Notes under the pieces: generated by a model
Database searches by the model: none
What the model saw: only the letters and a program-made list of their open reading frames with translations
What the model was told of the DNA's origin: nothing
Position numbers and translations under genes: made by a program
Source: Gammaproteobacteria bacterium HGW-Gammaproteobacteria-15
GTDB lineage: Bacteria > Pseudomonadota > Gammaproteobacteria > Enterobacterales > Alteromonadaceae
Direction: 5' to 3'
NCBI GenBank assembly: GCA_002840125.1
Contig: PGZF01000003.1
Coordinates: 558,001 to 622,000 of the forward strand
Length of the DNA stretch: 64,000 nucleotides
Shown: positions 1 to 64,000 of the stretch, one piece after another
Layout: each line of letters opens with the position of its first letter
Numbering within the stretch: the stretch's first letter is position 1

Positions 1-336
1 ACCGTTGAGGCTATTTTGGGCGCTATTTACCTTGATGCCGGTATGGCAGCCTGCAAAGAACGCATTCTGCTTTGGTTTGGCTCGCGGCTTGACACTATTA
101 CACCAGGTGAGCAGAAAGACTCTAAAACTCTGTTGCAGGAATACCTGCAAGGTCTACGCTTAGCGTTACCGCTATACGATGTAATAGCAACCGCTGGCGA
201 AGCGCATCAGCAAACCTTCACCGTGCGCTGCACCATAGCCGGCATGGCACCTTTTACCGCTACCGGCAGTTCACGCCGTAAGGCAGAGCAAGACGCCGCT
301 CATATGGCGCTGGAAAAAATCAAGCATGACAGATAA
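1..336 (+). CDS. rnc: Ribonuclease III, C-terminal part (5' end outside window)
   Basis: The reading frame is open from base 1 and gives the last 111 residues of RNase III, the dsRNA endonuclease that processes rRNA precursors and some mRNAs. The opening residues ([14 protein letters not shown]) match the end of the catalytic RNase III domain. From about [12 protein letters not shown] onward lies the double-stranded-RNA-binding domain, ending in the typical [16 protein letters not shown] helix. The stop overlaps the era start by 11 bp, so the two are translationally coupled, as in other gammaproteobacteria. The catalytic signature lies upstream of the window and cannot be checked. Confidence 0.95.
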
Positions 337-1234
337 CACTCAAACGCCAACCTATGCTGCTTTGGTGGCGATTGTGGGCCGGCCTAATGTGGGTAAATCG
401 ACATTACTAAACAAGCTGGTAGGGCAAAAAGTAAGTATTACCTCAAAAAAGCCACAAACCACCCGCCATCGTATTGTGGGTATTGATACCCGTGACAATT
501 ACCAGACAGTGTATGTAGACACCCCGGGCCTGCACAGCGAAGAGAAACGCGCTATTAACCGGCTGATGAATAAGGCCGCCGCCAGCTCTATTTTGGATGT
601 GGAGTTTGTGCTGTTTGTGGTGGAAGGCACCCGCTGGACCGACGATGATCAGATGGTGTTAAACCGGCTTATTGCCTCGAAAAAGCCGGTGATCCTGGTA
701 GTAAATAAAGTTGATTTGTACCGCGATAAAGACACCCTGTTGCCACATTTACAATGGCTGGGCGCGCAACTGAACTTTGTTGACGTAGTGCCACTGTCGG
801 CAGAAACCGGCGACAACGTTGAGGCGCTGCGCTCCGTGGTACAACAGCATTTACCGCCATGTGAATTTTTCTTCCCGGATGATTATGTTACTGACCGCTC
901 TATGCGGTTTATGGCAGCAGAAATTGTGCGGGAAAAACTGATGCGCTTCTTAGGCGATGAGTTACCTTACTCGGTGACAGTAGAAATTGAACGCTTTAAG
1001 TGGGAAGAAAAGCACTATCACATAGCGGCACTGGTATTGGTTGAGCGCGAAAGCCAAAAACGTATGGTTATCGGTAATAAAGGCGAACGGATAAAAACCA
1101 TTGCCACTGAAGCCCGTATCGATATGGCCGCCATGCTGGAGCAGCCGGTATTTTTACAGGTATGGGTTAAAGTGAAATCTGGCTGGGCTGATGATGAGCG
1201 GGCCTTGCGTAGCCTGGGTTACGGTGAAGATTAA
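326..1234 (+). CDS. era: GTPase Era
   Basis: 302-residue Era, a membrane-associated GTPase that binds the 3' end of 16S rRNA during 30S maturation. Visible motifs: G1 GRPNVGKST near residue 18, G3 DTPG, G4 NKVD, and a C-terminal KH domain with the [12 protein letters not shown] signature. Length equals that of E. coli Era (301). The ATG lies inside the end of rnc and the next gene, recO, follows 6 bp after the stop, so rnc-era-recO looks like one operon. Nothing is missing or odd. Confidence 0.98.
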
Positions 1235-1240
1235 TCCGTT

Positions 1241-1924
1241 ATGCACGCTGAACTTTGGCCTGCTTTTATTTTGCACAGCCGCCAGTTTGGTGAAGACAAG
1301 CTGATTTTGCAGTTGTTGCTGCCAGAGCAGGGCCGTGTTTCTGCAGTGGTACGCAAACGACAAGGTAAGCGGCGCCTGGCCCTACAGCCGTTTCAACCGT
1401 TTATGTTGCAGCTTAGCGGCCGCACTGAGCTAAAAACGGTAAAAAGCATAGACGAAGCCGCTGCAGCTTTTTTATTTAGCGGCAAGGTGCTATATAGCGG
1501 CATTTACCTCAATGAACTGATATGCCGTTTGTGGCCGGATAACTTAGCGGCTGAACAGTTGTTTAATGTTTATCAGCACAGCCTGCAACAGCTTATGCTG
1601 GTACAACAGGGCAGCGCCGAGCTTGAACCCTGTTTACGTGAATTTGAGTTTGCACTGCTGACAGAGCTTGGCCAGCCGATTGACTGGCAGCAAGATGCTG
1701 ATGGTAATCCGCTAAATACGGCTTTATGTTATCAGTGGCAACACGAGCAAGGCTTTGTGGCTGCCGCTAATGGCTTTGACGCTGCGCACTTATTGAATAT
1801 TGGCAATGGCCAGTGGCACAGTGCTGACACCCGCCGCTGTGCCAAACAGTTAAGCCGGCAAATTCTGGCACCCTTGCTTGGCAGTAAACCGCTGGCCAGC
1901 AGAGCGCTGTTTGAAGGCGGCTGA
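1241..1924 (+). CDS. recO: DNA repair protein RecO
   Basis: 227-residue RecO, the annealing and mediator protein of the RecFOR recombination pathway, which loads RecA on SSB-coated gaps. The N-terminal OB-fold is recognisable ([19 protein letters not shown], then [15 protein letters not shown]), followed by a helical C-terminal half with conserved [12 protein letters not shown]. It is slightly shorter than E. coli RecO (242). It sits 6 bp after era and 29 bp before pdxJ, as in enterobacteria. Assignment rests on the N-terminal fold pattern plus synteny. Confidence 0.95.
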
Positions 1925-1953
1925 TTTTTTATTTTTATCGTCCGGAGTCTGCT

Positions 1954-2688
1954 ATGCATAACCCTGTTTTTCTTGGTGTAAATATTGACCACGTAGCCAC
2001 GTTGCGTCAGGCCCGTGGCACCTATTACCCGGAGCCGGTGCATGCCGCTTTAATGGCAGAACAGGCTGGTGCCGATGGTATTACCGTGCACTTGCGCGAA
2101 GATCGGCGGCATATTATTGACCGCGATGTGTTTGTACTGCGCCAATCCATTGCCACCCGGCTGAATTTTGAAATGGCAGTGACCGAGGAAATGTTAGCTA
2201 TCGCTACTGAACTTAAGCCCCACTTTGCCTGCTTTGTGCCGGAAAAGCGCCAGGAGTTGACGACTGAAGGCGGGCTTGAAGTAGCGGGCCAGTTAGGCCG
2301 TATTACCGAAGCAGTAAGCCGGATGCATGAGCAGGATATTCTGGTGTCATTGTTTATTGATGCTGATCATCGCCAGATTGAAGCTGCCGCCCAAGCAGGT
2401 GCGCCTTATATTGAAATTCATACCGGTAAATATGCAGAAACCAAAGATGCCGCAGTGCAGGCTGCAGAGCTTGCGCGTATTCGTGAAGCGGCTGAGTTTG
2501 CTTCGTCTTTAGGTTTAATTGTTAATGCCGGCCATGGTTTGCATTACCATAACGTCCAGCCTATTGCGGCGATACCGCAAATGCATGAGCTGAACATTGG
2601 TCATGCCATTGTGGCCCGTGCAGTGTTCAGTGGCCTGGATGCCGCGGTGCGCGAAATGAAACGTTTAATGGTTGAGGCCCGCCGCTAA
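1954..2688 (+). CDS. pdxJ: Pyridoxine 5'-phosphate synthase PdxJ
   Basis: 244-residue PdxJ, which condenses 1-deoxy-D-xylulose 5-phosphate with 3-amino-2-oxopropyl phosphate to give pyridoxine 5'-phosphate, the last ring-forming step of DXP-dependent vitamin B6 synthesis. The TIM-barrel signatures are clear: [17 protein letters not shown] at the N terminus, [21 protein letters not shown] and [10 protein letters not shown]. The start follows a good ribosome site (GGAG about 9 bp upstream). The stop TAA directly abuts the acpS ATG, supporting coupled expression. Confidence 0.98.
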
Positions 2689-3084
2689 ATGGCAATTGTT
2701 GGCCTGGGTACTGATATAGTTGAAATTGCCCGTATCGAGCAAAGCCTGGCCCGCAGCCCGGCACTGGTAAAGCGGGTACTGACAACAGATGAGCAGGCTA
2801 TTTATGCCGGTTTGGCTGATAACCACCCGGCCAATGCTGCGCGTTATTTTGCCAAGCGCTTTGCCGCCAAAGAAGCTGCCGCCAAAGCGCTGGGTACCGG
2901 TATTGGCCGCGGGGTGTCGTTTCAGCATATCAGTATCAGCAATAATGCCGATGGCGCACCTAAACTGGCATTAACAGGTTATGCCAGCGAACTGGCTGCC
3001 ACTATGGGTGTCAGCCATGTCTGGTTATCTATTACCGATGAGCAGGCCTACGCCGCTGCAACAGTTATTCTGGAGCGGCAATAG
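2689..3084 (+). CDS. acpS: Holo-[acyl-carrier-protein] synthase
   Basis: 131-residue AcpS, the phosphopantetheinyl transferase that converts apo-ACP to holo-ACP using CoA. The family's two metal/CoA signatures are present: GLGTDIVEIARIE at residues 5-17 and FAKRFAAKEAAAKALGTG near residue 54. The gene starts immediately after the pdxJ stop with no intergenic bases, the usual pdxJ-acpS pair. It converges on barA with only 5 bp between the two stop codons and no obvious terminator hairpin there. Confidence 0.97.
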   Translation: MAIVGLGTDIVEIARIEQSLARSPALVKRVLTTDEQAIYAGLADNHPANAARYFAKRFAAKEAAAKALGTGIGRGVSFQHISISNNADGAPKLALTGYASELAATMGVSHVWLSITDEQAYAAATVILERQ

Positions 3085-3089
3085 CGCTA

Positions 3090-5801
3090 TTACCAGTCAG
3101 GCCATTGCTGGCTTTCCTGCCACAGTGCCTGTAGTACGTCATCCAGCTCAAGCAACTCGGGTTCCAGTTCTGCCAGGCTTTTACCTTGTTTTAACTGGGT
3201 TTCCAGCAGCTCTGCCAGGTTTTTTAGCCGTGGTACGCCGGTATAGCAGCACGCCCCATGTAGCTTATGTACCTGTTGCAATACCTGGTTTTCGTCATGT
3301 ATTGCCAGTGCCTGTTGCAGTGCGTTACGGGTTGGCGTAATACTGGCAATCAGCATTTGCAGCATCTCTTTCATTAAATCGTGCTTGCCTGCGGCCCGCT
3401 CAAGGGCTGTGGGCCAGTGGATTAGTTTGCTGTTTGGCCAGGCCGGAGTGGTTTGTGGTAAACGGCTGGCAGGGCAAAATTCCTGCAAGCTGCAGTGCAG
3501 CATAGTTTCATCAAGCGGTTTACTTAAAAACTCGTCAAAGCCCAGCGTTAGTAAGCGGTCACGTTCGCCGTCAATGGCCTGGGCCGTTACCGCAATTACC
3601 GGGGTGTGTTCGTTCAGCGAGCTTTGCCGGATACGCTGGCAGGCGGTAATGCCATCCATTACCGGCATATTAATATCCATAAAGATAATGTCGTAGGCAT
3701 GCTGGGTGGCTTTGTGCCAGGCTTCGGCACCGTCGCGGGCAGAATCAATATGATCTACCTGCTCAGCCAGCAGGGTATTAATCAACTTCAGGTTGGCGTC
3801 GTTATCATCTACGGTAAGCACTTTTAGGCTGACCTTTTTCTGTCTTGTTTGCGGTAATACTGTGCTGTATTGCTGCAAATAAGGCTGTGCCAGTGTCAGC
3901 GCCAGTTTGCGGATATGCGGTGGTTTAGACAAACAGGCATTAGCGCCTGAGCTAAGCAGCGTTTCGCGCAGGTGTGGTGACAGGGTATTAACCAGTAAAT
4001 AGGTATTATTGCACTGTGGTTTTACCTGTTGGATCAGGTCCAGCACCTGATTCACCTGATTAATAGCAATAGTGCGGCCTATCAGGCCGATATCATAATG
4101 TTGCTGATGCGCCAGTGCTTGTTGCAGCTGGCCTTTGGTAGCGCAGGCGGTAACCTGCAACCCCCAGTGGTGTAGCAGGCTTAATGTGGCCTCACGTGAA
4201 TGCTGCTGTGGTTCAAAATACAGCAGTTGTTTATTGTCCAGTACGTCCAGTGGCAGGCTGTCGGCAACCGACAAATGATGGCGCTGGCATTTAAGGGTAA
4301 ACCAGAAGGTTGAGCCTTCAGCCTGTTTGCTTTCAAAACCCAGGTTCCCGCCCATGGCCTGCACTAACCGCTGTGAGATCATCAGGCCCAGGCCCGAGCC
4401 GCTTTGGTGGCTGCGTGGATCTTTGCTGGTAAAACCCTGAAACAATAGTTGTTGTTGCTCGGTGCTGATGCCGCGCCCGGTGTCTTGCACAGAGCAATGC
4501 AGAATAAGCTGGTCTTCATTGAGCAAGGTGCCCGACACGCGAATAACAATACTGCCATGATCGGTAAATTTAATGGCGTTACCGGCGATATTCATCAGTA
4601 CCTGCACAAAACGTCCCGGATCTGCAATTAGATCGTCCGGGCAGTCTGGCTCAATCATCAGCACCAGTTCCAGATGCTTATCAAAGGCGTTGGCAGCCAG
4701 TAATTCAGTGGCATCGTTCAGTACATCGCGTAGCGAAAATGGCTCCGGGTTAACAGATAAACGGCCTTCTTCCAGCTTGGAGAAGTCCAGCACGTCATTT
4801 ACCAGATGCAGTAAACTATTGGCTGACTTTTGGATGGTGGTCAGGTAATCGTGCTGGCTGCTGGACAATGGGGTTTTTAGTAACTGACGGGTAAAACCAA
4901 TTACTCCGTTTAATGGCGTACGCAGTTCATGGCTCATTTTGGCTAAGAACTCAGATTTTTGCCGGTTTTCTTCCTGTGCTTTGCGTTTGGCAAAATCAAG
5001 CTGAATATTCTGTACTTCCAGTTGTTCCATACTTTGTTGCAAATCGCTGGTAACCTGCTCAATTTGCTGCTGCATATCCTGTTCCTGGCTGGCCAGAAAA
5101 TTACCTAACTGGTTTAAACCCTGTTGCAGCTGGGCCAGCTCCTGTACCATAGCCATACTGCGCGGCGCGGTATTGCCACTGAGCAGCTGTTGCAAATGTG
5201 CCTGTAACTGACGAACGGGCCGGTGAATACAACGCAGTAAATACAATACCGGTACAGCCGCCAGCAGCAGACATGCCAGTAGCATCAGTAAAGCATTAAA
5301 GCGTACAGCCTGTTGTTGTAACTGCAACTGAGATTGTTGCAGCTGCACCAGCAGATAAGCGGTATCACGCGGTTGCCCCGGCAGGGTGCCTATGGCTAAA
5401 GGCTGGTATAGCAATAAACTGCTGCCATCAGATATCACCATATCAGTGTTGTTGAGCAATGTTGGTGTTGCCAGCAATTGGTTTTTATTAAAATGCTGTG
5501 GATTGGTGCTGAATATCAGTTGGTTGTCGCTGTTGATCAGGCTGATATTACTAATTAACGGCGAGTTTAGCCGGTGGCTGTTGTCCAGTAATTGTTGTAA
5601 AGCCACCGTGTTGCCGCGGCTGAGTAAGTCGTGGCTGCTAATAGCCAGTGGCAGGGCGATATGCCTGGCGCGGTCTGTTAAAGAAAGTGCTAACTCATGA
5701 TAGCGAACATAGCTAAAATAGCCGACGCAGAATACACTTACCAGTACAGCTGGCAGCAAACTGCAAAGCAGTAACCAGGAACGTAAACCCATTTTCGTCA
5801 T
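3090..5801 (-). CDS. barA: Hybrid sensor histidine kinase BarA/GacS type
   Basis: 903-residue tripartite sensor kinase of the BarA/GacS family, whose partner is the response regulator UvrY/GacA that drives Csr/Rsm small RNAs. Two membrane segments (about 8-30 and 169-190) flank a periplasmic domain. Then come a coiled linker, HisKA with phospho-acceptor H291 (MSHELRTPLNG), the HATPase (N box NIAGNAIKF, DTGRGIS, GSGLGL), a degenerate receiver-like stretch around 525-645, a true receiver with D709 (FMDINMPVMDG), and a C-terminal HPt domain with H845 (HKLHGACC). It is adjacent to and divergent from rlmD-relA, the E. coli arrangement. UvrY is not in the window. Confidence 0.93.
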   Translation of the reverse strand: MTKMGLRSWLLLCSLLPAVLVSVFCVGYFSYVRYHELALSLTDRARHIALPLAISSHDLLSRGNTVALQQLLDNSHRLNSPLISNISLINSDNQLIFSTNPQHFNKNQLLATPTLLNNTDMVISDGSSLLLYQPLAIGTLPGQPRDTAYLLVQLQQSQLQLQQQAVRFNALLMLLACLLLAAVPVLYLLRCIHRPVRQLQAHLQQLLSGNTAPRSMAMVQELAQLQQGLNQLGNFLASQEQDMQQQIEQVTSDLQQSMEQLEVQNIQLDFAKRKAQEENRQKSEFLAKMSHELRTPLNGVIGFTRQLLKTPLSSSQHDYLTTIQKSANSLLHLVNDVLDFSKLEEGRLSVNPEPFSLRDVLNDATELLAANAFDKHLELVLMIEPDCPDDLIADPGRFVQVLMNIAGNAIKFTDHGSIVIRVSGTLLNEDQLILHCSVQDTGRGISTEQQQLLFQGFTSKDPRSHQSGSGLGLMISQRLVQAMGGNLGFESKQAEGSTFWFTLKCQRHHLSVADSLPLDVLDNKQLLYFEPQQHSREATLSLLHHWGLQVTACATKGQLQQALAHQQHYDIGLIGRTIAINQVNQVLDLIQQVKPQCNNTYLLVNTLSPHLRETLLSSGANACLSKPPHIRKLALTLAQPYLQQYSTVLPQTRQKKVSLKVLTVDDNDANLKLINTLLAEQVDHIDSARDGAEAWHKATQHAYDIIFMDINMPVMDGITACQRIRQSSLNEHTPVIAVTAQAIDGERDRLLTLGFDEFLSKPLDETMLHCSLQEFCPASRLPQTTPAWPNSKLIHWPTALERAAGKHDLMKEMLQMLIASITPTRNALQQALAIHDENQVLQQVHKLHGACCYTGVPRLKNLAELLETQLKQGKSLAELEPELLELDDVLQALWQESQQWPDW

Positions 5802-5882
5802 CTTTGCAGGCTGTTTAGTAAAGACTCTTGCTGCGATAATGACATAAGACGTCGCGCTTGCCTATAACCCGATAGAGAACCC

Positions 5883-7205
5883 ATGCTTAACGTATATAAA
5901 GCCAAACCTAAAGCCAGTTTACTGGGCAAAACCTTTACCTTTCACATAGATGACAGCGATTATGAGGTGCATGGCATCAGCAAGCATGAGCAAAAAATTG
6001 CGTTTGTCAGTGCTGCGCTACCGGGTGAAAAAGTACAGGCAAGGGTATTGGAAGATAAAGCCGGTTTTCTTAAAGCCAGTACAGTGAAAGTACTGCAGGC
6101 CTCGGCACTACGCATTACGCCGCCATGCCGTTTTGCGGAGCAATGTGGCGGGTGTCAGTTGCAGCATATTAGTATTACCCATCAGCGTGAGTTAAAGCAG
6201 CAGGGTATTGATAAGCTCATTCGCCATCAAACCGGTTTGGTTAATCTGCCGTGGCAGCCTATGTTAACAGCGGCTGACAGCGGTTATCGCCGTCGCGCCC
6301 GCCTTGGCATCTGGTATGACAAAAAGCAGCGCCGTCTTAGTGTAGGCTTTCGCCAGAGTGCCGATAAGCAGATTGTGGCAGTAGATAACTGTATGGTGTT
6401 GTCACCACTGCTGTCGCCGGTATTTAACGTATTGAATCAAGCATTAGGTCAGCTGAAAGACCCCGCCGTGGTAACCCATGCCGAGGTGCTTGAAGCTGAC
6501 GGTAATGCTTTTGTGATACTGCGGCATATCAAAGCGCTTACGGATGCTGAGCAACAGTTGTTTATTAATGCCTGGCCAGAAGCGGTTTGGCTGGGGGAGG
6601 CTGAGCCGGGTATATTTAGCTATTGGCAGCAGCCTGCGGTGCCGCAATATCAGTTGACTGAGCAACAGCTTAACCTGCAATTTGCACCGGATGATTTTAT
6701 TCAGGTAAATGCTGCACTAAACCAGCAAATGGTAACGCAAGCGCTGAACTGGCTGAATATCTCTGCCAATGACACTGTGCTGGACTTATATTCCGGCATT
6801 GGTAATTTTACTCTGGCACTGGCGCAGCGTGCCAAAACAGTGCGTGCAGTAGAAGGTGTTGCCAAAATGGTGCAACAACTGGCAACCAATGCTAAGTTAA
6901 ACGGTCTTAGCAACGTAGAAGCATACCAGGCCGATTTACACCTGGCCTGGCCAAAAGCGCAGTGGAACAGGCCTGTGTATAACAAAGTATTGCTGGATCC
7001 GGCCAGAGCCGGTGCGCAGGGTGCCACAGAGCAGATAGTAAAGCTAAAACCGGCACAGATATTGTACGTGTCGTGCAATGCCGCCACCTTCGCCCGTGAT
7101 GCCAGAGTATTGCTGCAAGGCGGCTACAAGCTGGATAAAATAGGTGGTGTTGATATGTTTGCGCATACCAGCCATCTTGAATTAATGGCGTTGTTCAGCC
7201 GGTAG
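5883..7205 (+). CDS. rlmD: 23S rRNA (uracil1939-C5)-methyltransferase RlmD
   Basis: 440-residue RlmD (RumA), which uses S-adenosylmethionine to methylate U1939 of 23S rRNA. An N-terminal TRAM domain (about 20-75) precedes a CxxxxxCxxC cluster (CRFAEQCGGC) that with one further cysteine would bind a [4Fe-4S] cluster. The methyltransferase domain shows VLDLYSGIGNFTLALA (SAM loop), LDPARAGA and the catalytic cysteine in YVSCNAATFARD. It is 20 bp upstream of relA and presumably cotranscribed, and divergent from barA as in E. coli. Confidence 0.97.
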   Translation: MLNVYKAKPKASLLGKTFTFHIDDSDYEVHGISKHEQKIAFVSAALPGEKVQARVLEDKAGFLKASTVKVLQASALRITPPCRFAEQCGGCQLQHISITHQRELKQQGIDKLIRHQTGLVNLPWQPMLTAADSGYRRRARLGIWYDKKQRRLSVGFRQSADKQIVAVDNCMVLSPLLSPVFNVLNQALGQLKDPAVVTHAEVLEADGNAFVILRHIKALTDAEQQLFINAWPEAVWLGEAEPGIFSYWQQPAVPQYQLTEQQLNLQFAPDDFIQVNAALNQQMVTQALNWLNISANDTVLDLYSGIGNFTLALAQRAKTVRAVEGVAKMVQQLATNAKLNGLSNVEAYQADLHLAWPKAQWNRPVYNKVLLDPARAGAQGATEQIVKLKPAQILYVSCNAATFARDARVLLQGGYKLDKIGGVDMFAHTSHLELMALFSR

Positions 7206-7225
7206 TAAAAAAGAGGGAACAGCAC

Positions 7226-9418
7226 ATGGTTAGGGTTCGCCAGTCGCACAGCACTGACTACAACAGTGGTGAAACGCTGGAATGGTTATGCTCACTGGGG
7301 CTGACTGAGAAGAAAATCAGCAGCTTAATGACAGCTGCCGAATGGCTGAAGCAGCATCAGTTGGTAGAACCTATACTGGCTGTGCGCACCGGCTGGGAGA
7401 TGGTAGAAATTCTGGCAGAGCTGCGCATGGACAGCGACTCTTTGCTGGCAGCTTTATTATTTCCGTTACTGGAGGCCGGGCTGGTCAGCCTTGAACAGCT
7501 GGAACCGGCGTTTCCGTCTAATGTATTAACCATGCTGCGTGCAGTGCAGCAGATGGAGGCTATCCGTAGTATTCCTACCGGGCCTAATCAGAGTGTTAAC
7601 CCGCAACAAGCCGATAATCTGCGCCGTATGTTGCTGGCAATGGTTGAAGATGTGCGCGCTGTGGTCATTAAGTTGGCGGCACAAATTTGTTACCTGCGGG
7701 AAGTAAAAAACGCCGATGAAGAAACCCGGGTACTGGCAGCCAAAGAAACCAATGCGATTTTCGGCCCGCTGGCCAACCGTTTAGGGATCGGTCAGATCAA
7801 ATGGGAGCTGGAAGATTTCGCGTTTCGGTATTTGCATCCGCAATTGTACAAACAAATTGCCAGCTTGCTGGAAGAAAAGCGCCTCGACCGCGAACAGTAT
7901 ATGCAGGATTTTGTTGCTGCTGTGCGGCAGAAAATGGCAGATGCCAATCTGGCTGTAGAAGTGTACGGCCGGCCCAAACATATTTTCAGTATCTGGAAAA
8001 AGATGCAGAAAAAACAGCTGGCCTTTGATCAGCTGTATGATATCCGCGCGGTACGTATCGTTACTGACAGAGTGCAGGACTGCTACGGTGCGCTGGGTAT
8101 AGTGCATACCAGCTGGCGGCATTTGCCAAAAGAATTTGATGATTATATTGCCACGCCAAAACAAAACGGCTATCAGTCGATCCATACCGTAGTGCTGGGG
8201 CCGCAGGGCCGGGCGGTGGAAATACAGATCCGCACCCGGCAGATGCACGAAGATTCAGAGCTTGGCGTAGCGGCACACTGGCGCTACAAAGAGGGCGCGG
8301 TAAACGCCAAAGATGGTGCCAATGACGAGAAAATAGGCTGGCTGCGTAAATTACTGCAATGGCAGGAAGATGTGGTCGACAGCAGCGATTTAGCCGAAGA
8401 GCTGCGCAATCAGGTGATTGAAGATCGCGTCTATGTCTTTACCCCCAAAGGCGATATTGTCGATTTACCGATGGGCTCCACGCCGCTGGATTTTGCCTAC
8501 TATGTGCATTCTAATGTAGGCCACCGCTGTATTGGTGCCAAGGTGTCCGGCCGTATTGTGCCTTTTACCTACCAGATGAAAACCGGCGATCAGGTAGAAA
8601 TTCTTACCGGCCGCGAGCCTAACCCCAGCCGAGACTGGTTAAACCCGCATCTGGGTTATTTAAAATCCAGCCGTGCCCGCTCTAAAGTGCAGTACTGGTT
8701 TCGCCTGCAAGACCGCGATAAAAACCTTGCCGCCGGCAAAGAGCTGCTTGATACCGAACTGACACGGCTGAATCTGGTGATGGAGTACCCGGCCAAAGTA
8801 CTGACCCGGTTTAACGTCAACAGTATGGATGAACTGTTGGTAGGCATTGGTGGCGGTGAAATTAAAGTCACCCAGGTGGTGCACTTTATTCAAAGCCAGT
8901 ATGTAAAAGAAGAGCCGGAAATTGACCCGCGTTTAATTACCAAGCCGCTGCCTGTAACTAAAGCGAAAAGCGATGTGGTAGTACAGGGGGTGGGTAACCT
9001 GCTGACGCATATGGCCGGTTGCTGCCATCCGCTGCCGGGTGATGCCATTATCGGCTACATTACCCAGGGCCGTGGTATTGCTATTCACCGCGATGATTGT
9101 GATCAATTCAAAACGTTGCAGGACAGCCACCCCGAACGGGTGGTGGATGCCACCTGGGGCGATAAATACGCCTCGGGCTATGAAGTGGATATCCGTATCG
9201 TGGCACACGATCGCAACGGCTTACTGCGCGATATCACCAGCATTTTGGCCAATGAAAAAGCCAATGTGACCAAGATGAGCAGCAGCTCGGATATTAAAGC
9301 GCAAACCGCGGTGATTAACATGACAATGGAGTTGTATAACCTCGATTCGCTGAATAAGTTATTAAGCAAAATCAGCCAGATAGATGATGTAGTAGAGGCC
9401 AAGCGCTTTCATCATTAA
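7226..9418 (+). CDS. relA: GTP pyrophosphokinase RelA, (p)ppGpp synthetase I
   Basis: 730-residue monofunctional RelA, the ribosome-associated alarmone synthetase of the stringent response. The N-terminal HD-like region has lost the hydrolase His-Asp pair. The synthetase domain (about 230-380) contains YDIRAVRIVTD, the EFDD motif typical of RelA rather than bifunctional SpoT, and NGYQSIHT. TGS (VYVFTPKGDIVDLP), a zinc-finger-like CCHPLPGD and a C-terminal ACT domain follow. A strong ribosome site (GAGGGA) lies 8 bp upstream. rlmD precedes by 20 bp and mazG follows by 31 bp. Confidence 0.98.
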   Translation: MVRVRQSHSTDYNSGETLEWLCSLGLTEKKISSLMTAAEWLKQHQLVEPILAVRTGWEMVEILAELRMDSDSLLAALLFPLLEAGLVSLEQLEPAFPSNVLTMLRAVQQMEAIRSIPTGPNQSVNPQQADNLRRMLLAMVEDVRAVVIKLAAQICYLREVKNADEETRVLAAKETNAIFGPLANRLGIGQIKWELEDFAFRYLHPQLYKQIASLLEEKRLDREQYMQDFVAAVRQKMADANLAVEVYGRPKHIFSIWKKMQKKQLAFDQLYDIRAVRIVTDRVQDCYGALGIVHTSWRHLPKEFDDYIATPKQNGYQSIHTVVLGPQGRAVEIQIRTRQMHEDSELGVAAHWRYKEGAVNAKDGANDEKIGWLRKLLQWQEDVVDSSDLAEELRNQVIEDRVYVFTPKGDIVDLPMGSTPLDFAYYVHSNVGHRCIGAKVSGRIVPFTYQMKTGDQVEILTGREPNPSRDWLNPHLGYLKSSRARSKVQYWFRLQDRDKNLAAGKELLDTELTRLNLVMEYPAKVLTRFNVNSMDELLVGIGGGEIKVTQVVHFIQSQYVKEEPEIDPRLITKPLPVTKAKSDVVVQGVGNLLTHMAGCCHPLPGDAIIGYITQGRGIAIHRDDCDQFKTLQDSHPERVVDATWGDKYASGYEVDIRIVAHDRNGLLRDITSILANEKANVTKMSSSSDIKAQTAVINMTMELYNLDSLNKLLSKISQIDDVVEAKRFHH

Positions 9419-9449
9419 CCCGTAGCTGTAAAAATATAAAGAGAGCAGT

Positions 9450-10247
9450 GTGTCAGATAATATAACCCGGCTGTTAAGTATTATGAGCCGCTTGCGTGAC
9501 CCGCAAAGTGGCTGCCCGTGGGATTTAAAACAAAGCTACGCCACTATAGTGCCGTACACGCTGGAAGAGGCCTATGAAGTAGCCGACGCCATAGCGCGGC
9601 AAAGCTTTGACGAGTTAAAAGACGAGTTGGGTGATTTACTGTTTCAGGTGGTGTTTTACGCTCAAATCGCCAAAGAAGAAGGCCGCTTTGAATTTGATGA
9701 TTGCGTCGCGGCTATTTGCGACAAACTGGAGCGGCGCCACCCGCACGTTTTTTCTGACAAAGCAGTTGGCAATGTTAGTGCAGCGGATACCCTCAATGCC
9801 GATACGGTGCTGCAAAACTGGGAAGCGCTAAAAAGTGCTGAGCGTAAAGATAGCGGCCTGCATAGCGTGCTGGACAATATTCCGCAGGCAATGCCGGCGT
9901 TAAGTCGGGCTTATAAACTGCAAAAACGCTGTGCGAATGTCGGTTTTGACTGGCCCAATGTTGACGGCTGTTGGGATAAAGTAAAAGAAGAAATTCTTGA
10001 AGTAGAGCAAACCCAAGCCGGTAGTGAAGAATTGGCCGAAGAACTGGGCGATTTAATGTTCGCGCTGGTTAACGTGGTGCGTAAACATAAACTTGACCCT
10101 GAAGCGGTGCTGCGCGCCGCCAACAGTAAATTTGAAACGCGTTTTCGCAAAGTAGAACAGGCATTAGCCGCAGAAGGCAAAACACCGCAGCAATCTAACC
10201 TGGATGAAATGGAAGCGTTGTGGCAGCAGGTGAAGAGAAAGTCATAG
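9450..10247 (+). CDS. mazG: Nucleoside triphosphate pyrophosphohydrolase MazG
   Basis: 265-residue MazG, which hydrolyses (d)NTPs to monophosphates and in E. coli affects ppGpp levels after starvation. Both tandem MazG domains are visible with their metal-binding acidic motifs: EEAYEVADAI ... DELKDELGDLLFQVVF in the first and EEILEVEQ ... ELAEELGDLMFALVNVVR in the second. The start is GTG (SDNITRLL follows), preceded by AAAGAGAG. It is 31 bp downstream of relA. The E. coli mazEF toxin-antitoxin pair normally found between relA and mazG is absent. Confidence 0.96.
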   Translation: MSDNITRLLSIMSRLRDPQSGCPWDLKQSYATIVPYTLEEAYEVADAIARQSFDELKDELGDLLFQVVFYAQIAKEEGRFEFDDCVAAICDKLERRHPHVFSDKAVGNVSAADTLNADTVLQNWEALKSAERKDSGLHSVLDNIPQAMPALSRAYKLQKRCANVGFDWPNVDGCWDKVKEEILEVEQTQAGSEELAEELGDLMFALVNVVRKHKLDPEAVLRAANSKFETRFRKVEQALAAEGKTPQQSNLDEMEALWQQVKRKS

Positions 10248-10252
10248 CAAAA

Positions 10253-10288
10253 GGGCGCCGCTAAGTAGCTAAATACGGCGCCCCATTT
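10253..10288. terminator. Bidirectional terminator between mazG and the HPF-like gene
   Basis: Inverted repeat GGGCGCCG (10253-10260) and CGGCGCCC (10276-10283), an 8-bp GC-rich stem. ATTTTA follows on the plus strand and TTTT on the minus strand. It lies between two convergent stop codons, so it can serve both genes. Confidence 0.75.
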
Positions 10289-10295
10289 TATTAAA

Positions 10296-10676
10296 TTAAC
10301 TTACTTCGTCAGGTTCTACCGCGTCAGACTCGGTAAAGTCAGCTTTGCCAGAGCGAGCATGTTTGTCGCGTAACTTACCCACTAATGAGCTGAGTTTTCG
10401 CTGCATTTTATCAGCTGCGCCGGTTATTGCCTGGCCAACAGTGGCGGCATGTTCTGTAATCGCTACCGGATCCAGCCCTTCAGGCCGCGCTTCAAGTAAA
10501 CAGCGTTTATCATTGCCGTCATGCTTGGTATTGCCGTTTTCATCACTTAAATGCACTTCAATCCGGGTTACGTGATCAGCAAAGCGGCTGAGCTTGTTGT
10601 GTAATGTATCGCGGACAAACTCAGCAAGGCGCTCGTCGGCCTGGATATGACGGTCTGTATTAATTTGAATTTGCAT
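10296..10676 (-). CDS. HPF/RaiA-family ribosome-associated protein
   Basis: 126-residue protein of the hibernation-promoting factor/RaiA family, which binds the 30S decoding region and stabilises idle ribosomes. The beta-alpha-beta pattern starts MQIQINTDRHIQ, continues RIEVHLSDENGNTKHD, CLLEARPEGLDP, and ends in the TVGQAITGAADKMQRKL helix. The C-terminal 25 residues are acidic and probably disordered. A clear ribosome site (AGGAG) lies 8 bp before the ATG. This is not the rpoN-linked hpf locus and is likely an extra paralogue, so I give no symbol. Confidence 0.82.
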   Translation of the reverse strand: MQIQINTDRHIQADERLAEFVRDTLHNKLSRFADHVTRIEVHLSDENGNTKHDGNDKRCLLEARPEGLDPVAITEHAATVGQAITGAADKMQRKLSSLVGKLRDKHARSGKADFTESDAVEPDEVS

Positions 10677-10853
10677 AGGCTACTCCTGTTGTTGACTCTG
10701 TGGCGGTGAGGCTTAACTAGCAGACCCCCCACCGGCGTCGAATGGTTTCCATTTGCTATTACTTATCTGGAGACTCTGAGCGCTACACTCAAGGGGAATG
10801 AATTAAAAACTTTTGCTGTAAGGCAGGTGTTTGTGGGGGGCAAATACAGTGAG

Positions 10854-10948
10854 AACCGGTTTGCTCTAAGCCAACCGTTGCAGGCCAGGATGGCCGAATC
10901 GAGCCCCCAGGGACGGGTTTACGGCGTGTTGGTGTGAGCAAACCGGTT
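10854..10948. repeat. Long imperfect hairpin element, possibly a dispersed intergenic repeat
   Basis: A perfect 13-bp inverted repeat (AACCGGTTTGCTC at 10854-10866; GAGCAAACCGGTT at 10936-10948) is extended inward by CCAAC (10871-10875)/GTTGG (10928-10932). It encloses a smaller hairpin GGCC-AGGAT-GGCC (10883-10895) and a CCCC...GGG segment. The branched fold could be a small RNA, a mobile palindromic element or a cruciform. Only one copy lies in this window. I have an uncertain memory of similar GAGCCCCCAGGGACGGGTTT cores recurring in Alteromonadales genomes. Confidence 0.55.
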
Positions 10949-11001
10949 CGTATCGAAGAGACTGATTGACTAACTAAATCACATTAGCCAGCAGCTTTAC
11001 G

Positions 11002-11030
11002 TTGAGTGGCGATGCGCGCTTTGCTATACT
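11002..11030 (+). promoter_or_regulatory. Sigma-70 promoter of pyrG
   Basis: -35 TTGAGT (11002-11007), a 17-bp spacer, and an extended -10 (TGC then TATACT, 11025-11030). This predicts transcription starting near 11037 and a leader of about 115 nt before the pyrG ATG. Confidence 0.7.
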
Positions 11031-11044
11031 TTCCTCCCGTCCTG

Positions 11045-11117
11045 ATACCAATTCTTGAACAACCGTTGTACCCCAGTGTTTGCGCACCGGGCGCTTGGTG
11101 TTTTTCTGTTTTGGTAT
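11045..11117 (+). promoter_or_regulatory. Structured pyrG leader with attenuator-like hairpin
   Basis: ATACCAA (11045-11051) can pair with TTGGTAT (11111-11117). Within it, CACCGG (11085-11090) can pair with TTGGTG (11095-11100, two G-T wobbles), directly followed by TTTTT (11101-11105). The two pairings do not overlap, but the inner hairpin resembles a weak intrinsic terminator. Any role in attenuation is inference. Confidence 0.35.
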
Positions 11118-11132
11118 TCATCTATTGATTAA

Positions 11133-12788
<1,656 letters not shown>

Positions 12789-12796
12789 CTTGTGCT

Positions 12797-12829
12797 AAGC
12801 CGTGTCAATAAACACGGCTTTTTCGTTTT
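12797..12829 (+). terminator. Terminator or attenuator between pyrG and eno
   Basis: AAGCCGTGT (12797-12805) pairs with ACACGGCTT (12812-12820), a 9-bp stem with a 6-nt loop followed by TTTTCGTTTT. Only 61 bp separate the two genes, so it may act as a partial terminator. Confidence 0.75.
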
Positions 12830-12845
12830 AGAACAGGGGACTTAA

Positions 12846-14141
<1,296 letters not shown>

Positions 14142-14163
14142 TTACTCACTGGCGCTAAATAAA

Positions 14164-14192
14164 CAAGCCACCGCAAGGTGGCTTTGTTTTGT
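14164..14192 (+). terminator. Intrinsic terminator of eno
   Basis: AAGCCACC (14165-14172), loop GCAA, GGTGGCTT (14177-14184), then TGTTTTG. It lies 24 bp after the eno stop. Confidence 0.85.
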
Positions 14193-14227
14193 CTGCTATA
14201 CAATCATGCTGCTGTTATCACCCTGCG

Positions 14228-14455
14228 TTAATGCAGCAAGGTGTTTAGCTCGTCAATCACTTCGCACCACTCCGCATCTTGTTTGAGTGACTCGCGCAAA
14301 AAACTGGCCTGGGCCGGATTCCAGAATGCTGCATCCTGTATTGCCGTATTTGCGGGTAGTTTATGCTGGCTGACAAACCGGCGTATAGCCTGTTCATCAT
14401 TGTCTAATCCCAGTTGGGCAAATAAGGTGTGCAAATCATGTTGTGACATATCCAT
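14228..14455 (-). CDS. DUF2789 family protein
   Basis: 75-residue acidic, helical protein that I recognise as the DUF2789 family, common in Alteromonadales and Pseudomonas and of unknown function. Signature features are LFAQLGLDNDEQAIRRFV, then FWNPAQASFLRESLKQDAEWCEVIDELNTLLH. There is no signal peptide or membrane segment, so it is probably cytosolic. It converges on eno and is divergent from the GNAT gene. Confidence 0.8.
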   Translation of the reverse strand: MDMSQHDLHTLFAQLGLDNDEQAIRRFVSQHKLPANTAIQDAAFWNPAQASFLRESLKQDAEWCEVIDELNTLLH

Positions 14456-14622
14456 AACTTATCCTTGGGTATTCTGCGGTTAATACAGCATAGCCAGCTG
14501 CATACTCTTTTGCTATACAGTGGTTTTGCGACAAAGCGGTTATGCTGTAAAACCGCCGCTTGGCAATACAAAGCCTTGCTGCTATTGTGGATAAAAAAAC
14601 AACAATAACAGACGGGGTATGT

Positions 14623-15273
14623 ATGTTGGCTGAACTGAATACGGTAGAGCTGGACCGGCTAAAAGCAATTTTGCTTAGTGCTGATGAATTGAAACTGGCA
14701 GCATCGCTGCTGTATCAGTCTTACCATGATGATCCGCTGTTTATGGAAATTTTTCGCGCCGATAAAACAGATTATGAACAAAGGCTGCGCGCCGCTATCC
14801 GTGAAGAGTTAAATACCTTCTGGCAGGCAAAGCAGCCAATGATAGGTTTGTTTGCTGCTGAGCAGTTACTGGGCGTGGCCTGTGTTATTACGCCGGATTC
14901 AGGTATTGGTGCCAGCCGGCTGTGGCATTGGCGGCTGAAAATGTTGCTCACAGCAGGCTATGTTTCTACTAAACAGTTACTGGAAAAAGAGCAAAAAATT
15001 CATGCTGCCATGCCCGCAGAGCGCTACCATATGCTGGCGTTTATCGCTGTCGCACCCAAGCAGCAACACTTAGGGTTAGGCCATTATCTTATTCACGCGG
15101 TGGATTCGATTGTGGATAAAGATCAACACTCTGCCGGCATTGGTGTCTTTGTTACGCTGGAAAAATACCAGGCTTTTTTTGCCGATGATAAATATCAGCC
15201 GGTGACTGAACTGGCGTTTAATACCGTCAGTGGTACCCTGATGTTCCGGCCACGGCAACAGCTGGCCGGCTGA
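14623..15273 (+). CDS. GNAT-family N-acetyltransferase
   Basis: 216-residue protein with the layout of GCN5-related acetyltransferases. The central motif A region MLAFIAVAPKQQHLGLGHYLI resembles the acetyl-CoA loop (Q/RxxGxG/A, here QHLGLG). Earlier strands (MIGLFAAEQLLGVACVI) match the beta-4 region. The frame stays open upstream to a TTG at 14560, but I prefer the ATG at 14623 because GGGG lies just before it at suitable spacing. The substrate cannot be inferred. It is 20 bp upstream of the Mpo1-like gene, probably an operon. Confidence 0.75.
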   Translation: MLAELNTVELDRLKAILLSADELKLAASLLYQSYHDDPLFMEIFRADKTDYEQRLRAAIREELNTFWQAKQPMIGLFAAEQLLGVACVITPDSGIGASRLWHWRLKMLLTAGYVSTKQLLEKEQKIHAAMPAERYHMLAFIAVAPKQQHLGLGHYLIHAVDSIVDKDQHSAGIGVFVTLEKYQAFFADDKYQPVTELAFNTVSGTLMFRPRQQLAG

Positions 15274-15293
15274 TTTAGCAGGGGAGAACGCCG

Positions 15294-15617
15294 ATGAGTA
15301 GATTCAGCAGTTTCGCAGAGTTTTACCCGTATTATTTAAGCGAACACCAAAATCCGGTGTGCCGTGCACTGCACTACATAGGCAGCACTTTAGTGATTGC
15401 TGTGTTGTTATATGCGTTAATTACGCAGCAATGGGCCTGGTTGTGGTTATTGCCGGTTATTGGCTATGGTTTTGCCTGGGTTGGCCATTTTGCCTTTGAA
15501 CACAACAAACCGGCCACCTTCCAATACCCGTTCTACAGCCTGGCGGCCGACTGGGTAATGTTAAAAGATTTTTTGACCGGCCAGCTCAAACATAAGCTGC
15601 CGGTTAAACCGGCCTAG
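15294..15617 (+). CDS. Mpo1-like (DUF962) membrane protein
   Basis: 107-residue protein of the DUF962/Mpo1-like family. The hallmark start SFAEFYPYYLSEHQNPVCRALHYIGS is followed by two hydrophobic segments (about 30-47 and 49-66) and WVGHFAFEHNKPATFQYP. The yeast homologue Mpo1 is an Fe(II)-dependent dioxygenase of fatty-acid alpha-oxidation with conserved histidines. The H in LSEHQNP, LHYIG and GHFAFEHNKP are compatible, but the bacterial role is untested. The stop overlaps the convergent DUF3301 gene by 4 bp. Confidence 0.83.
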   Translation: MSRFSSFAEFYPYYLSEHQNPVCRALHYIGSTLVIAVLLYALITQQWAWLWLLPVIGYGFAWVGHFAFEHNKPATFQYPFYSLAADWVMLKDFLTGQLKHKLPVKPA

Positions 15618-15913
15618 TTAATCCGGTAGGCCGGCAGGTTAAATTCTGCCAGCCGCATACCGCTCAGTAACAATTCAGCCTGATAGCGGCTTTCGCCGTC
15701 ACCGCTGAAATCCACCTGATATGAGGTAATAAAGCGTAAGCGGCCATTGATCTTACGAAAACTATGGCCACTGCGGCCACAGTCAAGCATTTGCAGTTGC
15801 TGCTGCTGACAAAGCTGGCGCGCCACAACTACTGCGCGTTCATCTTGTTTACGTTGCAGCCAGAAGGCATAACAGATACTGCTGATTATCAACAGTAGTA
15901 ATACTGGACCCAT
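15614..15913 (-). CDS. DUF3301 family membrane-anchored protein
   Basis: 99 residues from the preferred ATG at 15913, where GGAG lies 8-9 bp upstream. The open frame continues to 15955 without a better start. A single N-terminal membrane segment (GPVLLLLIISSICYAFWL) precedes RKQDERAVVVARQLCQQQQLQMLDCG and a beta-rich tail (YQVDFSGDGESRYQAELLL, ending LPAYRI). This is the DUF3301 pattern of gammaproteobacteria. Function is unknown. It is convergent with the Mpo1-like gene. Confidence 0.78.
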   Translation of the reverse strand: MGPVLLLLIISSICYAFWLQRKQDERAVVVARQLCQQQQLQMLDCGRSGHSFRKINGRLRFITSYQVDFSGDGESRYQAELLLSGMRLAEFNLPAYRIN

Positions 15914-16022
15914 AGATAACTCCCGAAAGTATTGGCAGATAATGCTGATTAACAACGCCTTTTACAAGGGCTGGTTGCAGCTTTAGCTTATGTTAAACTG
16001 TGCTTCTTATTACGAGGTTGTT

Positions 16023-16343
16023 ATGTCAGATGTTGTTAAAACCCTGCTGATTGCACTGGAGACAGAGCTAAAACAACAGCAGTTGTGGAGTGCATCAGCA
16101 CCAGAGCCTGCCGCCATGGCCAGTACAGTACCGTTTTGTTACGACACTATGGCGCTTGAGCAGTGGCTACAATTTATCTTTTTACCGCGGATGCAGGCCC
16201 TGCTGGATACAAAATCAGCCTTACCCAACAAAATCAGTGTGCTGCCAGTTGCAACTGAGGCGTTTAAAGCACATGGCAAGCGTGTGCTACCACTGCTGGG
16301 TATTATTGCGCGTATAGATAGCACCTTGTCGGGTGAGGCATGA
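16023..16343 (+). CDS. yqcC: YqcC family protein
   Basis: 106 residues from the ATG at 16023, chosen over the upstream in-frame ATG at 15990 because ACGAGG precedes it and the family starts near here. The YqcC pattern LEQWLQFIFLPRMQALLD is visible, with conserved PFCYDTMA. The function is unknown, but the gene is almost always linked to truC. Here its TGA overlaps the truC ATG (ATGA), so translation is coupled. Synteny yqcC-truC-yqcA matches E. coli. Confidence 0.87.
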   Translation: MSDVVKTLLIALETELKQQQLWSASAPEPAAMASTVPFCYDTMALEQWLQFIFLPRMQALLDTKSALPNKISVLPVATEAFKAHGKRVLPLLGIIARIDSTLSGEA

Positions 16344-17146
16344 GTTCAGCCGAACCTTTTGTGCTTAATGCGCCCCTGCGCATTTTGTATCAGGACGAGC
16401 ATATAGTAGCGATAGATAAACCCAGTGGCATGCTGGTGCACCGCTCATTTCTTGATAAGCACGAAACAGTGTTTGTTATGCAAACGCTGCGCGATCAGAT
16501 TGACCGGCATGTATTTCCGGTGCACCGGTTAGACCGGCCAACGTCCGGCGTGTTGGTGTTTGCTTTATCCAGCGAGGTTGCTCGCCTGTTAGGGGCGCAG
16601 CAGGAAAAACAACTGTGGCGTAAGCACTATCTGGCAGTGGTACGCGGCTTTTTACCACAGGGCGGTAAGCTGGATTATCCGCTTAAAGAAGAACTGGATA
16701 AAATTGCCGACAAATTCAGCCGCGACGATAAAGCGCCGCAGCAGGCCATTACCCGTTATCAGCCGTTACAGCAGGTTGAACTGCCAATACCGGTAAGTAA
16801 ATACCCGGCAGCACGTTACTCGTTAGTGGCGCTGCAACCCTTAACCGGGCGTAAACACCAGCTGCGCCGCCATCTGGCGCATTTACGCTATCCGATCGTC
16901 GGTGACACCAGCCATGGTGACGGTAAACATAATGCGCTGTTTAAACAGCATTTTAATTGCCGGCGTTTATTGCTGGTTGCCAAGCAGCTGCAGTTACCGC
17001 ACCCGGTCACGGCGGAAACTTTGCAGTTTAGCGCTGGTCTGAACGAGCTTGAACCGTTGTTTAGCCAATTTGGCTGGCCGGTAGATGACACTTATTATCA
17101 GCAACAATTTGCTGAGCTTTTTATGGAGGAAAAATGGCAAAAATAG
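16340..17146 (+). CDS. truC: tRNA pseudouridine(65) synthase TruC
   Basis: 268-residue RluA-family pseudouridine synthase that modifies U65 of tRNAs. The catalytic aspartate is in VHRLDRPTSGVLVFAL (about residue 60), and the conserved KHYLAVVRG and LTGRKHQLRRHLAHL motifs follow. No S4 domain is present, consistent with TruC (E. coli 260 residues) rather than RluC/D. It overlaps yqcC by 4 bp and the flavodoxin gene by 13 bp. Confidence 0.93.
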   Translation: MSSAEPFVLNAPLRILYQDEHIVAIDKPSGMLVHRSFLDKHETVFVMQTLRDQIDRHVFPVHRLDRPTSGVLVFALSSEVARLLGAQQEKQLWRKHYLAVVRGFLPQGGKLDYPLKEELDKIADKFSRDDKAPQQAITRYQPLQQVELPIPVSKYPAARYSLVALQPLTGRKHQLRRHLAHLRYPIVGDTSHGDGKHNALFKQHFNCRRLLLVAKQLQLPHPVTAETLQFSAGLNELEPLFSQFGWPVDDTYYQQQFAELFMEEKWQK

Positions 17147-17583
17147 CCCTGATCGTCGGTACCGTCTATGGCGCCGCCCAATATGTTGCGGAAGAAGCGT
17201 TACCGTTATTAACCGGCCTGGGGCATGAGGTAGCGTTGTATGATGAAGCTAAACTGGATGACGTGCTGAGCTTTAATGCCGATATCTGGCTGGTAGTAAG
17301 CTCCACCACCGGCCAGGGTGATATACCTGACAATGTGTTTCCGTTTTTCCTGGATGTACAAAACCGTTTCCCGTTGTTAACCGGCAAAAAGTTTGCGGTT
17401 ATTGCGCTGGGAGACAGCAGCTACGACACCTTTTGTGCTGCCGGAGAGAAGTTTCGCGAGTTGTTACTGGAGATTCAGGGCACGGAGCTGGCACCGATGC
17501 TACGCATCGACGCCGGTGAAACGCTGGAGCCGGAAAGTATTGCCTTGCCGTGGCTTAAACAACATCTTAGTACCCAAAGCTAA
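17134..17583 (+). CDS. yqcA: Flavodoxin YqcA/MioC type
   Basis: 149-residue short-chain flavodoxin. The FMN phosphate loop reads GTVYGAAQYVA (residues 8-18), and the isoalloxazine-binding loops are SSTTGQGDIPDN and LGDSSYDTFCAAG. It transfers electrons; the partner enzyme of the YqcA group is not established. Ribosome site GGAGG is inside the end of truC, with which it overlaps by 13 bp. The gene converges on cysZ with 22 bp between stop codons. Confidence 0.9.
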   Translation: MAKIALIVGTVYGAAQYVAEEALPLLTGLGHEVALYDEAKLDDVLSFNADIWLVVSSTTGQGDIPDNVFPFFLDVQNRFPLLTGKKFAVIALGDSSYDTFCAAGEKFRELLLEIQGTELAPMLRIDAGETLEPESIALPWLKQHLSTQS

Positions 17584-17605
17584 CAGTACTTATCAACAGC
17601 ACATA

Positions 17606-18367
17606 TCAGCAGTATTTATCCAGTTTGTTATAGGCTTTAGCGCCCGGTGCTTTGAGTGCCGGGTCGTTTTGTGCTGCCAGTTTATCTACCCACATAGCCG
17701 TGGCACCGCATACTGCTATTGGCATCACAAACAGGTTGAATAACGGGATCATACAGGCAATATTTACCGTGATGCCAAAGGCAAAGCTACTGCCGGGCTG
17801 GCTGCGCAATTGCGCGCGCATAGTGCGAAAGTCTATTTTATGGTTATCAAACGGGTAATCGGCATACTGTATCGCCAGTAACCAGCTGGTAAATAAAAAC
17901 CATAAGATCGGGCCAATCAGGGGTAAAAATAAAAACAGCACAAACAATACAATTGCACGTGGCAGGGCGTAAATAAACTTTTGCCATTCGCGGGCCAGCA
18001 TACGTGGTATATCTTTGACAAAACCAGCCATACCAGTGTCAGGTATCGTCCGGCCAGATAAATGCGCTTCTACTTTCTCGCTTAGCAGGCCATTAAAAGG
18101 TGCGGCAATAAAGTTAGCCACCATGGTAAAGCTGTAGGCCAGGCCTATTACCAGCGACATCACCCCAAGCGGGATCAGCAGATATTCCAGCCAGTGCAGC
18201 CAATCAGGCAGGTATTGTTGCACTGCGGCCACCATAGCACTGACTTGCTGTAACAAAACATAAAACGCCAGAGAGAACAGCAACAGATTAATGAGCAGTG
18301 GGATCAGTACAAAACGCTTCAAACCTTTGGTATGGATCAAAGTTAAACCACGAAAAAAGTAGTACAT
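17606..18367 (-). CDS. cysZ: Sulfate transporter CysZ
   Basis: 253-residue inner-membrane protein of the CysZ family, a high-affinity sulfate channel supplying cysteine synthesis. The N-terminal YFFRGLTLIHTKGLKRFVLIPLLINLLLF, the hydrophobic hairpins around 25-50, 70-95, 145-170 and 200-225, and the conserved YPFDNHKIDF segment identify the family. E. coli CysZ has the same length (253). No other cys genes are nearby. Confidence 0.93.
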   Translation of the reverse strand: MYYFFRGLTLIHTKGLKRFVLIPLLINLLLFSLAFYVLLQQVSAMVAAVQQYLPDWLHWLEYLLIPLGVMSLVIGLAYSFTMVANFIAAPFNGLLSEKVEAHLSGRTIPDTGMAGFVKDIPRMLAREWQKFIYALPRAIVLFVLFLFLPLIGPILWFLFTSWLLAIQYADYPFDNHKIDFRTMRAQLRSQPGSSFAFGITVNIACMIPLFNLFVMPIAVCGATAMWVDKLAAQNDPALKAPGAKAYNKLDKYC

Positions 18368-18511
18368 TAAAACCTCAGCTTAAATACCGGCAACAGCTAT
18401 GCTGGCAGTATAAGGTGTCAGGCGTAAATTCTGCTGTATTAGCTCAGGTTTTTTGGTAACAGAATATAACGCTGTTAGCAGAGTGCTGGCATATCAGCGG
18501 GGTTTTTATGC

Positions 18512-18517
18512 TAGAAT
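18512..18517 (+). promoter_or_regulatory. Putative extended -10 element for the small membrane protein gene
   Basis: TGC followed by TAGAAT forms an extended -10 element 60 bp before the ATG at 18578. No convincing -35 is seen 16-18 bp upstream. Confidence 0.35.
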
Positions 18518-18577
18518 GCGCGCAGTTTTTTGCCGCGGTGCGGTTTAACCGGTTTTAACAGCAACTAAGGGTGATAT

Positions 18578-18772
18578 ATGGCGATGTTAGGTTCTGCATT
18601 GGTATTTGGAGTAACCACACTGTGTTTACTGGCAGGGTTAACCTGTCTTATTTCGGCCTTGTTGGTACCGGCTGCAGAGGGCTCAGAGAAGCAATTTGAA
18701 AAACGCCTTGAATACAGCATGTTTGCCGCTGTGGGTTTAGTCAGTTTTGCGGTGTTGCTGTATATCGGCTAA
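18578..18772 (+). CDS. Small two-segment membrane protein, unknown function
   Basis: 64-residue protein that is mostly membrane-embedded: segment 1 about 7-31 (LVFGVTTLCLLAGLTCLISALLV) and segment 2 about 48-63 (MFAAVGLVSFAVLLYI), joined by a charged loop with EGSEKQFEKR. It has a good ribosome site (AAGGGTG, 5 bp from the ATG) and a downstream terminator, so it is likely real. I do not recognise the family. It is divergent from cysZ and convergent with dapD. Confidence 0.65.
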   Translation: MAMLGSALVFGVTTLCLLAGLTCLISALLVPAAEGSEKQFEKRLEYSMFAAVGLVSFAVLLYIG

Positions 18773-18791
18773 AGCGGTTGTAGTGTAATAA

Positions 18792-18826
18792 AAAACGGCA
18801 GGAACAACCTGCCGTTTTGCTTTTGT
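18792..18826. terminator. Bidirectional terminator between the small membrane gene and dapD
   Basis: AAAACGGCAGG (18792-18802), loop AACAA, CCTGCCGTTTT (18808-18818), an 11-bp stem with T-rich flanks on both strands, placed between two convergent genes. Confidence 0.88.
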
Positions 18827-18835
18827 AAGCCTAAG

Positions 18836-19660
18836 TTATTCTATGCTGCGCAGCAGGGCGTTAATGCCTACTTTGGCGCGGGTTTGTGCATCGACTTTTT
18901 TCACAATAATAGCGGCATATAAGCTGTGGCTGCCATCTTTCGATGGAATTGAGCCTGGCACGACTACGGCACCTGCAGGTACGCGGCCATAGCTGATTTC
19001 GCCGGTTTCCCTGTCATAAATACGTGTGCTCTGGCTGATATACACACCCATTGACAGCACGGCACCTTCTTCAACAATCACGCCTTCTACCACTTCAGAG
19101 CGGGCGCCGATAAAGCAGTTATCTTCAATAATAGTTGGGTTTGCCTGCAACGGCTCTAATACGCCACCAATGCCAACGCCGCCGGATAAATGCACGTTTT
19201 TACCAATTTGCGCACAGCTACCTACGGTAGCCCAGGTATCTACCATAGTGCCTTCGCCGACATAGGCGCCAATATTGACGTAAGAAGGCATCAGTACCAC
19301 ATTTTTTGCCACATAGCTGCCACGGCGCACCGCCGCCGGTGGTACTACGCGCACACCATCGGCACGGAATTGTTCGTCAGTGTAGCTGGCGTATTTCATT
19401 GCTACTTTATCAAAAAAACGGTTTTCGGCGCCGTCCATTACCTGGTTATCGTTGATACGAAACGACAGCAATACGGCTTTTTTCAGCCACTGATGCACCA
19501 CCCATTCACCGGCAATTTTTTCTGCCACCCGGGCGCTACCGTTGTCCAGCATACTGATCACGCTGTCAACGGCGTGTTTTACGTCAGCACTGACGTTGGC
19601 CGGCGTGATATCGGCGCGTTGTTCAAATGCTTGTTCGATAATGCTTTTTAACTCTGACAT
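18836..19660 (-). CDS. dapD: 2,3,4,5-tetrahydropyridine-2,6-dicarboxylate N-succinyltransferase
   Basis: 274-residue DapD, which transfers succinyl from succinyl-CoA in the lysine/diaminopimelate pathway. After an N-terminal helical domain, the left-handed beta-helix of hexapeptide repeats is clear ([51 protein letters not shown]). Length matches E. coli DapD (274). It starts 8 bp after glnD, so map-glnD-dapD form an operon as in E. coli. Confidence 0.98.
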
Positions 19661-19668
19661 TGTCTTTG

Positions 19669-22293
19669 TTAGCCTTCTGTTTGCTGTGAAAGTTGCTCGA
19701 TTAATGCCCGTTTCAGCGCGCTTTGTTGCTCACTGCTCAGGGCCTGATCGTCGCTATTTGAAATCATAAAAAAGTCTTCGGCCCGCTCGCCGATGGTAGT
19801 AATTTTAGCGGCATGAATATTGACATCGCAGCGCTGAAATACTTCACCGATATTAGCCAGCAAACCGGGGGTATCCAGTGCGGCTAATTCAATCATAGTG
19901 CGTTTACTGGTGTTGCCGGGTAAAAATACCACTTTGGGCGGCACATTAAATTGACGCATCTGGCGCGATAATTTGGTTTTTTGCCGCGATAAGTCTGGTT
20001 TGTCGAGAATATACAGCTCTAAAGCACGTTTAATACTTTGCTGGCGTGATGGCGAATTTACCGCCTCGCCGTTTTGCTCCAGTACAACAAAGGTATCCAT
20101 GGCATAACCGTCTTTGTTAGTCATAATCTGGGCATCGAAAATATTCACTTTTTTGCTATCCAGCGCCGCCACTAAACGGGCGAATAACTTGGGCTGATCT
20201 TTAGTGTAAATAAATACCTGAGTACCGCCACGGATGGGCGCTTTGCTGATTAGCACCAGCGGTTCGTCCGGGTTTTTATGCCGTAAAATATGCTCGCAGT
20301 GCCAGGCAATTTGCCGCGCGCTGTAGCGGGCAAAATAATCGGCTTTAATCCGGCTCCATAGCTGCAAAATTTCGCTTTCGCTAAAAGTTTGCTTCAGTAG
20401 CAGTGGCATGGCTTCGCTTTGGTTTTCGCGGATTAAATCGCGCAGGTCCATCGGCTTTTCCAGCCCTCGGCGAAAGGCTTTTTGCGTGGCCAAAAACAAC
20501 TCACGCAGCAAAGAGCCTTTCCAGTCATTCCATAAATTATCGTTAGTGGCGCGGATATCGGCCAGCGTCAGGCAGTACAGATAATTCAGCCGGGTTTCGT
20601 CGCGTACTTTTTCGGCAAACTCGGCCACTACTGCCGGGTCGTGAATATCACGGCGCTGCGCGGTAACTGACATCAGCAGGTGATGCTCGACCAGCCAGGC
20701 AATCAGTTTACTGTCAAACTCGCTGAGCTTATGCAGCTTGGCAAATTCGCGCACGTCCATAGCGCCAAGCTCGGAGTGATCGCCACCGCGGCCTTTGGCG
20801 ATATCATGGAAAATACCGGCCAAATATAGCAATTCTGGTTTTTCCATTTTTCTGACGATGTCACTGCATAGCGGAAACTCGCTTTCATGTTCGCTTAACG
20901 TGTACTTATACAGGTTTTTCAGCAGGCGGTGAGTGTGCTCATCTACAGTGTAGGCGTGGAACAAGTCAAACTGCATCTGGCCGACAATATTACGCCACTG
21001 CGGCAGATAAGCTGCCAGCACGCCGTAGCGGTGCATTAAGGTAATGGCTTTGTCCATGCCGCGCGGATGGCGGATAATAGCTAAAAACAGCTGGCGGCAG
21101 GCTTCATAGTCCTGTAAATCGCCCATTAAACGCCGCCGCACCTGGCGTATTAACCGCATGGTAGAAGAATGCACACCGGTAATATTGGAGTTATTGGCAA
21201 TATGCCAGAACAGCCGCAGCAGGTTATCGCGCCTTGCAAATACGGCGTTGTCGCGGGCCACGATCAAATGGCCCTGCAGCTCAAAGTAGTCATCCAGGAG
21301 CAGCGTTTTAACTTTTTCTTTGTGGTTTAAAATGCTGCCGTCAAAGTGCTGCAGCAGCATTTCGTTCAGCTCGCTAACCCGTTGCACGGTGCGGAAAAAC
21401 CGCTTCATCATCCGTTCCACCGAGGCTTTGCCGTCGGCACCAAAGCCTAGCCGTTCTGCCACAGCCGGTTGGTAATCAAATAAAATACGGTTTTCGTTGC
21501 GCCCGGCTTCCATATGCAGTGCAAAACGCATTTGCCACAAATAGGCTTCGCACTCCATCAGCTCCTGATATTCATCTTCGGTCAGGTACTGATAGGCCAC
21601 CAGCTCGCGCATCGTACGGGTTTGGAAATGGCGCTTGGCTACCCAGCCGATGGTTTGAATATCGCGCAGGCCGCCCGGATTAGCTTTTAAGTTCGGCTCA
21701 AGGTTGTAGGCTGTGCCGTGATACTGCGCATGACGCTGTTGTTGTTCATGCCGTTTGGCCTGAAAAAACGCCTGGCTTGTCCAGAAACTGTCTTTGCTGA
21801 CTTCAAACTGTAGCTGCTCAAACAACGGTTTATTGCCGGTTAACAAACGCATTTCCAGCAGGTTAGTGGCGATGGTGATATCGTCTTTACCCAGTTTTAT
21901 TGATTCTTTTACCGTGCGTACACTGTGGCCAACTTCCAGCCGTAAATCCCACAGTGTGGTAATAAACTGGGCGATAGCCTCTTGTTGGGCCGTGGACAAA
22001 CGGCCATCAGCCAGGATCAGTAAGTCGATATCAGAGCTGGGGTGCAGTTCACCGCGGCCATAGCCGCCTACTGCAATCAGGCTTAAATCTTTGCTTTTAT
22101 GCAGCTCGTATTTATGCCACAGCTGCACCAGTATTTCGTCAATAAAATGTGCCCGGGCTTTGACCAGCGTATTCACCGGATGCTGCGAAAAGGTGCGGCC
22201 AAGCCAGTCGTGAAAGTCAGCGAAATGTTTTTTGTAGCTCTCCAGACTGTAACTGTCAGGCAGCGCTTTGCTAAAGGTTACGGTCTGGGTCAT
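19669..22293 (-). CDS. glnD: Bifunctional uridylyltransferase/uridylyl-removing enzyme GlnD
   Basis: 874-residue GlnD, the glutamine sensor that uridylylates and deuridylylates PII proteins. Domain order: nucleotidyltransferase with [19 protein letters not shown] near residue 80; a helical linker; an HD hydrolase domain with [12 protein letters not shown] and [17 protein letters not shown] near 450-510; and two C-terminal ACT domains ([20 protein letters not shown] and [20 protein letters not shown]). It lies 24 bp downstream of map. Confidence 0.98.
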
Positions 22294-22317
22294 GTCGCTT
22301 ACTCCATAATAGCGGGC

Positions 22318-23106
22318 TTATTCGGCGGTCAGAATGCGCTCTATCGTATCGTCACTGCGCAGCGTTAAAATTTCACAACCGGTATCAGTAACTAAAATAG
22401 TATGTTCAAACTGGGCTGATAAACTACGATCTTTAGTGACTACTGTCCAACCGTCGGCTAATAATTTGCTGTGGCGGGCGCCGGCGTTAATCATTGGCTC
22501 TATGGTTAAACACATACCGCTTTTTAATACTTCGCCGGTGCCTGGCTTGCCATAATGCAGCACTTGCGGGTCTTCATGAAATACCGCACCTATGCCGTGG
22601 CCGCAGTATTCACGCACCACTGAGTAACTGTGTTTTTCAGCGTGTTGCTGAATAACATGGCCGATGTCGCCTAAACGCACACCGTCTTTTACTTTTTTCA
22701 GCCCCAGGTACATACATTCCTGCGTAACCCGGATAAGCCTTTCGGCCATGATGCTGGCTTTGCCGACGACAAACATTTTTGAGGTGTCGCCGTGGTAGCC
22801 ATCTTTAATGACAGTGATGTCGATATTAACAATATCGCCTTCTTTAAGCTTTTTATCGCCCGGTATGCCGTGGCAAATCACCTGATTGACTGAGGTACAG
22901 ATAGATTTAGGGAAACCGTGGTAGTTCAGCGGGGCCGGTATTGCCTGCTGCTCATTAACGATATAGTTGTGGCAGATAGTATTCAGCTCATCGGTAGTGA
23001 CACCGGCTTTTACATAAGGCTCAATCATTTCCAGCACGTCGGCGGCAAGGCGGCCTGCGACACGCATTTTTTCAATTTCGGCCGGGGTTTTGATGGTTGC
23101 TGTCAT
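22318..23106 (-). CDS. map: Methionine aminopeptidase type I
   Basis: 262 residues from the ATG at 23106 (TATIKTPAEIEKMRVAGRLA follows). The frame continues upstream to 23169, but the extra 21 residues do not fit the family. Metal ligands of the dinuclear site are visible: D in NIDITVIKDGYHGD (two), H in CGHGIGAVFHEDP, E in LTIEPMI and E in EHTILVT. It removes initiator methionine from nascent proteins. First gene of map-glnD-dapD, divergent from rpsB as in E. coli. Confidence 0.98.
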   Translation of the reverse strand: MTATIKTPAEIEKMRVAGRLAADVLEMIEPYVKAGVTTDELNTICHNYIVNEQQAIPAPLNYHGFPKSICTSVNQVICHGIPGDKKLKEGDIVNIDITVIKDGYHGDTSKMFVVGKASIMAERLIRVTQECMYLGLKKVKDGVRLGDIGHVIQQHAEKHSYSVVREYCGHGIGAVFHEDPQVLHYGKPGTGEVLKSGMCLTIEPMINAGARHSKLLADGWTVVTKDRSLSAQFEHTILVTDTGCEILTLRSDDTIERILTAE

Positions 23107-23415
23107 GCCTGTTCTCTCTGTGGTACCAAGGGGCAAAGTTGCCCACTGTACTGCTGCAAAAATACACATTTGATTGTGTTTGTAAGGTGCCTATGGTATA
23201 AAGCGCGCCGCAAATTAGCAAATCGCTTTGTCTTTTATTGCAGAACCTTTTGTTCTTAGATAGAGATAAAGCCGTGCTGATAGGCGGAATTTAAACAAAA
23301 CACACATGTATCGACACATATTCCGGGGTGCTTTGCTTTGCGCTGAACAACAGCCAGACCAGAGTCGGCATATGGGATACATGGAGGCTTAACCCCTTAT
23401 ACAGGAAAATAAATC
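23107..23415 (+). promoter_or_regulatory. rpsB promoter and untranslated leader (S2 control region)
   Basis: The 309-bp map-rpsB intergenic region holds a strong promoter with -35 TTGTGT (23174-23179), a 17-bp spacer, and an extended -10 (TGG then TATAAA, 23197-23202) followed by GCGCGCC, a GC-rich discriminator typical of growth-rate-controlled genes. The transcript leader would be about 205 nt. In E. coli the rpsB-tsf leader is the target of S2 autoregulation. I infer the same here; I did not derive the fold. Confidence 0.65.
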
Positions 23416-24147
23416 ATGGCAAAAGTTTCTATGCGCGACATGCTCCAGGCGGGCGTGCACTTCGGTCACCAAACCCGTTACTGGAATCCAAAAATGAAGC
23501 CATTCATTTTCGGTGCGCGTAACAAAGTACATATCATCAACCTGGAACAGACTGTTCCTATGATGAACGATGCACTGGCATTCATTCAGCAAGTAGCAGC
23601 GAAAAAGGGCAAAATCCTGTTCGTTGGTACTAAGCGTGCGGCTTCTGAAGCAATCAAAGAAGCGGCAAGCAAAGTTGATCAGTTCTACGTAAACCACCGC
23701 TGGTTAGGTGGTATGCTGACTAACTGGAAAACTGTTCGTCAGTCAATCAAGCGTTTAAAAGATCTGGAAGCGCAAAGCCAGGACGGTACTTTCGACAAGC
23801 TGACCAAGAAAGAAGCTTTAGACCGTACCCGTGAAATGGAAAAGCTGGAAAAGAGCTTAGGCGGTATTAAAGACATGGGCGGCTTGCCAGACGTGCTGTT
23901 CGTGATCGACGCTGACCATGAACACATCGCGATCAAAGAAGCTAACAACCTGGGTATTCCGGTTGTATCTATCGTTGATACCAACTCTGATCCAAAAGGC
24001 GTTGACTTTGTAGTACCAGGTAACGATGACGCGATCCGCGCTATCCAGTTATATCTGGCTGCTGTAGGTCAGGCTATCCTGGAAGGTCGTGACAAAAACA
24101 TCGAAGTACAGGCTGAAGCCGAAGCCTTCGTTGTTGAAGCAGAGTAA
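23416..24147 (+). CDS. rpsB: 30S ribosomal protein S2
   Basis: 243-residue S2, which bridges the head and body of the 30S subunit and recruits S1. Signatures: [24 protein letters not shown] at the N terminus, and the second motif [20 protein letters not shown] with [13 protein letters not shown]. Length matches E. coli S2 (241). It is cotranscribed with tsf across a 106-bp spacer that contains a hairpin. Confidence 0.99.
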
Positions 24148-24200
24148 TTTCTCTGTCATTAGCGCAGGCTAAGCTTGCGCTAGCACAGTGCAAAATTGCG

Positions 24201-24224
24201 ACAGGGGCCACGGCCCCTGTTTGT
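24201..24224 (+). terminator. rpsB-tsf intercistronic attenuator hairpin
   Basis: ACAGGGGC (24201-24208) pairs with GCCCCTGT (24213-24220), an 8-bp GC-rich stem with a 4-nt loop followed by TTGT. The short U-run suggests partial termination that lowers tsf relative to rpsB expression, or simply an mRNA processing or stability structure. Confidence 0.55.
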
Positions 24225-24253
24225 CCAACCCGAATTATTACGAGGAAGCTCCC

Positions 24254-25126
24254 ATGGCTGTAACTGCCGCTTTAGTAAAAGAACTTCGCGAGCGCACTGG
24301 CGCTGGCATGATGGATTGTAAAAAAGCATTGGAAGAAACTGCAGGTGATATCGAAGCTGCAATTGATGCGATGCGTAAAAGTGGTCTGGCCAAAGCTGCC
24401 AAGAAAGCAGGCCGTATTGCCGCTGAAGGTACTATTTTAACCCGCGTAGGTAATGGTTACGGTTTAGCTATCGAGTTCAACTGCGAAACTGACTTCGTTG
24501 CCCGTGATGCCAGCTTCCTGGCGTTTGCTAACGCCGTTGCTGATTTAGCCCACGCTAACAAGCTGTTCACTGCTGAAGCTATTTTAGCGGCTGATTTAAA
24601 CGGTACTTCAGTTGAAGACACCCGTGCGACTTTAGTTGCCAAAATTGGTGAGAACATCAACGTACGCCGTGCAGCAGTAGTTGAAGGCGCTGTAATTGGT
24701 TCTTACGTGCACTCTGGCCGTATCGGTGTATTAGCCGTGCTGGAAGGCGGTAACGAAGATATCGCTAAAGATGTAGCAATGCACGTAGCGGCTAACAACC
24801 CAGGTTTCTTAACACCGGACGACGTACCGGCTGATGTTGTTGAGCGTGAGCGCGTTATTCAGATCGATATCGCGGTTAACTCTGGCAAGCCAAAAGAAAT
24901 TGCTGAGAAAATGGTTGCAGGCCGTATGAGCAAGTTCACTGGTGAAGTGAGCTTAACTGGTCAGCCATTCGTGAAAGACCCATCAGTTTCTGTTGGCGAT
25001 TTCCTGAAGCAAAACAGTGCTAAAGCTGTTTCTTTCATTCGCTTAGAAGTGGGCGAAGGTATCGAGAAGAAAGAAGAAGACTTCGCAGCTGAAGTTGCAG
25101 CCCAAATCGCGGCGGCCAAGAAGTAA
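24254..25126 (+). CDS. tsf: Elongation factor Ts
   Basis: 290 residues from the ATG at 24254, placed after GAGGAAG. An in-frame ATG at 24188 is rejected because it lies before the hairpin and the family starts at [17 protein letters not shown]-Ts recharges EF-Tu by nucleotide exchange. The N-terminal UBA-like motif [18 protein letters not shown] and the core [15 protein letters not shown] are diagnostic. It is followed by a strong terminator before pyrH. Confidence 0.99.
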
Positions 25127-25162
25127 TTTATTCTTCTGCAAACTGGCAAAACCCGCTAGAAT

Positions 25163-25206
25163 AACCGCGGCTTCAGGTGTAACAACCTGGCCGCGGTTTT
25201 TTTTAC
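25163..25206 (+). terminator. Strong intrinsic terminator of tsf
   Basis: AACCGCGG (25163-25170) pairs with CCGCGGTT (25191-25198), with an internal CAGGT/ACCTG extension, followed by an eight-T run (25197-25204). Confidence 0.88.
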
Positions 25207-25245
25207 CCGCATTAATCCTAATTAACCACGCACTATGGGGATCTC

Positions 25246-25986
25246 ATGAGCACGAATCCAAAACCAACTTACCGCAGGATCTTATTAAAACTCAGTGGCG
25301 AAGCACTGATGGGCGATGAGGGCTTTGGTATTGATCCCAAAGTACTGGACCGGATGGCGCAGGAAATCAAAGAACTGGTTGAACTGGGCGTGCAGGTAGG
25401 CATTGTGATTGGCGGTGGTAATATTTTCCGTGGCGAAGGCCTGGCTAAAGCCGGTATGAACCGCGTAGTGGGCGACCATATGGGTATGCTGGCTACGGTA
25501 ATGAATGGCCTGGCAATGCGTGATGCGCTGCACCGTGCCTATGTAAATGCCCGCATGATGAGCGCTATTCCGTTAAATGGCGTGTGTGATAATTACAGCT
25601 GGGCCGAAGCTATCAGCTTATTAAAATCAGGCCGGGTGGTGATTTTTTCTGCCGGTACCGGTAACCCGTTTTTTACCACCGATTCAGCAGCCTGTTTACG
25701 CGGCATTGAAATTGAAGCTGATGCCGTATTAAAAGCCACCAAGGTTGATGGCGTATTTTCGGCCGATCCGGTAAAAGATCCTACCGCTACGCTATACAGC
25801 CAGCTGACTTATAATGAAGTGCTGGACAAAGAACTTAAAGTGATGGATTTGGCTGCCTTTACGCTGGCACGGGATCATAATCTGCAAATCCGCGTGTTTA
25901 ATATGAACACCGCCGGCGCATTAAAGCGGGTAATTATGGGCGAGCCGGAAGGCACAGTCATCGACCACGCCGAAAATTTACAGTAA
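25246..25986 (+). CDS. pyrH: Uridylate kinase
   Basis: 246-residue UMP kinase of the bacterial amino-acid-kinase type, making UDP from UMP. Seen: [23 protein letters not shown], the [12 protein letters not shown] loop, [17 protein letters not shown] and [16 protein letters not shown]. Conserved neighbours tsf upstream and frr downstream confirm it. It probably has its own promoter, since a strong terminator separates it from tsf, but I see no clear hexamers in the short gap. Confidence 0.98.
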
Positions 25987-26045
25987 ACTAGAGCGCTGAA
26001 TAAGGCGTGCTGAATAGACGCCATGAATAAAAAAGGATACCGATC

Positions 26046-26603
26046 GTGATTAACGACATTATTACAGACAGCAAAGTACGGATGGAAAAAAGCGTTGATG
26101 CGCTTAAAGTGCAATTAACCAAAGTGCGCACTGGTCGTGCTCACCCAAGCTTATTAGATGGTATTTCCGTATCTTACTATGGCACCGATACACCACTGCG
26201 TCAGGTAGCCAACGTCTCTATCGATGATGCCCGCACACTGGCTATTACCGTATTTGACAAAAGCATGACGGCTGCAGTAGAAAAAGCGATTATGGCGTCA
26301 GACCTGGGGTTAAACCCAATGTCTGCCGGTACTATTATTCGTGTGCCGTTACCGGCTTTAACTGAAGAGCGCCGTAAAAGCCTGGTTAAACTGGTACGTG
26401 GCGAAGCCGAAAACGGCCGTGTTGCAGTACGTAATATTCGCCGTGATGCCAACGCTGATTTAAAAACACTGCAAAAAGATAAAGAAATCAGTGAAGATGA
26501 CGAGCGCCGTGCGGCTGAAGAAATTCAGAAAATTACTGATCTTTTCGTCAAGAAAATTGACGAAGTACTGGCCGACAAAGAAAAGGAATTAATGGAAGTC
26601 TGA
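26046..26603 (+). CDS. frr: Ribosome recycling factor
   Basis: 185-residue RRF, the two-domain tRNA mimic that splits post-termination ribosomes with EF-G. The start is GTG with AAGGATACC upstream. Family features: [21 protein letters not shown] and the C-terminal helix bundle [25 protein letters not shown]. Same length as E. coli Frr (185). A hairpin with a T-run follows, separating it from uppS. Confidence 0.99.
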
Positions 26604-26625
26604 GCCAGCCTTCTGTTAACATTAC

Positions 26626-26661
26626 AGCGTCGTGACGCTTGGGCATTACGGCGCTTTTTTC
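26626..26661 (+). terminator. Probable terminator of frr
   Basis: AGCGTCGT (26626-26633) can pair with ACGGCGCT (26648-26655, one wobble), immediately followed by TTTTTT. Confidence 0.6.
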
Positions 26662-26747
26662 TATTTGGCAGATTTTTTCGTCGCAACGTAATTCAGTAAA
26701 TCAGCAGCAGACTGGTTATCACAAAGTTTAAGGACAGGTCGCACTGT

Positions 26748-27512
26748 ATGACTGCAGAGTCGCAGCTCAAACCGCACAGCTTACCTCAGCATGTGGCAAT
26801 TATTATGGATGGCAATGGCCGCTGGGCCCAGCGCCAGGGTAAACCGCGGGTGTGGGGCCATAAAAAAGGTGTGGAAGCGGTACGGCGCAGCGTGAGCTTT
26901 TGTCGTGAGCTGGGTATCAAATCGTTAACTTTGTTCGCTTTTAGCAGTGAAAACTGGCGCCGGCCGGAAGATGAAGTCTCGACCTTAATGCAGCTGTTTC
27001 TGATGGTGCTGCAAAGCGAGGTTAAAACCTTGCATAAGCATAATGTCAGGCTGAAGATAGTAGGGGATTTATCTGCCTTTAGTGACAAGCTAAGAGTCAG
27101 CATCGATAAAGCTGAACAGCTAACGGCAGCGAACACGGCTTTAACACTGAATATCGCCGCCAATTATGGCGGGCGCTGGGATATGGTAAATGCCGCCCGG
27201 GCGCTGGCAACACAAGTACAGCAAGGCACACTTGCTGTGGATCAGATTAATGAGCAGATATTTGCTCAGCAGGTGCAGATGCACGAACAGCCAGAGCTGG
27301 ATCTACTTATTCGCACTGGTGGTGATTTACGCATCAGCAATTTTTTATTGTGGCAGGCCGCTTACGCTGAATTCTGGTTTACTGAAACACTCTGGCCAGA
27401 CTTTGATCAGCAGGTTTTCTCAGAAGCGATAGCCGCCTTCGTCAACCGAGAGCGTCGTTTTGGCTGTACCGGAGAACAAATCCGGCAGCTGGCGATGTTG
27501 GGTAAAGGATAA
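26748..27512 (+). CDS. uppS: Undecaprenyl diphosphate synthase (ditrans,polycis)
   Basis: 254-residue cis-prenyltransferase that makes the C55 carrier lipid for peptidoglycan and LPS. The active-site loop HVAIIMDGNGRWAQRQG (catalytic Asp in MDGNGRW) and the substrate motifs FAFSSENWRRP and DLLIRTGGDLRISNFLLWQ are present. The order frr-uppS-cdsA-dxr is the Vibrio/Shewanella form rather than E. coli's frr-dxr-uppS. cdsA starts 5 bp after the stop. Confidence 0.98.
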   Translation: MTAESQLKPHSLPQHVAIIMDGNGRWAQRQGKPRVWGHKKGVEAVRRSVSFCRELGIKSLTLFAFSSENWRRPEDEVSTLMQLFLMVLQSEVKTLHKHNVRLKIVGDLSAFSDKLRVSIDKAEQLTAANTALTLNIAANYGGRWDMVNAARALATQVQQGTLAVDQINEQIFAQQVQMHEQPELDLLIRTGGDLRISNFLLWQAAYAEFWFTETLWPDFDQQVFSEAIAAFVNRERRFGCTGEQIRQLAMLGKG

Positions 27513-27517
27513 CGGTA

Positions 27518-28381
27518 TTGTTTAAACAACGGGTTATTACTGCGCTAATTTTGGCGCCATTAGCATTAATGGCGGTATTTTATCTGCCGTTGTCCGGCTT
27601 TGCGGTATTTATTTCTGCGGCATTTTTACTGGGTGCCTGGGAATGGAGCGGCTTTTGCGGTTTGGCAACTAAAGCTATGCGCTGGGTATATGTGGCTTTA
27701 ACAGCGCTGATCCTGGCTTTACTGTACTGGCAACTGCCGGTACAAACTAACTGGCCGGTAGAGGCCAATACCTTGTTAACCAGTTTGCTGCTTGCCGGTA
27801 ATGCCTGGTGGTTGCTGGCGATTGTATTAGTGCTTACCTATCCGCGTAGCCAGAAATTATGGGCTAAAAGCGACTGGGGTAAGGCATTAATGGGTTGGCT
27901 GACATTAGTACCGGCCTGGGCTGCTGTAATGTTTATCCGCTCTACTGATTATGCTGCATCCAGTTTTACCGGCGCCTGGCTGATTTGCTGTTTGTTGTTA
28001 CTGGTATGGGCGGCGGATATTGGTGGCTATATCGTTGGCAAACCTTTTGGTAAGCATAAGTTGCTGCCTAAAGTCAGCCCCGGTAAAACTATCGAAGGTA
28101 TGCTTGGCGGCCTGGCATTAGTAGCCATAGTGGTTACAGTGGTAGCGCAGTTACAGGACTGGCCGCCTCAGGTAGGTATTTGGTATATCGCTGCGTTTTT
28201 ACTGACGATTTTGTCAGTATTTGGTGATTTAACCGAAAGCATGTTTAAGCGGGTGGCAGGTAAAAAAGACAGCGGCGCGTTTTTGCCCGGTCACGGCGGT
28301 ATTTTAGACCGTATTGACAGCTTAACCGCTACAGCTCCGCTGTTTGCCATTATTGTGGCCATTTACGGCGGCTTTTATTAA
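27518..28381 (+). CDS. cdsA: Phosphatidate cytidylyltransferase
   Basis: 287-residue polytopic membrane enzyme making CDP-diacylglycerol from CTP and phosphatidate. Several hydrophobic segments span the first 200 residues. The C-terminal family signature [16 protein letters not shown] plus [13 protein letters not shown] is complete. The start is TTG, preceded by GGATAACGG, 5 bp after uppS. Its last base overlaps the dxr ATG (TAATG), so translation of the two is coupled. Confidence 0.97.
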
Positions 28382-29574
28382 TGCGTAATGTGGTGATCCT
28401 CGGTTCAACCGGCTCTATTGGTGTCAGCACCCTGTCGGTGCTGGCAGCTCATCCAGAGGATTATCAGGTGTTGGCGCTTACCGCTGGCAGCCAAACCGAC
28501 AAGCTGTTGCAGCAATGTCTGGCGTTAAAACCACGTTATGCCGCTATGCTTGACAGCAAGGCTGCCAGCGCCCTGGCAACAGAACTAAAACTAGCTGGTA
28601 GCCGCACAGAAGTGCTTAGCGGCATTGACGCTTTATGCCAGTTAGCGGCGCACCCGGATGCCGATATCGTAATGGCGGCGATTGTGGGCTCTGCCGGTTT
28701 ACTGCCAACCCTTGCTGCAGTAGAGCAGGGTAAAACGGTACTACTTGCCAATAAAGAAGCTCTGGTGATGAGCGGCGAATTGTTTATCAGTAAAGTAAAA
28801 CGCCATGGTGCGACTTTATTGCCGATAGACAGTGAACACAATGCAATATTTCAGTGCTTACCCGCGCCGTTGCAGCAGCATACCCATGATCAGCAAATCG
28901 CCGATTTTGGTATCAGCAAATTATTACTGACCGGTAGCGGTGGCCCTTTTCTGACCACAGCTTTAACAGAATTTGCCAATATTACACCGGCACAGGCCGT
29001 GGCGCACCCAAACTGGAGCATGGGGCATAAAATCTCTGTCGACAGTGCCACCATGATGAATAAAGGCCTGGAGTTTATTGAAGCGCGCTGGTTATTTAAT
29101 TGCCAGGCGGCAGATATCGATGTCGTTATTCATCCGCAAAGTATTATTCATTCTATGGTGCAATATACGGATGGCTCTGTACTGGCGCAATTAGGCCAGC
29201 CGGATATGCGCACACCAATTGCGCATGCACTGGCGTTTCCAAAGCGCATAGCCAGCCCGGTGGCACCGCTTAGTTTTAAGCAGATGCGCGATTTTACTTT
29301 TACTGAACCTGATAAAGCCCGCTACCCGAATTTGTATCTGGCGATTGCCGCCTGCGGCTATGGCCAGGGCGCAACAACGGCCCTTAATGCCACAAATGAG
29401 CTGGCTGTAGCGGCTTTTTTAGCGCAAAAAATTCGTTTTACCGATATAGCGCGTGTTAACGAGCAAGGCCTTGAACATTTTGCTGACTTTCGTGTCAGTA
29501 CGCTGGATGATATATTGGCGCTGGACAATGAAGCGCGCCATTATGCGCAGACACTACTGAGGAAGCTAACTTGA
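28381..29574 (+). CDS. dxr: 1-deoxy-D-xylulose 5-phosphate reductoisomerase
   Basis: 397-residue DXR (IspC), the first committed enzyme of the MEP isoprenoid pathway. NADPH-binding [11 protein letters not shown] lies at residues 8-18. [12 protein letters not shown], the metal/substrate motif [12 protein letters not shown], and [13 protein letters not shown] follow. The product feeds uppS, its neighbour, via C5 units. The stop overlaps the rseP ATG (TGATG). Confidence 0.98.
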
Positions 29575-30929
29575 TGTCGGGTGCGATTTGGAATTTGCTG
29601 TCGTTTATCGTCGCGCTGGGTGTATTAATTACTGTACATGAGTTTGGCCATTTCTGGGTCGCGCGTAAAAATGGTGTACTGGTTAAGCGGTTTTCCATAG
29701 GTTTTGGTAAAGCGTTGTTGAGCTGGCGTGATAAGCAAGGCACGGAATTTGTTATCGCAGCTATTCCACTGGGTGGTTATGTGCGGATGCTGGATGAGCG
29801 GGTTGATCCGGTGCTGCCGCAGTTTAAAGATCTGGCGTTTAACCATAAAACCGTATGGCAACGTATGGCCATTATTGCCGCCGGCCCTGCCGCCAACTTT
29901 ATCTTCGCCGTGTTTGCCCTGTGGCTGATGTATATGCTGGGCGTGCAAACTATGCGACCGGTGGTAGCCAGTGTTACGCCGCAGTCTATCGCTGCCCAGG
30001 CTGGTATAACGGCGCAGCAGCAAATTATTTCAGTAAATCAGCACAATGCCACCGATGCCAGTAGCGTGAATTTACTGTTGGTAGAGCAAATTGGCAGCCA
30101 TAGTATTACCCTGGGGTTGCAGGATCTTGTGACGCAGCAGCAACGCTCGGTAACGTTGAACACGGCTGAGTGGCGTTTCGACCCGGAAAAACAAAGCGTA
30201 TTCGACAGCCTTGGGCTTAATTTAGCCCGGCCCCAGGCTCTGACAGAAATTGCCCAGGTAGCACCAGGTTCAGCAGCAGAGCAGGCTGGCCTGCAGGTAA
30301 ATGATAAGATCATAGGTATTGATGGCACTGACATTACGCAGTGGACGCAGTTACAAGCGTTAATCAGCAATGCAGCAGAGCAACAGCTGTCTGTTGAAGT
30401 AGAGCGTAGCGGGGCAGTGCTGAGTATTAATGTCACGCCAACATTGCTTGTTACTGCAGATGGTTTTTCCCAAGGTGTGCTGGGTATTACACCCAAAGTA
30501 AGTGATTGGCCAGAAGGTGTGCTTTACACCCGGCAATACGGTGTTATTGATGCTTTGGGGGCCGGTGCGGCTCATACCTGGCAATTTATCCGCCTGAGTG
30601 TATCGATGATTGGCAAGCTGCTGACAGGCGATGTTTCTGTCAAACATTTAAGCGGCCCTATCTCCATTGCACAAGGTGCAGGCACAACGGCAAGCCTCGG
30701 TTTAGTAGCATTTCTGTCGTTTTTAGCCCTGATAAGTGTTAACTTAGGCGTTATCAATTTGCTGCCATTGCCGGTGCTGGATGGTGGGCACTTAATGTAT
30801 ATGCTGGTGGAACTAATACGAGGCAAACCTGTCTCTGAAAAGACGCAGGAAACAGGTTTCCGGTTCGGAGCGCTGATCCTGCTAATGTTGATGGGAATTG
30901 CGCTGCTCAACGATATTTCTCGTTTGTAA
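29574..30929 (+). CDS. rseP: Site-2 intramembrane protease RseP
   Basis: 451-residue zinc metalloprotease of the inner membrane that cleaves RseA to release sigma-E and also clears signal-peptide remnants. The HExxH motif is in TVHEFGHFWVARKNG (about residue 22). Two PDZ domains occupy about 110-300 (SVTPQSIAAQAGI and VAPGSAAEQAGLQVNDKIIGID), and the third zinc ligand is in LPLPVLDGGHLMYML. I prefer the ATG at 29574 overlapping the dxr stop; a TTG one codon earlier is also possible. Confidence 0.98.
   Translation: MSGAIWNLLSFIVALGVLITVHEFGHFWVARKNGVLVKRFSIGFGKALLSWRDKQGTEFVIAAIPLGGYVRMLDERVDPVLPQFKDLAFNHKTVWQRMAIIAAGPAANFIFAVFALWLMYMLGVQTMRPVVASVTPQSIAAQAGITAQQQIISVNQHNATDASSVNLLLVEQIGSHSITLGLQDLVTQQQRSVTLNTAEWRFDPEKQSVFDSLGLNLARPQALTEIAQVAPGSAAEQAGLQVNDKIIGIDGTDITQWTQLQALISNAAEQQLSVEVERSGAVLSINVTPTLLVTADGFSQGVLGITPKVSDWPEGVLYTRQYGVIDALGAGAAHTWQFIRLSVSMIGKLLTGDVSVKHLSGPISIAQGAGTTASLGLVAFLSFLALISVNLGVINLLPLPVLDGGHLMYMLVELIRGKPVSEKTQETGFRFGALILLMLMGIALLNDISRL
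30809..30836 (+). promoter_or_regulatory. Putative sigma-E promoter inside rseP, upstream of bamA
   Basis: GGAACTA (30809-30815), a 15-bp spacer, then GTCTCT (30831-30836) resembles the sigma-E consensus GGAACTT-N15/16-GTCTAA. In E. coli bamA is known to be transcribed from a sigma-E promoter at this place. The bases also encode rseP residues, so the match could be chance. Confidence 0.4.
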
Positions 30930-30955
30930 ATAACTAATCATAAGTAGTTCAAATA

Positions 30956-33445
30956 ATGACAATTAAACGATTAGTAGCTGCGATGTTTCTTGCTTCGGCA
31001 AGCAACTCGGTGCTCGCTGAAGAATCATTTACGGTTCAGGATATTCAAGTTGAAGGTTTGCAACGTGTGGCGCTGGGCGCTGCGTTGAATAATCTGCCTT
31101 TTAACGTTGGTGATACCGTGACAGAGTATAACTTGTCACGCAGTATCCGCACGCTATACAGCGCTGGGCACTTCGATGATATTCAGGTGCTGCGTGATGG
31201 TAATACGGTAATTTATCGTTTGCGTGAGCGGCCCACCATTAACGCGATAGAATTTGATGGCAATAAAGACATCAAAGAAGACCAGCTAAAAGAGAGCCTG
31301 GCAGGTAACCGCATTGAAGTCGGTGAGCCGCTGGATAAAACTATTCTGAAAAATATCGAGAATGGTCTTACTGAGTTTTATCACGGTGTAGGTAAATACC
31401 AGGCCAGCGTTGAAATTGAAGTAACTTATTTACCGCGTAACCGAGTTAACCTGAAGATTAAGTTTGATGAAGGTGACGCAGCCTCTATCCGCCAGATCAA
31501 CGTGGTGGGCAATAAACTGTTCTCCGATGAAGAATTACTCAGCAATATCGAATCGAAGCAGGATCTACCCTGGTGGCGCTTTTTATCGTCAGACCGCTAC
31601 CAAAAGCAAACCCTGCAGGGCGATATAGAAAAGATTAACAGCTACTATCTGGACCGCGGCTATTTGCGTTTTAACATTGATTCTTCACAGGTATCGGTTA
31701 GCCCGGATAAAGAGTCGGTGTATGTCACGCTGAATGTCACCGAGGGTGAAAAATACACCATCAGTGGCGTCAGGTTTGTCGGCGATTTAATCGGCCAGGA
31801 TGAATTTATACGTCAGATCATGCCGTTAAAAGAAGGCCAGTTGTATAACGGTGCCCTGGTCACTTATACCGAAGAGAGTATTGCCAAACTGCTGGCGCGT
31901 TTTGGCTATGCTAATTCTAAAGTCCGCACTATTCCGAATATTAACGAAGATACCAAAGAAGTTGAATTAACCCTCAGCGTCGACCCTGGCAAACGTGTGT
32001 ATGTACGCCGTATTAATATGTCGGGCAACAGCAGCACCAAAGATGAAGTGCTGCGCCGTGAACTGCGGCAGATGGAAGGGGCCTGGTTATCCAATGACGC
32101 ACTTGAATTGTCCAAGCAACGTATTCAGCGTTTACCCTATATCCAATCTGTCGATTTTGCTACGGCGCCGGTAGCGGGTATTGATGATCAGGTCGATATT
32201 GGTTTTACCATTAAAGAGCAGCCATCAGGCAGTTTTAATGCTGGTATCTCTTATGGTAACTATATGGGTATATCATTCCAGATTGGCGTACAGCAAGAAA
32301 ACTTCTTCGGTAGTGGCAACAGTGCCGGTATCAGCTTAAGTACCAATAAATACCAGAAATCAATCAGCACAACCTACACTAACCCTTATTTTACACTGGA
32401 CGGCGTTAGTCTGGGCGGCCAGGTGTTCTATTCTGATACAGATTACAGTAGTGCATCGTCTAACCTTGAGGCTTATAACCAGCAGCGCTACGGTTTTGGC
32501 GCCAATATCGGCTACCCGATAAACGAGTATAACCGGTTAAATTTTGGTGCTAACTATGTGGTGAACAAGATTAACTCAATTAATGAGTATGATCAGTTAC
32601 GGCACTTCCGCGGTGTATTATTAGATGCGCAAAACCCGGATGGCGGTTACCAGTTTACTAACTATGAGTTGTCGGCCGGTTGGGTAAGAAGTACGCTGAA
32701 CCGTGGTTTATTCCCCACATCAGGGCTCTATCTGGGAGCAACAATCCGGGCAACTACGCCCAACTCAGATCTGACGTACTACAAAGTGATGTTTGAAGCG
32801 CGTAACTATATTCCGCTGAGTAACGATCACGCCTGGTCGTTCCTTAGCAAGCTGGAAACAGGTTATGGTAATGGTTATGGCTCGAAAAACGGTTATGACT
32901 ATACTTTACCCTTTACGGAAAACTTCTATGCTGGCGGCGATAATATGCGCGGGTTTGAAAGCCGTATTATAGGCCCGCACGCTATCTTCCGTTATGCTCA
33001 AAGCGTACCGGGCTTACCAGATCCTAATTATGGCTCAGGTGGCTTCCCAAGCGGCCCGGAAAATGACAGTTATCAGGTATCTCAGCGTTCGATCGGCGGT
33101 AATGCGAAAGCAGTAGCAACGCTTGAGCTGATTACACCAACTCCGTTTTTAAGTGATGACTATCGTAATTCAGTGCGTACCAGTATATTTGTCGATGCCG
33201 GTAATGTCTGGGATACTGAGTTTGATATTAATCGCTATGCCGGTTTAACAAAGTTGGTTACCAACCAGAATCAACCAGAACTGCTCGATTACTCAGATGC
33301 CAGTTTGATTCGGGCAACAGCTGGTGTATCTTTACAGTGGATTTCGCCGATGGGACCCTTAACGTTCAGTTTGGCAAAAATCATCAAAAAATATGATGGC
33401 GACTTACAAGAAAACTTTAGTTTCAATATTGGTACAACTTTCTAG
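30956..33445 (+). CDS. bamA: Outer membrane protein assembly factor BamA
   Basis: 829-residue Omp85 protein, the essential core of the BAM complex that folds beta-barrels into the outer membrane. A signal peptide (about 1-21, ending NSVLA) precedes five POTRA domains (about 24-420) and a 16-strand barrel. The lid-loop motif here reads MRGFES where E. coli has VRGF. The protein ends in the beta-signal phenylalanine (FNIGTTF). Length compares with 810 in E. coli. Followed by skp after 23 bp. Confidence 0.99.
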   Translation: MTIKRLVAAMFLASASNSVLAEESFTVQDIQVEGLQRVALGAALNNLPFNVGDTVTEYNLSRSIRTLYSAGHFDDIQVLRDGNTVIYRLRERPTINAIEFDGNKDIKEDQLKESLAGNRIEVGEPLDKTILKNIENGLTEFYHGVGKYQASVEIEVTYLPRNRVNLKIKFDEGDAASIRQINVVGNKLFSDEELLSNIESKQDLPWWRFLSSDRYQKQTLQGDIEKINSYYLDRGYLRFNIDSSQVSVSPDKESVYVTLNVTEGEKYTISGVRFVGDLIGQDEFIRQIMPLKEGQLYNGALVTYTEESIAKLLARFGYANSKVRTIPNINEDTKEVELTLSVDPGKRVYVRRINMSGNSSTKDEVLRRELRQMEGAWLSNDALELSKQRIQRLPYIQSVDFATAPVAGIDDQVDIGFTIKEQPSGSFNAGISYGNYMGISFQIGVQQENFFGSGNSAGISLSTNKYQKSISTTYTNPYFTLDGVSLGGQVFYSDTDYSSASSNLEAYNQQRYGFGANIGYPINEYNRLNFGANYVVNKINSINEYDQLRHFRGVLLDAQNPDGGYQFTNYELSAGWVRSTLNRGLFPTSGLYLGATIRATTPNSDLTYYKVMFEARNYIPLSNDHAWSFLSKLETGYGNGYGSKNGYDYTLPFTENFYAGGDNMRGFESRIIGPHAIFRYAQSVPGLPDPNYGSGGFPSGPENDSYQVSQRSIGGNAKAVATLELITPTPFLSDDYRNSVRTSIFVDAGNVWDTEFDINRYAGLTKLVTNQNQPELLDYSDASLIRATAGVSLQWISPMGPLTFSLAKIIKKYDGDLQENFSFNIGTTF

Positions 33446-33468
33446 ATTAGAATAATAGGGAATATAAG

Positions 33469-33987
33469 ATGTTTAACCGTAAAATTGTAAAATCTGCTGT
33501 GTTACTGATTGCCGGTTTAGTACTGGCGGGTAATGTGGCTGCAAAAGAGATGAAAATTGCTTTTGTTGATGTACAAGCCGTTGCCGCACAAATTCCTCAG
33601 TCGGCTGCAATGCAGGAAACCATCAAAAATGAGTTTGCCAAGCGTATTGAAGCGGTAGGAAAGCTGGAAAAAGATATTAACTTCAATATTGAAAAACTGC
33701 GTCGCGATGGCCCTACCATGAGTGAAAAGCAGCAAGACGAGTTGAAAACAGCGTTAACCAGCCAGCGTCAGCAATATGAGCAATTAGCCCGGCCACTGGA
33801 TGAAGAAATCCGTAACCGGCAGGCTGAAGAGCGTAATAAAGTATTGGCGTTGATTAAAGCGGCTATTGATGTGGTAGCAGAGCGCGAAAAGTTTGATATG
33901 GTGCTGAATTCCGGTGCAGCCGTGTATGCCAAACCAGAATATGACATCTCTGAAGCTGTTGTCGCTCAGGCAAGTAAAGCAAAATAA
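33469..33987 (+). CDS. skp: Periplasmic chaperone Skp (OmpH)
   Basis: 172-residue periplasmic chaperone that carries unfolded outer-membrane proteins to BAM. The signal peptide is residues 1-25 ([14 protein letters not shown] then KEM). The mature protein begins with strand [18 protein letters not shown] and continues as long charged helices (about 45-140), the Skp tentacles. Its TAA overlaps the lpxD ATG by one base. Confidence 0.95.
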
Positions 33988-35039
33988 TGGCAAGTTATAC
34001 TTTAACAGAACTGGCTGAGCAGGTAGATGCTCAGCTAATTGGCGATGCTGCTTGCAGCATCGTTTCAATTGCAACGCTGGAAAATGCTGGCAGCGGCCAG
34101 ATTAGCTTCCTGTCTAACAGCAAATACCGCAAATTCTTAACCGAAACTGCCGCCTCTGCTGTGCTTATTACTGCAGATGATGCCCCGTTTCTTGCACCAG
34201 GCGTAAACGCTCTGGTGGTAAAAGACCCTTACGTTGCGTTTGCCCGGGTTGCCCAGCTGTTGGATTCAACACCAGCCGCAGCAAATGGTATTCATCCTTC
34301 GGCAGTGATTGATGCCAGCGCAACCTTAGGCACCGGCGTATCGGTTGGCGCTAATGCTATTATTGCTGCCGGTGCTGTCATTGGCGACGCTGTGCAAATT
34401 GGTGCCGGCTGCTTTATCGGTGAACAGGCAATTATTGGCGATGGTAGCCGGCTTTGGGCTAACGTTACCGTGTATCATCGGGTGAGTATTGGCAAACGTT
34501 GTATAGCGCACAGTGGTGCTGTATTAGGTGCCGACGGTTTTGGCTTTGCTAACGAACGTGGCAACTGGGTTAAAATACCGCAAACCGGTACAGTGACTAT
34601 TGGCAACGATTGTGAAATAGGTGCCAATGCCACTATAGATCGCGGTGCGATTGAAGATACTGTTATCGGCAACAACGTAATTATCGATAATCAGTGCCAG
34701 ATTGCACACAATGTCCGCATTGGCGATCATACGGCAATTGCTGGTTGTACCGTGGTTGCTGGCAGCACCAAAATTGGCCGTTACTGTATTATCGGTGGTG
34801 CGGCGGTGCTTAATGGCCATATTGAGATTTGTGACGGTGCGCATATTTCCGGTATGGCAATGGTAATGAAGCCGATCACAGAGAAAGGCGTATATACTTC
34901 AGGTATTCCGGCAACAACCAATGCTGAATGGCGAAAAAACACCGTTAAGCTGCGGCAAATAGACCAACTTTATCAGCGGGTAAAGCAACTGGAAAACCAG
35001 CTTGCGACTGTGCAAAAAGCACAGGATGCTGACCACTAG
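33987..35039 (+). CDS. lpxD: UDP-3-O-(3-hydroxyacyl)glucosamine N-acyltransferase
   Basis: 350-residue LpxD, third enzyme of lipid A synthesis, adding the amide-linked acyl chain. An N-terminal uridine-binding domain (about 1-100) precedes a left-handed beta-helix of hexapeptides. The catalytic histidine is in [14 protein letters not shown]-terminal helix ([17 protein letters not shown]) is typical. Length close to E. coli LpxD (341). Confidence 0.98.
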
Positions 35040-35053
35040 ACAGAGGAATAGCT

Positions 35054-35506
35054 TTGGCTAACCAACTTAATAGCCTGCAAATTCAGGAAATTATGGCATT
35101 ATTGCCACATCGTTACCCGTTTTTACTAATTGATCGTGTACTGGATTTCACGCCGGGCGAAAGCCTGACTGCGCTTAAAAATGTCACTATTAATGAGCCT
35201 ATTTTTACCGGTCATTTTCCGGGAATGCCTATTTTCCCCGGAGTGCTGATCTTAGAAGCACTGGCTCAGGCCACAGGCATTCTGGGTTTTAAAACCGTTA
35301 CCGAGCGTTCAGAGAATGAACTTTACCTGTTTGCCGCTATAGATGAAGCGCGTTTTAAAAAGCCGGTATTGCCCGGTGATACTATGATACTGGAAGTGAA
35401 ATTTTTAAAAGAGCGCCGCAACATGTGGAAGTTTTACGGCGAAGCTAAAGTTGAAGGCCAGATTGTCTGCTCGGCTGAGCTGATGTGTGCCAGAAGAGAG
35501 TTATAA
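35054..35506 (+). CDS. fabZ: 3-hydroxyacyl-[ACP] dehydratase FabZ
   Basis: 150-residue hot-dog-fold dehydratase of fatty acid elongation. It competes with LpxA for (3R)-hydroxyacyl-ACP, so its level sets the phospholipid/LPS balance. The active-site histidine lies in [21 protein letters not shown]-type sequence ([11 protein letters not shown]), and [14 protein letters not shown] is the family's start signature. The start is TTG preceded by AGAGGAA; no better ATG lies nearby. Confidence 0.98.
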
Positions 35507-35507
35507 C

Positions 35508-36278
35508 GTGATCCATCCAACTGCTGTAATTGAGGCCAGTGCTAAGCTTGGTAATAACGTTAAAATTGGCCCATTTTGTTATATCGGCCATAACGTTGTG
35601 CTTGGGGATGACTGCATACTCGAATCGCATGTGACGATTAAAGGCACCAGCACAATAGGTAAAGGTAATCACTTTTTTCAGTTTGCCAGTATTGGCGAAG
35701 CTTGCCAGGATAAAAAGTATAAAGGTGAAGCCACCGAACTGATTGTGGGTGACTACAATGTGTTTCGTGAAGGCTGCTCTGTGCACCGCGGCACGGTGCA
35801 GGATCAGGGTAAAACCATTATTGGTAACCATAACCTGTTTATGAATACCACCCATATCGCCCACGACTGCGTGATTGGTAATCATACCATTTTTGCCAGC
35901 AGTGCTCAGGCTGCCGGCCACGTGCATGTAGGCGATTGGGCTATTTTAGGCGGTATGACCGGTGTGCACCAGTTTGTACACATTGGTGCGCACAGTTTTT
36001 GTGGTGGTGGTTCTATTGTATTAAAAGATGTACCGCCATACCTGATGGTACACGGTGCGCCTTGTGTACCTGGCGGTATTAATACTGAAGGTTTAAAGCG
36101 CCGTGGCTACAGCAGCGAAGCTTTATTAGAAATACGCCGGGCCTATAAAGAAGTGTACCGCAAAGGCCAGACAGTAGCGGAAGCTCTGGCTGTACTGCAG
36201 GATAAAGCCGCACAAGTGCCTGAGTTAAAAGTCTTTACCGACTTTATCGCTAATGCCAGCAGAGGCATAGTGCGCTGA
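35508..36278 (+). CDS. lpxA: UDP-N-acetylglucosamine O-acyltransferase
   Basis: 256-residue LpxA, first enzyme of lipid A synthesis. I choose GTG at 35508 (VIHPTAVIEASAKLG), one base after the fabZ stop, because homologues start at this hexapeptide region. The upstream in-frame ATG at 35487 lies inside fabZ. The beta-helix carries the catalytic histidine in THIAHDCVIGNH, followed by GGMTGVHQFVHIGAH and the helical C terminus. Overlaps the lpxB ATG by one base. Confidence 0.97.
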   Translation: MIHPTAVIEASAKLGNNVKIGPFCYIGHNVVLGDDCILESHVTIKGTSTIGKGNHFFQFASIGEACQDKKYKGEATELIVGDYNVFREGCSVHRGTVQDQGKTIIGNHNLFMNTTHIAHDCVIGNHTIFASSAQAAGHVHVGDWAILGGMTGVHQFVHIGAHSFCGGGSIVLKDVPPYLMVHGAPCVPGGINTEGLKRRGYSSEALLEIRRAYKEVYRKGQTVAEALAVLQDKAAQVPELKVFTDFIANASRGIVR

Positions 36279-37441
36279 TGGCGATTGCTGACACGCCGTT
36301 AAAAATCGCCATTATCGCCGGGGAACACTCCGGCGATATTTTAGGTGCTGATCTGATCCGCGCACTTAAAGCTATGCACCCGGATGCGGTGTTTTACGGT
36401 ATTGGCGGGCCGCGTATGCAGGCACTGGGTTTTAACGCCCTGTTTGATATGGAAGAGCTGGCGGTGATGGGCATTGTTGAAGTGCTTGGCCGTTTACCAC
36501 GCTTACTGCAGGTTAAACGCGAAATTCTTACTGCTTTGCTCTCTGATAAACCCGATGTGTTTGTTGGCATCGACGCGCCGGATTTTAATTTACCGGTTGA
36601 GCTTAAGCTGAAACAAGCCGGCATTAAAACCGTGCATTATGTTAGCCCGTCGGTATGGGCCTGGCGGCATAAACGTATTTTTAAAATTGCTGCCGCCACC
36701 AATATGGTGTTATCCCTGCTGCCATTTGAAAAAGCCTTTTACGATAAATACCAGGTGCCCTGTACTTTTGTTGGCCATACCATGGCTGATACTATGCCGC
36801 TGGAGGTTGATAAAGCCGCAGCAAAAGCTGAACTGGGGTTACCGCCGGATAAGCTGGTACTGGCGATTATGCCAGGCAGCCGCACCAACGAAATTAAACT
36901 GCTGGCGGGCGATTTTCTGCAAGCGGCAGTGCTGTTGCAGCAACAGTTCCCTGCTATACAGTTTGTAACCAATATGGTTACATCTGAAAAGGCTGCGCAG
37001 TTCAATGCTATTAAACAGCAGATAGCGCCGCAGCTGAACATCACCGAATTTACCGGCCAGGCCCGTCAGGTGCTGCTGGCATCTGACGCTACTTTTATTA
37101 CCTCGGGCACTGCCACACTTGAAGCTATGTTAGCAAAATGCCTGATGGTGGTAGCGTACCGGGCTAACTGGCTTACTTATCAGCTTGGTAAGCGGTTGGT
37201 GAAACTGGCGCATTTTAGTTTGCCAAATTTGCTGGCCGGGCGCGGTATGGTTACGGAACTATTACAGCATCAGGTGACGCCACAAGCGTTGGTGGCCGCC
37301 ATGGTGCCTTTGCTTAGTGCTGAGCGTGACGCTTTGCTGCAGCAGTACCGGGTTATTCATCAAAGCATTAAATGTAATGCCAGCAGCAAAGCGGCAGAAG
37401 CGATTTTACAGGTAGCAGATGATGTTGTATCAACGACCTGA
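36278..37441 (+). CDS. lpxB: Lipid-A-disaccharide synthase
   Basis: 387-residue GT19 glycosyltransferase that joins UDP-2,3-diacylglucosamine and lipid X. Signatures: [47 protein letters not shown], and [10 protein letters not shown] with the acidic substrate-binding region [13 protein letters not shown]. Its end overlaps rnhB by 23 bp. Confidence 0.98.
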
Positions 37442-38018
37442 CGTAAAGCTGATTTGCGGCGTGGATGAGGTGGGCCGCGGCCCGTTAATTGGTGCGGTGG
37501 TCACCGCTGCGGTTATTTTAGACCCTAATAAACCGATTGCCGGGCTTACTGACTCAAAAAAACTATCTGAAAAGCGCCGCACTGAGCTGGCTGAACTCAT
37601 TAAGCAACATGCTCTGTGCTGGGCGCTTGGCCGGGCTGAGCCGGCTGAAATTGATCAGCTGAACATTTTACATGCCACTATGCTGGCAATGCGCCGCGCA
37701 GTGGCTGCCCTTAGTATTAAACCCGAATGGGTGCTGGTAGATGGCAACCGCACTACAGATTTTGGTGTACCAGCCAGTGCTGTAGTAAAGGGCGACTTAC
37801 TGGTGCCGGAGATCAGTGCCGCTTCTATTTTAGCCAAAGTGGCACGTGATACTGAAATGCACACTTTGCATCAGGCTTACCCGGATTATGGCTTTGATGC
37901 GCACAAAGGTTACCCCACAGCTGCTCATCTGGCTGCCATTAGTGCACATGGGGTATTAAGTGAGCACCGGCGTAGCTTTAAACCGGTGCGGCTGGTGCTG
38001 GAGCAACAGGGGTTATGA
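37419..38018 (+). CDS. rnhB: Ribonuclease HII
   Basis: 199-residue RNase HII, which nicks at ribonucleotides in DNA and degrades RNA-DNA hybrids. The first catalytic acidic pair is in [16 protein letters not shown] (GRG substrate motif). [10 protein letters not shown], the third Asp in LVDGN and the fourth in SILAKVARD follow. Two consecutive ATGs can start it; both lie within lpxB. The TGA overlaps the dnaE ATG. Confidence 0.97.
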
Positions 38019-41000
38019 GTTCTCCGGCATTTATCCATTTACGCGTGCACAGCGATTTTTCAATGATCGACGGTGTCGCCAAAGTAAAGCCCATCGTTAA
38101 GGCAGCACAAAAGCTGGCAATGCCAGCGCTGGCATTAACTGATCAAATGAACTTTTGCGGCCTGGTACGGTTTTACAGTACAGCCCATGAAGCTGGCATT
38201 AAACCTATTATCGGCGTTGATTGCTGGGTGCAGCATCCGTTATTTGGCGGCGAGAGCAGCCGTATGCTGCTGCTGGCGGCAGATAACACCGGTTATCAGA
38301 ACCTTAGCCAGCTTATTTCCAAAGCCTATCTGCGTGGCCATGTGGATGGCAAACCACAAATTAAACATGACTGGCTGGCTGAGTTTGCCCAGGGCGTGAT
38401 TATTTTATCCGGTGCTAAAGATGGCCTGGTTGGTAAAGCGCTGTTAAAAGAAAACGGCCAAAACCTGACCCAGCTACTGCAGTTTTATCAGCAGCATTTT
38501 CCCCAGCGCTTTTATCTGGAAATCACCCGCACCGGGCGGCCGGATGAAGAGTTGTATATTCAAAAAGCCGTTACCTTAGCAGAGCAATATGACTTGCCGC
38601 TGGTGGCTACCAATGAGGTGGTGTTTTTACAACCGGAAGACTTTCCGGCCCACGAGATCCGGGTTGCTATTCACGATGGCTTTACGCTGGACGACAAACG
38701 CCGGCCTAAATTGTATTCAGAACAGCAATACCTGAAGTCTGAGCAGGAAATGCAACAGCTGTTTGCTGATTTGCCAGAAGCGCTGCAAAACTCCGTTGAG
38801 ATAGCCAAACGCTGTAATGTCACCATCCGGCTGGGCGAGTATTTTCTGCCGGCCTTTCCTACCGGTGGCATGACAGACGCTGATTTTCTGGTAATGAAGT
38901 CACGCGAAGGCCTGGAAGAGCGCTTGCTGCAGTTGTTCCCCGATGCCAGTGAGCGCACACAAAAACGTGTTGAGTACGATGAGCGGTTGCAAATAGAGCT
39001 GGACGTTATTAACCAGATGGGTTTCCCGGGTTACTTCCTGGTGGTAATGGAGTTTATCCAGTGGAGTAAAGACAATGATATTCCGGTAGGGCCGGGGCGC
39101 GGCTCAGGTGCCGGTTCATTAGTGGCTTATGCGCTTAAAATTACTGATTTAGATCCACTGGAATTTGATCTGCTATTCGAGCGTTTTTTAAACCCCGAGC
39201 GGGTATCAATGCCGGATTTTGACGTCGATTTCTGTATGGACAGGCGCGACGAAGTTATTGATCACGTTGCCGATATGTATGGCCGTGAAGCGGTATCGCA
39301 AATTATTACCTTCGGTACTATGGCCGCCAAAGCAGTAATACGCGATGTTGGCCGGGTGCTGGGCCATCCATATGGTTTTGTTGACCGCATATCCAAGCTG
39401 ATCCCGCCCACGCCAGGCATGACACTGGAGCAGGCGTTTAAAGAAGAGCCGCGTCTGCCAGAGCTGTATGCTCAGGATCAGGAAGTTAAAGATCTGATTG
39501 ATATGGCGCGTCAGCTTGAGGGCGTAACCCGCAACGCCGGTAAACACGCCGGTGGCGTGGTAATAGCGCCAACTAAAATTACCGATTTTTCCCCGCTGTA
39601 CTGCGATGATGAAGGCAATAATCCGGTTACCCAGTTTGATAAAAACGATGTTGAATATGCCGGCCTGGTTAAATTCGACTTCTTAGGCCTGCGCACCCTG
39701 ACCATTTTGCAATGGGCAGTGAATATGGCCAACACGCGGCTAAAGAAAGAAGGCCGTGATGCAATAGACATTAATACCATTCCGCTGGTAGACAAACGAA
39801 GCTTTGATTTACTGCAAAAAGCCGATACCACAGCAGTATTCCAGCTTGAATCTCGCGGTATGAAAGACTTAATCCGCCGCCTGCAACCCGACTGCTTTGA
39901 AGATATGATAGCCCTGGTAGCATTGTTCCGGCCGGGGCCGTTGCAATCGGGCATGGTAGATAACTTTATCGACCGTAAGCGTGGCCGTGAAGCCATATCT
40001 TACCCGGATGCGACCTGGCAGCATGATTCATTAAAACCAATTCTTGAGCCAACCTACGGCATTATCCTGTATCAGGAACAGGTAATGCAGATAGCTCAGG
40101 TGCTGTCGGGTTATTCGCTGGGCGGCGCCGATTTATTACGCCGCGCTATGGGTAAGAAAAAGCCCGAAGAGATGGCCAAACAGCGCGATACCTTCCAGGA
40201 AGGGGCAGCAAAAAATGGCATTGACCCGGATCTGGCAATTAAGATTTTCGATCTGGTAGAAAAATTTGCCGGCTACGGCTTTAATAAATCGCACTCTGCC
40301 GCTTATGCGCTGGTGTCATACCAAACGCTGTGGATGAAGGCGCATTACCCGGCCGAGTTTATGGCCGCGGTAATGTCGGCCGATATGGACAACACCGACA
40401 AAATTGTAACGCTGGTGGATGAATGCGAGCGGATGAAATTAAAGCTTATTCCGCCCGATGTTAACGCCGGGGTGTATAAGTTTACCGTTAATGAGCAAGG
40501 CCACATTGTTTACGGCATAGGTGCCATTAAAGGCGTAGGTGAAGGCCCGATAGAAGCTATTCTTGAAGCGCGGAACAAACATGGCAGCTTTAGCGACTTA
40601 TTTGATTTTTGCGCCAAGGTTGATCTAAAAAAGCTCAACCGTCGTGTTATAGAAAAGCTGATTTTGTCCGGCGCCATGGACCGTTTAGGCCCGCACCGCG
40701 CTGCGTTGTCGGCCACGCTGGAAGAGGCAATGAAAGCCGCCGAGCAGCACGCTAAAGCACAGGCGGTAGGGCAGGATGACTTATTCGGTTTGCTAAGCCC
40801 CGAGCCGGAGCACGCTGCGGCAGCATTTAAGCAGGTGGAGCCCTGGGCAGATGAAGTCTGGCTGGAAGGTGAGCGTGAAACTTTAGGCTTATATTTAACC
40901 GGCCATCCGATAAACCGTTATCTGGAAGAAATTCCGCGCTATATTAATTGCCGGTTGGTGGAGCTGCAGCCAACCAGGAAAGATCAGAGTGTCACTGTTG

Positions 41001-41485
41001 CCGGCTTAGTGGTATCAGTGCGGGTGATGATTAACAAAAAAGGCCGGCGCTGGGCTATTGTCACGCTCGATGATAAGTCTGCGCGGCTTGATGTACGGTT
41101 TTTCCCGGATTTACTGGAAAACTTCGAACAACAGCTACAAAAAGACCGGATCCTGGTAATAACGGGACAGGTCAGCTTTGATGATTTTAACGGTGGCCTT
41201 ACAATGACCGGCCGCGATGTCAGCGAGATTACTCAGGTAAGGGAAAAATCTCTGAGATCGTTGAATATCACTGTACAATCGGCACAAATAGACCACAATT
41301 ACCTGCAAAGATTGCAGCAGGTACTGGGTGAATTTAAAGCAGGTACGGTGCCGGTTAAACTCCGCTATAAACGCCAGGAAGGCGAAGTGATGTTACAGCT
41401 TGGAACACAATGGTGGATAACGCCAGCCGACGCTTTGTTGCACCAGTTAAAGCAATTGGCAACAATAGAACTGGAATTTAATTAA
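38015..41485 (+). CDS. dnaE: DNA polymerase III subunit alpha
   Basis: 1156-residue catalytic subunit of the replicative polymerase. Domains: PHP (about 5-270, starting [18 protein letters not shown]), the polymerase palm with catalytic aspartates in [11 protein letters not shown] (about residue 395-405), fingers with [16 protein letters not shown] and [10 protein letters not shown], a helix-hairpin-helix region, an OB fold (about 990-1070) and a short tail binding tau. Length equals E. coli DnaE (1160). Followed by accA after 17 bp. Confidence 0.99.
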
Positions 41486-41502
41486 TTAGGTAGTGACAGT
41501 CG

Positions 41503-42459
41503 ATGATGCTGAATTATTTAGAGTTTGAGCAACCTATTGCTGAACTTGAAGCAAAAATAGACGAATTACGTAACGTCAGCCGCAACGGTGACTACGATTT
41601 GGGTTTAGAAGAAGAGATCAACAAACTAAAAGAAAAAAGCCAGGGGCTGACGAAAAAGATCTTTTCCGAGTTAGGTGCATGGCAGGTCGCGCAGCTGGCG
41701 CGTCATCCGCTTAGGCCCTATACACTGGACTATATTCAGCATGTGTTTACCGATTTTGATGATTTAGCCGGTGACCGTACTTTTGCCAATGATCAGGCTA
41801 TTGTGGGGGGGACCGCACGTTTAGGTGATATTCCGGTGATGGTAATTGGCCACCAAAAGGGCCGCGACACGCGTGAAAAAATCAAACGTAATTTTGGTAT
41901 GCCCCGCCCGGAAGGTTACCGTAAAGCGCTGCGCCTGATGGAAATGGCCGAGCGTTTTAAGCTGCCGATAGTAACTTTTATTGATACACCAGGTGCTTAT
42001 CCGGGTATCGGTGCCGAAGAGCGCGGCCAGTCTGAAGCTATCGCCCGTAACTTAAAGGTAATGGCAGGGCTTAAAGTACCGGTGATTTGCACCGTGATCG
42101 GCGAAGGCGGCTCCGGTGGCGCTTTGGCGATTGGGGTTGGTGATAAAGTAAACATGCTGCAATACAGCACTTACTCCGTTATTTCGCCGGAAGGCTGTGC
42201 CTCAATCCTGTGGAAAAGTGCTGAAAAAGCGCCACTGGCAGCTGAAGCCATGGGCATTACCGCCGAGCGGATTAAAGAGCTGAAACTGATTGATGAAGTG
42301 TTGCCTGAACCCTTGGGAGGCGCACACCGCGCACCAGAGCAAATGGCCCAAACGTTAAAACAGGCGCTGCTGCGCGATTTACAAAAACTGCAGCAAATGA
42401 GCAGTAAAGAGCTATTAGATGTGCGTTATAAGCGTCTGATGTCTTACGGTTACTGTTAG
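41503..42459 (+). CDS. accA: Acetyl-CoA carboxylase carboxyltransferase subunit alpha
   Basis: 318-residue alpha subunit of the carboxyltransferase that forms malonyl-CoA. The N terminus [20 protein letters not shown] and the crotonase-type core ([39 protein letters not shown]) are diagnostic. Length matches E. coli AccA (319). The partner accD is not in this window. Two adjacent ATGs may start it. A strong terminator closes the long gene run. Confidence 0.99.
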
Positions 42460-42478
42460 ACTGTAATTTATTGCTGAT

Positions 42479-42510
42479 AAGCCAGTGCCTCTGCACTGGC
42501 TTTTTATTTT
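42479..42510 (+). terminator. Intrinsic terminator of the dnaE-accA run
   Basis: GCCAGTGC (42481-42488), loop CTCT, GCACTGGC (42493-42500), then TTTTTATTTT. It is extended by an AA/TT pair. Confidence 0.9.
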
Positions 42511-42553
42511 GTGTTAGCCTTAGTCTCTTTTATGTAAGCGGTTATCCCTGCCG

Positions 42554-43852
42554 ATGTCAGATCTTAGCCCCGACAGTTTACTTCAGACTTTGCAACTGCA
42601 ATCTGACAGCCATGTAGTACTGGCACTCAGTGGCGGGCTGGATTCTATGGTGTTGCTTGATTTATTGGCCAAAGCCCGGCTACTGCAACCATTTGCACTA
42701 CAGGCTGTTTATATTAACCATGGCATAAGCGCTTCTGCCGCTCAGTGGGGCGACTTTTGTGCCAGGCAGTGCACAGATCGGGGTATAGCATTTGTGCAGC
42801 GCAGCGTAACGCTAACAGGCCGTGACAATCTTGAATTAAAAGCCCGTACGGCACGCTATCAGGCGTTGGCAGAATTTATCTGCTCAGACAAACACTTATT
42901 ACTAACAGCACATCATGGTGATGATCAACTGGAAAGCCTGATATTAGCCTTAAAGCGTGGCTCAGGGCCCGCCGGATTAAGTGGTATAGCCGCGCAGCGC
43001 AGCTTTGCCACAGGTATACTGTGCAGGCCTTTGCTACCCTTTAGCCGGGCTGAACTTGCGGTTTATGCCGGGCAGAATCAACTGAACTGGGTGAACGATG
43101 ACAGTAACGACGATACCCGGTTTGAGCGTAACTTTATCCGTCAGCATATTACCCCGGTGCTGCTGCAGCGCTGGCCGCAATTTATTACTACTGCGCGGCG
43201 TAGCATGCAGCATCTGGCAGATTTACAGCAACTGGCTGACTATTACACCGAACAGGCACAACAAAGTTGCGTACGTAATAATACCTTGCTACTGACAGAG
43301 CTGGCAAAACTGATACCGTTGCAGCAGGATTTAGTGATCCGCCGCTGGCTGCAGAGTTATGCATTAAACCCTGAAACTCAGTGGCTTACTACGCTAAAAC
43401 AACAGGTTATTGCCGCCCGTGGCGACGCTACACCTGTGTTGGTATGCGGTAACTATCAGTTACGCCGCTTTGCAGACAAGCTGTACCTGCTGACGGATGC
43501 ACAGGTCGCAGCACCGGTGCAAGGTTTAAGCTGGCATGGAGAAACAAAACTGCAGCTGCCTTGTGGCAACAGTTTGTATTTCTCTGCACAGCCACAGGCT
43601 GACGCATTACCGCTGGCGGCGACGTCAGCCCAAATTGTATTTGGCCAGTTAAGCTTGCGGTTTAAGCCTGCGGGCAGTGCAATGAGTAAGCCATTAAAAC
43701 AGTGGTTTAAGTTGTGGCAGGTGCCGCCCTGGCAGCGGCTGCAGGTGCCGCTGCTGTTGGTTAATGGCGAACTGGTGGTAGTAGCCGGTTTCGCTTCCGC
43801 TACTGACACGCAGCAGGCAAAGTGCTGGCTAAGCTGGCAAAAACAGGATTAG
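42554..43852 (+). CDS. tilS: tRNA(Ile)-lysidine synthase
   Basis: 432-residue TilS, which converts C34 of the minor tRNA-Ile to lysidine so that it reads AUA. The ATP-pyrophosphatase P-loop is LALSGGLDSMVLLDLL (about residue 24). TAHHGDDQLESLILALKRGSGPAGLSG is the second family motif, and a C-terminal tRNA-binding domain (about 370-430) is present. The stop overlaps that of the convergent diguanylate cyclase gene by 4 bp. Confidence 0.97.
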   Translation: MSDLSPDSLLQTLQLQSDSHVVLALSGGLDSMVLLDLLAKARLLQPFALQAVYINHGISASAAQWGDFCARQCTDRGIAFVQRSVTLTGRDNLELKARTARYQALAEFICSDKHLLLTAHHGDDQLESLILALKRGSGPAGLSGIAAQRSFATGILCRPLLPFSRAELAVYAGQNQLNWVNDDSNDDTRFERNFIRQHITPVLLQRWPQFITTARRSMQHLADLQQLADYYTEQAQQSCVRNNTLLLTELAKLIPLQQDLVIRRWLQSYALNPETQWLTTLKQQVIAARGDATPVLVCGNYQLRRFADKLYLLTDAQVAAPVQGLSWHGETKLQLPCGNSLYFSAQPQADALPLAATSAQIVFGQLSLRFKPAGSAMSKPLKQWFKLWQVPPWQRLQVPLLLVNGELVVVAGFASATDTQQAKCWLSWQKQD

Positions 43853-44751
43853 GCCACCCTTACAGTGCTTTTACCTGCTTCTTTCGCTGAATACAGGGCG
43901 TTGTCAGCGGCAGTAAACAATTGCTTGCTGCTTTGCTCCGGCGCGCTAAGTAAAGCCAGGCCTGCACTGGCACTTACCTCATATTGTTTGCATAAATGAT
44001 GCTGGTTTATTGCACGCAGTAATCTGCGGGCCACCAGCTCAGCGCAGTTGGCATCCTGAGCCGATAAGATCACTGCAAATTCATCTCCGCCAAAGCGGAA
44101 TAAGCTGTCTGTTGCGCGCAATGTATCACGCAGACAATCCGCAACTGCCAATAATACGTCGTCGCCAGCGCTATGTCCGGCAATGTCATTAACTTGTTTA
44201 AAGTTATCTAAATCCAGTAACAGTAAGGCACAAGGCTCGTCATGGCGTTTTGCCAGCTGTACGGCCTTATCAAAACTGTCGTCGAAAAAGCGGCGGTTAC
44301 CAAGGCCGGTTAACGTGTCTTTTAGCGCCATTTGCTGCAACCGGCATACAACCAGAGCATTGCGTAGCGCAAACAGCCATTCGCTTTCAAGCAACAGCAG
44401 CTCGCGTTGGACCATCGGGGTAAAAGCATGCTCGCTCTGGTAAATCAGTTCGGCCAGGCATTGTTGGTTTAGCACCAACACACTGCGATGCTCAATGTCA
44501 GCAGGCCTTGAACCGATCGCCTCGAAGTCACCGACCGCGGTTTTTAATTTTAGTGCTGATACCGGCAAAACTTTGCCTATTGCCATAGAAATAATATTCA
44601 GCTGCTGCTGAATATCCAGCGTGGTTTGTAATTGGCTGATCAGGCTTTGTTCAGCGCATTCTTCCAGCTCAGGCCAGTGCTGCAGTTTGGTCATAGCTGC
44701 ATAGCTGGGAGCGTTACTTAGCGCGACCTCGTGTACTAACAGGTATTCCAT
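43849..44751 (-). CDS. Diguanylate cyclase (GGDEF domain)
   Basis: 300-residue soluble protein. The C-terminal GGDEF domain (about 140-300) has the intact active site FGGDEFAVIL, preceded at the right spacing by an RxxD product-inhibition site (RATD). It should therefore make c-di-GMP and feel feedback. DTLTGLGNRRFF starts the domain. The first 130 residues look GAF-like and could sense a small ligand. No EAL domain and no membrane segment are seen. Confidence 0.9.
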   Translation of the reverse strand: MEYLLVHEVALSNAPSYAAMTKLQHWPELEECAEQSLISQLQTTLDIQQQLNIISMAIGKVLPVSALKLKTAVGDFEAIGSRPADIEHRSVLVLNQQCLAELIYQSEHAFTPMVQRELLLLESEWLFALRNALVVCRLQQMALKDTLTGLGNRRFFDDSFDKAVQLAKRHDEPCALLLLDLDNFKQVNDIAGHSAGDDVLLAVADCLRDTLRATDSLFRFGGDEFAVILSAQDANCAELVARRLLRAINQHHLCKQYEVSASAGLALLSAPEQSSKQLFTAADNALYSAKEAGKSTVRVA

Positions 44752-44882
44752 TGGCGTATCCGTTGTTGCTTTTTTTCTAATAAAGCAAATAACAGGCCAG
44801 AAATATTATAGTAATAATTATCAGTATGATAGCAAAATGGCGAGCCAGGCCGCAGCTTGAGTGCCAAGGTTTTGGCAGTTAA

Positions 44883-46067
44883 CTAGCAGCTGTCATCGGC
44901 AAGAAACTGCAAAATAGTGTCCATTTGGGCTGTGGCATCTTCATAACCCAGGGCAATGAGCCGGCGGGTATAGCGCTGTTCAAACAGTAAATAGCTGGCC
45001 AGGCTGGAATCTGAATGCTGGCGGATGCCGGTCATTCTTAAAATGGTACGTACCGCCATGGGCAGAGATAAAAAATGCTCGCTGGCAATCTGGCTAAAGT
45101 TTTGGCTGGGGTTAATAAACAGGCTTTGCACCGGCTTAAGATCCGTTTTTATGCCGTGTTGTTGCATTGTCTGAATGGTGTTATTAACCCGCTGCATGCG
45201 TTCAAGATCCGAGTTTAAACTGTCGGTAAAAACAGTATCAAGCAAATGCCCGGCAATGGTTGCCAGCCCCGGATGATGCATCATCCGCTGGTTGTGTTCA
45301 TTTTTACGCGGATCGGCCACGCCAATAATCATTATTTTATCTGCGCCAAGGTGAATAGGCGCGCTAAGTGGCGCCAGCTGATTTACCGAACCGTCGCCAA
45401 AATACTGCTGATGAATACGTACTGACGGAAATACCAGCGGAATAGCCGCAGATGCCATTAAGTGATGCACGCCAAGCAAGGTACGCTGGCCACAACGTTT
45501 AGCCCGGCGCCATTCCTGCGCCTGATCTGACTGGAAAAAAGTGATTGAATCGCCGTTGTTATAACACGAGGCCGTGACCGAAACACTGGACAGATAGCCG
45601 CCCATAATATTGCGGTCAATCCTTTTAAGATCCAATACTTTGAGCAGCATCTGTCGCAGTGGTTTGTTATCAAATAAGCTGACAGCCGTTTTATTGGCGT
45701 AGTCAGCCTGAAATGCACTGAAAATGCCGCGCAGTATTTGCCGGAACACCCGGGGGTAGTCAGAGTAATACACCTGATCAGTATGAAAGTTGCGCCAAAT
45801 CCATTCCAGTTTTTTCACACCAAGATGAAAGCAGGAGGCATAACACGCCATAGCGGCACCATTCATGGCCCCGGCAGATGTACCACTAATGATCTGAAAC
45901 GGCAATTTACTGGTACGGGGGTACTGTTGCGCTATCGCTTTTAGCACGCCGACCTGATAAGCCGCACGGGCTCCGCCGCCGGTTAATAACAATGCCGTTT
46001 TTTTCGCGGCTTTTACATCGTGTTCAGACATAACAGAAGTTGAACTTTTTCCAGACAACAGGCTCAT
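44883..46067 (-). CDS. Patatin-like phospholipase family protein
   Basis: 394-residue patatin-fold lipid acyl hydrolase. The oxyanion-hole motif is LLTGGGARAAYQVGVLKAI (about residues 26-44). The serine nucleophile is in ISGTSAGAMNGAA (GTSAG), and the second catalytic residue in FGDGSVNQ (DGS). No signal peptide is evident, so it is likely cytosolic or peripheral. Substrate is unknown. A later in-frame ATG (residue 13, MSEHDVKAAKK) is an alternative start. Divergent from the DUF3014 gene. Confidence 0.87.
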   Translation of the reverse strand: MSLLSGKSSTSVMSEHDVKAAKKTALLLTGGGARAAYQVGVLKAIAQQYPRTSKLPFQIISGTSAGAMNGAAMACYASCFHLGVKKLEWIWRNFHTDQVYYSDYPRVFRQILRGIFSAFQADYANKTAVSLFDNKPLRQMLLKVLDLKRIDRNIMGGYLSSVSVTASCYNNGDSITFFQSDQAQEWRRAKRCGQRTLLGVHHLMASAAIPLVFPSVRIHQQYFGDGSVNQLAPLSAPIHLGADKIMIIGVADPRKNEHNQRMMHHPGLATIAGHLLDTVFTDSLNSDLERMQRVNNTIQTMQQHGIKTDLKPVQSLFINPSQNFSQIASEHFLSLPMAVRTILRMTGIRQHSDSSLASYLLFEQRYTRRLIALGYEDATAQMDTILQFLADDSC

Positions 46068-46145
46068 TGCTTAGTATATTGCTGGAATCGTTAAAGAATG
46101 CAACGCTTAATCGCGTTACACCGTCAGATCGCTACCGAGGTTGTT

Positions 46146-47000
46146 ATGGCAGAACAAAAACCGAACAATAATCAGCAGTTATATTACGCAGGCATAGCCG
46201 CTATCGTCATAGTGGTACTTATTGCCCTGTGGTTGTTACTGGCCAAAGATGACAAGCAGGAGCCGGCAATTAATTTATTGCCGCCCGCGATCACAGAGCC
46301 TGTAACGCCGCAGCCTGAAACAGAACCAGAGCAGGATACTGCAGAAACTGACACTACCACGCCATTGCAAGAGCAGCTAACTGAACCCGAAGTTAGTGCG
46401 CCTGTGGCAGAGCCCGAGGTGGCTTTGCCAGTGCTGGATGAGTCAGATGCTGAGGTTAAGCAACGTTTATTGGCATTAAACTGGCGCTCCGGCCTGGCTG
46501 GCCTTTTTGTTACCGAAGAGATGTTGCGTAATTTTGTTGTGCAAACCGACAATATAGCGCAAGGGCAACTCGCTACCGGCCATCGGTTGTTACGCCCGCT
46601 GGAGCAAAAATTTGCCCTCGGCGAAGGTGATGCTATGCAACTGGATGAAAGCAGTTTTGCCCGTTATCAGCCGTATATTCAGTTGATTGAAAGCGTACCT
46701 GCTGAGCAGATGCTGGCCTTGTTTAACCGTTATGAGCCATTACTACAGCAAGCTTATGCCGAGCTGGGATACCCCGACGAGCTATTTAAAACCAAGCTGA
46801 TAGCCGCTATTGACGTACTGCTGGAGACACCAGAGGTAAGTTACCCGCTGGCACTGGAGCGGCCCTCAGTAGTATATGTGTTTGCTGATCCGGCTATAGA
46901 GCAGCTGCCGGCGGCGCAAAAGCAAATGCTGCGGCTGGGGCCGGATAACCAGCAACGCTTTAAAGCGGTATTACAACGCTACAAACAATTGCTACAGTAG
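46146..47000 (+). CDS. DUF3014 family membrane-anchored protein
   Basis: 284 residues from the ATG at 46146, preceded by CGAGG; the frame extends upstream to 46098 but less plausibly. A single N-terminal membrane anchor (AGIAAIVIVVLIALWLLLA, about 13-32) is followed by a long Pro/Glu/Thr-rich linker (about 40-115) and a globular domain with LNWRSGLAGLFVTEEMLRNFV, RPLEQ and a C-terminal LGPDNQQRFKAVLQRYKQLL. This is the DUF3014 pattern; function unknown. It ends in a terminator hairpin overlapping the ffs promoter. Confidence 0.82.
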   Translation: MAEQKPNNNQQLYYAGIAAIVIVVLIALWLLLAKDDKQEPAINLLPPAITEPVTPQPETEPEQDTAETDTTTPLQEQLTEPEVSAPVAEPEVALPVLDESDAEVKQRLLALNWRSGLAGLFVTEEMLRNFVVQTDNIAQGQLATGHRLLRPLEQKFALGEGDAMQLDESSFARYQPYIQLIESVPAEQMLALFNRYEPLLQQAYAELGYPDELFKTKLIAAIDVLLETPEVSYPLALERPSVVYVFADPAIEQLPAAQKQMLRLGPDNQQRFKAVLQRYKQLLQ

Positions 47001-47011
47001 CCAATTTTGCC

Positions 47012-47044
47012 AAAAGCAGGCTTGCAACAACGCCTGCTTTTGCG
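47012..47044 (+). terminator. Terminator of the DUF3014 gene
   Basis: AAAAGCAGGC (47012-47021) pairs with GCCTGCTTTT (47032-47041), a 10-bp stem with a 10-nt loop. The loop contains the -35 hexamer of the ffs promoter. Confidence 0.75.
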
Positions 47045-47050
47045 CATAAT
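47022..47050 (+). promoter_or_regulatory. Promoter of ffs (4.5S RNA)
   Basis: -35 TTGCAA (47022-47027), a 17-bp spacer, -10 CATAAT (47045-47050), then a GC-rich discriminator GCGCGCC, typical of stringently controlled stable-RNA promoters. The predicted start near 47057 leaves about a 24-nt 5' leader, matching the RNase P-processed precursor known for E. coli 4.5S RNA. Confidence 0.7.
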
Positions 47051-47080
47051 GCGCGCCTGTTGAGGATTCAGCAGTTCAAT

Positions 47081-47194
47081 GGTAACCCCATTGGTCCTCT
47101 CGCAATACTAGTAAGCGAACCTGGTCAGGTCCGGAAGGAAGCAGCCACAGTTTATGACGTATGTGCCGGGATGTGGCTGGTGGGGTTGCCACCC
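47081..47194 (+). ncRNA. ffs: 4.5S RNA of the signal recognition particle
   Basis: About 114 nt. The SRP core is unmistakable: CAGGTCCGGAAGGAAGCAGC (47126-47145) contains the GGAAG apical loop and Ffh-binding asymmetric loop, and TGTGCCGGGATGTGGCTGG continues the other strand. The terminal stem GGTAACCCCA (47081-47090) pairs with TGGGGTTGCC (47181-47190). It forms the SRP with Ffh for cotranslational targeting of membrane proteins. The 3' end is opposed by the antisense ybaM coding sequence. Confidence 0.96.
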
Positions 47195-47340
47195 AAATCC
47201 CGCTTCTGTTCAAAATCTTTTTTCACTATCTCTAATGCCAAAAGTGCGGTATTGGTATCTATCTGATGTTGCTCCAGCAGCATAATTAAGTCTACTGCCA
47301 GTTGCACATGCGCCGGAGCCTGAGCAAGCTCAGTACTCAC
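47152..47340 (-). CDS. ybaM: YbaM/DUF2496 small protein, 3' end antisense to ffs
   Basis: 62-residue protein matching the YbaM (DUF2496) family: APAHVQLAVDLIMLLEQHQI and ALLALEIVKKDFEQK align well with E. coli YbaM (53 residues). The start is GTG, overlapping the comFB stop (GTGA). Roughly the last 14 residues, from LGGNP to the stop at 47152, are encoded on the strand opposite the 3' part of ffs, so the C-terminal tail is overprinted on the SRP RNA gene. Function of the family is unknown. priC lies 2.4 kb away, echoing the E. coli priC-ybaM linkage. Confidence 0.78.
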   Translation of the reverse strand: MSTELAQAPAHVQLAVDLIMLLEQHQIDTNTALLALEIVKKDFEQKRDLGGNPTSHIPAHTS

Positions 47341-47597
47341 GCGTTATTGTCCAGAAACTGGCAAGCTCTGGCAACGGCTTCTTTTACTTTCATCCGCATC
47401 TCAAAACGCTCGCTTTGGGGCAGATAAAACGCCATATCCACTTCGTAGCGGATATAACGCGGCGGTAGCAGGTTTAACGAAATACAGCATAGATCAGCCA
47501 GATACTCAGCATCTTTCTGCTGGTCCAGCCCCAACTCAACAATATGATCCAGGGTGAGTTTTTCATAATAGTTGTGGATATCGTCGTCCAGTTTCAT
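47337..47597 (-). CDS. ComFB family protein
   Basis: 86-residue protein of the late-competence ComFB family. Signatures: DIHNYYEKLTLDHIVE, DAEYLADLCCISLNLLPPRYIRYEVDMAFYL and EAVARACQFL. ComFB proteins have recently been described as c-di-GMP receptors in cyanobacteria and Bacillus; the role in gammaproteobacteria is unclear. A diguanylate cyclase is encoded 3 kb away. It is the first gene of a two-gene unit with ybaM (4-bp overlap) and divergent from kynA. Confidence 0.85.
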   Translation of the reverse strand: MKLDDDIHNYYEKLTLDHIVELGLDQQKDAEYLADLCCISLNLLPPRYIRYEVDMAFYLPQSERFEMRMKVKEAVARACQFLDNNA

Positions 47598-47724
47598 ACT
47601 TGCCTCAATCTTGTTTACAGTCAGCCCAAAGCATAATCAGCTTTACGGCAAAAGACCACTGAAAGATTGAGTTAGCGCTCCTGGCTGCTACAATGCGCGA
47701 CAGGATCATGACAGAAGAACTGCA

Positions 47725-48822
47725 ATGCAAAAAAATACCACTCCCTGCTACTACGGCGATTACCTGCAACTGGACAAAATACTGACAGCGCAGGCGCCAG
47801 AAAGCGCCAAATACGCCGCTGAGGCCCATGATGAAACGTTGTTTATTATTGTGCATCAGGTTTATGAGCTGTGGTTTAAGCAAATTTTGCACGAACTAAA
47901 GGCTGTGATGGATGTGTTTGCCGGTGAAGAAGTTAAAGATGAGCAGCTTACCGGGATAGTGCATAAGTTAAAGCGGGTGATCACGATTCAGCAACTGCTA
48001 AATCAGCAGATTGGTGTGATTGAAACAATGACACCACAGGATTTTATGTCATTTCGTGATTATCTGGTGCCGGCTTCCGGCTTTCAAAGTATTCAGTTTA
48101 AAATGCTGGAAATTGGCCTGGGCCTGAAAAGTGATTTTCGTATCGATTTTGATAAAAACTCTTTTTACAGCCGGCTGAATGAGAAAGATCGCAACTTTTT
48201 ACAGCAACTGGAGCATGAGCCCAGCTTGTTTGAGCGGATTGAAAAATGGCTGGAACGGATGCCGTTTCTTGAGCTGGAAAACTTCAGCTTCTGGCAGATG
48301 TATCAGCAAGCCACCGACGCCATGCTATCAGAAGATAAAAGCACCGTGCAGGCCATTGAACAGATTGCCGAACATGAACGCGAATTGCAGCTGGCCGAAA
48401 TTGCCCGCACTGCGGAGAAGTTTGCTGCCTTGCTGGATAAAGATAAGTATGCGCAACTGCAGCAATCCGGCGCATTCCGCTTAAGCCAGCGGGCGATGTT
48501 GTCGGCGCTGTTTATCAGCCTGTATCAGGAAGAACCGGTTTTTAATCTGCCGTTTCAGTTGCTGACCTGTTTAACCGAAATTGATGAGCTGTTAACCATT
48601 TGGCGCTACAAACATGCCATGATGGTACAACGTATGCTGGGTACCAAAATTGGCACTGGTGGCTCGTCCGGGCATGATTATTTAAAACGCACGACAGAAA
48701 AAAACCGTATTTTTACCGACTTGTTTAATATGGCAACCTTCTTGTTGCCAAAAGCAGACTTACCCGTGCTGCCTGGCCAGGTAAAACGGCGCTTAGGTTT
48801 CTATTTTGCCGGCGAAGTCTGA
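47725..48822 (+). CDS. kynA: Tryptophan 2,3-dioxygenase
   Basis: 365-residue heme dioxygenase opening the indole ring of tryptophan to N-formylkynurenine. Diagnostic motifs: CYYGDYLQLDKILTAQ, ETLFIIVHQVYELWFKQIL, FRDYLVPASGFQSIQFK, and GTGGSSGHDYLKRT near the C terminus. Length is greater than the roughly 280 of some bacterial TDOs and nearer the longer family forms. No kynureninase or formamidase gene is nearby. The 3' end overlaps the convergent deacetylase gene by 30 bp. Confidence 0.93.
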   Translation: MQKNTTPCYYGDYLQLDKILTAQAPESAKYAAEAHDETLFIIVHQVYELWFKQILHELKAVMDVFAGEEVKDEQLTGIVHKLKRVITIQQLLNQQIGVIETMTPQDFMSFRDYLVPASGFQSIQFKMLEIGLGLKSDFRIDFDKNSFYSRLNEKDRNFLQQLEHEPSLFERIEKWLERMPFLELENFSFWQMYQQATDAMLSEDKSTVQAIEQIAEHERELQLAEIARTAEKFAALLDKDKYAQLQQSGAFRLSQRAMLSALFISLYQEEPVFNLPFQLLTCLTEIDELLTIWRYKHAMMVQRMLGTKIGTGGSSGHDYLKRTTEKNRIFTDLFNMATFLLPKADLPVLPGQVKRRLGFYFAGEV

Positions 48823-49749
48823 GCCGTGTAGCGTAAAAGCAGCTTTAAACAGCTGCAGGTGCAGTTGTACCAGCGCATCAATATTGCGCTGGTAACCACC
48901 GCCGATAACAGCGGCAACCGGTATACCCTGTTCAACACAGCTTTGTAGTACCAGCAAATCGCGTTGGTATAACGCCCCGGTAGAGATATTCAGTAACCCC
49001 AGTTCATCCTGTTGGTGAATATCCACACCGGCGTCAAAAATCACTAAATCCGGTCTGTGCCAGTTAAGCAAGGTTTGCAGGCTTTGCTGCACTGCCTGTA
49101 AATAGTCAGTGTCGGAACAATCTTTTGCCAGCCCGATATCCCAGTCTGAATGTTGTTTGCGGGAAGGAAAGTTTTTTTCGCAGTGCACAGAGCAACTAAT
49201 AATGCGCGGCTCGTCGGCCAGTAACAGCGCACTGCCATCGCCCTGATGTACATCCAGATCCAACAGCAGAATTTTATCCAGCCCATGAGTCAGCATGGCT
49301 TTAGCGGCCACTACCAGATCGTTAAATAAACAAAACCCTGAACCTTCGGCATAAAAAGCATGGTGATAGCCACCACTTAAATGCAGCGCTATACCACTGT
49401 TAAGGGCCGCCTGGGCTGTTTGCACTGTGCCGCCAACTGAACATAGTGAACGCTGGAATAGCTGTTCTGACCAGGGAAAACCAATGCGGCGCATCGCTTT
49501 GGCAGCAATAGTACCATCAGCCAGGCTTTGAATATAAGCACGGCAATGTACCTCTGCCAGCTGCTCTGCAGTTACAGGTACCGACAGGGTAAAGGCGCTC
49601 TCGGGCAGCCCTATATCCAGCAGGCGCTGATACAAAGCACGGTATTTGGTAATGGGATAACGGTGCCTGTCAGGCAGGTTAAGCTCACTGTAACAAGGGT
49701 GATACAACATGGCAGGCAGCGCGCTGAGCTTTGGTTTGGCTATTAACAT
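48793..49749 (-). CDS. Histone deacetylase-like amidohydrolase
   Basis: 318-residue arginase/deacetylase-fold enzyme. The zinc ligands are visible in LLDLDVHQGDG (Asp, His) and FDAGVDIHQQDELG (Asp). The catalytic histidine pair is in SGGYHHAF, and a late GGGY supplies the conserved tyrosine (AVIGGGYQRNID). Bacterial members deacetylate acetyl-amines or proteins; the substrate here is unknown. It starts 4 bp after priC on the same strand and overlaps the 3' end of kynA by 30 bp antisense. Confidence 0.87.
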   Translation of the reverse strand: MLIAKPKLSALPAMLYHPCYSELNLPDRHRYPITKYRALYQRLLDIGLPESAFTLSVPVTAEQLAEVHCRAYIQSLADGTIAAKAMRRIGFPWSEQLFQRSLCSVGGTVQTAQAALNSGIALHLSGGYHHAFYAEGSGFCLFNDLVVAAKAMLTHGLDKILLLDLDVHQGDGSALLLADEPRIISCSVHCEKNFPSRKQHSDWDIGLAKDCSDTDYLQAVQQSLQTLLNWHRPDLVIFDAGVDIHQQDELGLLNISTGALYQRDLLVLQSCVEQGIPVAAVIGGGYQRNIDALVQLHLQLFKAAFTLHGSDFAGKIET

Positions 49750-49753
49750 CAGA

Positions 49754-50293
49754 TCAGTTCCGCCGCTCCAGATCCTGAATTTGCCGCTCTATGTCTGACA
49801 ACGCTTTGCGACAGCGGCCTAACCGGGCATGTAAAGCCAAAGTGCGCTGTATAGCTTCGGCTGAATTTTCCCGGTTAGCCAGGCTTATCATATCCTGTAA
49901 GCGGCGCTCAAACTCCTGTGTATCACTGAGTTGCTGGTACAACTGCTGGCTGCTGGCGCTTATTTGTTGTACCACAGCTTTAAGCTTGCCGCCTCTGCTG
50001 TTAGTTTTCCGTCTTACATCAACATTGCGAAATGCCTGGGTCAGGGCTGCTGTTTGTTCGCTTAAACGTTGCACCAGACGTTGCTTTGCCATGGCACTGA
50101 TGCCGCTGTCCTGCACATGGCGCAGGTTGCGTTGTGCTTCACCAACGTAGTCAGTCAGGTGTGGCGAGCGGCAACTGAACAGGGCGCTGTCAAACCAGTT
50201 TTGCGGCCTGCCAGCTACCTGTTGCTGATCAATATTCTCAGCCTGTTGCCGCAGTTGTTGCAACTGATGGGTTAACGTAGCCAGTAAATCCAT
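49754..50293 (-). CDS. priC: Primosomal replication protein PriC
   Basis: 179-residue helical protein. The FDSALFSCRSPHLTDYVGEAQRNL region, the EFERRLQDM motif and the C-terminal LGRCRKALSDIERQIQDLERR match E. coli PriC, which reloads DnaB at stalled forks. Length compares with 175 in E. coli. It directly follows the TauE/SafE gene with no gap and precedes the deacetylase gene by 4 bp, so the minus-strand genes from dinG to the deacetylase may form one unit. Confidence 0.85.
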   Translation of the reverse strand: MDLLATLTHQLQQLRQQAENIDQQQVAGRPQNWFDSALFSCRSPHLTDYVGEAQRNLRHVQDSGISAMAKQRLVQRLSEQTAALTQAFRNVDVRRKTNSRGGKLKAVVQQISASSQQLYQQLSDTQEFERRLQDMISLANRENSAEAIQRTLALHARLGRCRKALSDIERQIQDLERRN

Positions 50294-51076
50294 TTAGCTG
50301 CCCCAGGCCTGCCAAGCCAGACGCAGGGCTATAGCAATAACCACGCATATAAATACCGGGCGGATAAAGCGGCTGCCAAATTTAATGGCTGAATGCGCAC
50401 CCAGCCAGGCGCCCAGCATCAGGCATAACCCCATTGCAATACCCAGGGCAAAGTTCACATGGCCCAAAGCAATAAAAGCTACCAGCGAAAAACCATTGCT
50501 GACAAAATTCATCGTGCGTGCCACGCCGCAGGTTAGCAGCAGATTGATTTTGTACAATGCCATAGTAGACACCATCCAGAATGCCCCGGCACCCGGGCCG
50601 GCAATACCATCATAAAAGCCCAGAGTCAGACCCTGCGCCCGTTGTTGCCAGAATAACTTAGCGTTTTGCGGCGGTAGCTTTAAGGCATCGTCCGGTTGCA
50701 TGCGGTTAAACAGCGTATAGATGGCAGCCAATAAAATAAGCAGCGGCAATATTTTTTCCAGTGCTTCTTTACTGATCATGTCTACAACCAGCGTGCCCAA
50801 CACTGCACCGATAGCGGTATAGAATAAACTGCGGCGCCAAAAAACCGGATTAAACAGTTTTTTACGGTAATAGGTAACGGATGCTGTAAGAGAGCCAAAT
50901 GTTGATGCCAGCTTATTGGTGCCCAGCACCACATGCGGAGGCAGGCCCGCGGTAAGCAAGGCCGGTACTGTCAGCAGGCCGCCACCGCCGGCAATAGCGT
51001 CAATAAAACCGGCACTGAATGCAACAGCACAGAGGATCAACAATACAGAAGGTTCTAAAGTTAATTCAGCGAACAA
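50294..51076 (-). CDS. TauE/SafE family sulfite/organosulfonate exporter-like permease
   Basis: 260-residue polytopic membrane protein with about eight hydrophobic segments and the repeated family motif: FSAGFIDAIAGGGGLLTVPALL near the N terminus and GFYDGIAGPGAGAFWM in the second half. LGTNKLASTFGS is also typical. Members export sulfite, sulfoacetate or related anions, but most remain uncharacterised. It lies between dinG (12 bp upstream) and priC. Substrate cannot be told from context. Confidence 0.9.
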   Translation of the reverse strand: MFAELTLEPSVLLILCAVAFSAGFIDAIAGGGGLLTVPALLTAGLPPHVVLGTNKLASTFGSLTASVTYYRKKLFNPVFWRRSLFYTAIGAVLGTLVVDMISKEALEKILPLLILLAAIYTLFNRMQPDDALKLPPQNAKLFWQQRAQGLTLGFYDGIAGPGAGAFWMVSTMALYKINLLLTCGVARTMNFVSNGFSLVAFIALGHVNFALGIAMGLCLMLGAWLGAHSAIKFGSRFIRPVFICVVIAIALRLAWQAWGS

Positions 51077-51088
51077 GGCAGGTTCCTG

Positions 51089-53128
51089 TTAATACTCAAT
51101 TTGACGACGAAACGGAGGCAAGGCATTTAGCATAGCACTGCCGTAAGCTTTAGTTACCAGACGCCGGTCAAGGATCACTATTCTGCCTTCGTCTTGCTCC
51201 TGGCGTAGCAGTCTACCACAGGCTTGCACCAGTTTCTTTGAGGTAGCAGGAATAGTCAGTTGCAAAAACGCATTACCGCCTTTTTTTGTAATCGCCTCAG
51301 CTAAGGCTTCTTCCAGAGGCGAGGTAGGTACTGCAAAAGGTAGTTTGGTAATAACCAGATTGGTTAGCAGTTTACCGGGTAAATCCAGCCCTTCAGAAAA
51401 ACTCTGGGTGCCAAATAAAATGCTTGTGCGGTTATGTTTACAGTTTTCGCCGTGTAACTGCAGTAAAGCCTGGCGCGAAGCTTCCCCTTGTACCAGCAGC
51501 GAAAACTTCTTTTTACGCAGTACTTCAGCGACTTGCTGCATTTGCCAGTATGAAGCAAACAACACCAGGCTGGCCTGATCGTCGGGCAAGTAAGCAGGCA
51601 GCAGTGTTGCCAGTTCGTTGGTATAGGCCTGCTCCGTGGGATCTGTCTGCATTTTCGGAATAACAATCCGGCCTTTTTCTGCGTAGGCAAAAGGCGATGC
51701 AACCTGCAATGTTTGTACACCTTCAAATTGTGTTAAGCCCAGATCGTACTTAATGTACTGAAATGAATTCAGCGCCGTAAGTGTTGCAGAACAGAGGATC
51801 ACCGCAAACGCGTCGGTAAATAGCAGCTGCTCCAGCTTATTTGCCACGCCAAGTGGGCAAGCATGGCCAATAACGTACTGGCTCTGATTTTGCAGCTCGA
51901 CCCAGCGTGCCTGGTAAACATTTTTTTCCTGCTCTGCCGCATACAGTTGCCACAGGGATTGTTGTTGCTCAATTTTCTGGCGCAGGTAAGTTAATTCCTG
52001 CAACAGGTTCATGCTTTGTTTTAGCGGTAGTTGCTGTTCAGTGACGTTTTCCTGCAAATGCTGCTGAATTTTTTCCAGTTGCGTCAGCGCCTTCTGGCTT
52101 ACCTGTGCCAGTTGCTCGGCCTGTTGCTGAAACAGCTTAGGCAGGGCGGCGTCTGTAAAACGAAATTCTGTTTTCTCACCAAACCAGCGCGGCTTAAATT
52201 CGCCTATACAGCGCTCGATAGGTTTAAGTAAACTGTTAAGTTCATTGCAGCTATCATCAAAGCGCAATAACTCTTTCATCACGGTAGCCGGCAGCAGGGT
52301 AATCAGCTGTTGAATGGTTTTAGCCGCCTTTTCCAGCCACACGCTATTGTGAGTAAGCTGGGCCTGAGCGGCAAAAAACTCCCGCGCGCTGTCGGGCAAA
52401 TGGTGCGCCTCGTCTATCACATAAAGCGTTTCTTCGGGAGGCGGTAATATACTATTACCACTGGATAAATCTGCCAGCAATAAAGCATGGTTTACCACCA
52501 GCACATCGGCGTTACTTACTTCGGCACGGGCAAGGTGAAACGGGCAGTTCATATGGCGGCGGTCTGTTTTGCTGCAATGCAGCGGATCCGCAACAATACG
52601 CTGCCACAAATCTTCAGTTAATGGTGTGGCCAACGTATCCCTGTCGCCCAGCCATTTACGCTGCTGCCAGTTATCCAGCAACTGTTGCCAGTCAAAAGCT
52701 GCATCCTTAGCCGTTGCAAATAACTCAGGATGCTTTTGCTGCTGACGCACACGTTCAATACAAGCATAGCGCTGTCGGCCCTTTACCAGGCTGAACTCAA
52801 ATAACAGCTTACTATGCTGCTGAAAAAACGGCAGGTCTTTGTTCACCAATTGTTCCTGCAGCGCCACCGTAGCCGTGGCAATAACCACTTTTTTCTTCTG
52901 CGCTAATGCATAAGGGATAACCGCCAGCATATAAGCCAGTGATTTACCGGTACCGGTGCCAGCTTCAATTAACCCAATGCGCTCACGACGATGATAAGTG
53001 CCAGAGACTATTTTAGCCATCTCAGCCACTAATTGATTCTGCCCCTGCCGGGGTTGGTAATTAGGCAGGGTAGTTTTTATACGCGTATGGATAGCGCGGA
53101 TTTGGCTTTTTAGCTGGTCACTTAACAT
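51089..53128 (-). CDS. dinG: ATP-dependent DNA helicase DinG
   Basis: 679-residue XPD-like superfamily 2 helicase, 5'-3', acting on R-loops, D-loops and G-quadruplexes in damage repair. Walker A EAGTGTGKS at 55-63, DEAH box at 239-242 (VIDEAHH), and C-terminal helicase motifs (LVLFASYWQMQ, GTQSFSEGLDLPG, QACGRLLRQEQD). Of the four Fe-S cysteines of E. coli DinG, three are seen (C123, C185, C195). The position equivalent to C199 is not cysteine. A LexA-box-like site lies just upstream of the ATG. Confidence 0.93.
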   Translation of the reverse strand: MLSDQLKSQIRAIHTRIKTTLPNYQPRQGQNQLVAEMAKIVSGTYHRRERIGLIEAGTGTGKSLAYMLAVIPYALAQKKKVVIATATVALQEQLVNKDLPFFQQHSKLLFEFSLVKGRQRYACIERVRQQQKHPELFATAKDAAFDWQQLLDNWQQRKWLGDRDTLATPLTEDLWQRIVADPLHCSKTDRRHMNCPFHLARAEVSNADVLVVNHALLLADLSSGNSILPPPEETLYVIDEAHHLPDSAREFFAAQAQLTHNSVWLEKAAKTIQQLITLLPATVMKELLRFDDSCNELNSLLKPIERCIGEFKPRWFGEKTEFRFTDAALPKLFQQQAEQLAQVSQKALTQLEKIQQHLQENVTEQQLPLKQSMNLLQELTYLRQKIEQQQSLWQLYAAEQEKNVYQARWVELQNQSQYVIGHACPLGVANKLEQLLFTDAFAVILCSATLTALNSFQYIKYDLGLTQFEGVQTLQVASPFAYAEKGRIVIPKMQTDPTEQAYTNELATLLPAYLPDDQASLVLFASYWQMQQVAEVLRKKKFSLLVQGEASRQALLQLHGENCKHNRTSILFGTQSFSEGLDLPGKLLTNLVITKLPFAVPTSPLEEALAEAITKKGGNAFLQLTIPATSKKLVQACGRLLRQEQDEGRIVILDRRLVTKAYGSAMLNALPPFRRQIEY

Positions 53129-53135
53129 GTCTGAT

Positions 53136-53151
53136 GTGTATTTATATACAG
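53136..53151 (-). promoter_or_regulatory. LexA-box-like operator of dinG
   Basis: Plus strand reads GTGT (53136-53139), eight A/T bases, ACAG (53148-53151): 7 of 8 matches to CTGT-N8-ACAG with an A/T-rich centre, 8 bp before the dinG start codon. DinG is an SOS gene in E. coli, which supports the call. Confidence 0.65.
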
Positions 53152-53293
53152 TTGTTTGATTGTATACGTAATACGCTTTACAGGCAAAACATTCGCGATT
53201 CCTTCAGCCTAAAGAAATTAGTTCAGTTAGTTGCCGGAAAAGACTGGTAAGTGTCATTAATTATTGTAGTTAAAAGTTTACGGACGTTGTTTT

Positions 53294-53326
53294 ACTTACA
53301 CTAGTTTTTACTGAGCTAGTGCAAGT
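53294..53326. repeat. Interrupted inverted repeat upstream of receptor 1
   Basis: ACTTACACTAG (53294-53304) and CTAGTGCAAGT (53316-53326) are inverted repeats with one mismatch and an 11-bp centre. It lies more than 150 bp upstream of both flanking starts with no T-run in the dinG direction, so an operator is more likely than a terminator. Confidence 0.45.
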
Positions 53327-53483
53327 GCCGACAAAACCTGTTTTTACCTAAGCTGTTGACTATATTAGTTAGAGTTTCGATGGTTAAGGGGTTGACAATA
53401 GCTAATAACAAAGAAAAACGTCATTTGAGCATACGTAGTGCAGGTCGCGACAATGTAAATTACAAATTGTTCCGTAAAAGCTG

Positions 53484-53513
53484 TTGACCCTGCTGAAAAA
53501 TTACGTTTATTAT
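53484..53513 (+). promoter_or_regulatory. Promoter of receptor 1
   Basis: -35 TTGACC (53484-53489), an 18-bp spacer, -10 TATTAT (53508-53513). The same hexamers and spacing occur upstream of receptor 2, which strengthens the call. Confidence 0.7.
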
Positions 53514-53535
53514 CACTGTGCGATAAGTAGGAGGT

Positions 53536-53687
53536 TATCCGAGATAAGCGGAGTGCCAGATGCTGTAAAAGGTAGGTAACTGTTAAAAAAATAGAATCAC
53601 TAGATAGTGGTCCAGGGAGAAATACATGTATACGAATAATAAATTAAGCAAAGCTGTGCGCTTGGCCATTGCTTTTGGAGCTGCGTC
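53536..53687 (+). repeat. Shared leader/signal-peptide cassette, copy A
   Basis: A 21-bp block at 53536-53556 (TATCCGAGATAAGC then GGAGTGC), 19/21 identical to copy B, is followed by a stretch at 53591-53687 that is nearly identical to 56827-56924 (about seven substitutions and one single-base indel). It covers the ribosome site AGGGAG, the ATG and the first 21 codons. Confidence 0.85.
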
Positions 53688-56604
53688 GCCACTCTTTATT
53701 GCTGCGAATGCACATGCACAAGAAGGGCAAGCTGCTGAGCAACAAGTAGAGAAAATTCAAATTACTGGTAGCCGTATCAGAAGTGCAAACGCGCTGTCTA
53801 CCAGTCCGATTACTACTATTGATGCGTCTGAAATAGACGTTCGGCAACAACCAGAAATTGAGCGGGTATTTCGCAGTTTACCGGCGGCCTTGCCTGGCGA
53901 TAACAGTAACGTAAACAACGGCACCGGTGGTGCAGGCACCATTAGCTTACGAGGTTTAGGACCTAACCGTAACTTAATCCTGTTAAATGGTAAGCGGATG
54001 GTACCTTATAATACCGCTGGTAGTGTTGACACTTCTACTATACCAACAGCCTTGATAGAGCGTATTGATATCGTAACGGGCGGCGCCTCGGCAGTATATG
54101 GCTCTGACGCTATTTCTGGCGCGGTAAATATCATATTAAAACGGGATTTTGAGGGCGTTGAGTTAGATATGACTCATTCGCGCACCAAACATGCTGATGC
54201 ATTTGCAGACAGTATTGCTTTAACTGCTGGCGGTAACTTTGACCGTGATAAGGGTAATGCCGTTGTCTCTTTTAGCTGGTTAGATCGTGATCCTCTTTTA
54301 TTAGGCCAGCGCCCACTGGGTAATTATGGTATCTCAACTGCTACCGGTGCCAACCTGGACAATTTCTTAAATGGAGTAGCGCCACTACCACCAACCGATG
54401 CACTATGTGGTCAGGATGCGCCTAATGCTGTAGCACCTGGCGGCGGCAGCCCCACTGGTATACCTACGCGTGTGGGTATCTTAGGCGTTACACCTTCTTT
54501 TGGTCAGTTCCGTGACGATGGGCGTCTGGTGCTCGGGCCTCGTTGTTCAGACCACAACTTTAACCCCTATAATTACTACCAAACACCGTCTAAGCGTTAT
54601 TCTGCGACGGCAATGGTCAATTACGAAATAAATGACAGCACATCGTTATATGGCACATTCAACTTCACCAACACTTCTGTGTCTCAGCAGGTCGCGCCAT
54701 CGGGTATTTTCGGCAATACCTTTATGGTTCCTCTGGCTAACCCATTTCTGAGTGATCAGGCAAGAACGGCATTGATCGATGTAGCGAATGCTAATCTTGG
54801 CGCCCTGAATCCAACCGGACTGCAGACATGGATTGACAGCAATAATAATGGCGCAGTTGATGCTGCTGACTCTGTATTAATGCAGGTGTTTCGTCGCACG
54901 CCTGAACTAGGCCCGCGTTCTACCTCATTTAATACCGATCAATTCCAGATTGTCGCTGGCGTGAAAGGCTTTATCAACGACGACTGGGCTTACGATGTAT
55001 CTGTGCAGCACGGCGAAACAAACCGGGTGAATACTAATGCCGGCTACAGCAACGTGGCCAATATTGGAAATGCCTTAAATGCAGTTAACACTACTACGTG
55101 CCGTACGGGCGGCGCAGGGTGTGTACCACTAAATGTATTTGGTGGTTACGGTACTATTACCCCGGAAATGGCAGCTTATGCTTCGGCTACAGCGTTTGCT
55201 ACAACGTCTTATCAGCAGCGTGTAGTAACCGGCTCGGTAGATGGCCCAATTGACGCCATCGTTTCTCCGTTTGCTGAATCACCGCTTGCTGTGAGTTTTG
55301 GTTATGAATATCGTGAAGAGATCGCTTTCTTCAATCCGGATGAGTGTTTAAAACTTGCGCCGACCAGTTGTCTGGGTGGTGCAGGTGGTAATTCTCTGCC
55401 AGTTGGCGGTGATTTCAAAGTCAACGAGATATTTGGCGAAGGTAAACTGGCTTTAATAGAAAATGCTCCGTTGGTAGATGTACTTGAGCTTGAGTTTGGA
55501 TATCGCCATGCTAATTACAGTACTGTTGGAGAGAACGGCAGCTGGAAATTAGGCTTGGCATGGCGTCCTGTTGATGAGTTATTAGTTCGTGTTATGAAAC
55601 AACAGGCTACCCGCGCACCTAACGTCGGCGAGTTGTATGCGCCTTTGACCACAGGTCTGGATAATGCTGACATGGACCCATGCTCAAATGCTAACCCCAA
55701 TATTGATGCTACGTTAAGAGCCCGTTGTATTTCTACCGGTATGACCGATGCGCAGGTAGGTGCAGTTGATGATATAGCTGCTGGTCAGATTAACCAACAG
55801 ACTGGTTCTAATCCAAATGCGTTGCCGGATGCAGAAAAAGCCAGCACAATCACTGCAGGTGTCGTGTGGACTCCCCGCTTTGACGCTGTTAAACGTGTTC
55901 AGCTTTCAGTTGATTACTATGACATCGACGTACAAGGCTATATTGGTGAGAATACTCCACAAGAAATTCTTGACGGTTGCTACGATCTAGGTATTGCTAG
56001 CCAGTGTGCGCTGATAACCCGTATCGGTGGTTCACTGAACGTACCAGGCGCTGGTGTCCAGGCGTATACCACTAACCTGTCTTACTTACATACCCGTGGT
56101 GTTGAAGCTGCGTTTAACTTCGGCTTCGATTTGGGTGGTTTAGGTTCTTTAGACTTTAGCGGTAACGTCAATAAATACCTTAAAGCTGATCAATTAAGCT
56201 CGCCGGTATCTGATGTGATTGACTGTAACGGTTTCTACGGTACCAATTGTCAGCCGCAGCATTCGCTTCGTGGTAGTCAGCGTACTACCTGGAGCTATGA
56301 AGATTTCTCCGTTTCTTTACTGTGGCAGTACTTAGGTTCTATTGAACGCGAGAAGTCGCAGCAAGCGGGTGCTTTTGCTCCGTTCCGTCAAATTGGTTCA
56401 TACAGCTACTTCGATTTATCTGCAAGTTATGCTGCATTTGACAATGTAACGCTGCGCTTGGGCGTGGATAACCTGTTCGACAGACAGGCACCGGTGGTGG
56501 GTGCTGACTCTGCTAGTACATCGTGGAACAGCGGTAATACTTTCCCTGCTTTCTATGACATGTTAGGCCGTACTTATAGATTCAGTGTAAATATGAAATT
56601 CTAA
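53626..56604 (+). CDS. TonB-dependent outer-membrane receptor 1
   Basis: 992-residue TonB-dependent receptor. The signal peptide is about 1-31 (MYTNNKLSKAVRL ... ANAHA). A short segment with EKIQITGSRIR precedes the plug (about 50-165), with ISLRGLGPNRNLILLNGKRM and GGASAVYGSDAISGAVNIILKRD. The beta-barrel continues to a C-terminal phenylalanine (RFSVNMKF). RAPNVGELYAP and cysteine pairs in extracellular-loop positions are typical of the large Alteromonadales/Xanthomonadales receptors. Ligand is unknown. It ends in a strong terminator and has its own promoter. Confidence 0.93.
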   Translation: MYTNNKLSKAVRLAIAFGAASPLFIAANAHAQEGQAAEQQVEKIQITGSRIRSANALSTSPITTIDASEIDVRQQPEIERVFRSLPAALPGDNSNVNNGTGGAGTISLRGLGPNRNLILLNGKRMVPYNTAGSVDTSTIPTALIERIDIVTGGASAVYGSDAISGAVNIILKRDFEGVELDMTHSRTKHADAFADSIALTAGGNFDRDKGNAVVSFSWLDRDPLLLGQRPLGNYGISTATGANLDNFLNGVAPLPPTDALCGQDAPNAVAPGGGSPTGIPTRVGILGVTPSFGQFRDDGRLVLGPRCSDHNFNPYNYYQTPSKRYSATAMVNYEINDSTSLYGTFNFTNTSVSQQVAPSGIFGNTFMVPLANPFLSDQARTALIDVANANLGALNPTGLQTWIDSNNNGAVDAADSVLMQVFRRTPELGPRSTSFNTDQFQIVAGVKGFINDDWAYDVSVQHGETNRVNTNAGYSNVANIGNALNAVNTTTCRTGGAGCVPLNVFGGYGTITPEMAAYASATAFATTSYQQRVVTGSVDGPIDAIVSPFAESPLAVSFGYEYREEIAFFNPDECLKLAPTSCLGGAGGNSLPVGGDFKVNEIFGEGKLALIENAPLVDVLELEFGYRHANYSTVGENGSWKLGLAWRPVDELLVRVMKQQATRAPNVGELYAPLTTGLDNADMDPCSNANPNIDATLRARCISTGMTDAQVGAVDDIAAGQINQQTGSNPNALPDAEKASTITAGVVWTPRFDAVKRVQLSVDYYDIDVQGYIGENTPQEILDGCYDLGIASQCALITRIGGSLNVPGAGVQAYTTNLSYLHTRGVEAAFNFGFDLGGLGSLDFSGNVNKYLKADQLSSPVSDVIDCNGFYGTNCQPQHSLRGSQRTTWSYEDFSVSLLWQYLGSIEREKSQQAGAFAPFRQIGSYSYFDLSASYAAFDNVTLRLGVDNLFDRQAPVVGADSASTSWNSGNTFPAFYDMLGRTYRFSVNMKF

Positions 56605-56630
56605 TATTTAAATAGTGCTGAATTAGTTAA

Positions 56631-56657
56631 AGCAGCTGGTTGCCCAGCTGCTTTTTT
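56631..56657 (+). terminator. Terminator of receptor 1
   Basis: AGCAGCTGG (56631-56639), loop TTGC, CCAGCTGCT (56644-56652), then TTTTT, 27 bp after the stop. Confidence 0.92.
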
Positions 56658-56721
56658 GTTGGTATGTTTCCATTGCATTACAACCTCATTTCGTCGTTTC
56701 CAGAAAAGTTCCCTAAATATA

Positions 56722-56751
56722 TTGACCCAAACAAAAAACTCCGTTTATTAT
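56722..56751 (+). promoter_or_regulatory. Promoter of receptor 2
   Basis: -35 TTGACC (56722-56727), an 18-bp spacer, -10 TATTAT (56746-56751), as for receptor 1. An inverted repeat CTCCG (56739-56743)/CGGAG (56752-56756) brackets the -10, and CCGTTTAT (56741-56748) can pair with ATAAACGG (56782-56789). Both could be regulatory. Confidence 0.7.
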
Positions 56752-56773
56752 CGGAGCACGTTAGAACGGAGAC

Positions 56774-56924
56774 TATCCGGGATAAACGGAGTGCTAGCTG
56801 CCATTAATGGCTGGTTACTATTCAAAATAGAATCACTAGAAGAGTGGTCCAGGGAGAAATACATGTATACGAATAATAAATTAAGCAAAGCCGTGCGCTT
56901 AGCTATCGCTTTTGGTGCTGCTTC
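56774..56924 (+). repeat. Shared leader/signal-peptide cassette, copy B
   Basis: Counterpart of copy A: the 21-bp block at 56774-56794 and the 98-bp near-identical stretch 56827-56924 including the ribosome site, start codon and first 21 codons. Downstream of codon 21 the two receptor genes are clearly different. Confidence 0.85.
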
Positions 56925-59694
56925 AGCAACTGCTTTTACTACCTCGACAGTAATGGCTGCGGAAGAAGAAACAGCCAAAGTTGAACGTATTGAAGTAACA
57001 GGTTCACGCATTAAACGGACAGATTTTGAAAGTGCCGTACCAGTAACGGTAATTTCAGCGGCTGAAATTCAAATGACAGGGGCTACCAACGTTGCAGATG
57101 TCCTGCAAAAAAATCCTGTGGCTATGGCTGGCTCAGATCAATCAAACGTTACGTTTAGTCTAAACTCTTCAGGGCTTAACACTACTTCTTTAAGAAATGC
57201 GGGTACGGCCAGAACATTAATTCTGGTTAATGGCCGTCGTTTTGTGTCTGGTTCATCGCCTTCAGCTGGCTATGCTGTAGACTTAAATGCTATTCCTGCA
57301 TCGACTATTGACCGTATTGAAATTCTGAAAAGCGCTTCTTCAGCAGTATATGGTTCAGATGCTGTAGCAGGTGTCATCAATATTATTACCAAAAAAGACT
57401 TTGATGGTGTAGCCATTAACGCCCAAGCTGGGCAATCAGGCGAAAGTGATCGCGAGCGTTTAGATCTTGATATGACTGTAGGTAAGTCATGGAGTGATGG
57501 TAATGCCTGGGTGTCTTTCGGTTACCATGATGATGCCGGTATTTTCGGCCCTGAACGTCCTGAGCAGACAAGAGATTTAGCATCAGTTAATGGTGAATGG
57601 GTTCCGGTTAAATCTGCTTATAATCCAGCAGGTTTTTTCTCTGTTCCAGGAGTGGGTGCCTTTAAGGGGGATGGAACACCTTACGTTGCTGCTACTGATG
57701 CCTATGACCGTGGTTCTCGTCGTCAGTTAATCATCCCATTGGAGCGTAAATATTTTGCTGCAAACCTGAACCAGGAAATTACCTCTGATCTGCGTTTTTT
57801 CTCTGAGTTTAACTGGATGCAGGTTGATTCAACATCACTGTTTGAACCAACTCCATTGAACTTAGTTGATATTTGGATTAAGCAACGTGGTGGTACAGAT
57901 GGTCATGATGTTGCTAGTTCTTTAATTATGCCACAACTGCTGAAAGATAATTTGTTGGGGGCCGGGGTAACTAATCTTAATCAGCTAAATACTATTGGCC
58001 GCCGTATGACAGAGTTTGGGGACCGCGGTAACGACGCCACCCGGACTACTTCACGCATTGCTAGTGGATTTGACTGGAATATCAATGATAACTGGGTAAT
58101 GAACTCCTATTTAACTTGGGGCCAGACGATTCAGAACCAGTTTAGTTATGGTGAGCTAAATATGGAACGGGCAAAAAATGCTCTTGACCTTATTGAGCTG
58201 AATGGTCAGGTCGTTTGTCGTGATGCTACTGCTCGTCTGCAAGGTTGTACCCCGTTTAATATTTTTGGTGCAAACACTGTATCTGCTGAGGCAGTAGAGT
58301 ACCTTAATGCACCATCTAAAACGTTGGGTATGGTTGAGCAGTTGGTTGTAGGTGCTTCGGTTGCTGGAGAGCTTGGCATAGAGTTACCCGGTGGTCCAAT
58401 CAGTGTGGCTGGAGGTTTTGAATATCGCGAAGAGTCAGGTAAGCAAGAGGCAAGTGATTTAGCTCAGATCGGTGCAACGTCTTCTAACCGCCAATTGCCT
58501 ACCGATGGTACTTTCACTGTGCGAGATGTATTCGCAGAAGCCCGCTTCCCAGTGTTAGATATTTGGTCGATTGATGCAGCTGTGCGTCATGGTAATTATT
58601 CTTCTGTCGGTAACGTGACGACATGGAACCTAGGTACTGAGTTAAGTCCTACTGATCGCATTAAGTTCCGAGCTTCTGCAGCAAAAGCTGTTCGTGCACC
58701 GAATGTGGCTGACTTGTATGGCGGTGTAACTGAAACATTTGCTACTGTTACTGATCCTTGTGATGGGGTTAAAGTTGGTGATACTGGTACTGTTAAAGCA
58801 AACTGTTTATCTATTCCGGAAATTGCAGCTCGTGCAGCAGCAAACCCTGCCACGGGCTTCTTACTGACTCAACTGGAGAAACAACAAACTGGTGGTTTTG
58901 TTGGTGGTAACCCAGATGTAAAAGAAGAGTCTGCAAACACCTACAGCATTGGTGCTGTGTTTGAGGTGATGGATGGTTTATCGGCAACGATAGATTGGTA
59001 CTCAATTGAAATTGAAGATGCGATCAGTACGACATCACGTAGTTTAGTGATGAGCCGTTGCTTCAACGTAGCTTCGGGTTTTGATGCTACTTGTGGCGGT
59101 AAAGCACGTCGTAACAGTGATGGAGCCTTGACGGGCGTAGATTCAGGCTCTGGCAACGAAAATAACATTGAGATTGAAGGTGTTGACGTAGAGCTGCGTT
59201 ATAGAACCAATATTGGTTCAGGCAGTTTAACGACGGATCTTATCTATACACATCTGAACAAATATAATATTGAGAGTATTGAGTCAGGTAAAGTGGATAA
59301 GTACGCAGGTGAAGTTACAACGCCTAAACACCGTTTTAATGTAAATGTTGGCTATGAGTGGAACGACCTAAATGTGTTCTGGCGTTTGCGCTATTGGCAT
59401 TCAGTTGAAGATGCTCTGTCAGGTCAGGATCAGCGTAACCAAGATTTTGGTACCGGTGGTCCTATTCCTGATAACCTGAATAAGATCAGTGCAGTTACTT
59501 ACCACGACTTACAGGCAAGTTACCAGATTATACCTAGCACCAGTATTTATTTTGGTGTGAATAACTTGTTTGACAAAAATCCACCGATTTTAGCTCAAGG
59601 TACTAACAGTGGTGGTACCGGTATCAATACTGCGTCAGAAGCTTATGATGTGGTTGGACGTTACTTCTATGCCGGTTTCAGAGCTAAGTTCTAA
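56863..59694 (+). CDS. TonB-dependent outer-membrane receptor 2
   Basis: 943 residues from the ATG at 56863. The frame is open upstream to 56656, but the start is fixed by the shared AGGGAG ribosome site and signal peptide (MYTNNKLSKAVRL ... TSTVMAA). The plug follows VERIEVTGSRIKR, with LRNAGTARTLILVNGRRFV and SASSAVYGSDAVAGVINIITKKD. The barrel contains RAPNVADLYGG and ends VVGRYFYAGFRAKF. Same receptor class as its neighbours; ligand unknown. Bounded by its own promoter and terminator. Confidence 0.93.
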   Translation: MYTNNKLSKAVRLAIAFGAASATAFTTSTVMAAEEETAKVERIEVTGSRIKRTDFESAVPVTVISAAEIQMTGATNVADVLQKNPVAMAGSDQSNVTFSLNSSGLNTTSLRNAGTARTLILVNGRRFVSGSSPSAGYAVDLNAIPASTIDRIEILKSASSAVYGSDAVAGVINIITKKDFDGVAINAQAGQSGESDRERLDLDMTVGKSWSDGNAWVSFGYHDDAGIFGPERPEQTRDLASVNGEWVPVKSAYNPAGFFSVPGVGAFKGDGTPYVAATDAYDRGSRRQLIIPLERKYFAANLNQEITSDLRFFSEFNWMQVDSTSLFEPTPLNLVDIWIKQRGGTDGHDVASSLIMPQLLKDNLLGAGVTNLNQLNTIGRRMTEFGDRGNDATRTTSRIASGFDWNINDNWVMNSYLTWGQTIQNQFSYGELNMERAKNALDLIELNGQVVCRDATARLQGCTPFNIFGANTVSAEAVEYLNAPSKTLGMVEQLVVGASVAGELGIELPGGPISVAGGFEYREESGKQEASDLAQIGATSSNRQLPTDGTFTVRDVFAEARFPVLDIWSIDAAVRHGNYSSVGNVTTWNLGTELSPTDRIKFRASAAKAVRAPNVADLYGGVTETFATVTDPCDGVKVGDTGTVKANCLSIPEIAARAAANPATGFLLTQLEKQQTGGFVGGNPDVKEESANTYSIGAVFEVMDGLSATIDWYSIEIEDAISTTSRSLVMSRCFNVASGFDATCGGKARRNSDGALTGVDSGSGNENNIEIEGVDVELRYRTNIGSGSLTTDLIYTHLNKYNIESIESGKVDKYAGEVTTPKHRFNVNVGYEWNDLNVFWRLRYWHSVEDALSGQDQRNQDFGTGGPIPDNLNKISAVTYHDLQASYQIIPSTSIYFGVNNLFDKNPPILAQGTNSGGTGINTASEAYDVVGRYFYAGFRAKF

Positions 59695-59714
59695 TTCTGG
59701 ACGGTAGATAATTG

Positions 59715-59748
59715 GGCCTGTAGTTGAAAAACTACAGGCCTTTTTTTT
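59715..59748 (+). terminator. Terminator of receptor 2
   Basis: GGCCTGTAGTT (59715-59725), loop GAAA, AACTACAGGCC (59730-59740), an 11-bp stem followed by eight T. Confidence 0.95.
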
Positions 59749-59857
59749 CAGTCGAAATCACTTCCTCCGGAGTGATCGTTTATTTGGAACTGTGCCCGTA
59801 GAGTAGCATGTTAGATACTTCGCTTGTTTGTAATCAGTAAATGAGGAAGTAATTAGC

Positions 59858-60007
59858 ATGAATAGGTATGGATCCGCATTATATGGCACCTATCTGTGCC
59901 AGAAAAAGTTATGTGGTAACCACTTCTGGCAGTTGGAGTACTTTTTATGGGTAAGACTGTTAGGCATCAGGATAAAGTGGCAAGAGAAGACGAGGGACAT
60001 CAGTTAA
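59858..60007 (+). CDS. Possible small ORF, 49 residues, unknown
   Basis: ATG at 59858 preceded by GAGGA about 10 bp upstream, stop TAA at 60005. The product would begin MNRYGSALYGTYLCQKKLC and continue with an aromatic stretch HFWQLEYFLWVRLLG, then end in charged residues. It resembles no family I know. An inverted repeat lies inside it, so the region may act as RNA or operator rather than as a coding sequence. Chance occurrence is quite possible. Confidence 0.25.
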   Translation: MNRYGSALYGTYLCQKKLCGNHFWQLEYFLWVRLLGIRIKWQEKTRDIS

Positions 60008-60397
60008 GGCTGGATATCGGAATAATTAAGCCCACCTTATAGGAGGCAACGCAAAGTCTCCTCCTGTGAAAGTAGATTTTTACTTGGTATCAGGTTATAT
60101 GAATAAAAAGAGTCATTGGGATCAATACGGTGAAATACCAAAAGTTTAGCGAAGGTACTTCTGCTCTGGGCTACTAAAATGAATTACTAGCTGTATGGCA
60201 TAGGGCATTTACAAATTTAAAGCCGAAACAACTATTTTAGATATTGGCACAGAAAATGGTGTGTCAGATAAGTTACTTAGTAAAAGTTGAGTTTTTTTAG
60301 TGAGGCGATTGTAGTCGATAGGTATATCTGTTAAAGATATGGTGTGTAACTAGATGTAACATACACAATAAAAATAAAAGTCTAGGGAGAATAATAA

Positions 60398-63364
60398 ATG
60401 AGAACTAAGTTATTCAGGAACACATTAACAGCGACAGCAGTCGCGGCGTCGTTGAGTAATTTGGCTGTTGCTCAAGAAGTGACTGAAAATGTAGAAGAAG
60501 CTAAAGCTGAACGTATAGTCGTGCTGGGATCTCGTATCCGAACAGATGGGCTGGATAATGCTGCACCGGTTGAAGTAATTAATGCCTCTGTTGCAGTAAG
60601 TCAGGGTATTACCAATCTGGCCGAGTTATTACGCAATTCTACTATTGCAGGCGGTTCTAATCAGGTTACTTCGGCTTCCTCTACAGCCTTTGTTTCAAAT
60701 GGGGGCGTGGGGGGAGAGAATATTTCTTTACGCGGACTTGGTGCCAACAGAACGTTGGTGCTTTTAAATGGCCGCCGTGCGGGACCTGCCGGAACAAGGG
60801 GGGCTGTGTCTTCGTTTGATCCAAATGTTTTACCGTTATCTGCAATAGAGCGCGTTGAGATCCTTAAAGATGGTGCTTCTTCACTGTACGGTTCTGATGC
60901 TGTAGCCGGCGTCATCAATATTATCACGAAGACTAATGATGATACCTCCGTTAACATTAATACCAGCCAGCCATTTGAAGCGGGTGGTGAAACATTAGAT
61001 TTTGATTTCACTATTGGCAGAAGCTTTGATCGAGGTTCATTGAGGTTTGTTGCTGACTATAAAATGCAAAAACAACTTGCTCAGGGACAACGTGATTATT
61101 TTGCGTGTGGTGAAAGATATGTATTTGATCCCAATACTGGTGAGCGGGCTGACTTGGTAGATCCTCGTACAGGAAAATACCACTGTGCTGATCTGCCATG
61201 GGGTCATGTATGGATTTATGACTATGCAGAAGATTCTAATATTGGAGCTGGTACTAAAGCCCAATATGATTATGATGGTAACCTTGGACAGTTTATTCCG
61301 GGTTTTGGGGCAAATCCCGCGAACCCGGAGCATATGTCGACTCCGCCAGGTTGGTTTCCTGTAGCATATGACTCAGCGTCTGATGCAGTGTTTAACTCTG
61401 ACCATCCATTTCAAGACCAACAGTCATTGATCCCAAAGAAAGAACTGCTGACAGCTTATTTGCAAGGTGATTACTCTTTGAGTGACGATGTTACACTTTA
61501 CGGTGAAGCATTAATGAACCGGCGCACAACAACAACCAACTCGTATCGGCAATTCTGGACTTATATCTATAATGGTAACTGGGATTTTGCAAATGGTATT
61601 GGTGGTGGTAATGACTTATACCAAGGTTGGAACGGAGCGCAATGGTATAGTCCTACGCCAATCACTGATCATTCGGGTAGCAAAATAGTTGTTGATTATA
61701 AGCGTTTCGTTGTTGGATTAAATGGGGAGCTTGATAATTGGTTTTGGGATATTGCTTATCAGCAAAGCTATAACGATGGGACCTATCGCAATAAGGTAAT
61801 TTTTGAAGATGCTGTAACCAGTAGTGAATTCGCTGCTGGTTCTTGTGTTGGTGAGCAGACTGCCGTGCGAGGAGTGCCGTGTATAGATGTTCCGTGGTTA
61901 GACCCACAGTTTCTTGCCGGCGATATGAGCAATGAAGTTAAAGCGTTTCTATTCGGTGAAGAAGAGGGAAGGACGGTTTATAAACAAAGCTCGGTTGAAG
62001 CTAATATCAGTGGTGACTTATTCGAGTTATCTTCGGGTATAGTTGCAGTGGCGTTTGGGGCATCGTTCCAGCAAGATTCTATTGTGGATACGCCGGGGGC
62101 TGTAACGCTGGCAGATAATGCATGGGGTTCGTCAGGGGCAGGTATCACAGCAGGTAAATCTAATACCAGAGCGATATTTGGTGAGGTCCATGTACCTATA
62201 GTGCGAGATGTTATGCTTATGGAGTCTCTGGATTTGACGATGTCCGCACGTTACACCGATGTTTCTACTTATGGCAGTGATACAACTTACAAAATAGGTA
62301 TCAACTGGATGATTGGGGGAGGGTTAAGGTTAAGAGCATCCCGGGGAACGTCCTTCCGCTCGCCAGCATTGTACGAATTGTATCTCAATAATCAGACAAC
62401 TTTTGCATCTCAACGTAGCATAGATCCGTGTATTCGGTGGGGACAAGGTCTTGAGAATGGCACGACTAATGCTTTGGTTGCTGCTAACTGTGAGGCTGAT
62501 GGGTTGCCGGCAGATTTCGCTGGCGGGGCTTCGAGTGCAACAGTAACAACCGCTGGTGGCTTGGGTGAATTAAAAGCTGAAACATCAGTAGCAAAAACTA
62601 TCGGTTTAGTCTGGACTCCTGCCACTACGACGTTTAGTGCGTCCGTTGACTATTTTAATATTGCTATAAGCGATGAGGTTACGTTGTTGACTGCCGCAGA
62701 AGTTATTCGTGGCTGCTACGATTCTGAGATATTTGGTTCTGAACCACTATGCGATAGATTCTCCCGGAGTTCAGTAGATAATCGTATTGAGGCAATTGAC
62801 CGTAAATATCTAAATATTGCCGATCAGAAAAACCGTGGTGTAGATATTATGTTGAACTATAGTATCGATTCGCCGGTAGGTGAGTTTCAGATTCGCTATG
62901 AACATACTGTGCAGCTGGAAGCCGAAAGTCAATTGTTTCCAACCAGTAAGCCTGAAGATGATGTTGGGTTGTTAGGTAGCCCTAAACATGTAGCTAACCT
63001 GAAATTGGGGCTTAATTACGACGACTGGAGTTTTAATTGGTTAGTCCGGTATGTTGGCTCAGGTGATAACTACACTGATTATGGTAACGGAACCTACAGA
63101 GACACTGCGGTTATCCGAGGAGAAACTGTAAAAGTTGTAGCGCATGCTGATGCTTATACATATCATACGTTTTCAACAACAAAAATATTTGGCGATACCG
63201 GTCTTACTGGTACGCTTGGGGTGAGTAATATTTTTGATAAAGCTCCTCCGCAAGTAACGACTTTAGGAGCTGTTGACTTAGATGTAATAGGTAACTCAGC
63301 CTTCTATTCCCAGTATGATTGGATAGGTAGACGAGTTTTCCTAAATTTGTCTTACGCTTTTTAA
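60398..63364 (+). CDS. TonB-dependent outer-membrane receptor 3
   Basis: 988-residue TonB-dependent receptor with a signal peptide of a different sequence (MRTKLFRNTLTATAVAASL ... AVA then QE). ERIVVLGSRIRT precedes the plug, with ISLRGLGANRTLVLLNGRRAG and DGASSLYGSDAVAGVINIITK. The barrel has RGTSFRSPALYELYL, cysteine pairs (DPCIRWGQG ... ANCEADG; RGCYDSE ... LCDRF), and ends VFLNLSYAF. Ribosome site AGGGAGAA lies 9 bp upstream. It does not share the receptor 1/2 leader. Ligand unknown. Confidence 0.92.
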   Translation: MRTKLFRNTLTATAVAASLSNLAVAQEVTENVEEAKAERIVVLGSRIRTDGLDNAAPVEVINASVAVSQGITNLAELLRNSTIAGGSNQVTSASSTAFVSNGGVGGENISLRGLGANRTLVLLNGRRAGPAGTRGAVSSFDPNVLPLSAIERVEILKDGASSLYGSDAVAGVINIITKTNDDTSVNINTSQPFEAGGETLDFDFTIGRSFDRGSLRFVADYKMQKQLAQGQRDYFACGERYVFDPNTGERADLVDPRTGKYHCADLPWGHVWIYDYAEDSNIGAGTKAQYDYDGNLGQFIPGFGANPANPEHMSTPPGWFPVAYDSASDAVFNSDHPFQDQQSLIPKKELLTAYLQGDYSLSDDVTLYGEALMNRRTTTTNSYRQFWTYIYNGNWDFANGIGGGNDLYQGWNGAQWYSPTPITDHSGSKIVVDYKRFVVGLNGELDNWFWDIAYQQSYNDGTYRNKVIFEDAVTSSEFAAGSCVGEQTAVRGVPCIDVPWLDPQFLAGDMSNEVKAFLFGEEEGRTVYKQSSVEANISGDLFELSSGIVAVAFGASFQQDSIVDTPGAVTLADNAWGSSGAGITAGKSNTRAIFGEVHVPIVRDVMLMESLDLTMSARYTDVSTYGSDTTYKIGINWMIGGGLRLRASRGTSFRSPALYELYLNNQTTFASQRSIDPCIRWGQGLENGTTNALVAANCEADGLPADFAGGASSATVTTAGGLGELKAETSVAKTIGLVWTPATTTFSASVDYFNIAISDEVTLLTAAEVIRGCYDSEIFGSEPLCDRFSRSSVDNRIEAIDRKYLNIADQKNRGVDIMLNYSIDSPVGEFQIRYEHTVQLEAESQLFPTSKPEDDVGLLGSPKHVANLKLGLNYDDWSFNWLVRYVGSGDNYTDYGNGTYRDTAVIRGETVKVVAHADAYTYHTFSTTKIFGDTGLTGTLGVSNIFDKAPPQVTTLGAVDLDVIGNSAFYSQYDWIGRRVFLNLSYAF

Positions 63365-63381
63365 ATTTTAATAAAATTAAT

Positions 63382-63406
63382 GCCGGCGCAAGCCGGCTTT
63401 TTTTTA
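63382..63406 (+). terminator. Terminator of receptor 3
   Basis: GCCGGC (63382-63387), loop GCAA, GCCGGC (63392-63397), then eight T, shortly after the stop. Confidence 0.92.
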
Positions 63407-63432
63407 ACAAAATATCAATGCAATGTATTTTG

Positions 63433-63446
63433 AATACTGCAGTATT
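63433..63446. promoter_or_regulatory. 14-bp perfect palindrome upstream of the sulfotransferase gene
   Basis: AATACTGCAGTATT is a perfect palindrome 39 bp before the ATG at 63485, in the only intergenic space between receptor 3 and this gene. An operator is possible. Confidence 0.4.
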
Positions 63447-63484
63447 GGTTATAGTTTTATCTATAAGATGATGTGGGGGCAACT

Positions 63485-64000
63485 ATGCCAAAAGTGATTC
63501 TGAAACAAGATAATTTAAATGAACTGAATGCTAATTACGTGCAGCACGCCTTACTTCGACCCGTATTACTGAACTCAGTACCAAAATGTGGAACTCATTT
63601 GATTAAAAACATTTTCCGTATGTTTGTTCCCGTGTCTCAGCAGTACCACAAAGCATTTATTCAGTTACCTATATTGAAAAATAATTTGTCAGCGTTTAAT
63701 CAGCAAATTCCCCATCTTAGTTGGGGGCATTTACTTTTCTCTGATGAATCAGCAATCGCCTTGCAAGATGTTAAGCATATTATCGTGGTAAGGGACCCTT
63801 ATGATTGGGTGCTAGCCAGAGCGCGATTTTTTTTGTCAGACAGTTTTCAGGGATCCATGGAGCATTTAAAAAACGGTCGGGTTTCGATCACTGAAATACT
63901 TAATATGATGATTTTTGGGGTTTATCAAAAAGCACCAACACTACAAGAAATCTATACGCATAATGCAATTGCATGGTTGGGAACTGGTATTAAGCTGGTC
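63485..64000 (+). CDS. Sulfotransferase family protein, N-terminal part (3' end outside window)
   Basis: 172 codons are open to the window edge without a stop. The ATG follows GGGGG at 6-10 bp. NSVPKCGTHLIKNIF (residues 30-44) fits the 5'-phosphosulfate-binding loop of PAPS-dependent sulfotransferases (PKxGTxxL). HIIVVRDPYDWVLARARFF (98-116) fits the 3'-phosphate motif (xRDPxDxxxS-like). The intervening sequence has LSWGHLLFSD where a catalytic histidine often occurs. No signal peptide, so cytosolic. Acceptor unknown. It lies 120 bp after receptor 3, beyond a terminator. Confidence 0.8.
   Translation, partial: MPKVILKQDNLNELNANYVQHALLRPVLLNSVPKCGTHLIKNIFRMFVPVSQQYHKAFIQLPILKNNLSAFNQQIPHLSWGHLLFSDESAIALQDVKHIIVVRDPYDWVLARARFFLSDSFQGSMEHLKNGRVSITEILNMMIFGVYQKAPTLQEIYTHNAIAWLGTGIKLV

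Follow-up and report, generated by a model that had tools for sequence, protein, structure and literature searches.

TonB-dependent receptors are exposed at the cell surface, where they control the entry of large nutrients, phages, and bacteriocins. The 5' UTR of Escherichia coli ompA, which encodes a major outer-membrane protein, is about 100 nt or more in length, carries hairpins upstream of the ribosome-binding site (RBS), and acts by stabilising the mRNA or setting how it is translated, while the leaders of CsrA/RsmA targets generally carry ARGGA at the Shine-Dalgarno together with further GGA sites. Cis-regulatory RNA families in Rfam are, like the leader considered here, conserved, supported by pairing, and placed upstream of one gene class. 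At the level of whole loci, the replacement flexible genomic islands of aquatic bacteria, for which homologous recombination was proposed (Lopez-Perez et al. 2014, PMC4033161), are described in the available part of that text as occupying the same location across lineages, holding different genes of similar function, being homologous in their flanks only and concerning exposed surface structures, all of which applies to the locus analyzed here. Those islands, as far as the same text goes, differ between strains and hold glycan, flagellum-glycosylation, capsule, or giant-protein clusters, and the word 'TonB' does not occur in it, whereas our locus differs between species and holds TonB receptors. 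Moreover, unlike in the islands of that text, the left border lies inside a gene, of which the promoter, leader, and signal peptide stay and the remainder changes. A literature search at the level of titles and abstract beginnings recovered neither a leader common to TonB receptors nor an island between dinG and apt. The locus is probably a replacement island. Its left border would sit within a conserved module for expression and secretion, and the receptor bodies would be exchanged behind a leader that may be ompA-like.

A fixed leader and changing receptors beside dinG

The window (the whole stretch of 64,000 nucleotides analyzed) contains three receptors of this island, rec1, rec2, and rec3 (Table 1), in each of which PF07715 and PF00593 scored above the cut-off. 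An earlier note, made from the sequence alone, had described for rec1 and rec2 the same TTGACC-N18-TATTAT promoter, a common 21-bp block (at 53,536 and 56,774), a similar stretch around the start codons, and 21 identical first residues followed by strong divergence. All of this was confirmed: the promoters match exactly, the block and the start-codon stretch both align, the leaders are 79% identical over 212 nt (blastn), and the proteins, identical in residues 1–21, reach 29% identity over their full length. A simple recent duplication, which would have left equal identity throughout both genes, is ruled out by this value together with the divergent bodies in the genus comparison. Orthologues of rec1 (75–79% identical) were found in G003, G019, G022, and G024, and beyond the plug region no body more than 37% identical to rec2 was present among the genus copies compared.

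Table 1 Positions of the island features within the window
Feature	Position	Strand	Basis and remarks
dinG-like helicase, conserved left flank of the island	51089..53128	-	Pfam Helicase_C_2, DEAD_2; adjoins a leader copy in 31/31 genus genomes
rec1 promoter TTGACC-N18-TATTAT	53484..53513	+	TTGACC 53484-53489, TATTAT 53508-53513
rec1 leader hairpin A	53528..53542	+	Leader alignment; one mismatch in rec1
rec1 leader hairpin B	53554..53578	+	Leader alignment; mismatches in rec1
rec1 leader hairpin C	53596..53611	+	Leader alignments
rec1 UCCAGGGAG, near-invariant block including the Shine-Dalgarno	53611..53619	+	Leader alignments
rec1, TonB-dependent receptor, 992 aa	53626..56604	+	Plug and barrel domains by Pfam; orthologues elsewhere
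rec1 codons 1-21, signal-peptide codons common to the pair	53626..53688	+	Sequence and codon comparison
rec2 promoter TTGACC-N18-TATTAT	56722..56751	+	TTGACC 56722-56727, TATTAT 56746-56751
rec2 leader hairpin A	56767..56779	+	Leader alignment
rec2 leader hairpin B	56794..56814	+	Leader alignment
rec2 leader hairpin C	56832..56848	+	Leader alignments; one scan preferred another helix for rec2
rec2 UCCAGGGAG	56848..56856	+	Leader alignments
rec2, TonB-dependent receptor, 943 aa	56863..59694	+	Protein comparison and Pfam
rec3, TonB-dependent receptor, same island	60398..63364	+	Pfam, genus comparison

When the whole genome was searched with the rec1 leader, the second copy was recovered at E 5.8e-45 and no third place matched. 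Among the 60 TonB-receptor barrels of this genome, the RBS block (≤ 3 mismatches) occurs only at rec1 and rec2; a diverged form of the leader precedes two more receptors, L021 and L046, mutual neighbours on contig C8 (RNA model E 0.005 and 0.018; blastn), and the region upstream of rec3 holds only a decayed TCTAGGGAG. From the suggestion that a cassette had spread over paralogues, the modular unit in front of non-orthologous receptors can be retained, but in this genome it extends to the pair and one diverged pair only. The same search in related genomes showed that the leader is not unique to the pair, as copies are present in 31 of the 31 genomes of the genus, in each of which one copy adjoins dinG.

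We use dinG, apt, ybaB, recR, htpG, and tdo as the names that seem to fit the sequences of these genes, and among the island flank genes Pfam backs a helicase, a phosphoribosyltransferase, and DnaX. One genome per species was used, so that the comparison is between species and not strains. Across 25 genomes (300 pairs; G003, G016, G019, G022, and G024 were excluded because dinG or the start on its side was truncated), leader identity (Mantel rho 0.52, p 0.0005) and signal-codon identity (rho 0.354, p 0.0005) followed dinG identity, while for receptor-body identity rho was 0.032 (p 0.29). The bodies were less than 40% identical in 176 of the 300 pairs, with a median leader identity of 83.9% and a maximum of 99.2%; they were at least 60% identical in 31, which counts against replacement. 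In all eight pairs that were aligned, homology spans dinG, the leader, and the signal codons, stops 66–197 nt past the ATG, and returns at the right flank.

Stretches of 18 kb were compared in 30 of the 31 genomes (all except G027), and a TonB receptor came first in the island in 30 out of 30, followed by varying cargo. In the 23 genomes whose stretch included both flanks, the island between dinG and apt-dnaX measures 5.5–15.2 kb and differs in cargo, with two or three receptors in 18. As in replacement islands, the location is thus constant and the gene content different (23 genomes, between species), and the alternative contents are alike in function and related to the cell surface (30 stretches). 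Exchange via homologous flanks agrees with the borders in the eight aligned pairs and with the structure of rec1, from which recombination itself is inferred. No tRNA gene was found in the six island stretches scanned.

The rec1 gene is a mosaic, with a leader akin to those of dinG-locus relatives and a body akin to orthologues elsewhere. From −200 to +33, informative sites favour the dinG-locus relatives by 44 to 1, and from +66 to +420 only 11 do so against 76 for the rec1 orthologues elsewhere, placing the switch between nt +33 and +66, i.e., at codons 12–22. The proposal that gene conversion maintains the common unit holds insofar as recombination may keep or move it, the genus picture being one of a leader fixed beside dinG and a changing body.

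The leader RNA and the first codons

The module at the border is made up of a sigma-70-type promoter, a leader RNA of about 105 nt (counted from a predicted start site and with three possible hairpins), UCCAGGGAG, and the start codon with roughly 21 codons for the signal peptide. The promoter is kept in most of 33 leaders from three genera, and in other Alteromonadales, too, the leader core (hairpin, UCCAGGGAG, AUG) stands ahead of TonB receptors. A family search in which 4 candidates were scored per genome also showed conservation of the leader outside this genome. The 143 leader copies came down to 122 distinct leaders (one too short for folding), and one duplicate was removed before alignment. 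Across the order, search R1 (16 candidates scored per genome) placed the leader in at least 29 of 394 genomes, and a pattern search matched 22 of 394 vs. one genome with a control match. In a pattern scan of genome contigs (119 stretches), 14 of the 80 matches listed precede a TonB receptor and the remaining listed ones look like chance. Likewise, the two extra UCCAGGGAG sites that this genome has before non-receptor genes (C4:35616 and C1:1064413; RNA model E 0.40 and 0.44) were regarded as chance, having no clear hairpin by eye.

Support for the hairpins is good but not uniform. The pairing of hairpin C is retained although its sequence changes, and 83.7% of the cells are paired vs. 25–48% when the alignment is slid (89.7% vs. 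22–42% in another count). Pairs changing on both sides numbered 5 vs. 4.5 in shuffles (33-row alignment), and RNAalifold predicted zero pairs on a 65-row alignment. Compared with shuffles, folding was only slightly better for rec1 (z −0.54) and rec2 (z −0.75), and the minimum-energy fold of the rec1 leader differs from the three-hairpin form; the z of 121 leaders was −1.66, and the sequences upstream of this genome's other receptors likewise had a negative z, averaging −0.94 (n = 54). A known Rfam element was rejected for the leader loci examined: no match up to E 1 was found in window positions 48,000–64,000, and at nine other leader loci none of the matches listed reached the gathering score in the part of the leader immediately ahead of the receptor.

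Constraint on the leader at the RNA level, anticipated by the earlier note, extends into the gene. In 15 orthologue pairs (pooled), 90% of the shared residues in codons 2–11 are encoded by an unchanged codon, compared with 74% in codons 12–22 and 65% in the body, the effect being absent in 4 of the 15; the first ten codons are therefore also held at the nucleotide level. The note's remark that codon differences fall mostly on third positions consequently does not hold uniformly along the signal peptide, and the selection on the peptide that it proposed is plausible for codons 12–21, codons 2–11 being conserved at the nucleotide level.

By analogy with ompA, whose 5' UTR has hairpins ahead of the ribosome-binding site, as this leader may, the leader most likely acts on mRNA stability or translation; the likeness would be one of architecture, and this leader, unlike that of ompA, is common to many different receptors. 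A more specific possibility, which we advance only tentatively, is that the leader represents a so far undescribed type of structured regulatory RNA in Alteromonadales, in which one trans-acting factor would read hairpin C and UCCAGGGAG and set the production of the main TonB receptors, while the conservation would double as a crossover site and make receptors interchangeable without loss of regulation. A plain strong promoter and RBS under ordinary selection for high expression, with neither a specific RNA structure nor a regulator, seems somewhat unlikely. It would account for the RNAalifold result, for the weak folding of the rec1 and rec2 leaders, and for UCCAGGGAG, whose AGGGAG can base-pair with the tail of the 16S rRNA, but not for the pairing of hairpin C surviving sequence change, for the UCC preceding the Shine-Dalgarno being as constant as the Shine-Dalgarno itself, or for the recurrence of hairpin and UCCAGGGAG before receptors with other signal peptides.

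We consider it unlikely that CsrA controls the leader by binding CAGGGA at the Shine-Dalgarno, in a site positioned by the hairpin, and repressing translation until Csr sRNAs remove it. As expected of CsrA/RsmA targets, 118 of the 122 distinct leaders have CARGGA at their RBS, but the Shine-Dalgarno lies within the same site and is by itself enough to conserve GGAG. Further GGA sites are not enriched: in the 98 nt upstream, GGA is depleted (97 vs. 180 in mononucleotide shuffles; 121 leaders, family-wide) and A-N-GGA occurs 28 times vs. 58, with none in 60 of the 121, which speaks against multi-site CsrA control family-wide. Elsewhere, the available parts of two reports favour CsrA, with a predicted CsrA-Aln1 system in Alteromonas whose predicted targets have transport and receptor functions (PMC5864184) and TonB receptors tentatively proposed as targets of the Pf1-CsrA system of Pseudoalteromonas (PMC9927453).

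Origin of the arrangement and its consequences

The pair would mark the left border of a variable TonB-receptor island between dinG and apt-dnaX. The module is mostly inherited together with dinG, and the receptor body, often along with neighbouring modifying-enzyme genes, is replaced. This would happen by exchange or deletion, with homology provided on the left by the module and on the right either by the housekeeping genes or by another copy of the leader. Homologous recombination would be the agent.

Birth and death within a tandem array, in which ancestral receptors each had a leader and recombination between leader repeats drops members and joins the dinG-side leader to another body, would need no import, and we regard it as a minority prospect. 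The multiple receptors of the 18 islands, several with leader copies, fit it, as do blastn links between both leaders of one island and receptor cluster c28, which is first in G012 and second in G005 and G017. On the other hand, the non-receptor cargo differs between islands too, and many body clusters would be required in a single array. As deletion could also yield a rec1 leader that matches dinG-locus relatives rather than orthologues, the mosaic is not decisive here. A mobile element carrying the module and inserting before receptors is very improbable, for although a near-identical module does stand ahead of unrelated bodies, a copy remains beside dinG throughout the genus, the island stretches scanned lack tRNA genes, and plasmid-borne spread of the leader was rejected for want of a plasmid match.

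The leader would most likely stabilise the mRNA or set translation in such a way that expression is strong and common for whichever receptor follows it, and the cell may change its surface receptor without rebuilding the expression signals. A locus where receptors are exchanged while promoter, leader, and signal peptide stay fixed shows how a lineage could alter its surface and have the new receptor expressed immediately, and it offers a searchable signature for such loci as well as a candidate RNA element for receptors in bacteria that are common in the sea and in fresh water.

The leader in its own genome and beyond

The window's genome holds 60 TonB-receptor barrels, and TonB plug and barrel domains are present in rec1, rec2 and the next gene, rec3. 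Sequence reading and alignment placed both promoters, the 21-bp block and the start-codon stretch of rec1 and rec2 where the earlier note had put them, and residues 1–21 of the two proteins (29% identical overall) are identical, as claimed; their leaders (the promoter-to-start stretch common to both) agree at 79% over 212 nt (E 5.8e-45). The suggestion that the cassette had spread over paralogues held in part: the whole genome contains the leader in good form only at rec1 and rec2, and in diverged form at two more receptors, L046 and L021, which adjoin each other on contig C8. Only TCTAGGGAG is found upstream of rec3, and its relatives (50–59%) in ten genus loci (L099–L101, L103–L107, L110 and similar) carry the leader; the rec3 state may represent decay or loss. 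The -10 region of rec2, CTCCGTTTAT, makes a 10-bp inverted repeat with ATAAACGGAG downstream of it; the repeat has no counterpart in rec1 and is a possible operator. ARAGORN called a 93-nt tRNA-Asp (anticodon ATC) in the window, possibly falsely.

Conservation in related genomes was borne out, as rec2 leader DNA matched 31 of 31 genus genomes; in the family it matched at least 102 of 196 genomes and at least 35 of 52 genera, both lower bounds because four candidates were scored per genome. In distant genomes the match is reduced to a core of hairpin, UCCAGGGAG, short spacer, AUG and signal-peptide codons. Exact UCCAGGGAG occurs in 70 of 77 leader copies, 5–7 nt from the AUG in 68 of these 70. 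Leader and signal peptide are separable, since some receptors whose signal peptides are of quite another kind (L147, L149, L158, L169, L255, L268) also have UCCAGGGAG and hairpin-like sequence in front of them. In 39 of 122 leaders (≤ 2 changes; 2.6 in shuffles) the -10 box is followed by a block resembling GCGACAGATC, perhaps a conserved transcript 5′ end.

In a pattern scan of named genomes, 14 among 80 listed loci precede a TonB receptor, their records being titled Thalassotalea, Pseudidiomarina, Pseudoalteromonas, Lacimicrobium, Alteromonas, Colwellia, Thalassomonas, Psychrosphaera, Marisediminitalea and Paraglaciecola; the Paraglaciecola locus L268 also has a Group II intron D1-D4 match. 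An RNA-gene scan of all 14 located SRP RNA inside the 8 kb stretch in eight (L199, L215, L222, L231, L245, L255, L268, L277). Among 69 loci outside the genus, most comprising 1.5 kb flanks only, dinG was present in 9 and a relative of the window gene 47725-48822 in 10. Based on these neighbours, the leader-bearing receptor tends to sit in one old chromosomal neighbourhood.

Coordinates of features in the window and in further loci (L numbers)
Feature	Sequence	Position	Strand
SRP RNA	window	47089-47185	
tRNA-Asp call	window	48850-48942	
dinG (helicase)	window	51089-53128	-
rec1	window	53626-56604	+
Inverted repeat, rec2	window	56738-56790	
rec2	window	56863-59694	+
rec3	window	60398-63364	+
TPR/sulfotransferase/oxygenase/hydroxylase cargo	L325	6015-10373	
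Same	L328	6474-11209	
Same	L320	7442-9382	
Same	L327	5113-11158	
RiPP enzyme/DUF2063/KCGEG (protein clusters c9, c7, c10)	L327	2911-4530	
Same	L331	3475-3903	
Same clusters	L346	downstream of window	
Group II intron D1-D4 match	L268	1171-1340	
GCGACAGATC-like block	L153, L155, L192-L194, L199, L245, L277	upstream regions	

A fixed leader and changing receptors at dinG

A conserved module (promoter, leader RNA, start codon and about 21 signal-peptide codons) keeps its syntenic place beside dinG, and the receptor bodies behind it are replaced. A leader copy adjoins dinG in 31 of 31 genus genomes, window included (L098 in genome G016), and the bodies following it, i.e., the receptor parts past the signal codons, form clusters. 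Among the 25 usable genomes, compared in all 300 pairs, Mantel rho was 0.52 for dinG and leader (p 0.0005), 0.354 for dinG and signal codons (p 0.0005), 0.032 for dinG and body (p 0.29), and -0.163 for leader and body. Bodies were < 40% identical in 176 pairs, in which the leader had a median identity of 83.9% and a maximum of 99.2%; genomes G018 and G030, for instance, have leaders 99.2%, signal codons 98.4% and bodies 31.8% identical. Replacement is frequent, not constant, as bodies were ≥ 60% identical in 31 pairs and 40–60% in 93. In eight aligned pairs unbroken homology runs through dinG, leader and signal codons, stops 66–197 nt past the ATG and resumes at the right flank.

Orthologues of rec1 at 75–79% occur in G003, G019, G022 and G024. 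Three of them have leaders that match that of rec1 at 69–72% along the full length; in the fourth the match is 82% and covers only 103 nt. When rec1 was compared with these four and with two dinG-locus relatives carrying other bodies (G015, G010), informative sites sided with the dinG-locus relatives from -200 to +33 (44 vs. 1), and with the orthologues from +33 to +66 (2 vs. 0) and from +66 to +420 (76 vs. 11). The mosaic switch, in codons 12–22, coincides with the end of identity noticed earlier at codon 21. Homologous recombination would be the agent of body replacement, the main rival being a change of body by deletion between tandem leader copies.

The island is bordered on the right by apt and dnaX (apt-like and DnaX domains tested), presumably followed by ybaB, recR and htpG. 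In the 23 genomes with both flanks in the stretch, dinG and apt are 5.5–15.2 kb apart with 1–3 receptors between them (two or three in 18). No tRNA genes were found in six island stretches scanned. Tests of ten cargo proteins gave matches to TPR-sulfotransferase, sulfotransferase, 2OG-Fe(II) oxygenases, Asp/Asn hydroxylases, methyltransferase, radical SAM and S9 peptidase. The receptors are accompanied by Asp/Asn hydroxylases and by TPR proteins that have a sulfotransferase or 2OG-Fe(II) oxygenase domain, enzymes that perhaps modify a ligand or surface protein. In many genomes the right part carries a cluster encoding a RiPP enzyme of the MbnB/TglH/ChrH type, a DUF2063 protein and a small protein in which the motif KCGEG is repeated; we take it to resemble a bufferin-type operon. 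The island agrees with replacement flexible genomic islands as outlined in PMC4033161, unlike which its left border lies inside a gene.

Leader RNA, codon conservation and proposed working

In the family set of 65 distinct leaders, a hairpin of 7 pairs that ends with the U of UCC was formed in 83.7% of cells, vs. 25–48% with the partner slid, and two-sided changes were seen in six of its seven pairs (25 cells vs. 9.6 in shuffles). Against such structure, RNAalifold found no pair in the 65-row alignment, and when sequences were scanned singly 32 of 77 hairpins failed to outdo 95% of their mononucleotide shuffles, as the other 45 did. In 33 leaders from three genera, three hairpins reached 89.7% vs. 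22–42% slid, but with two-sided change in 5 pairs vs. 4.5 in shuffles. Folding energies also speak against structure: mean z was -1.66 in 121 leaders vs. -0.94 in 54 other receptor upstream regions of the window's genome, the rec1 and rec2 leaders themselves have z -0.54 and -0.75, and the minimum-energy fold of the rec1 leader differs from the three-hairpin fold. Rfam had no match at the leader in the window or the other scanned leader loci. The hairpin adjoining the ribosome-binding site is likely, and the two upstream hairpins are plausible.

Codon use was compared in 15 orthologue pairs whose bodies are ≥ 80% identical and which, having genomes in common, are not independent. Shared residues had the same codon in 90% of cases at codons 2–11, 74% at codons 12–22 and 65% in the body. 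Pair by pair, codons 2–16 stand well clear of almost every body window in 11 and fail to do so in four; recent module exchange could add to this signal.

CsrA acting on the leader is a live alternative for its working, favoured by CARGGA at the ribosome-binding site in 118 of 122 leaders and by predicted Alteromonas Csr targets with transport and receptor function (PMC5864184) and a tentative proposal of TonB receptors as Csr targets in Pseudoalteromonas (PMC9927453). Against this, GGA is depleted in the remainder of the leader. By analogy with the E. coli ompA leader, which stabilises or meters its mRNA, our guess is that the leader may do likewise for the transcript of a major outer-membrane protein.
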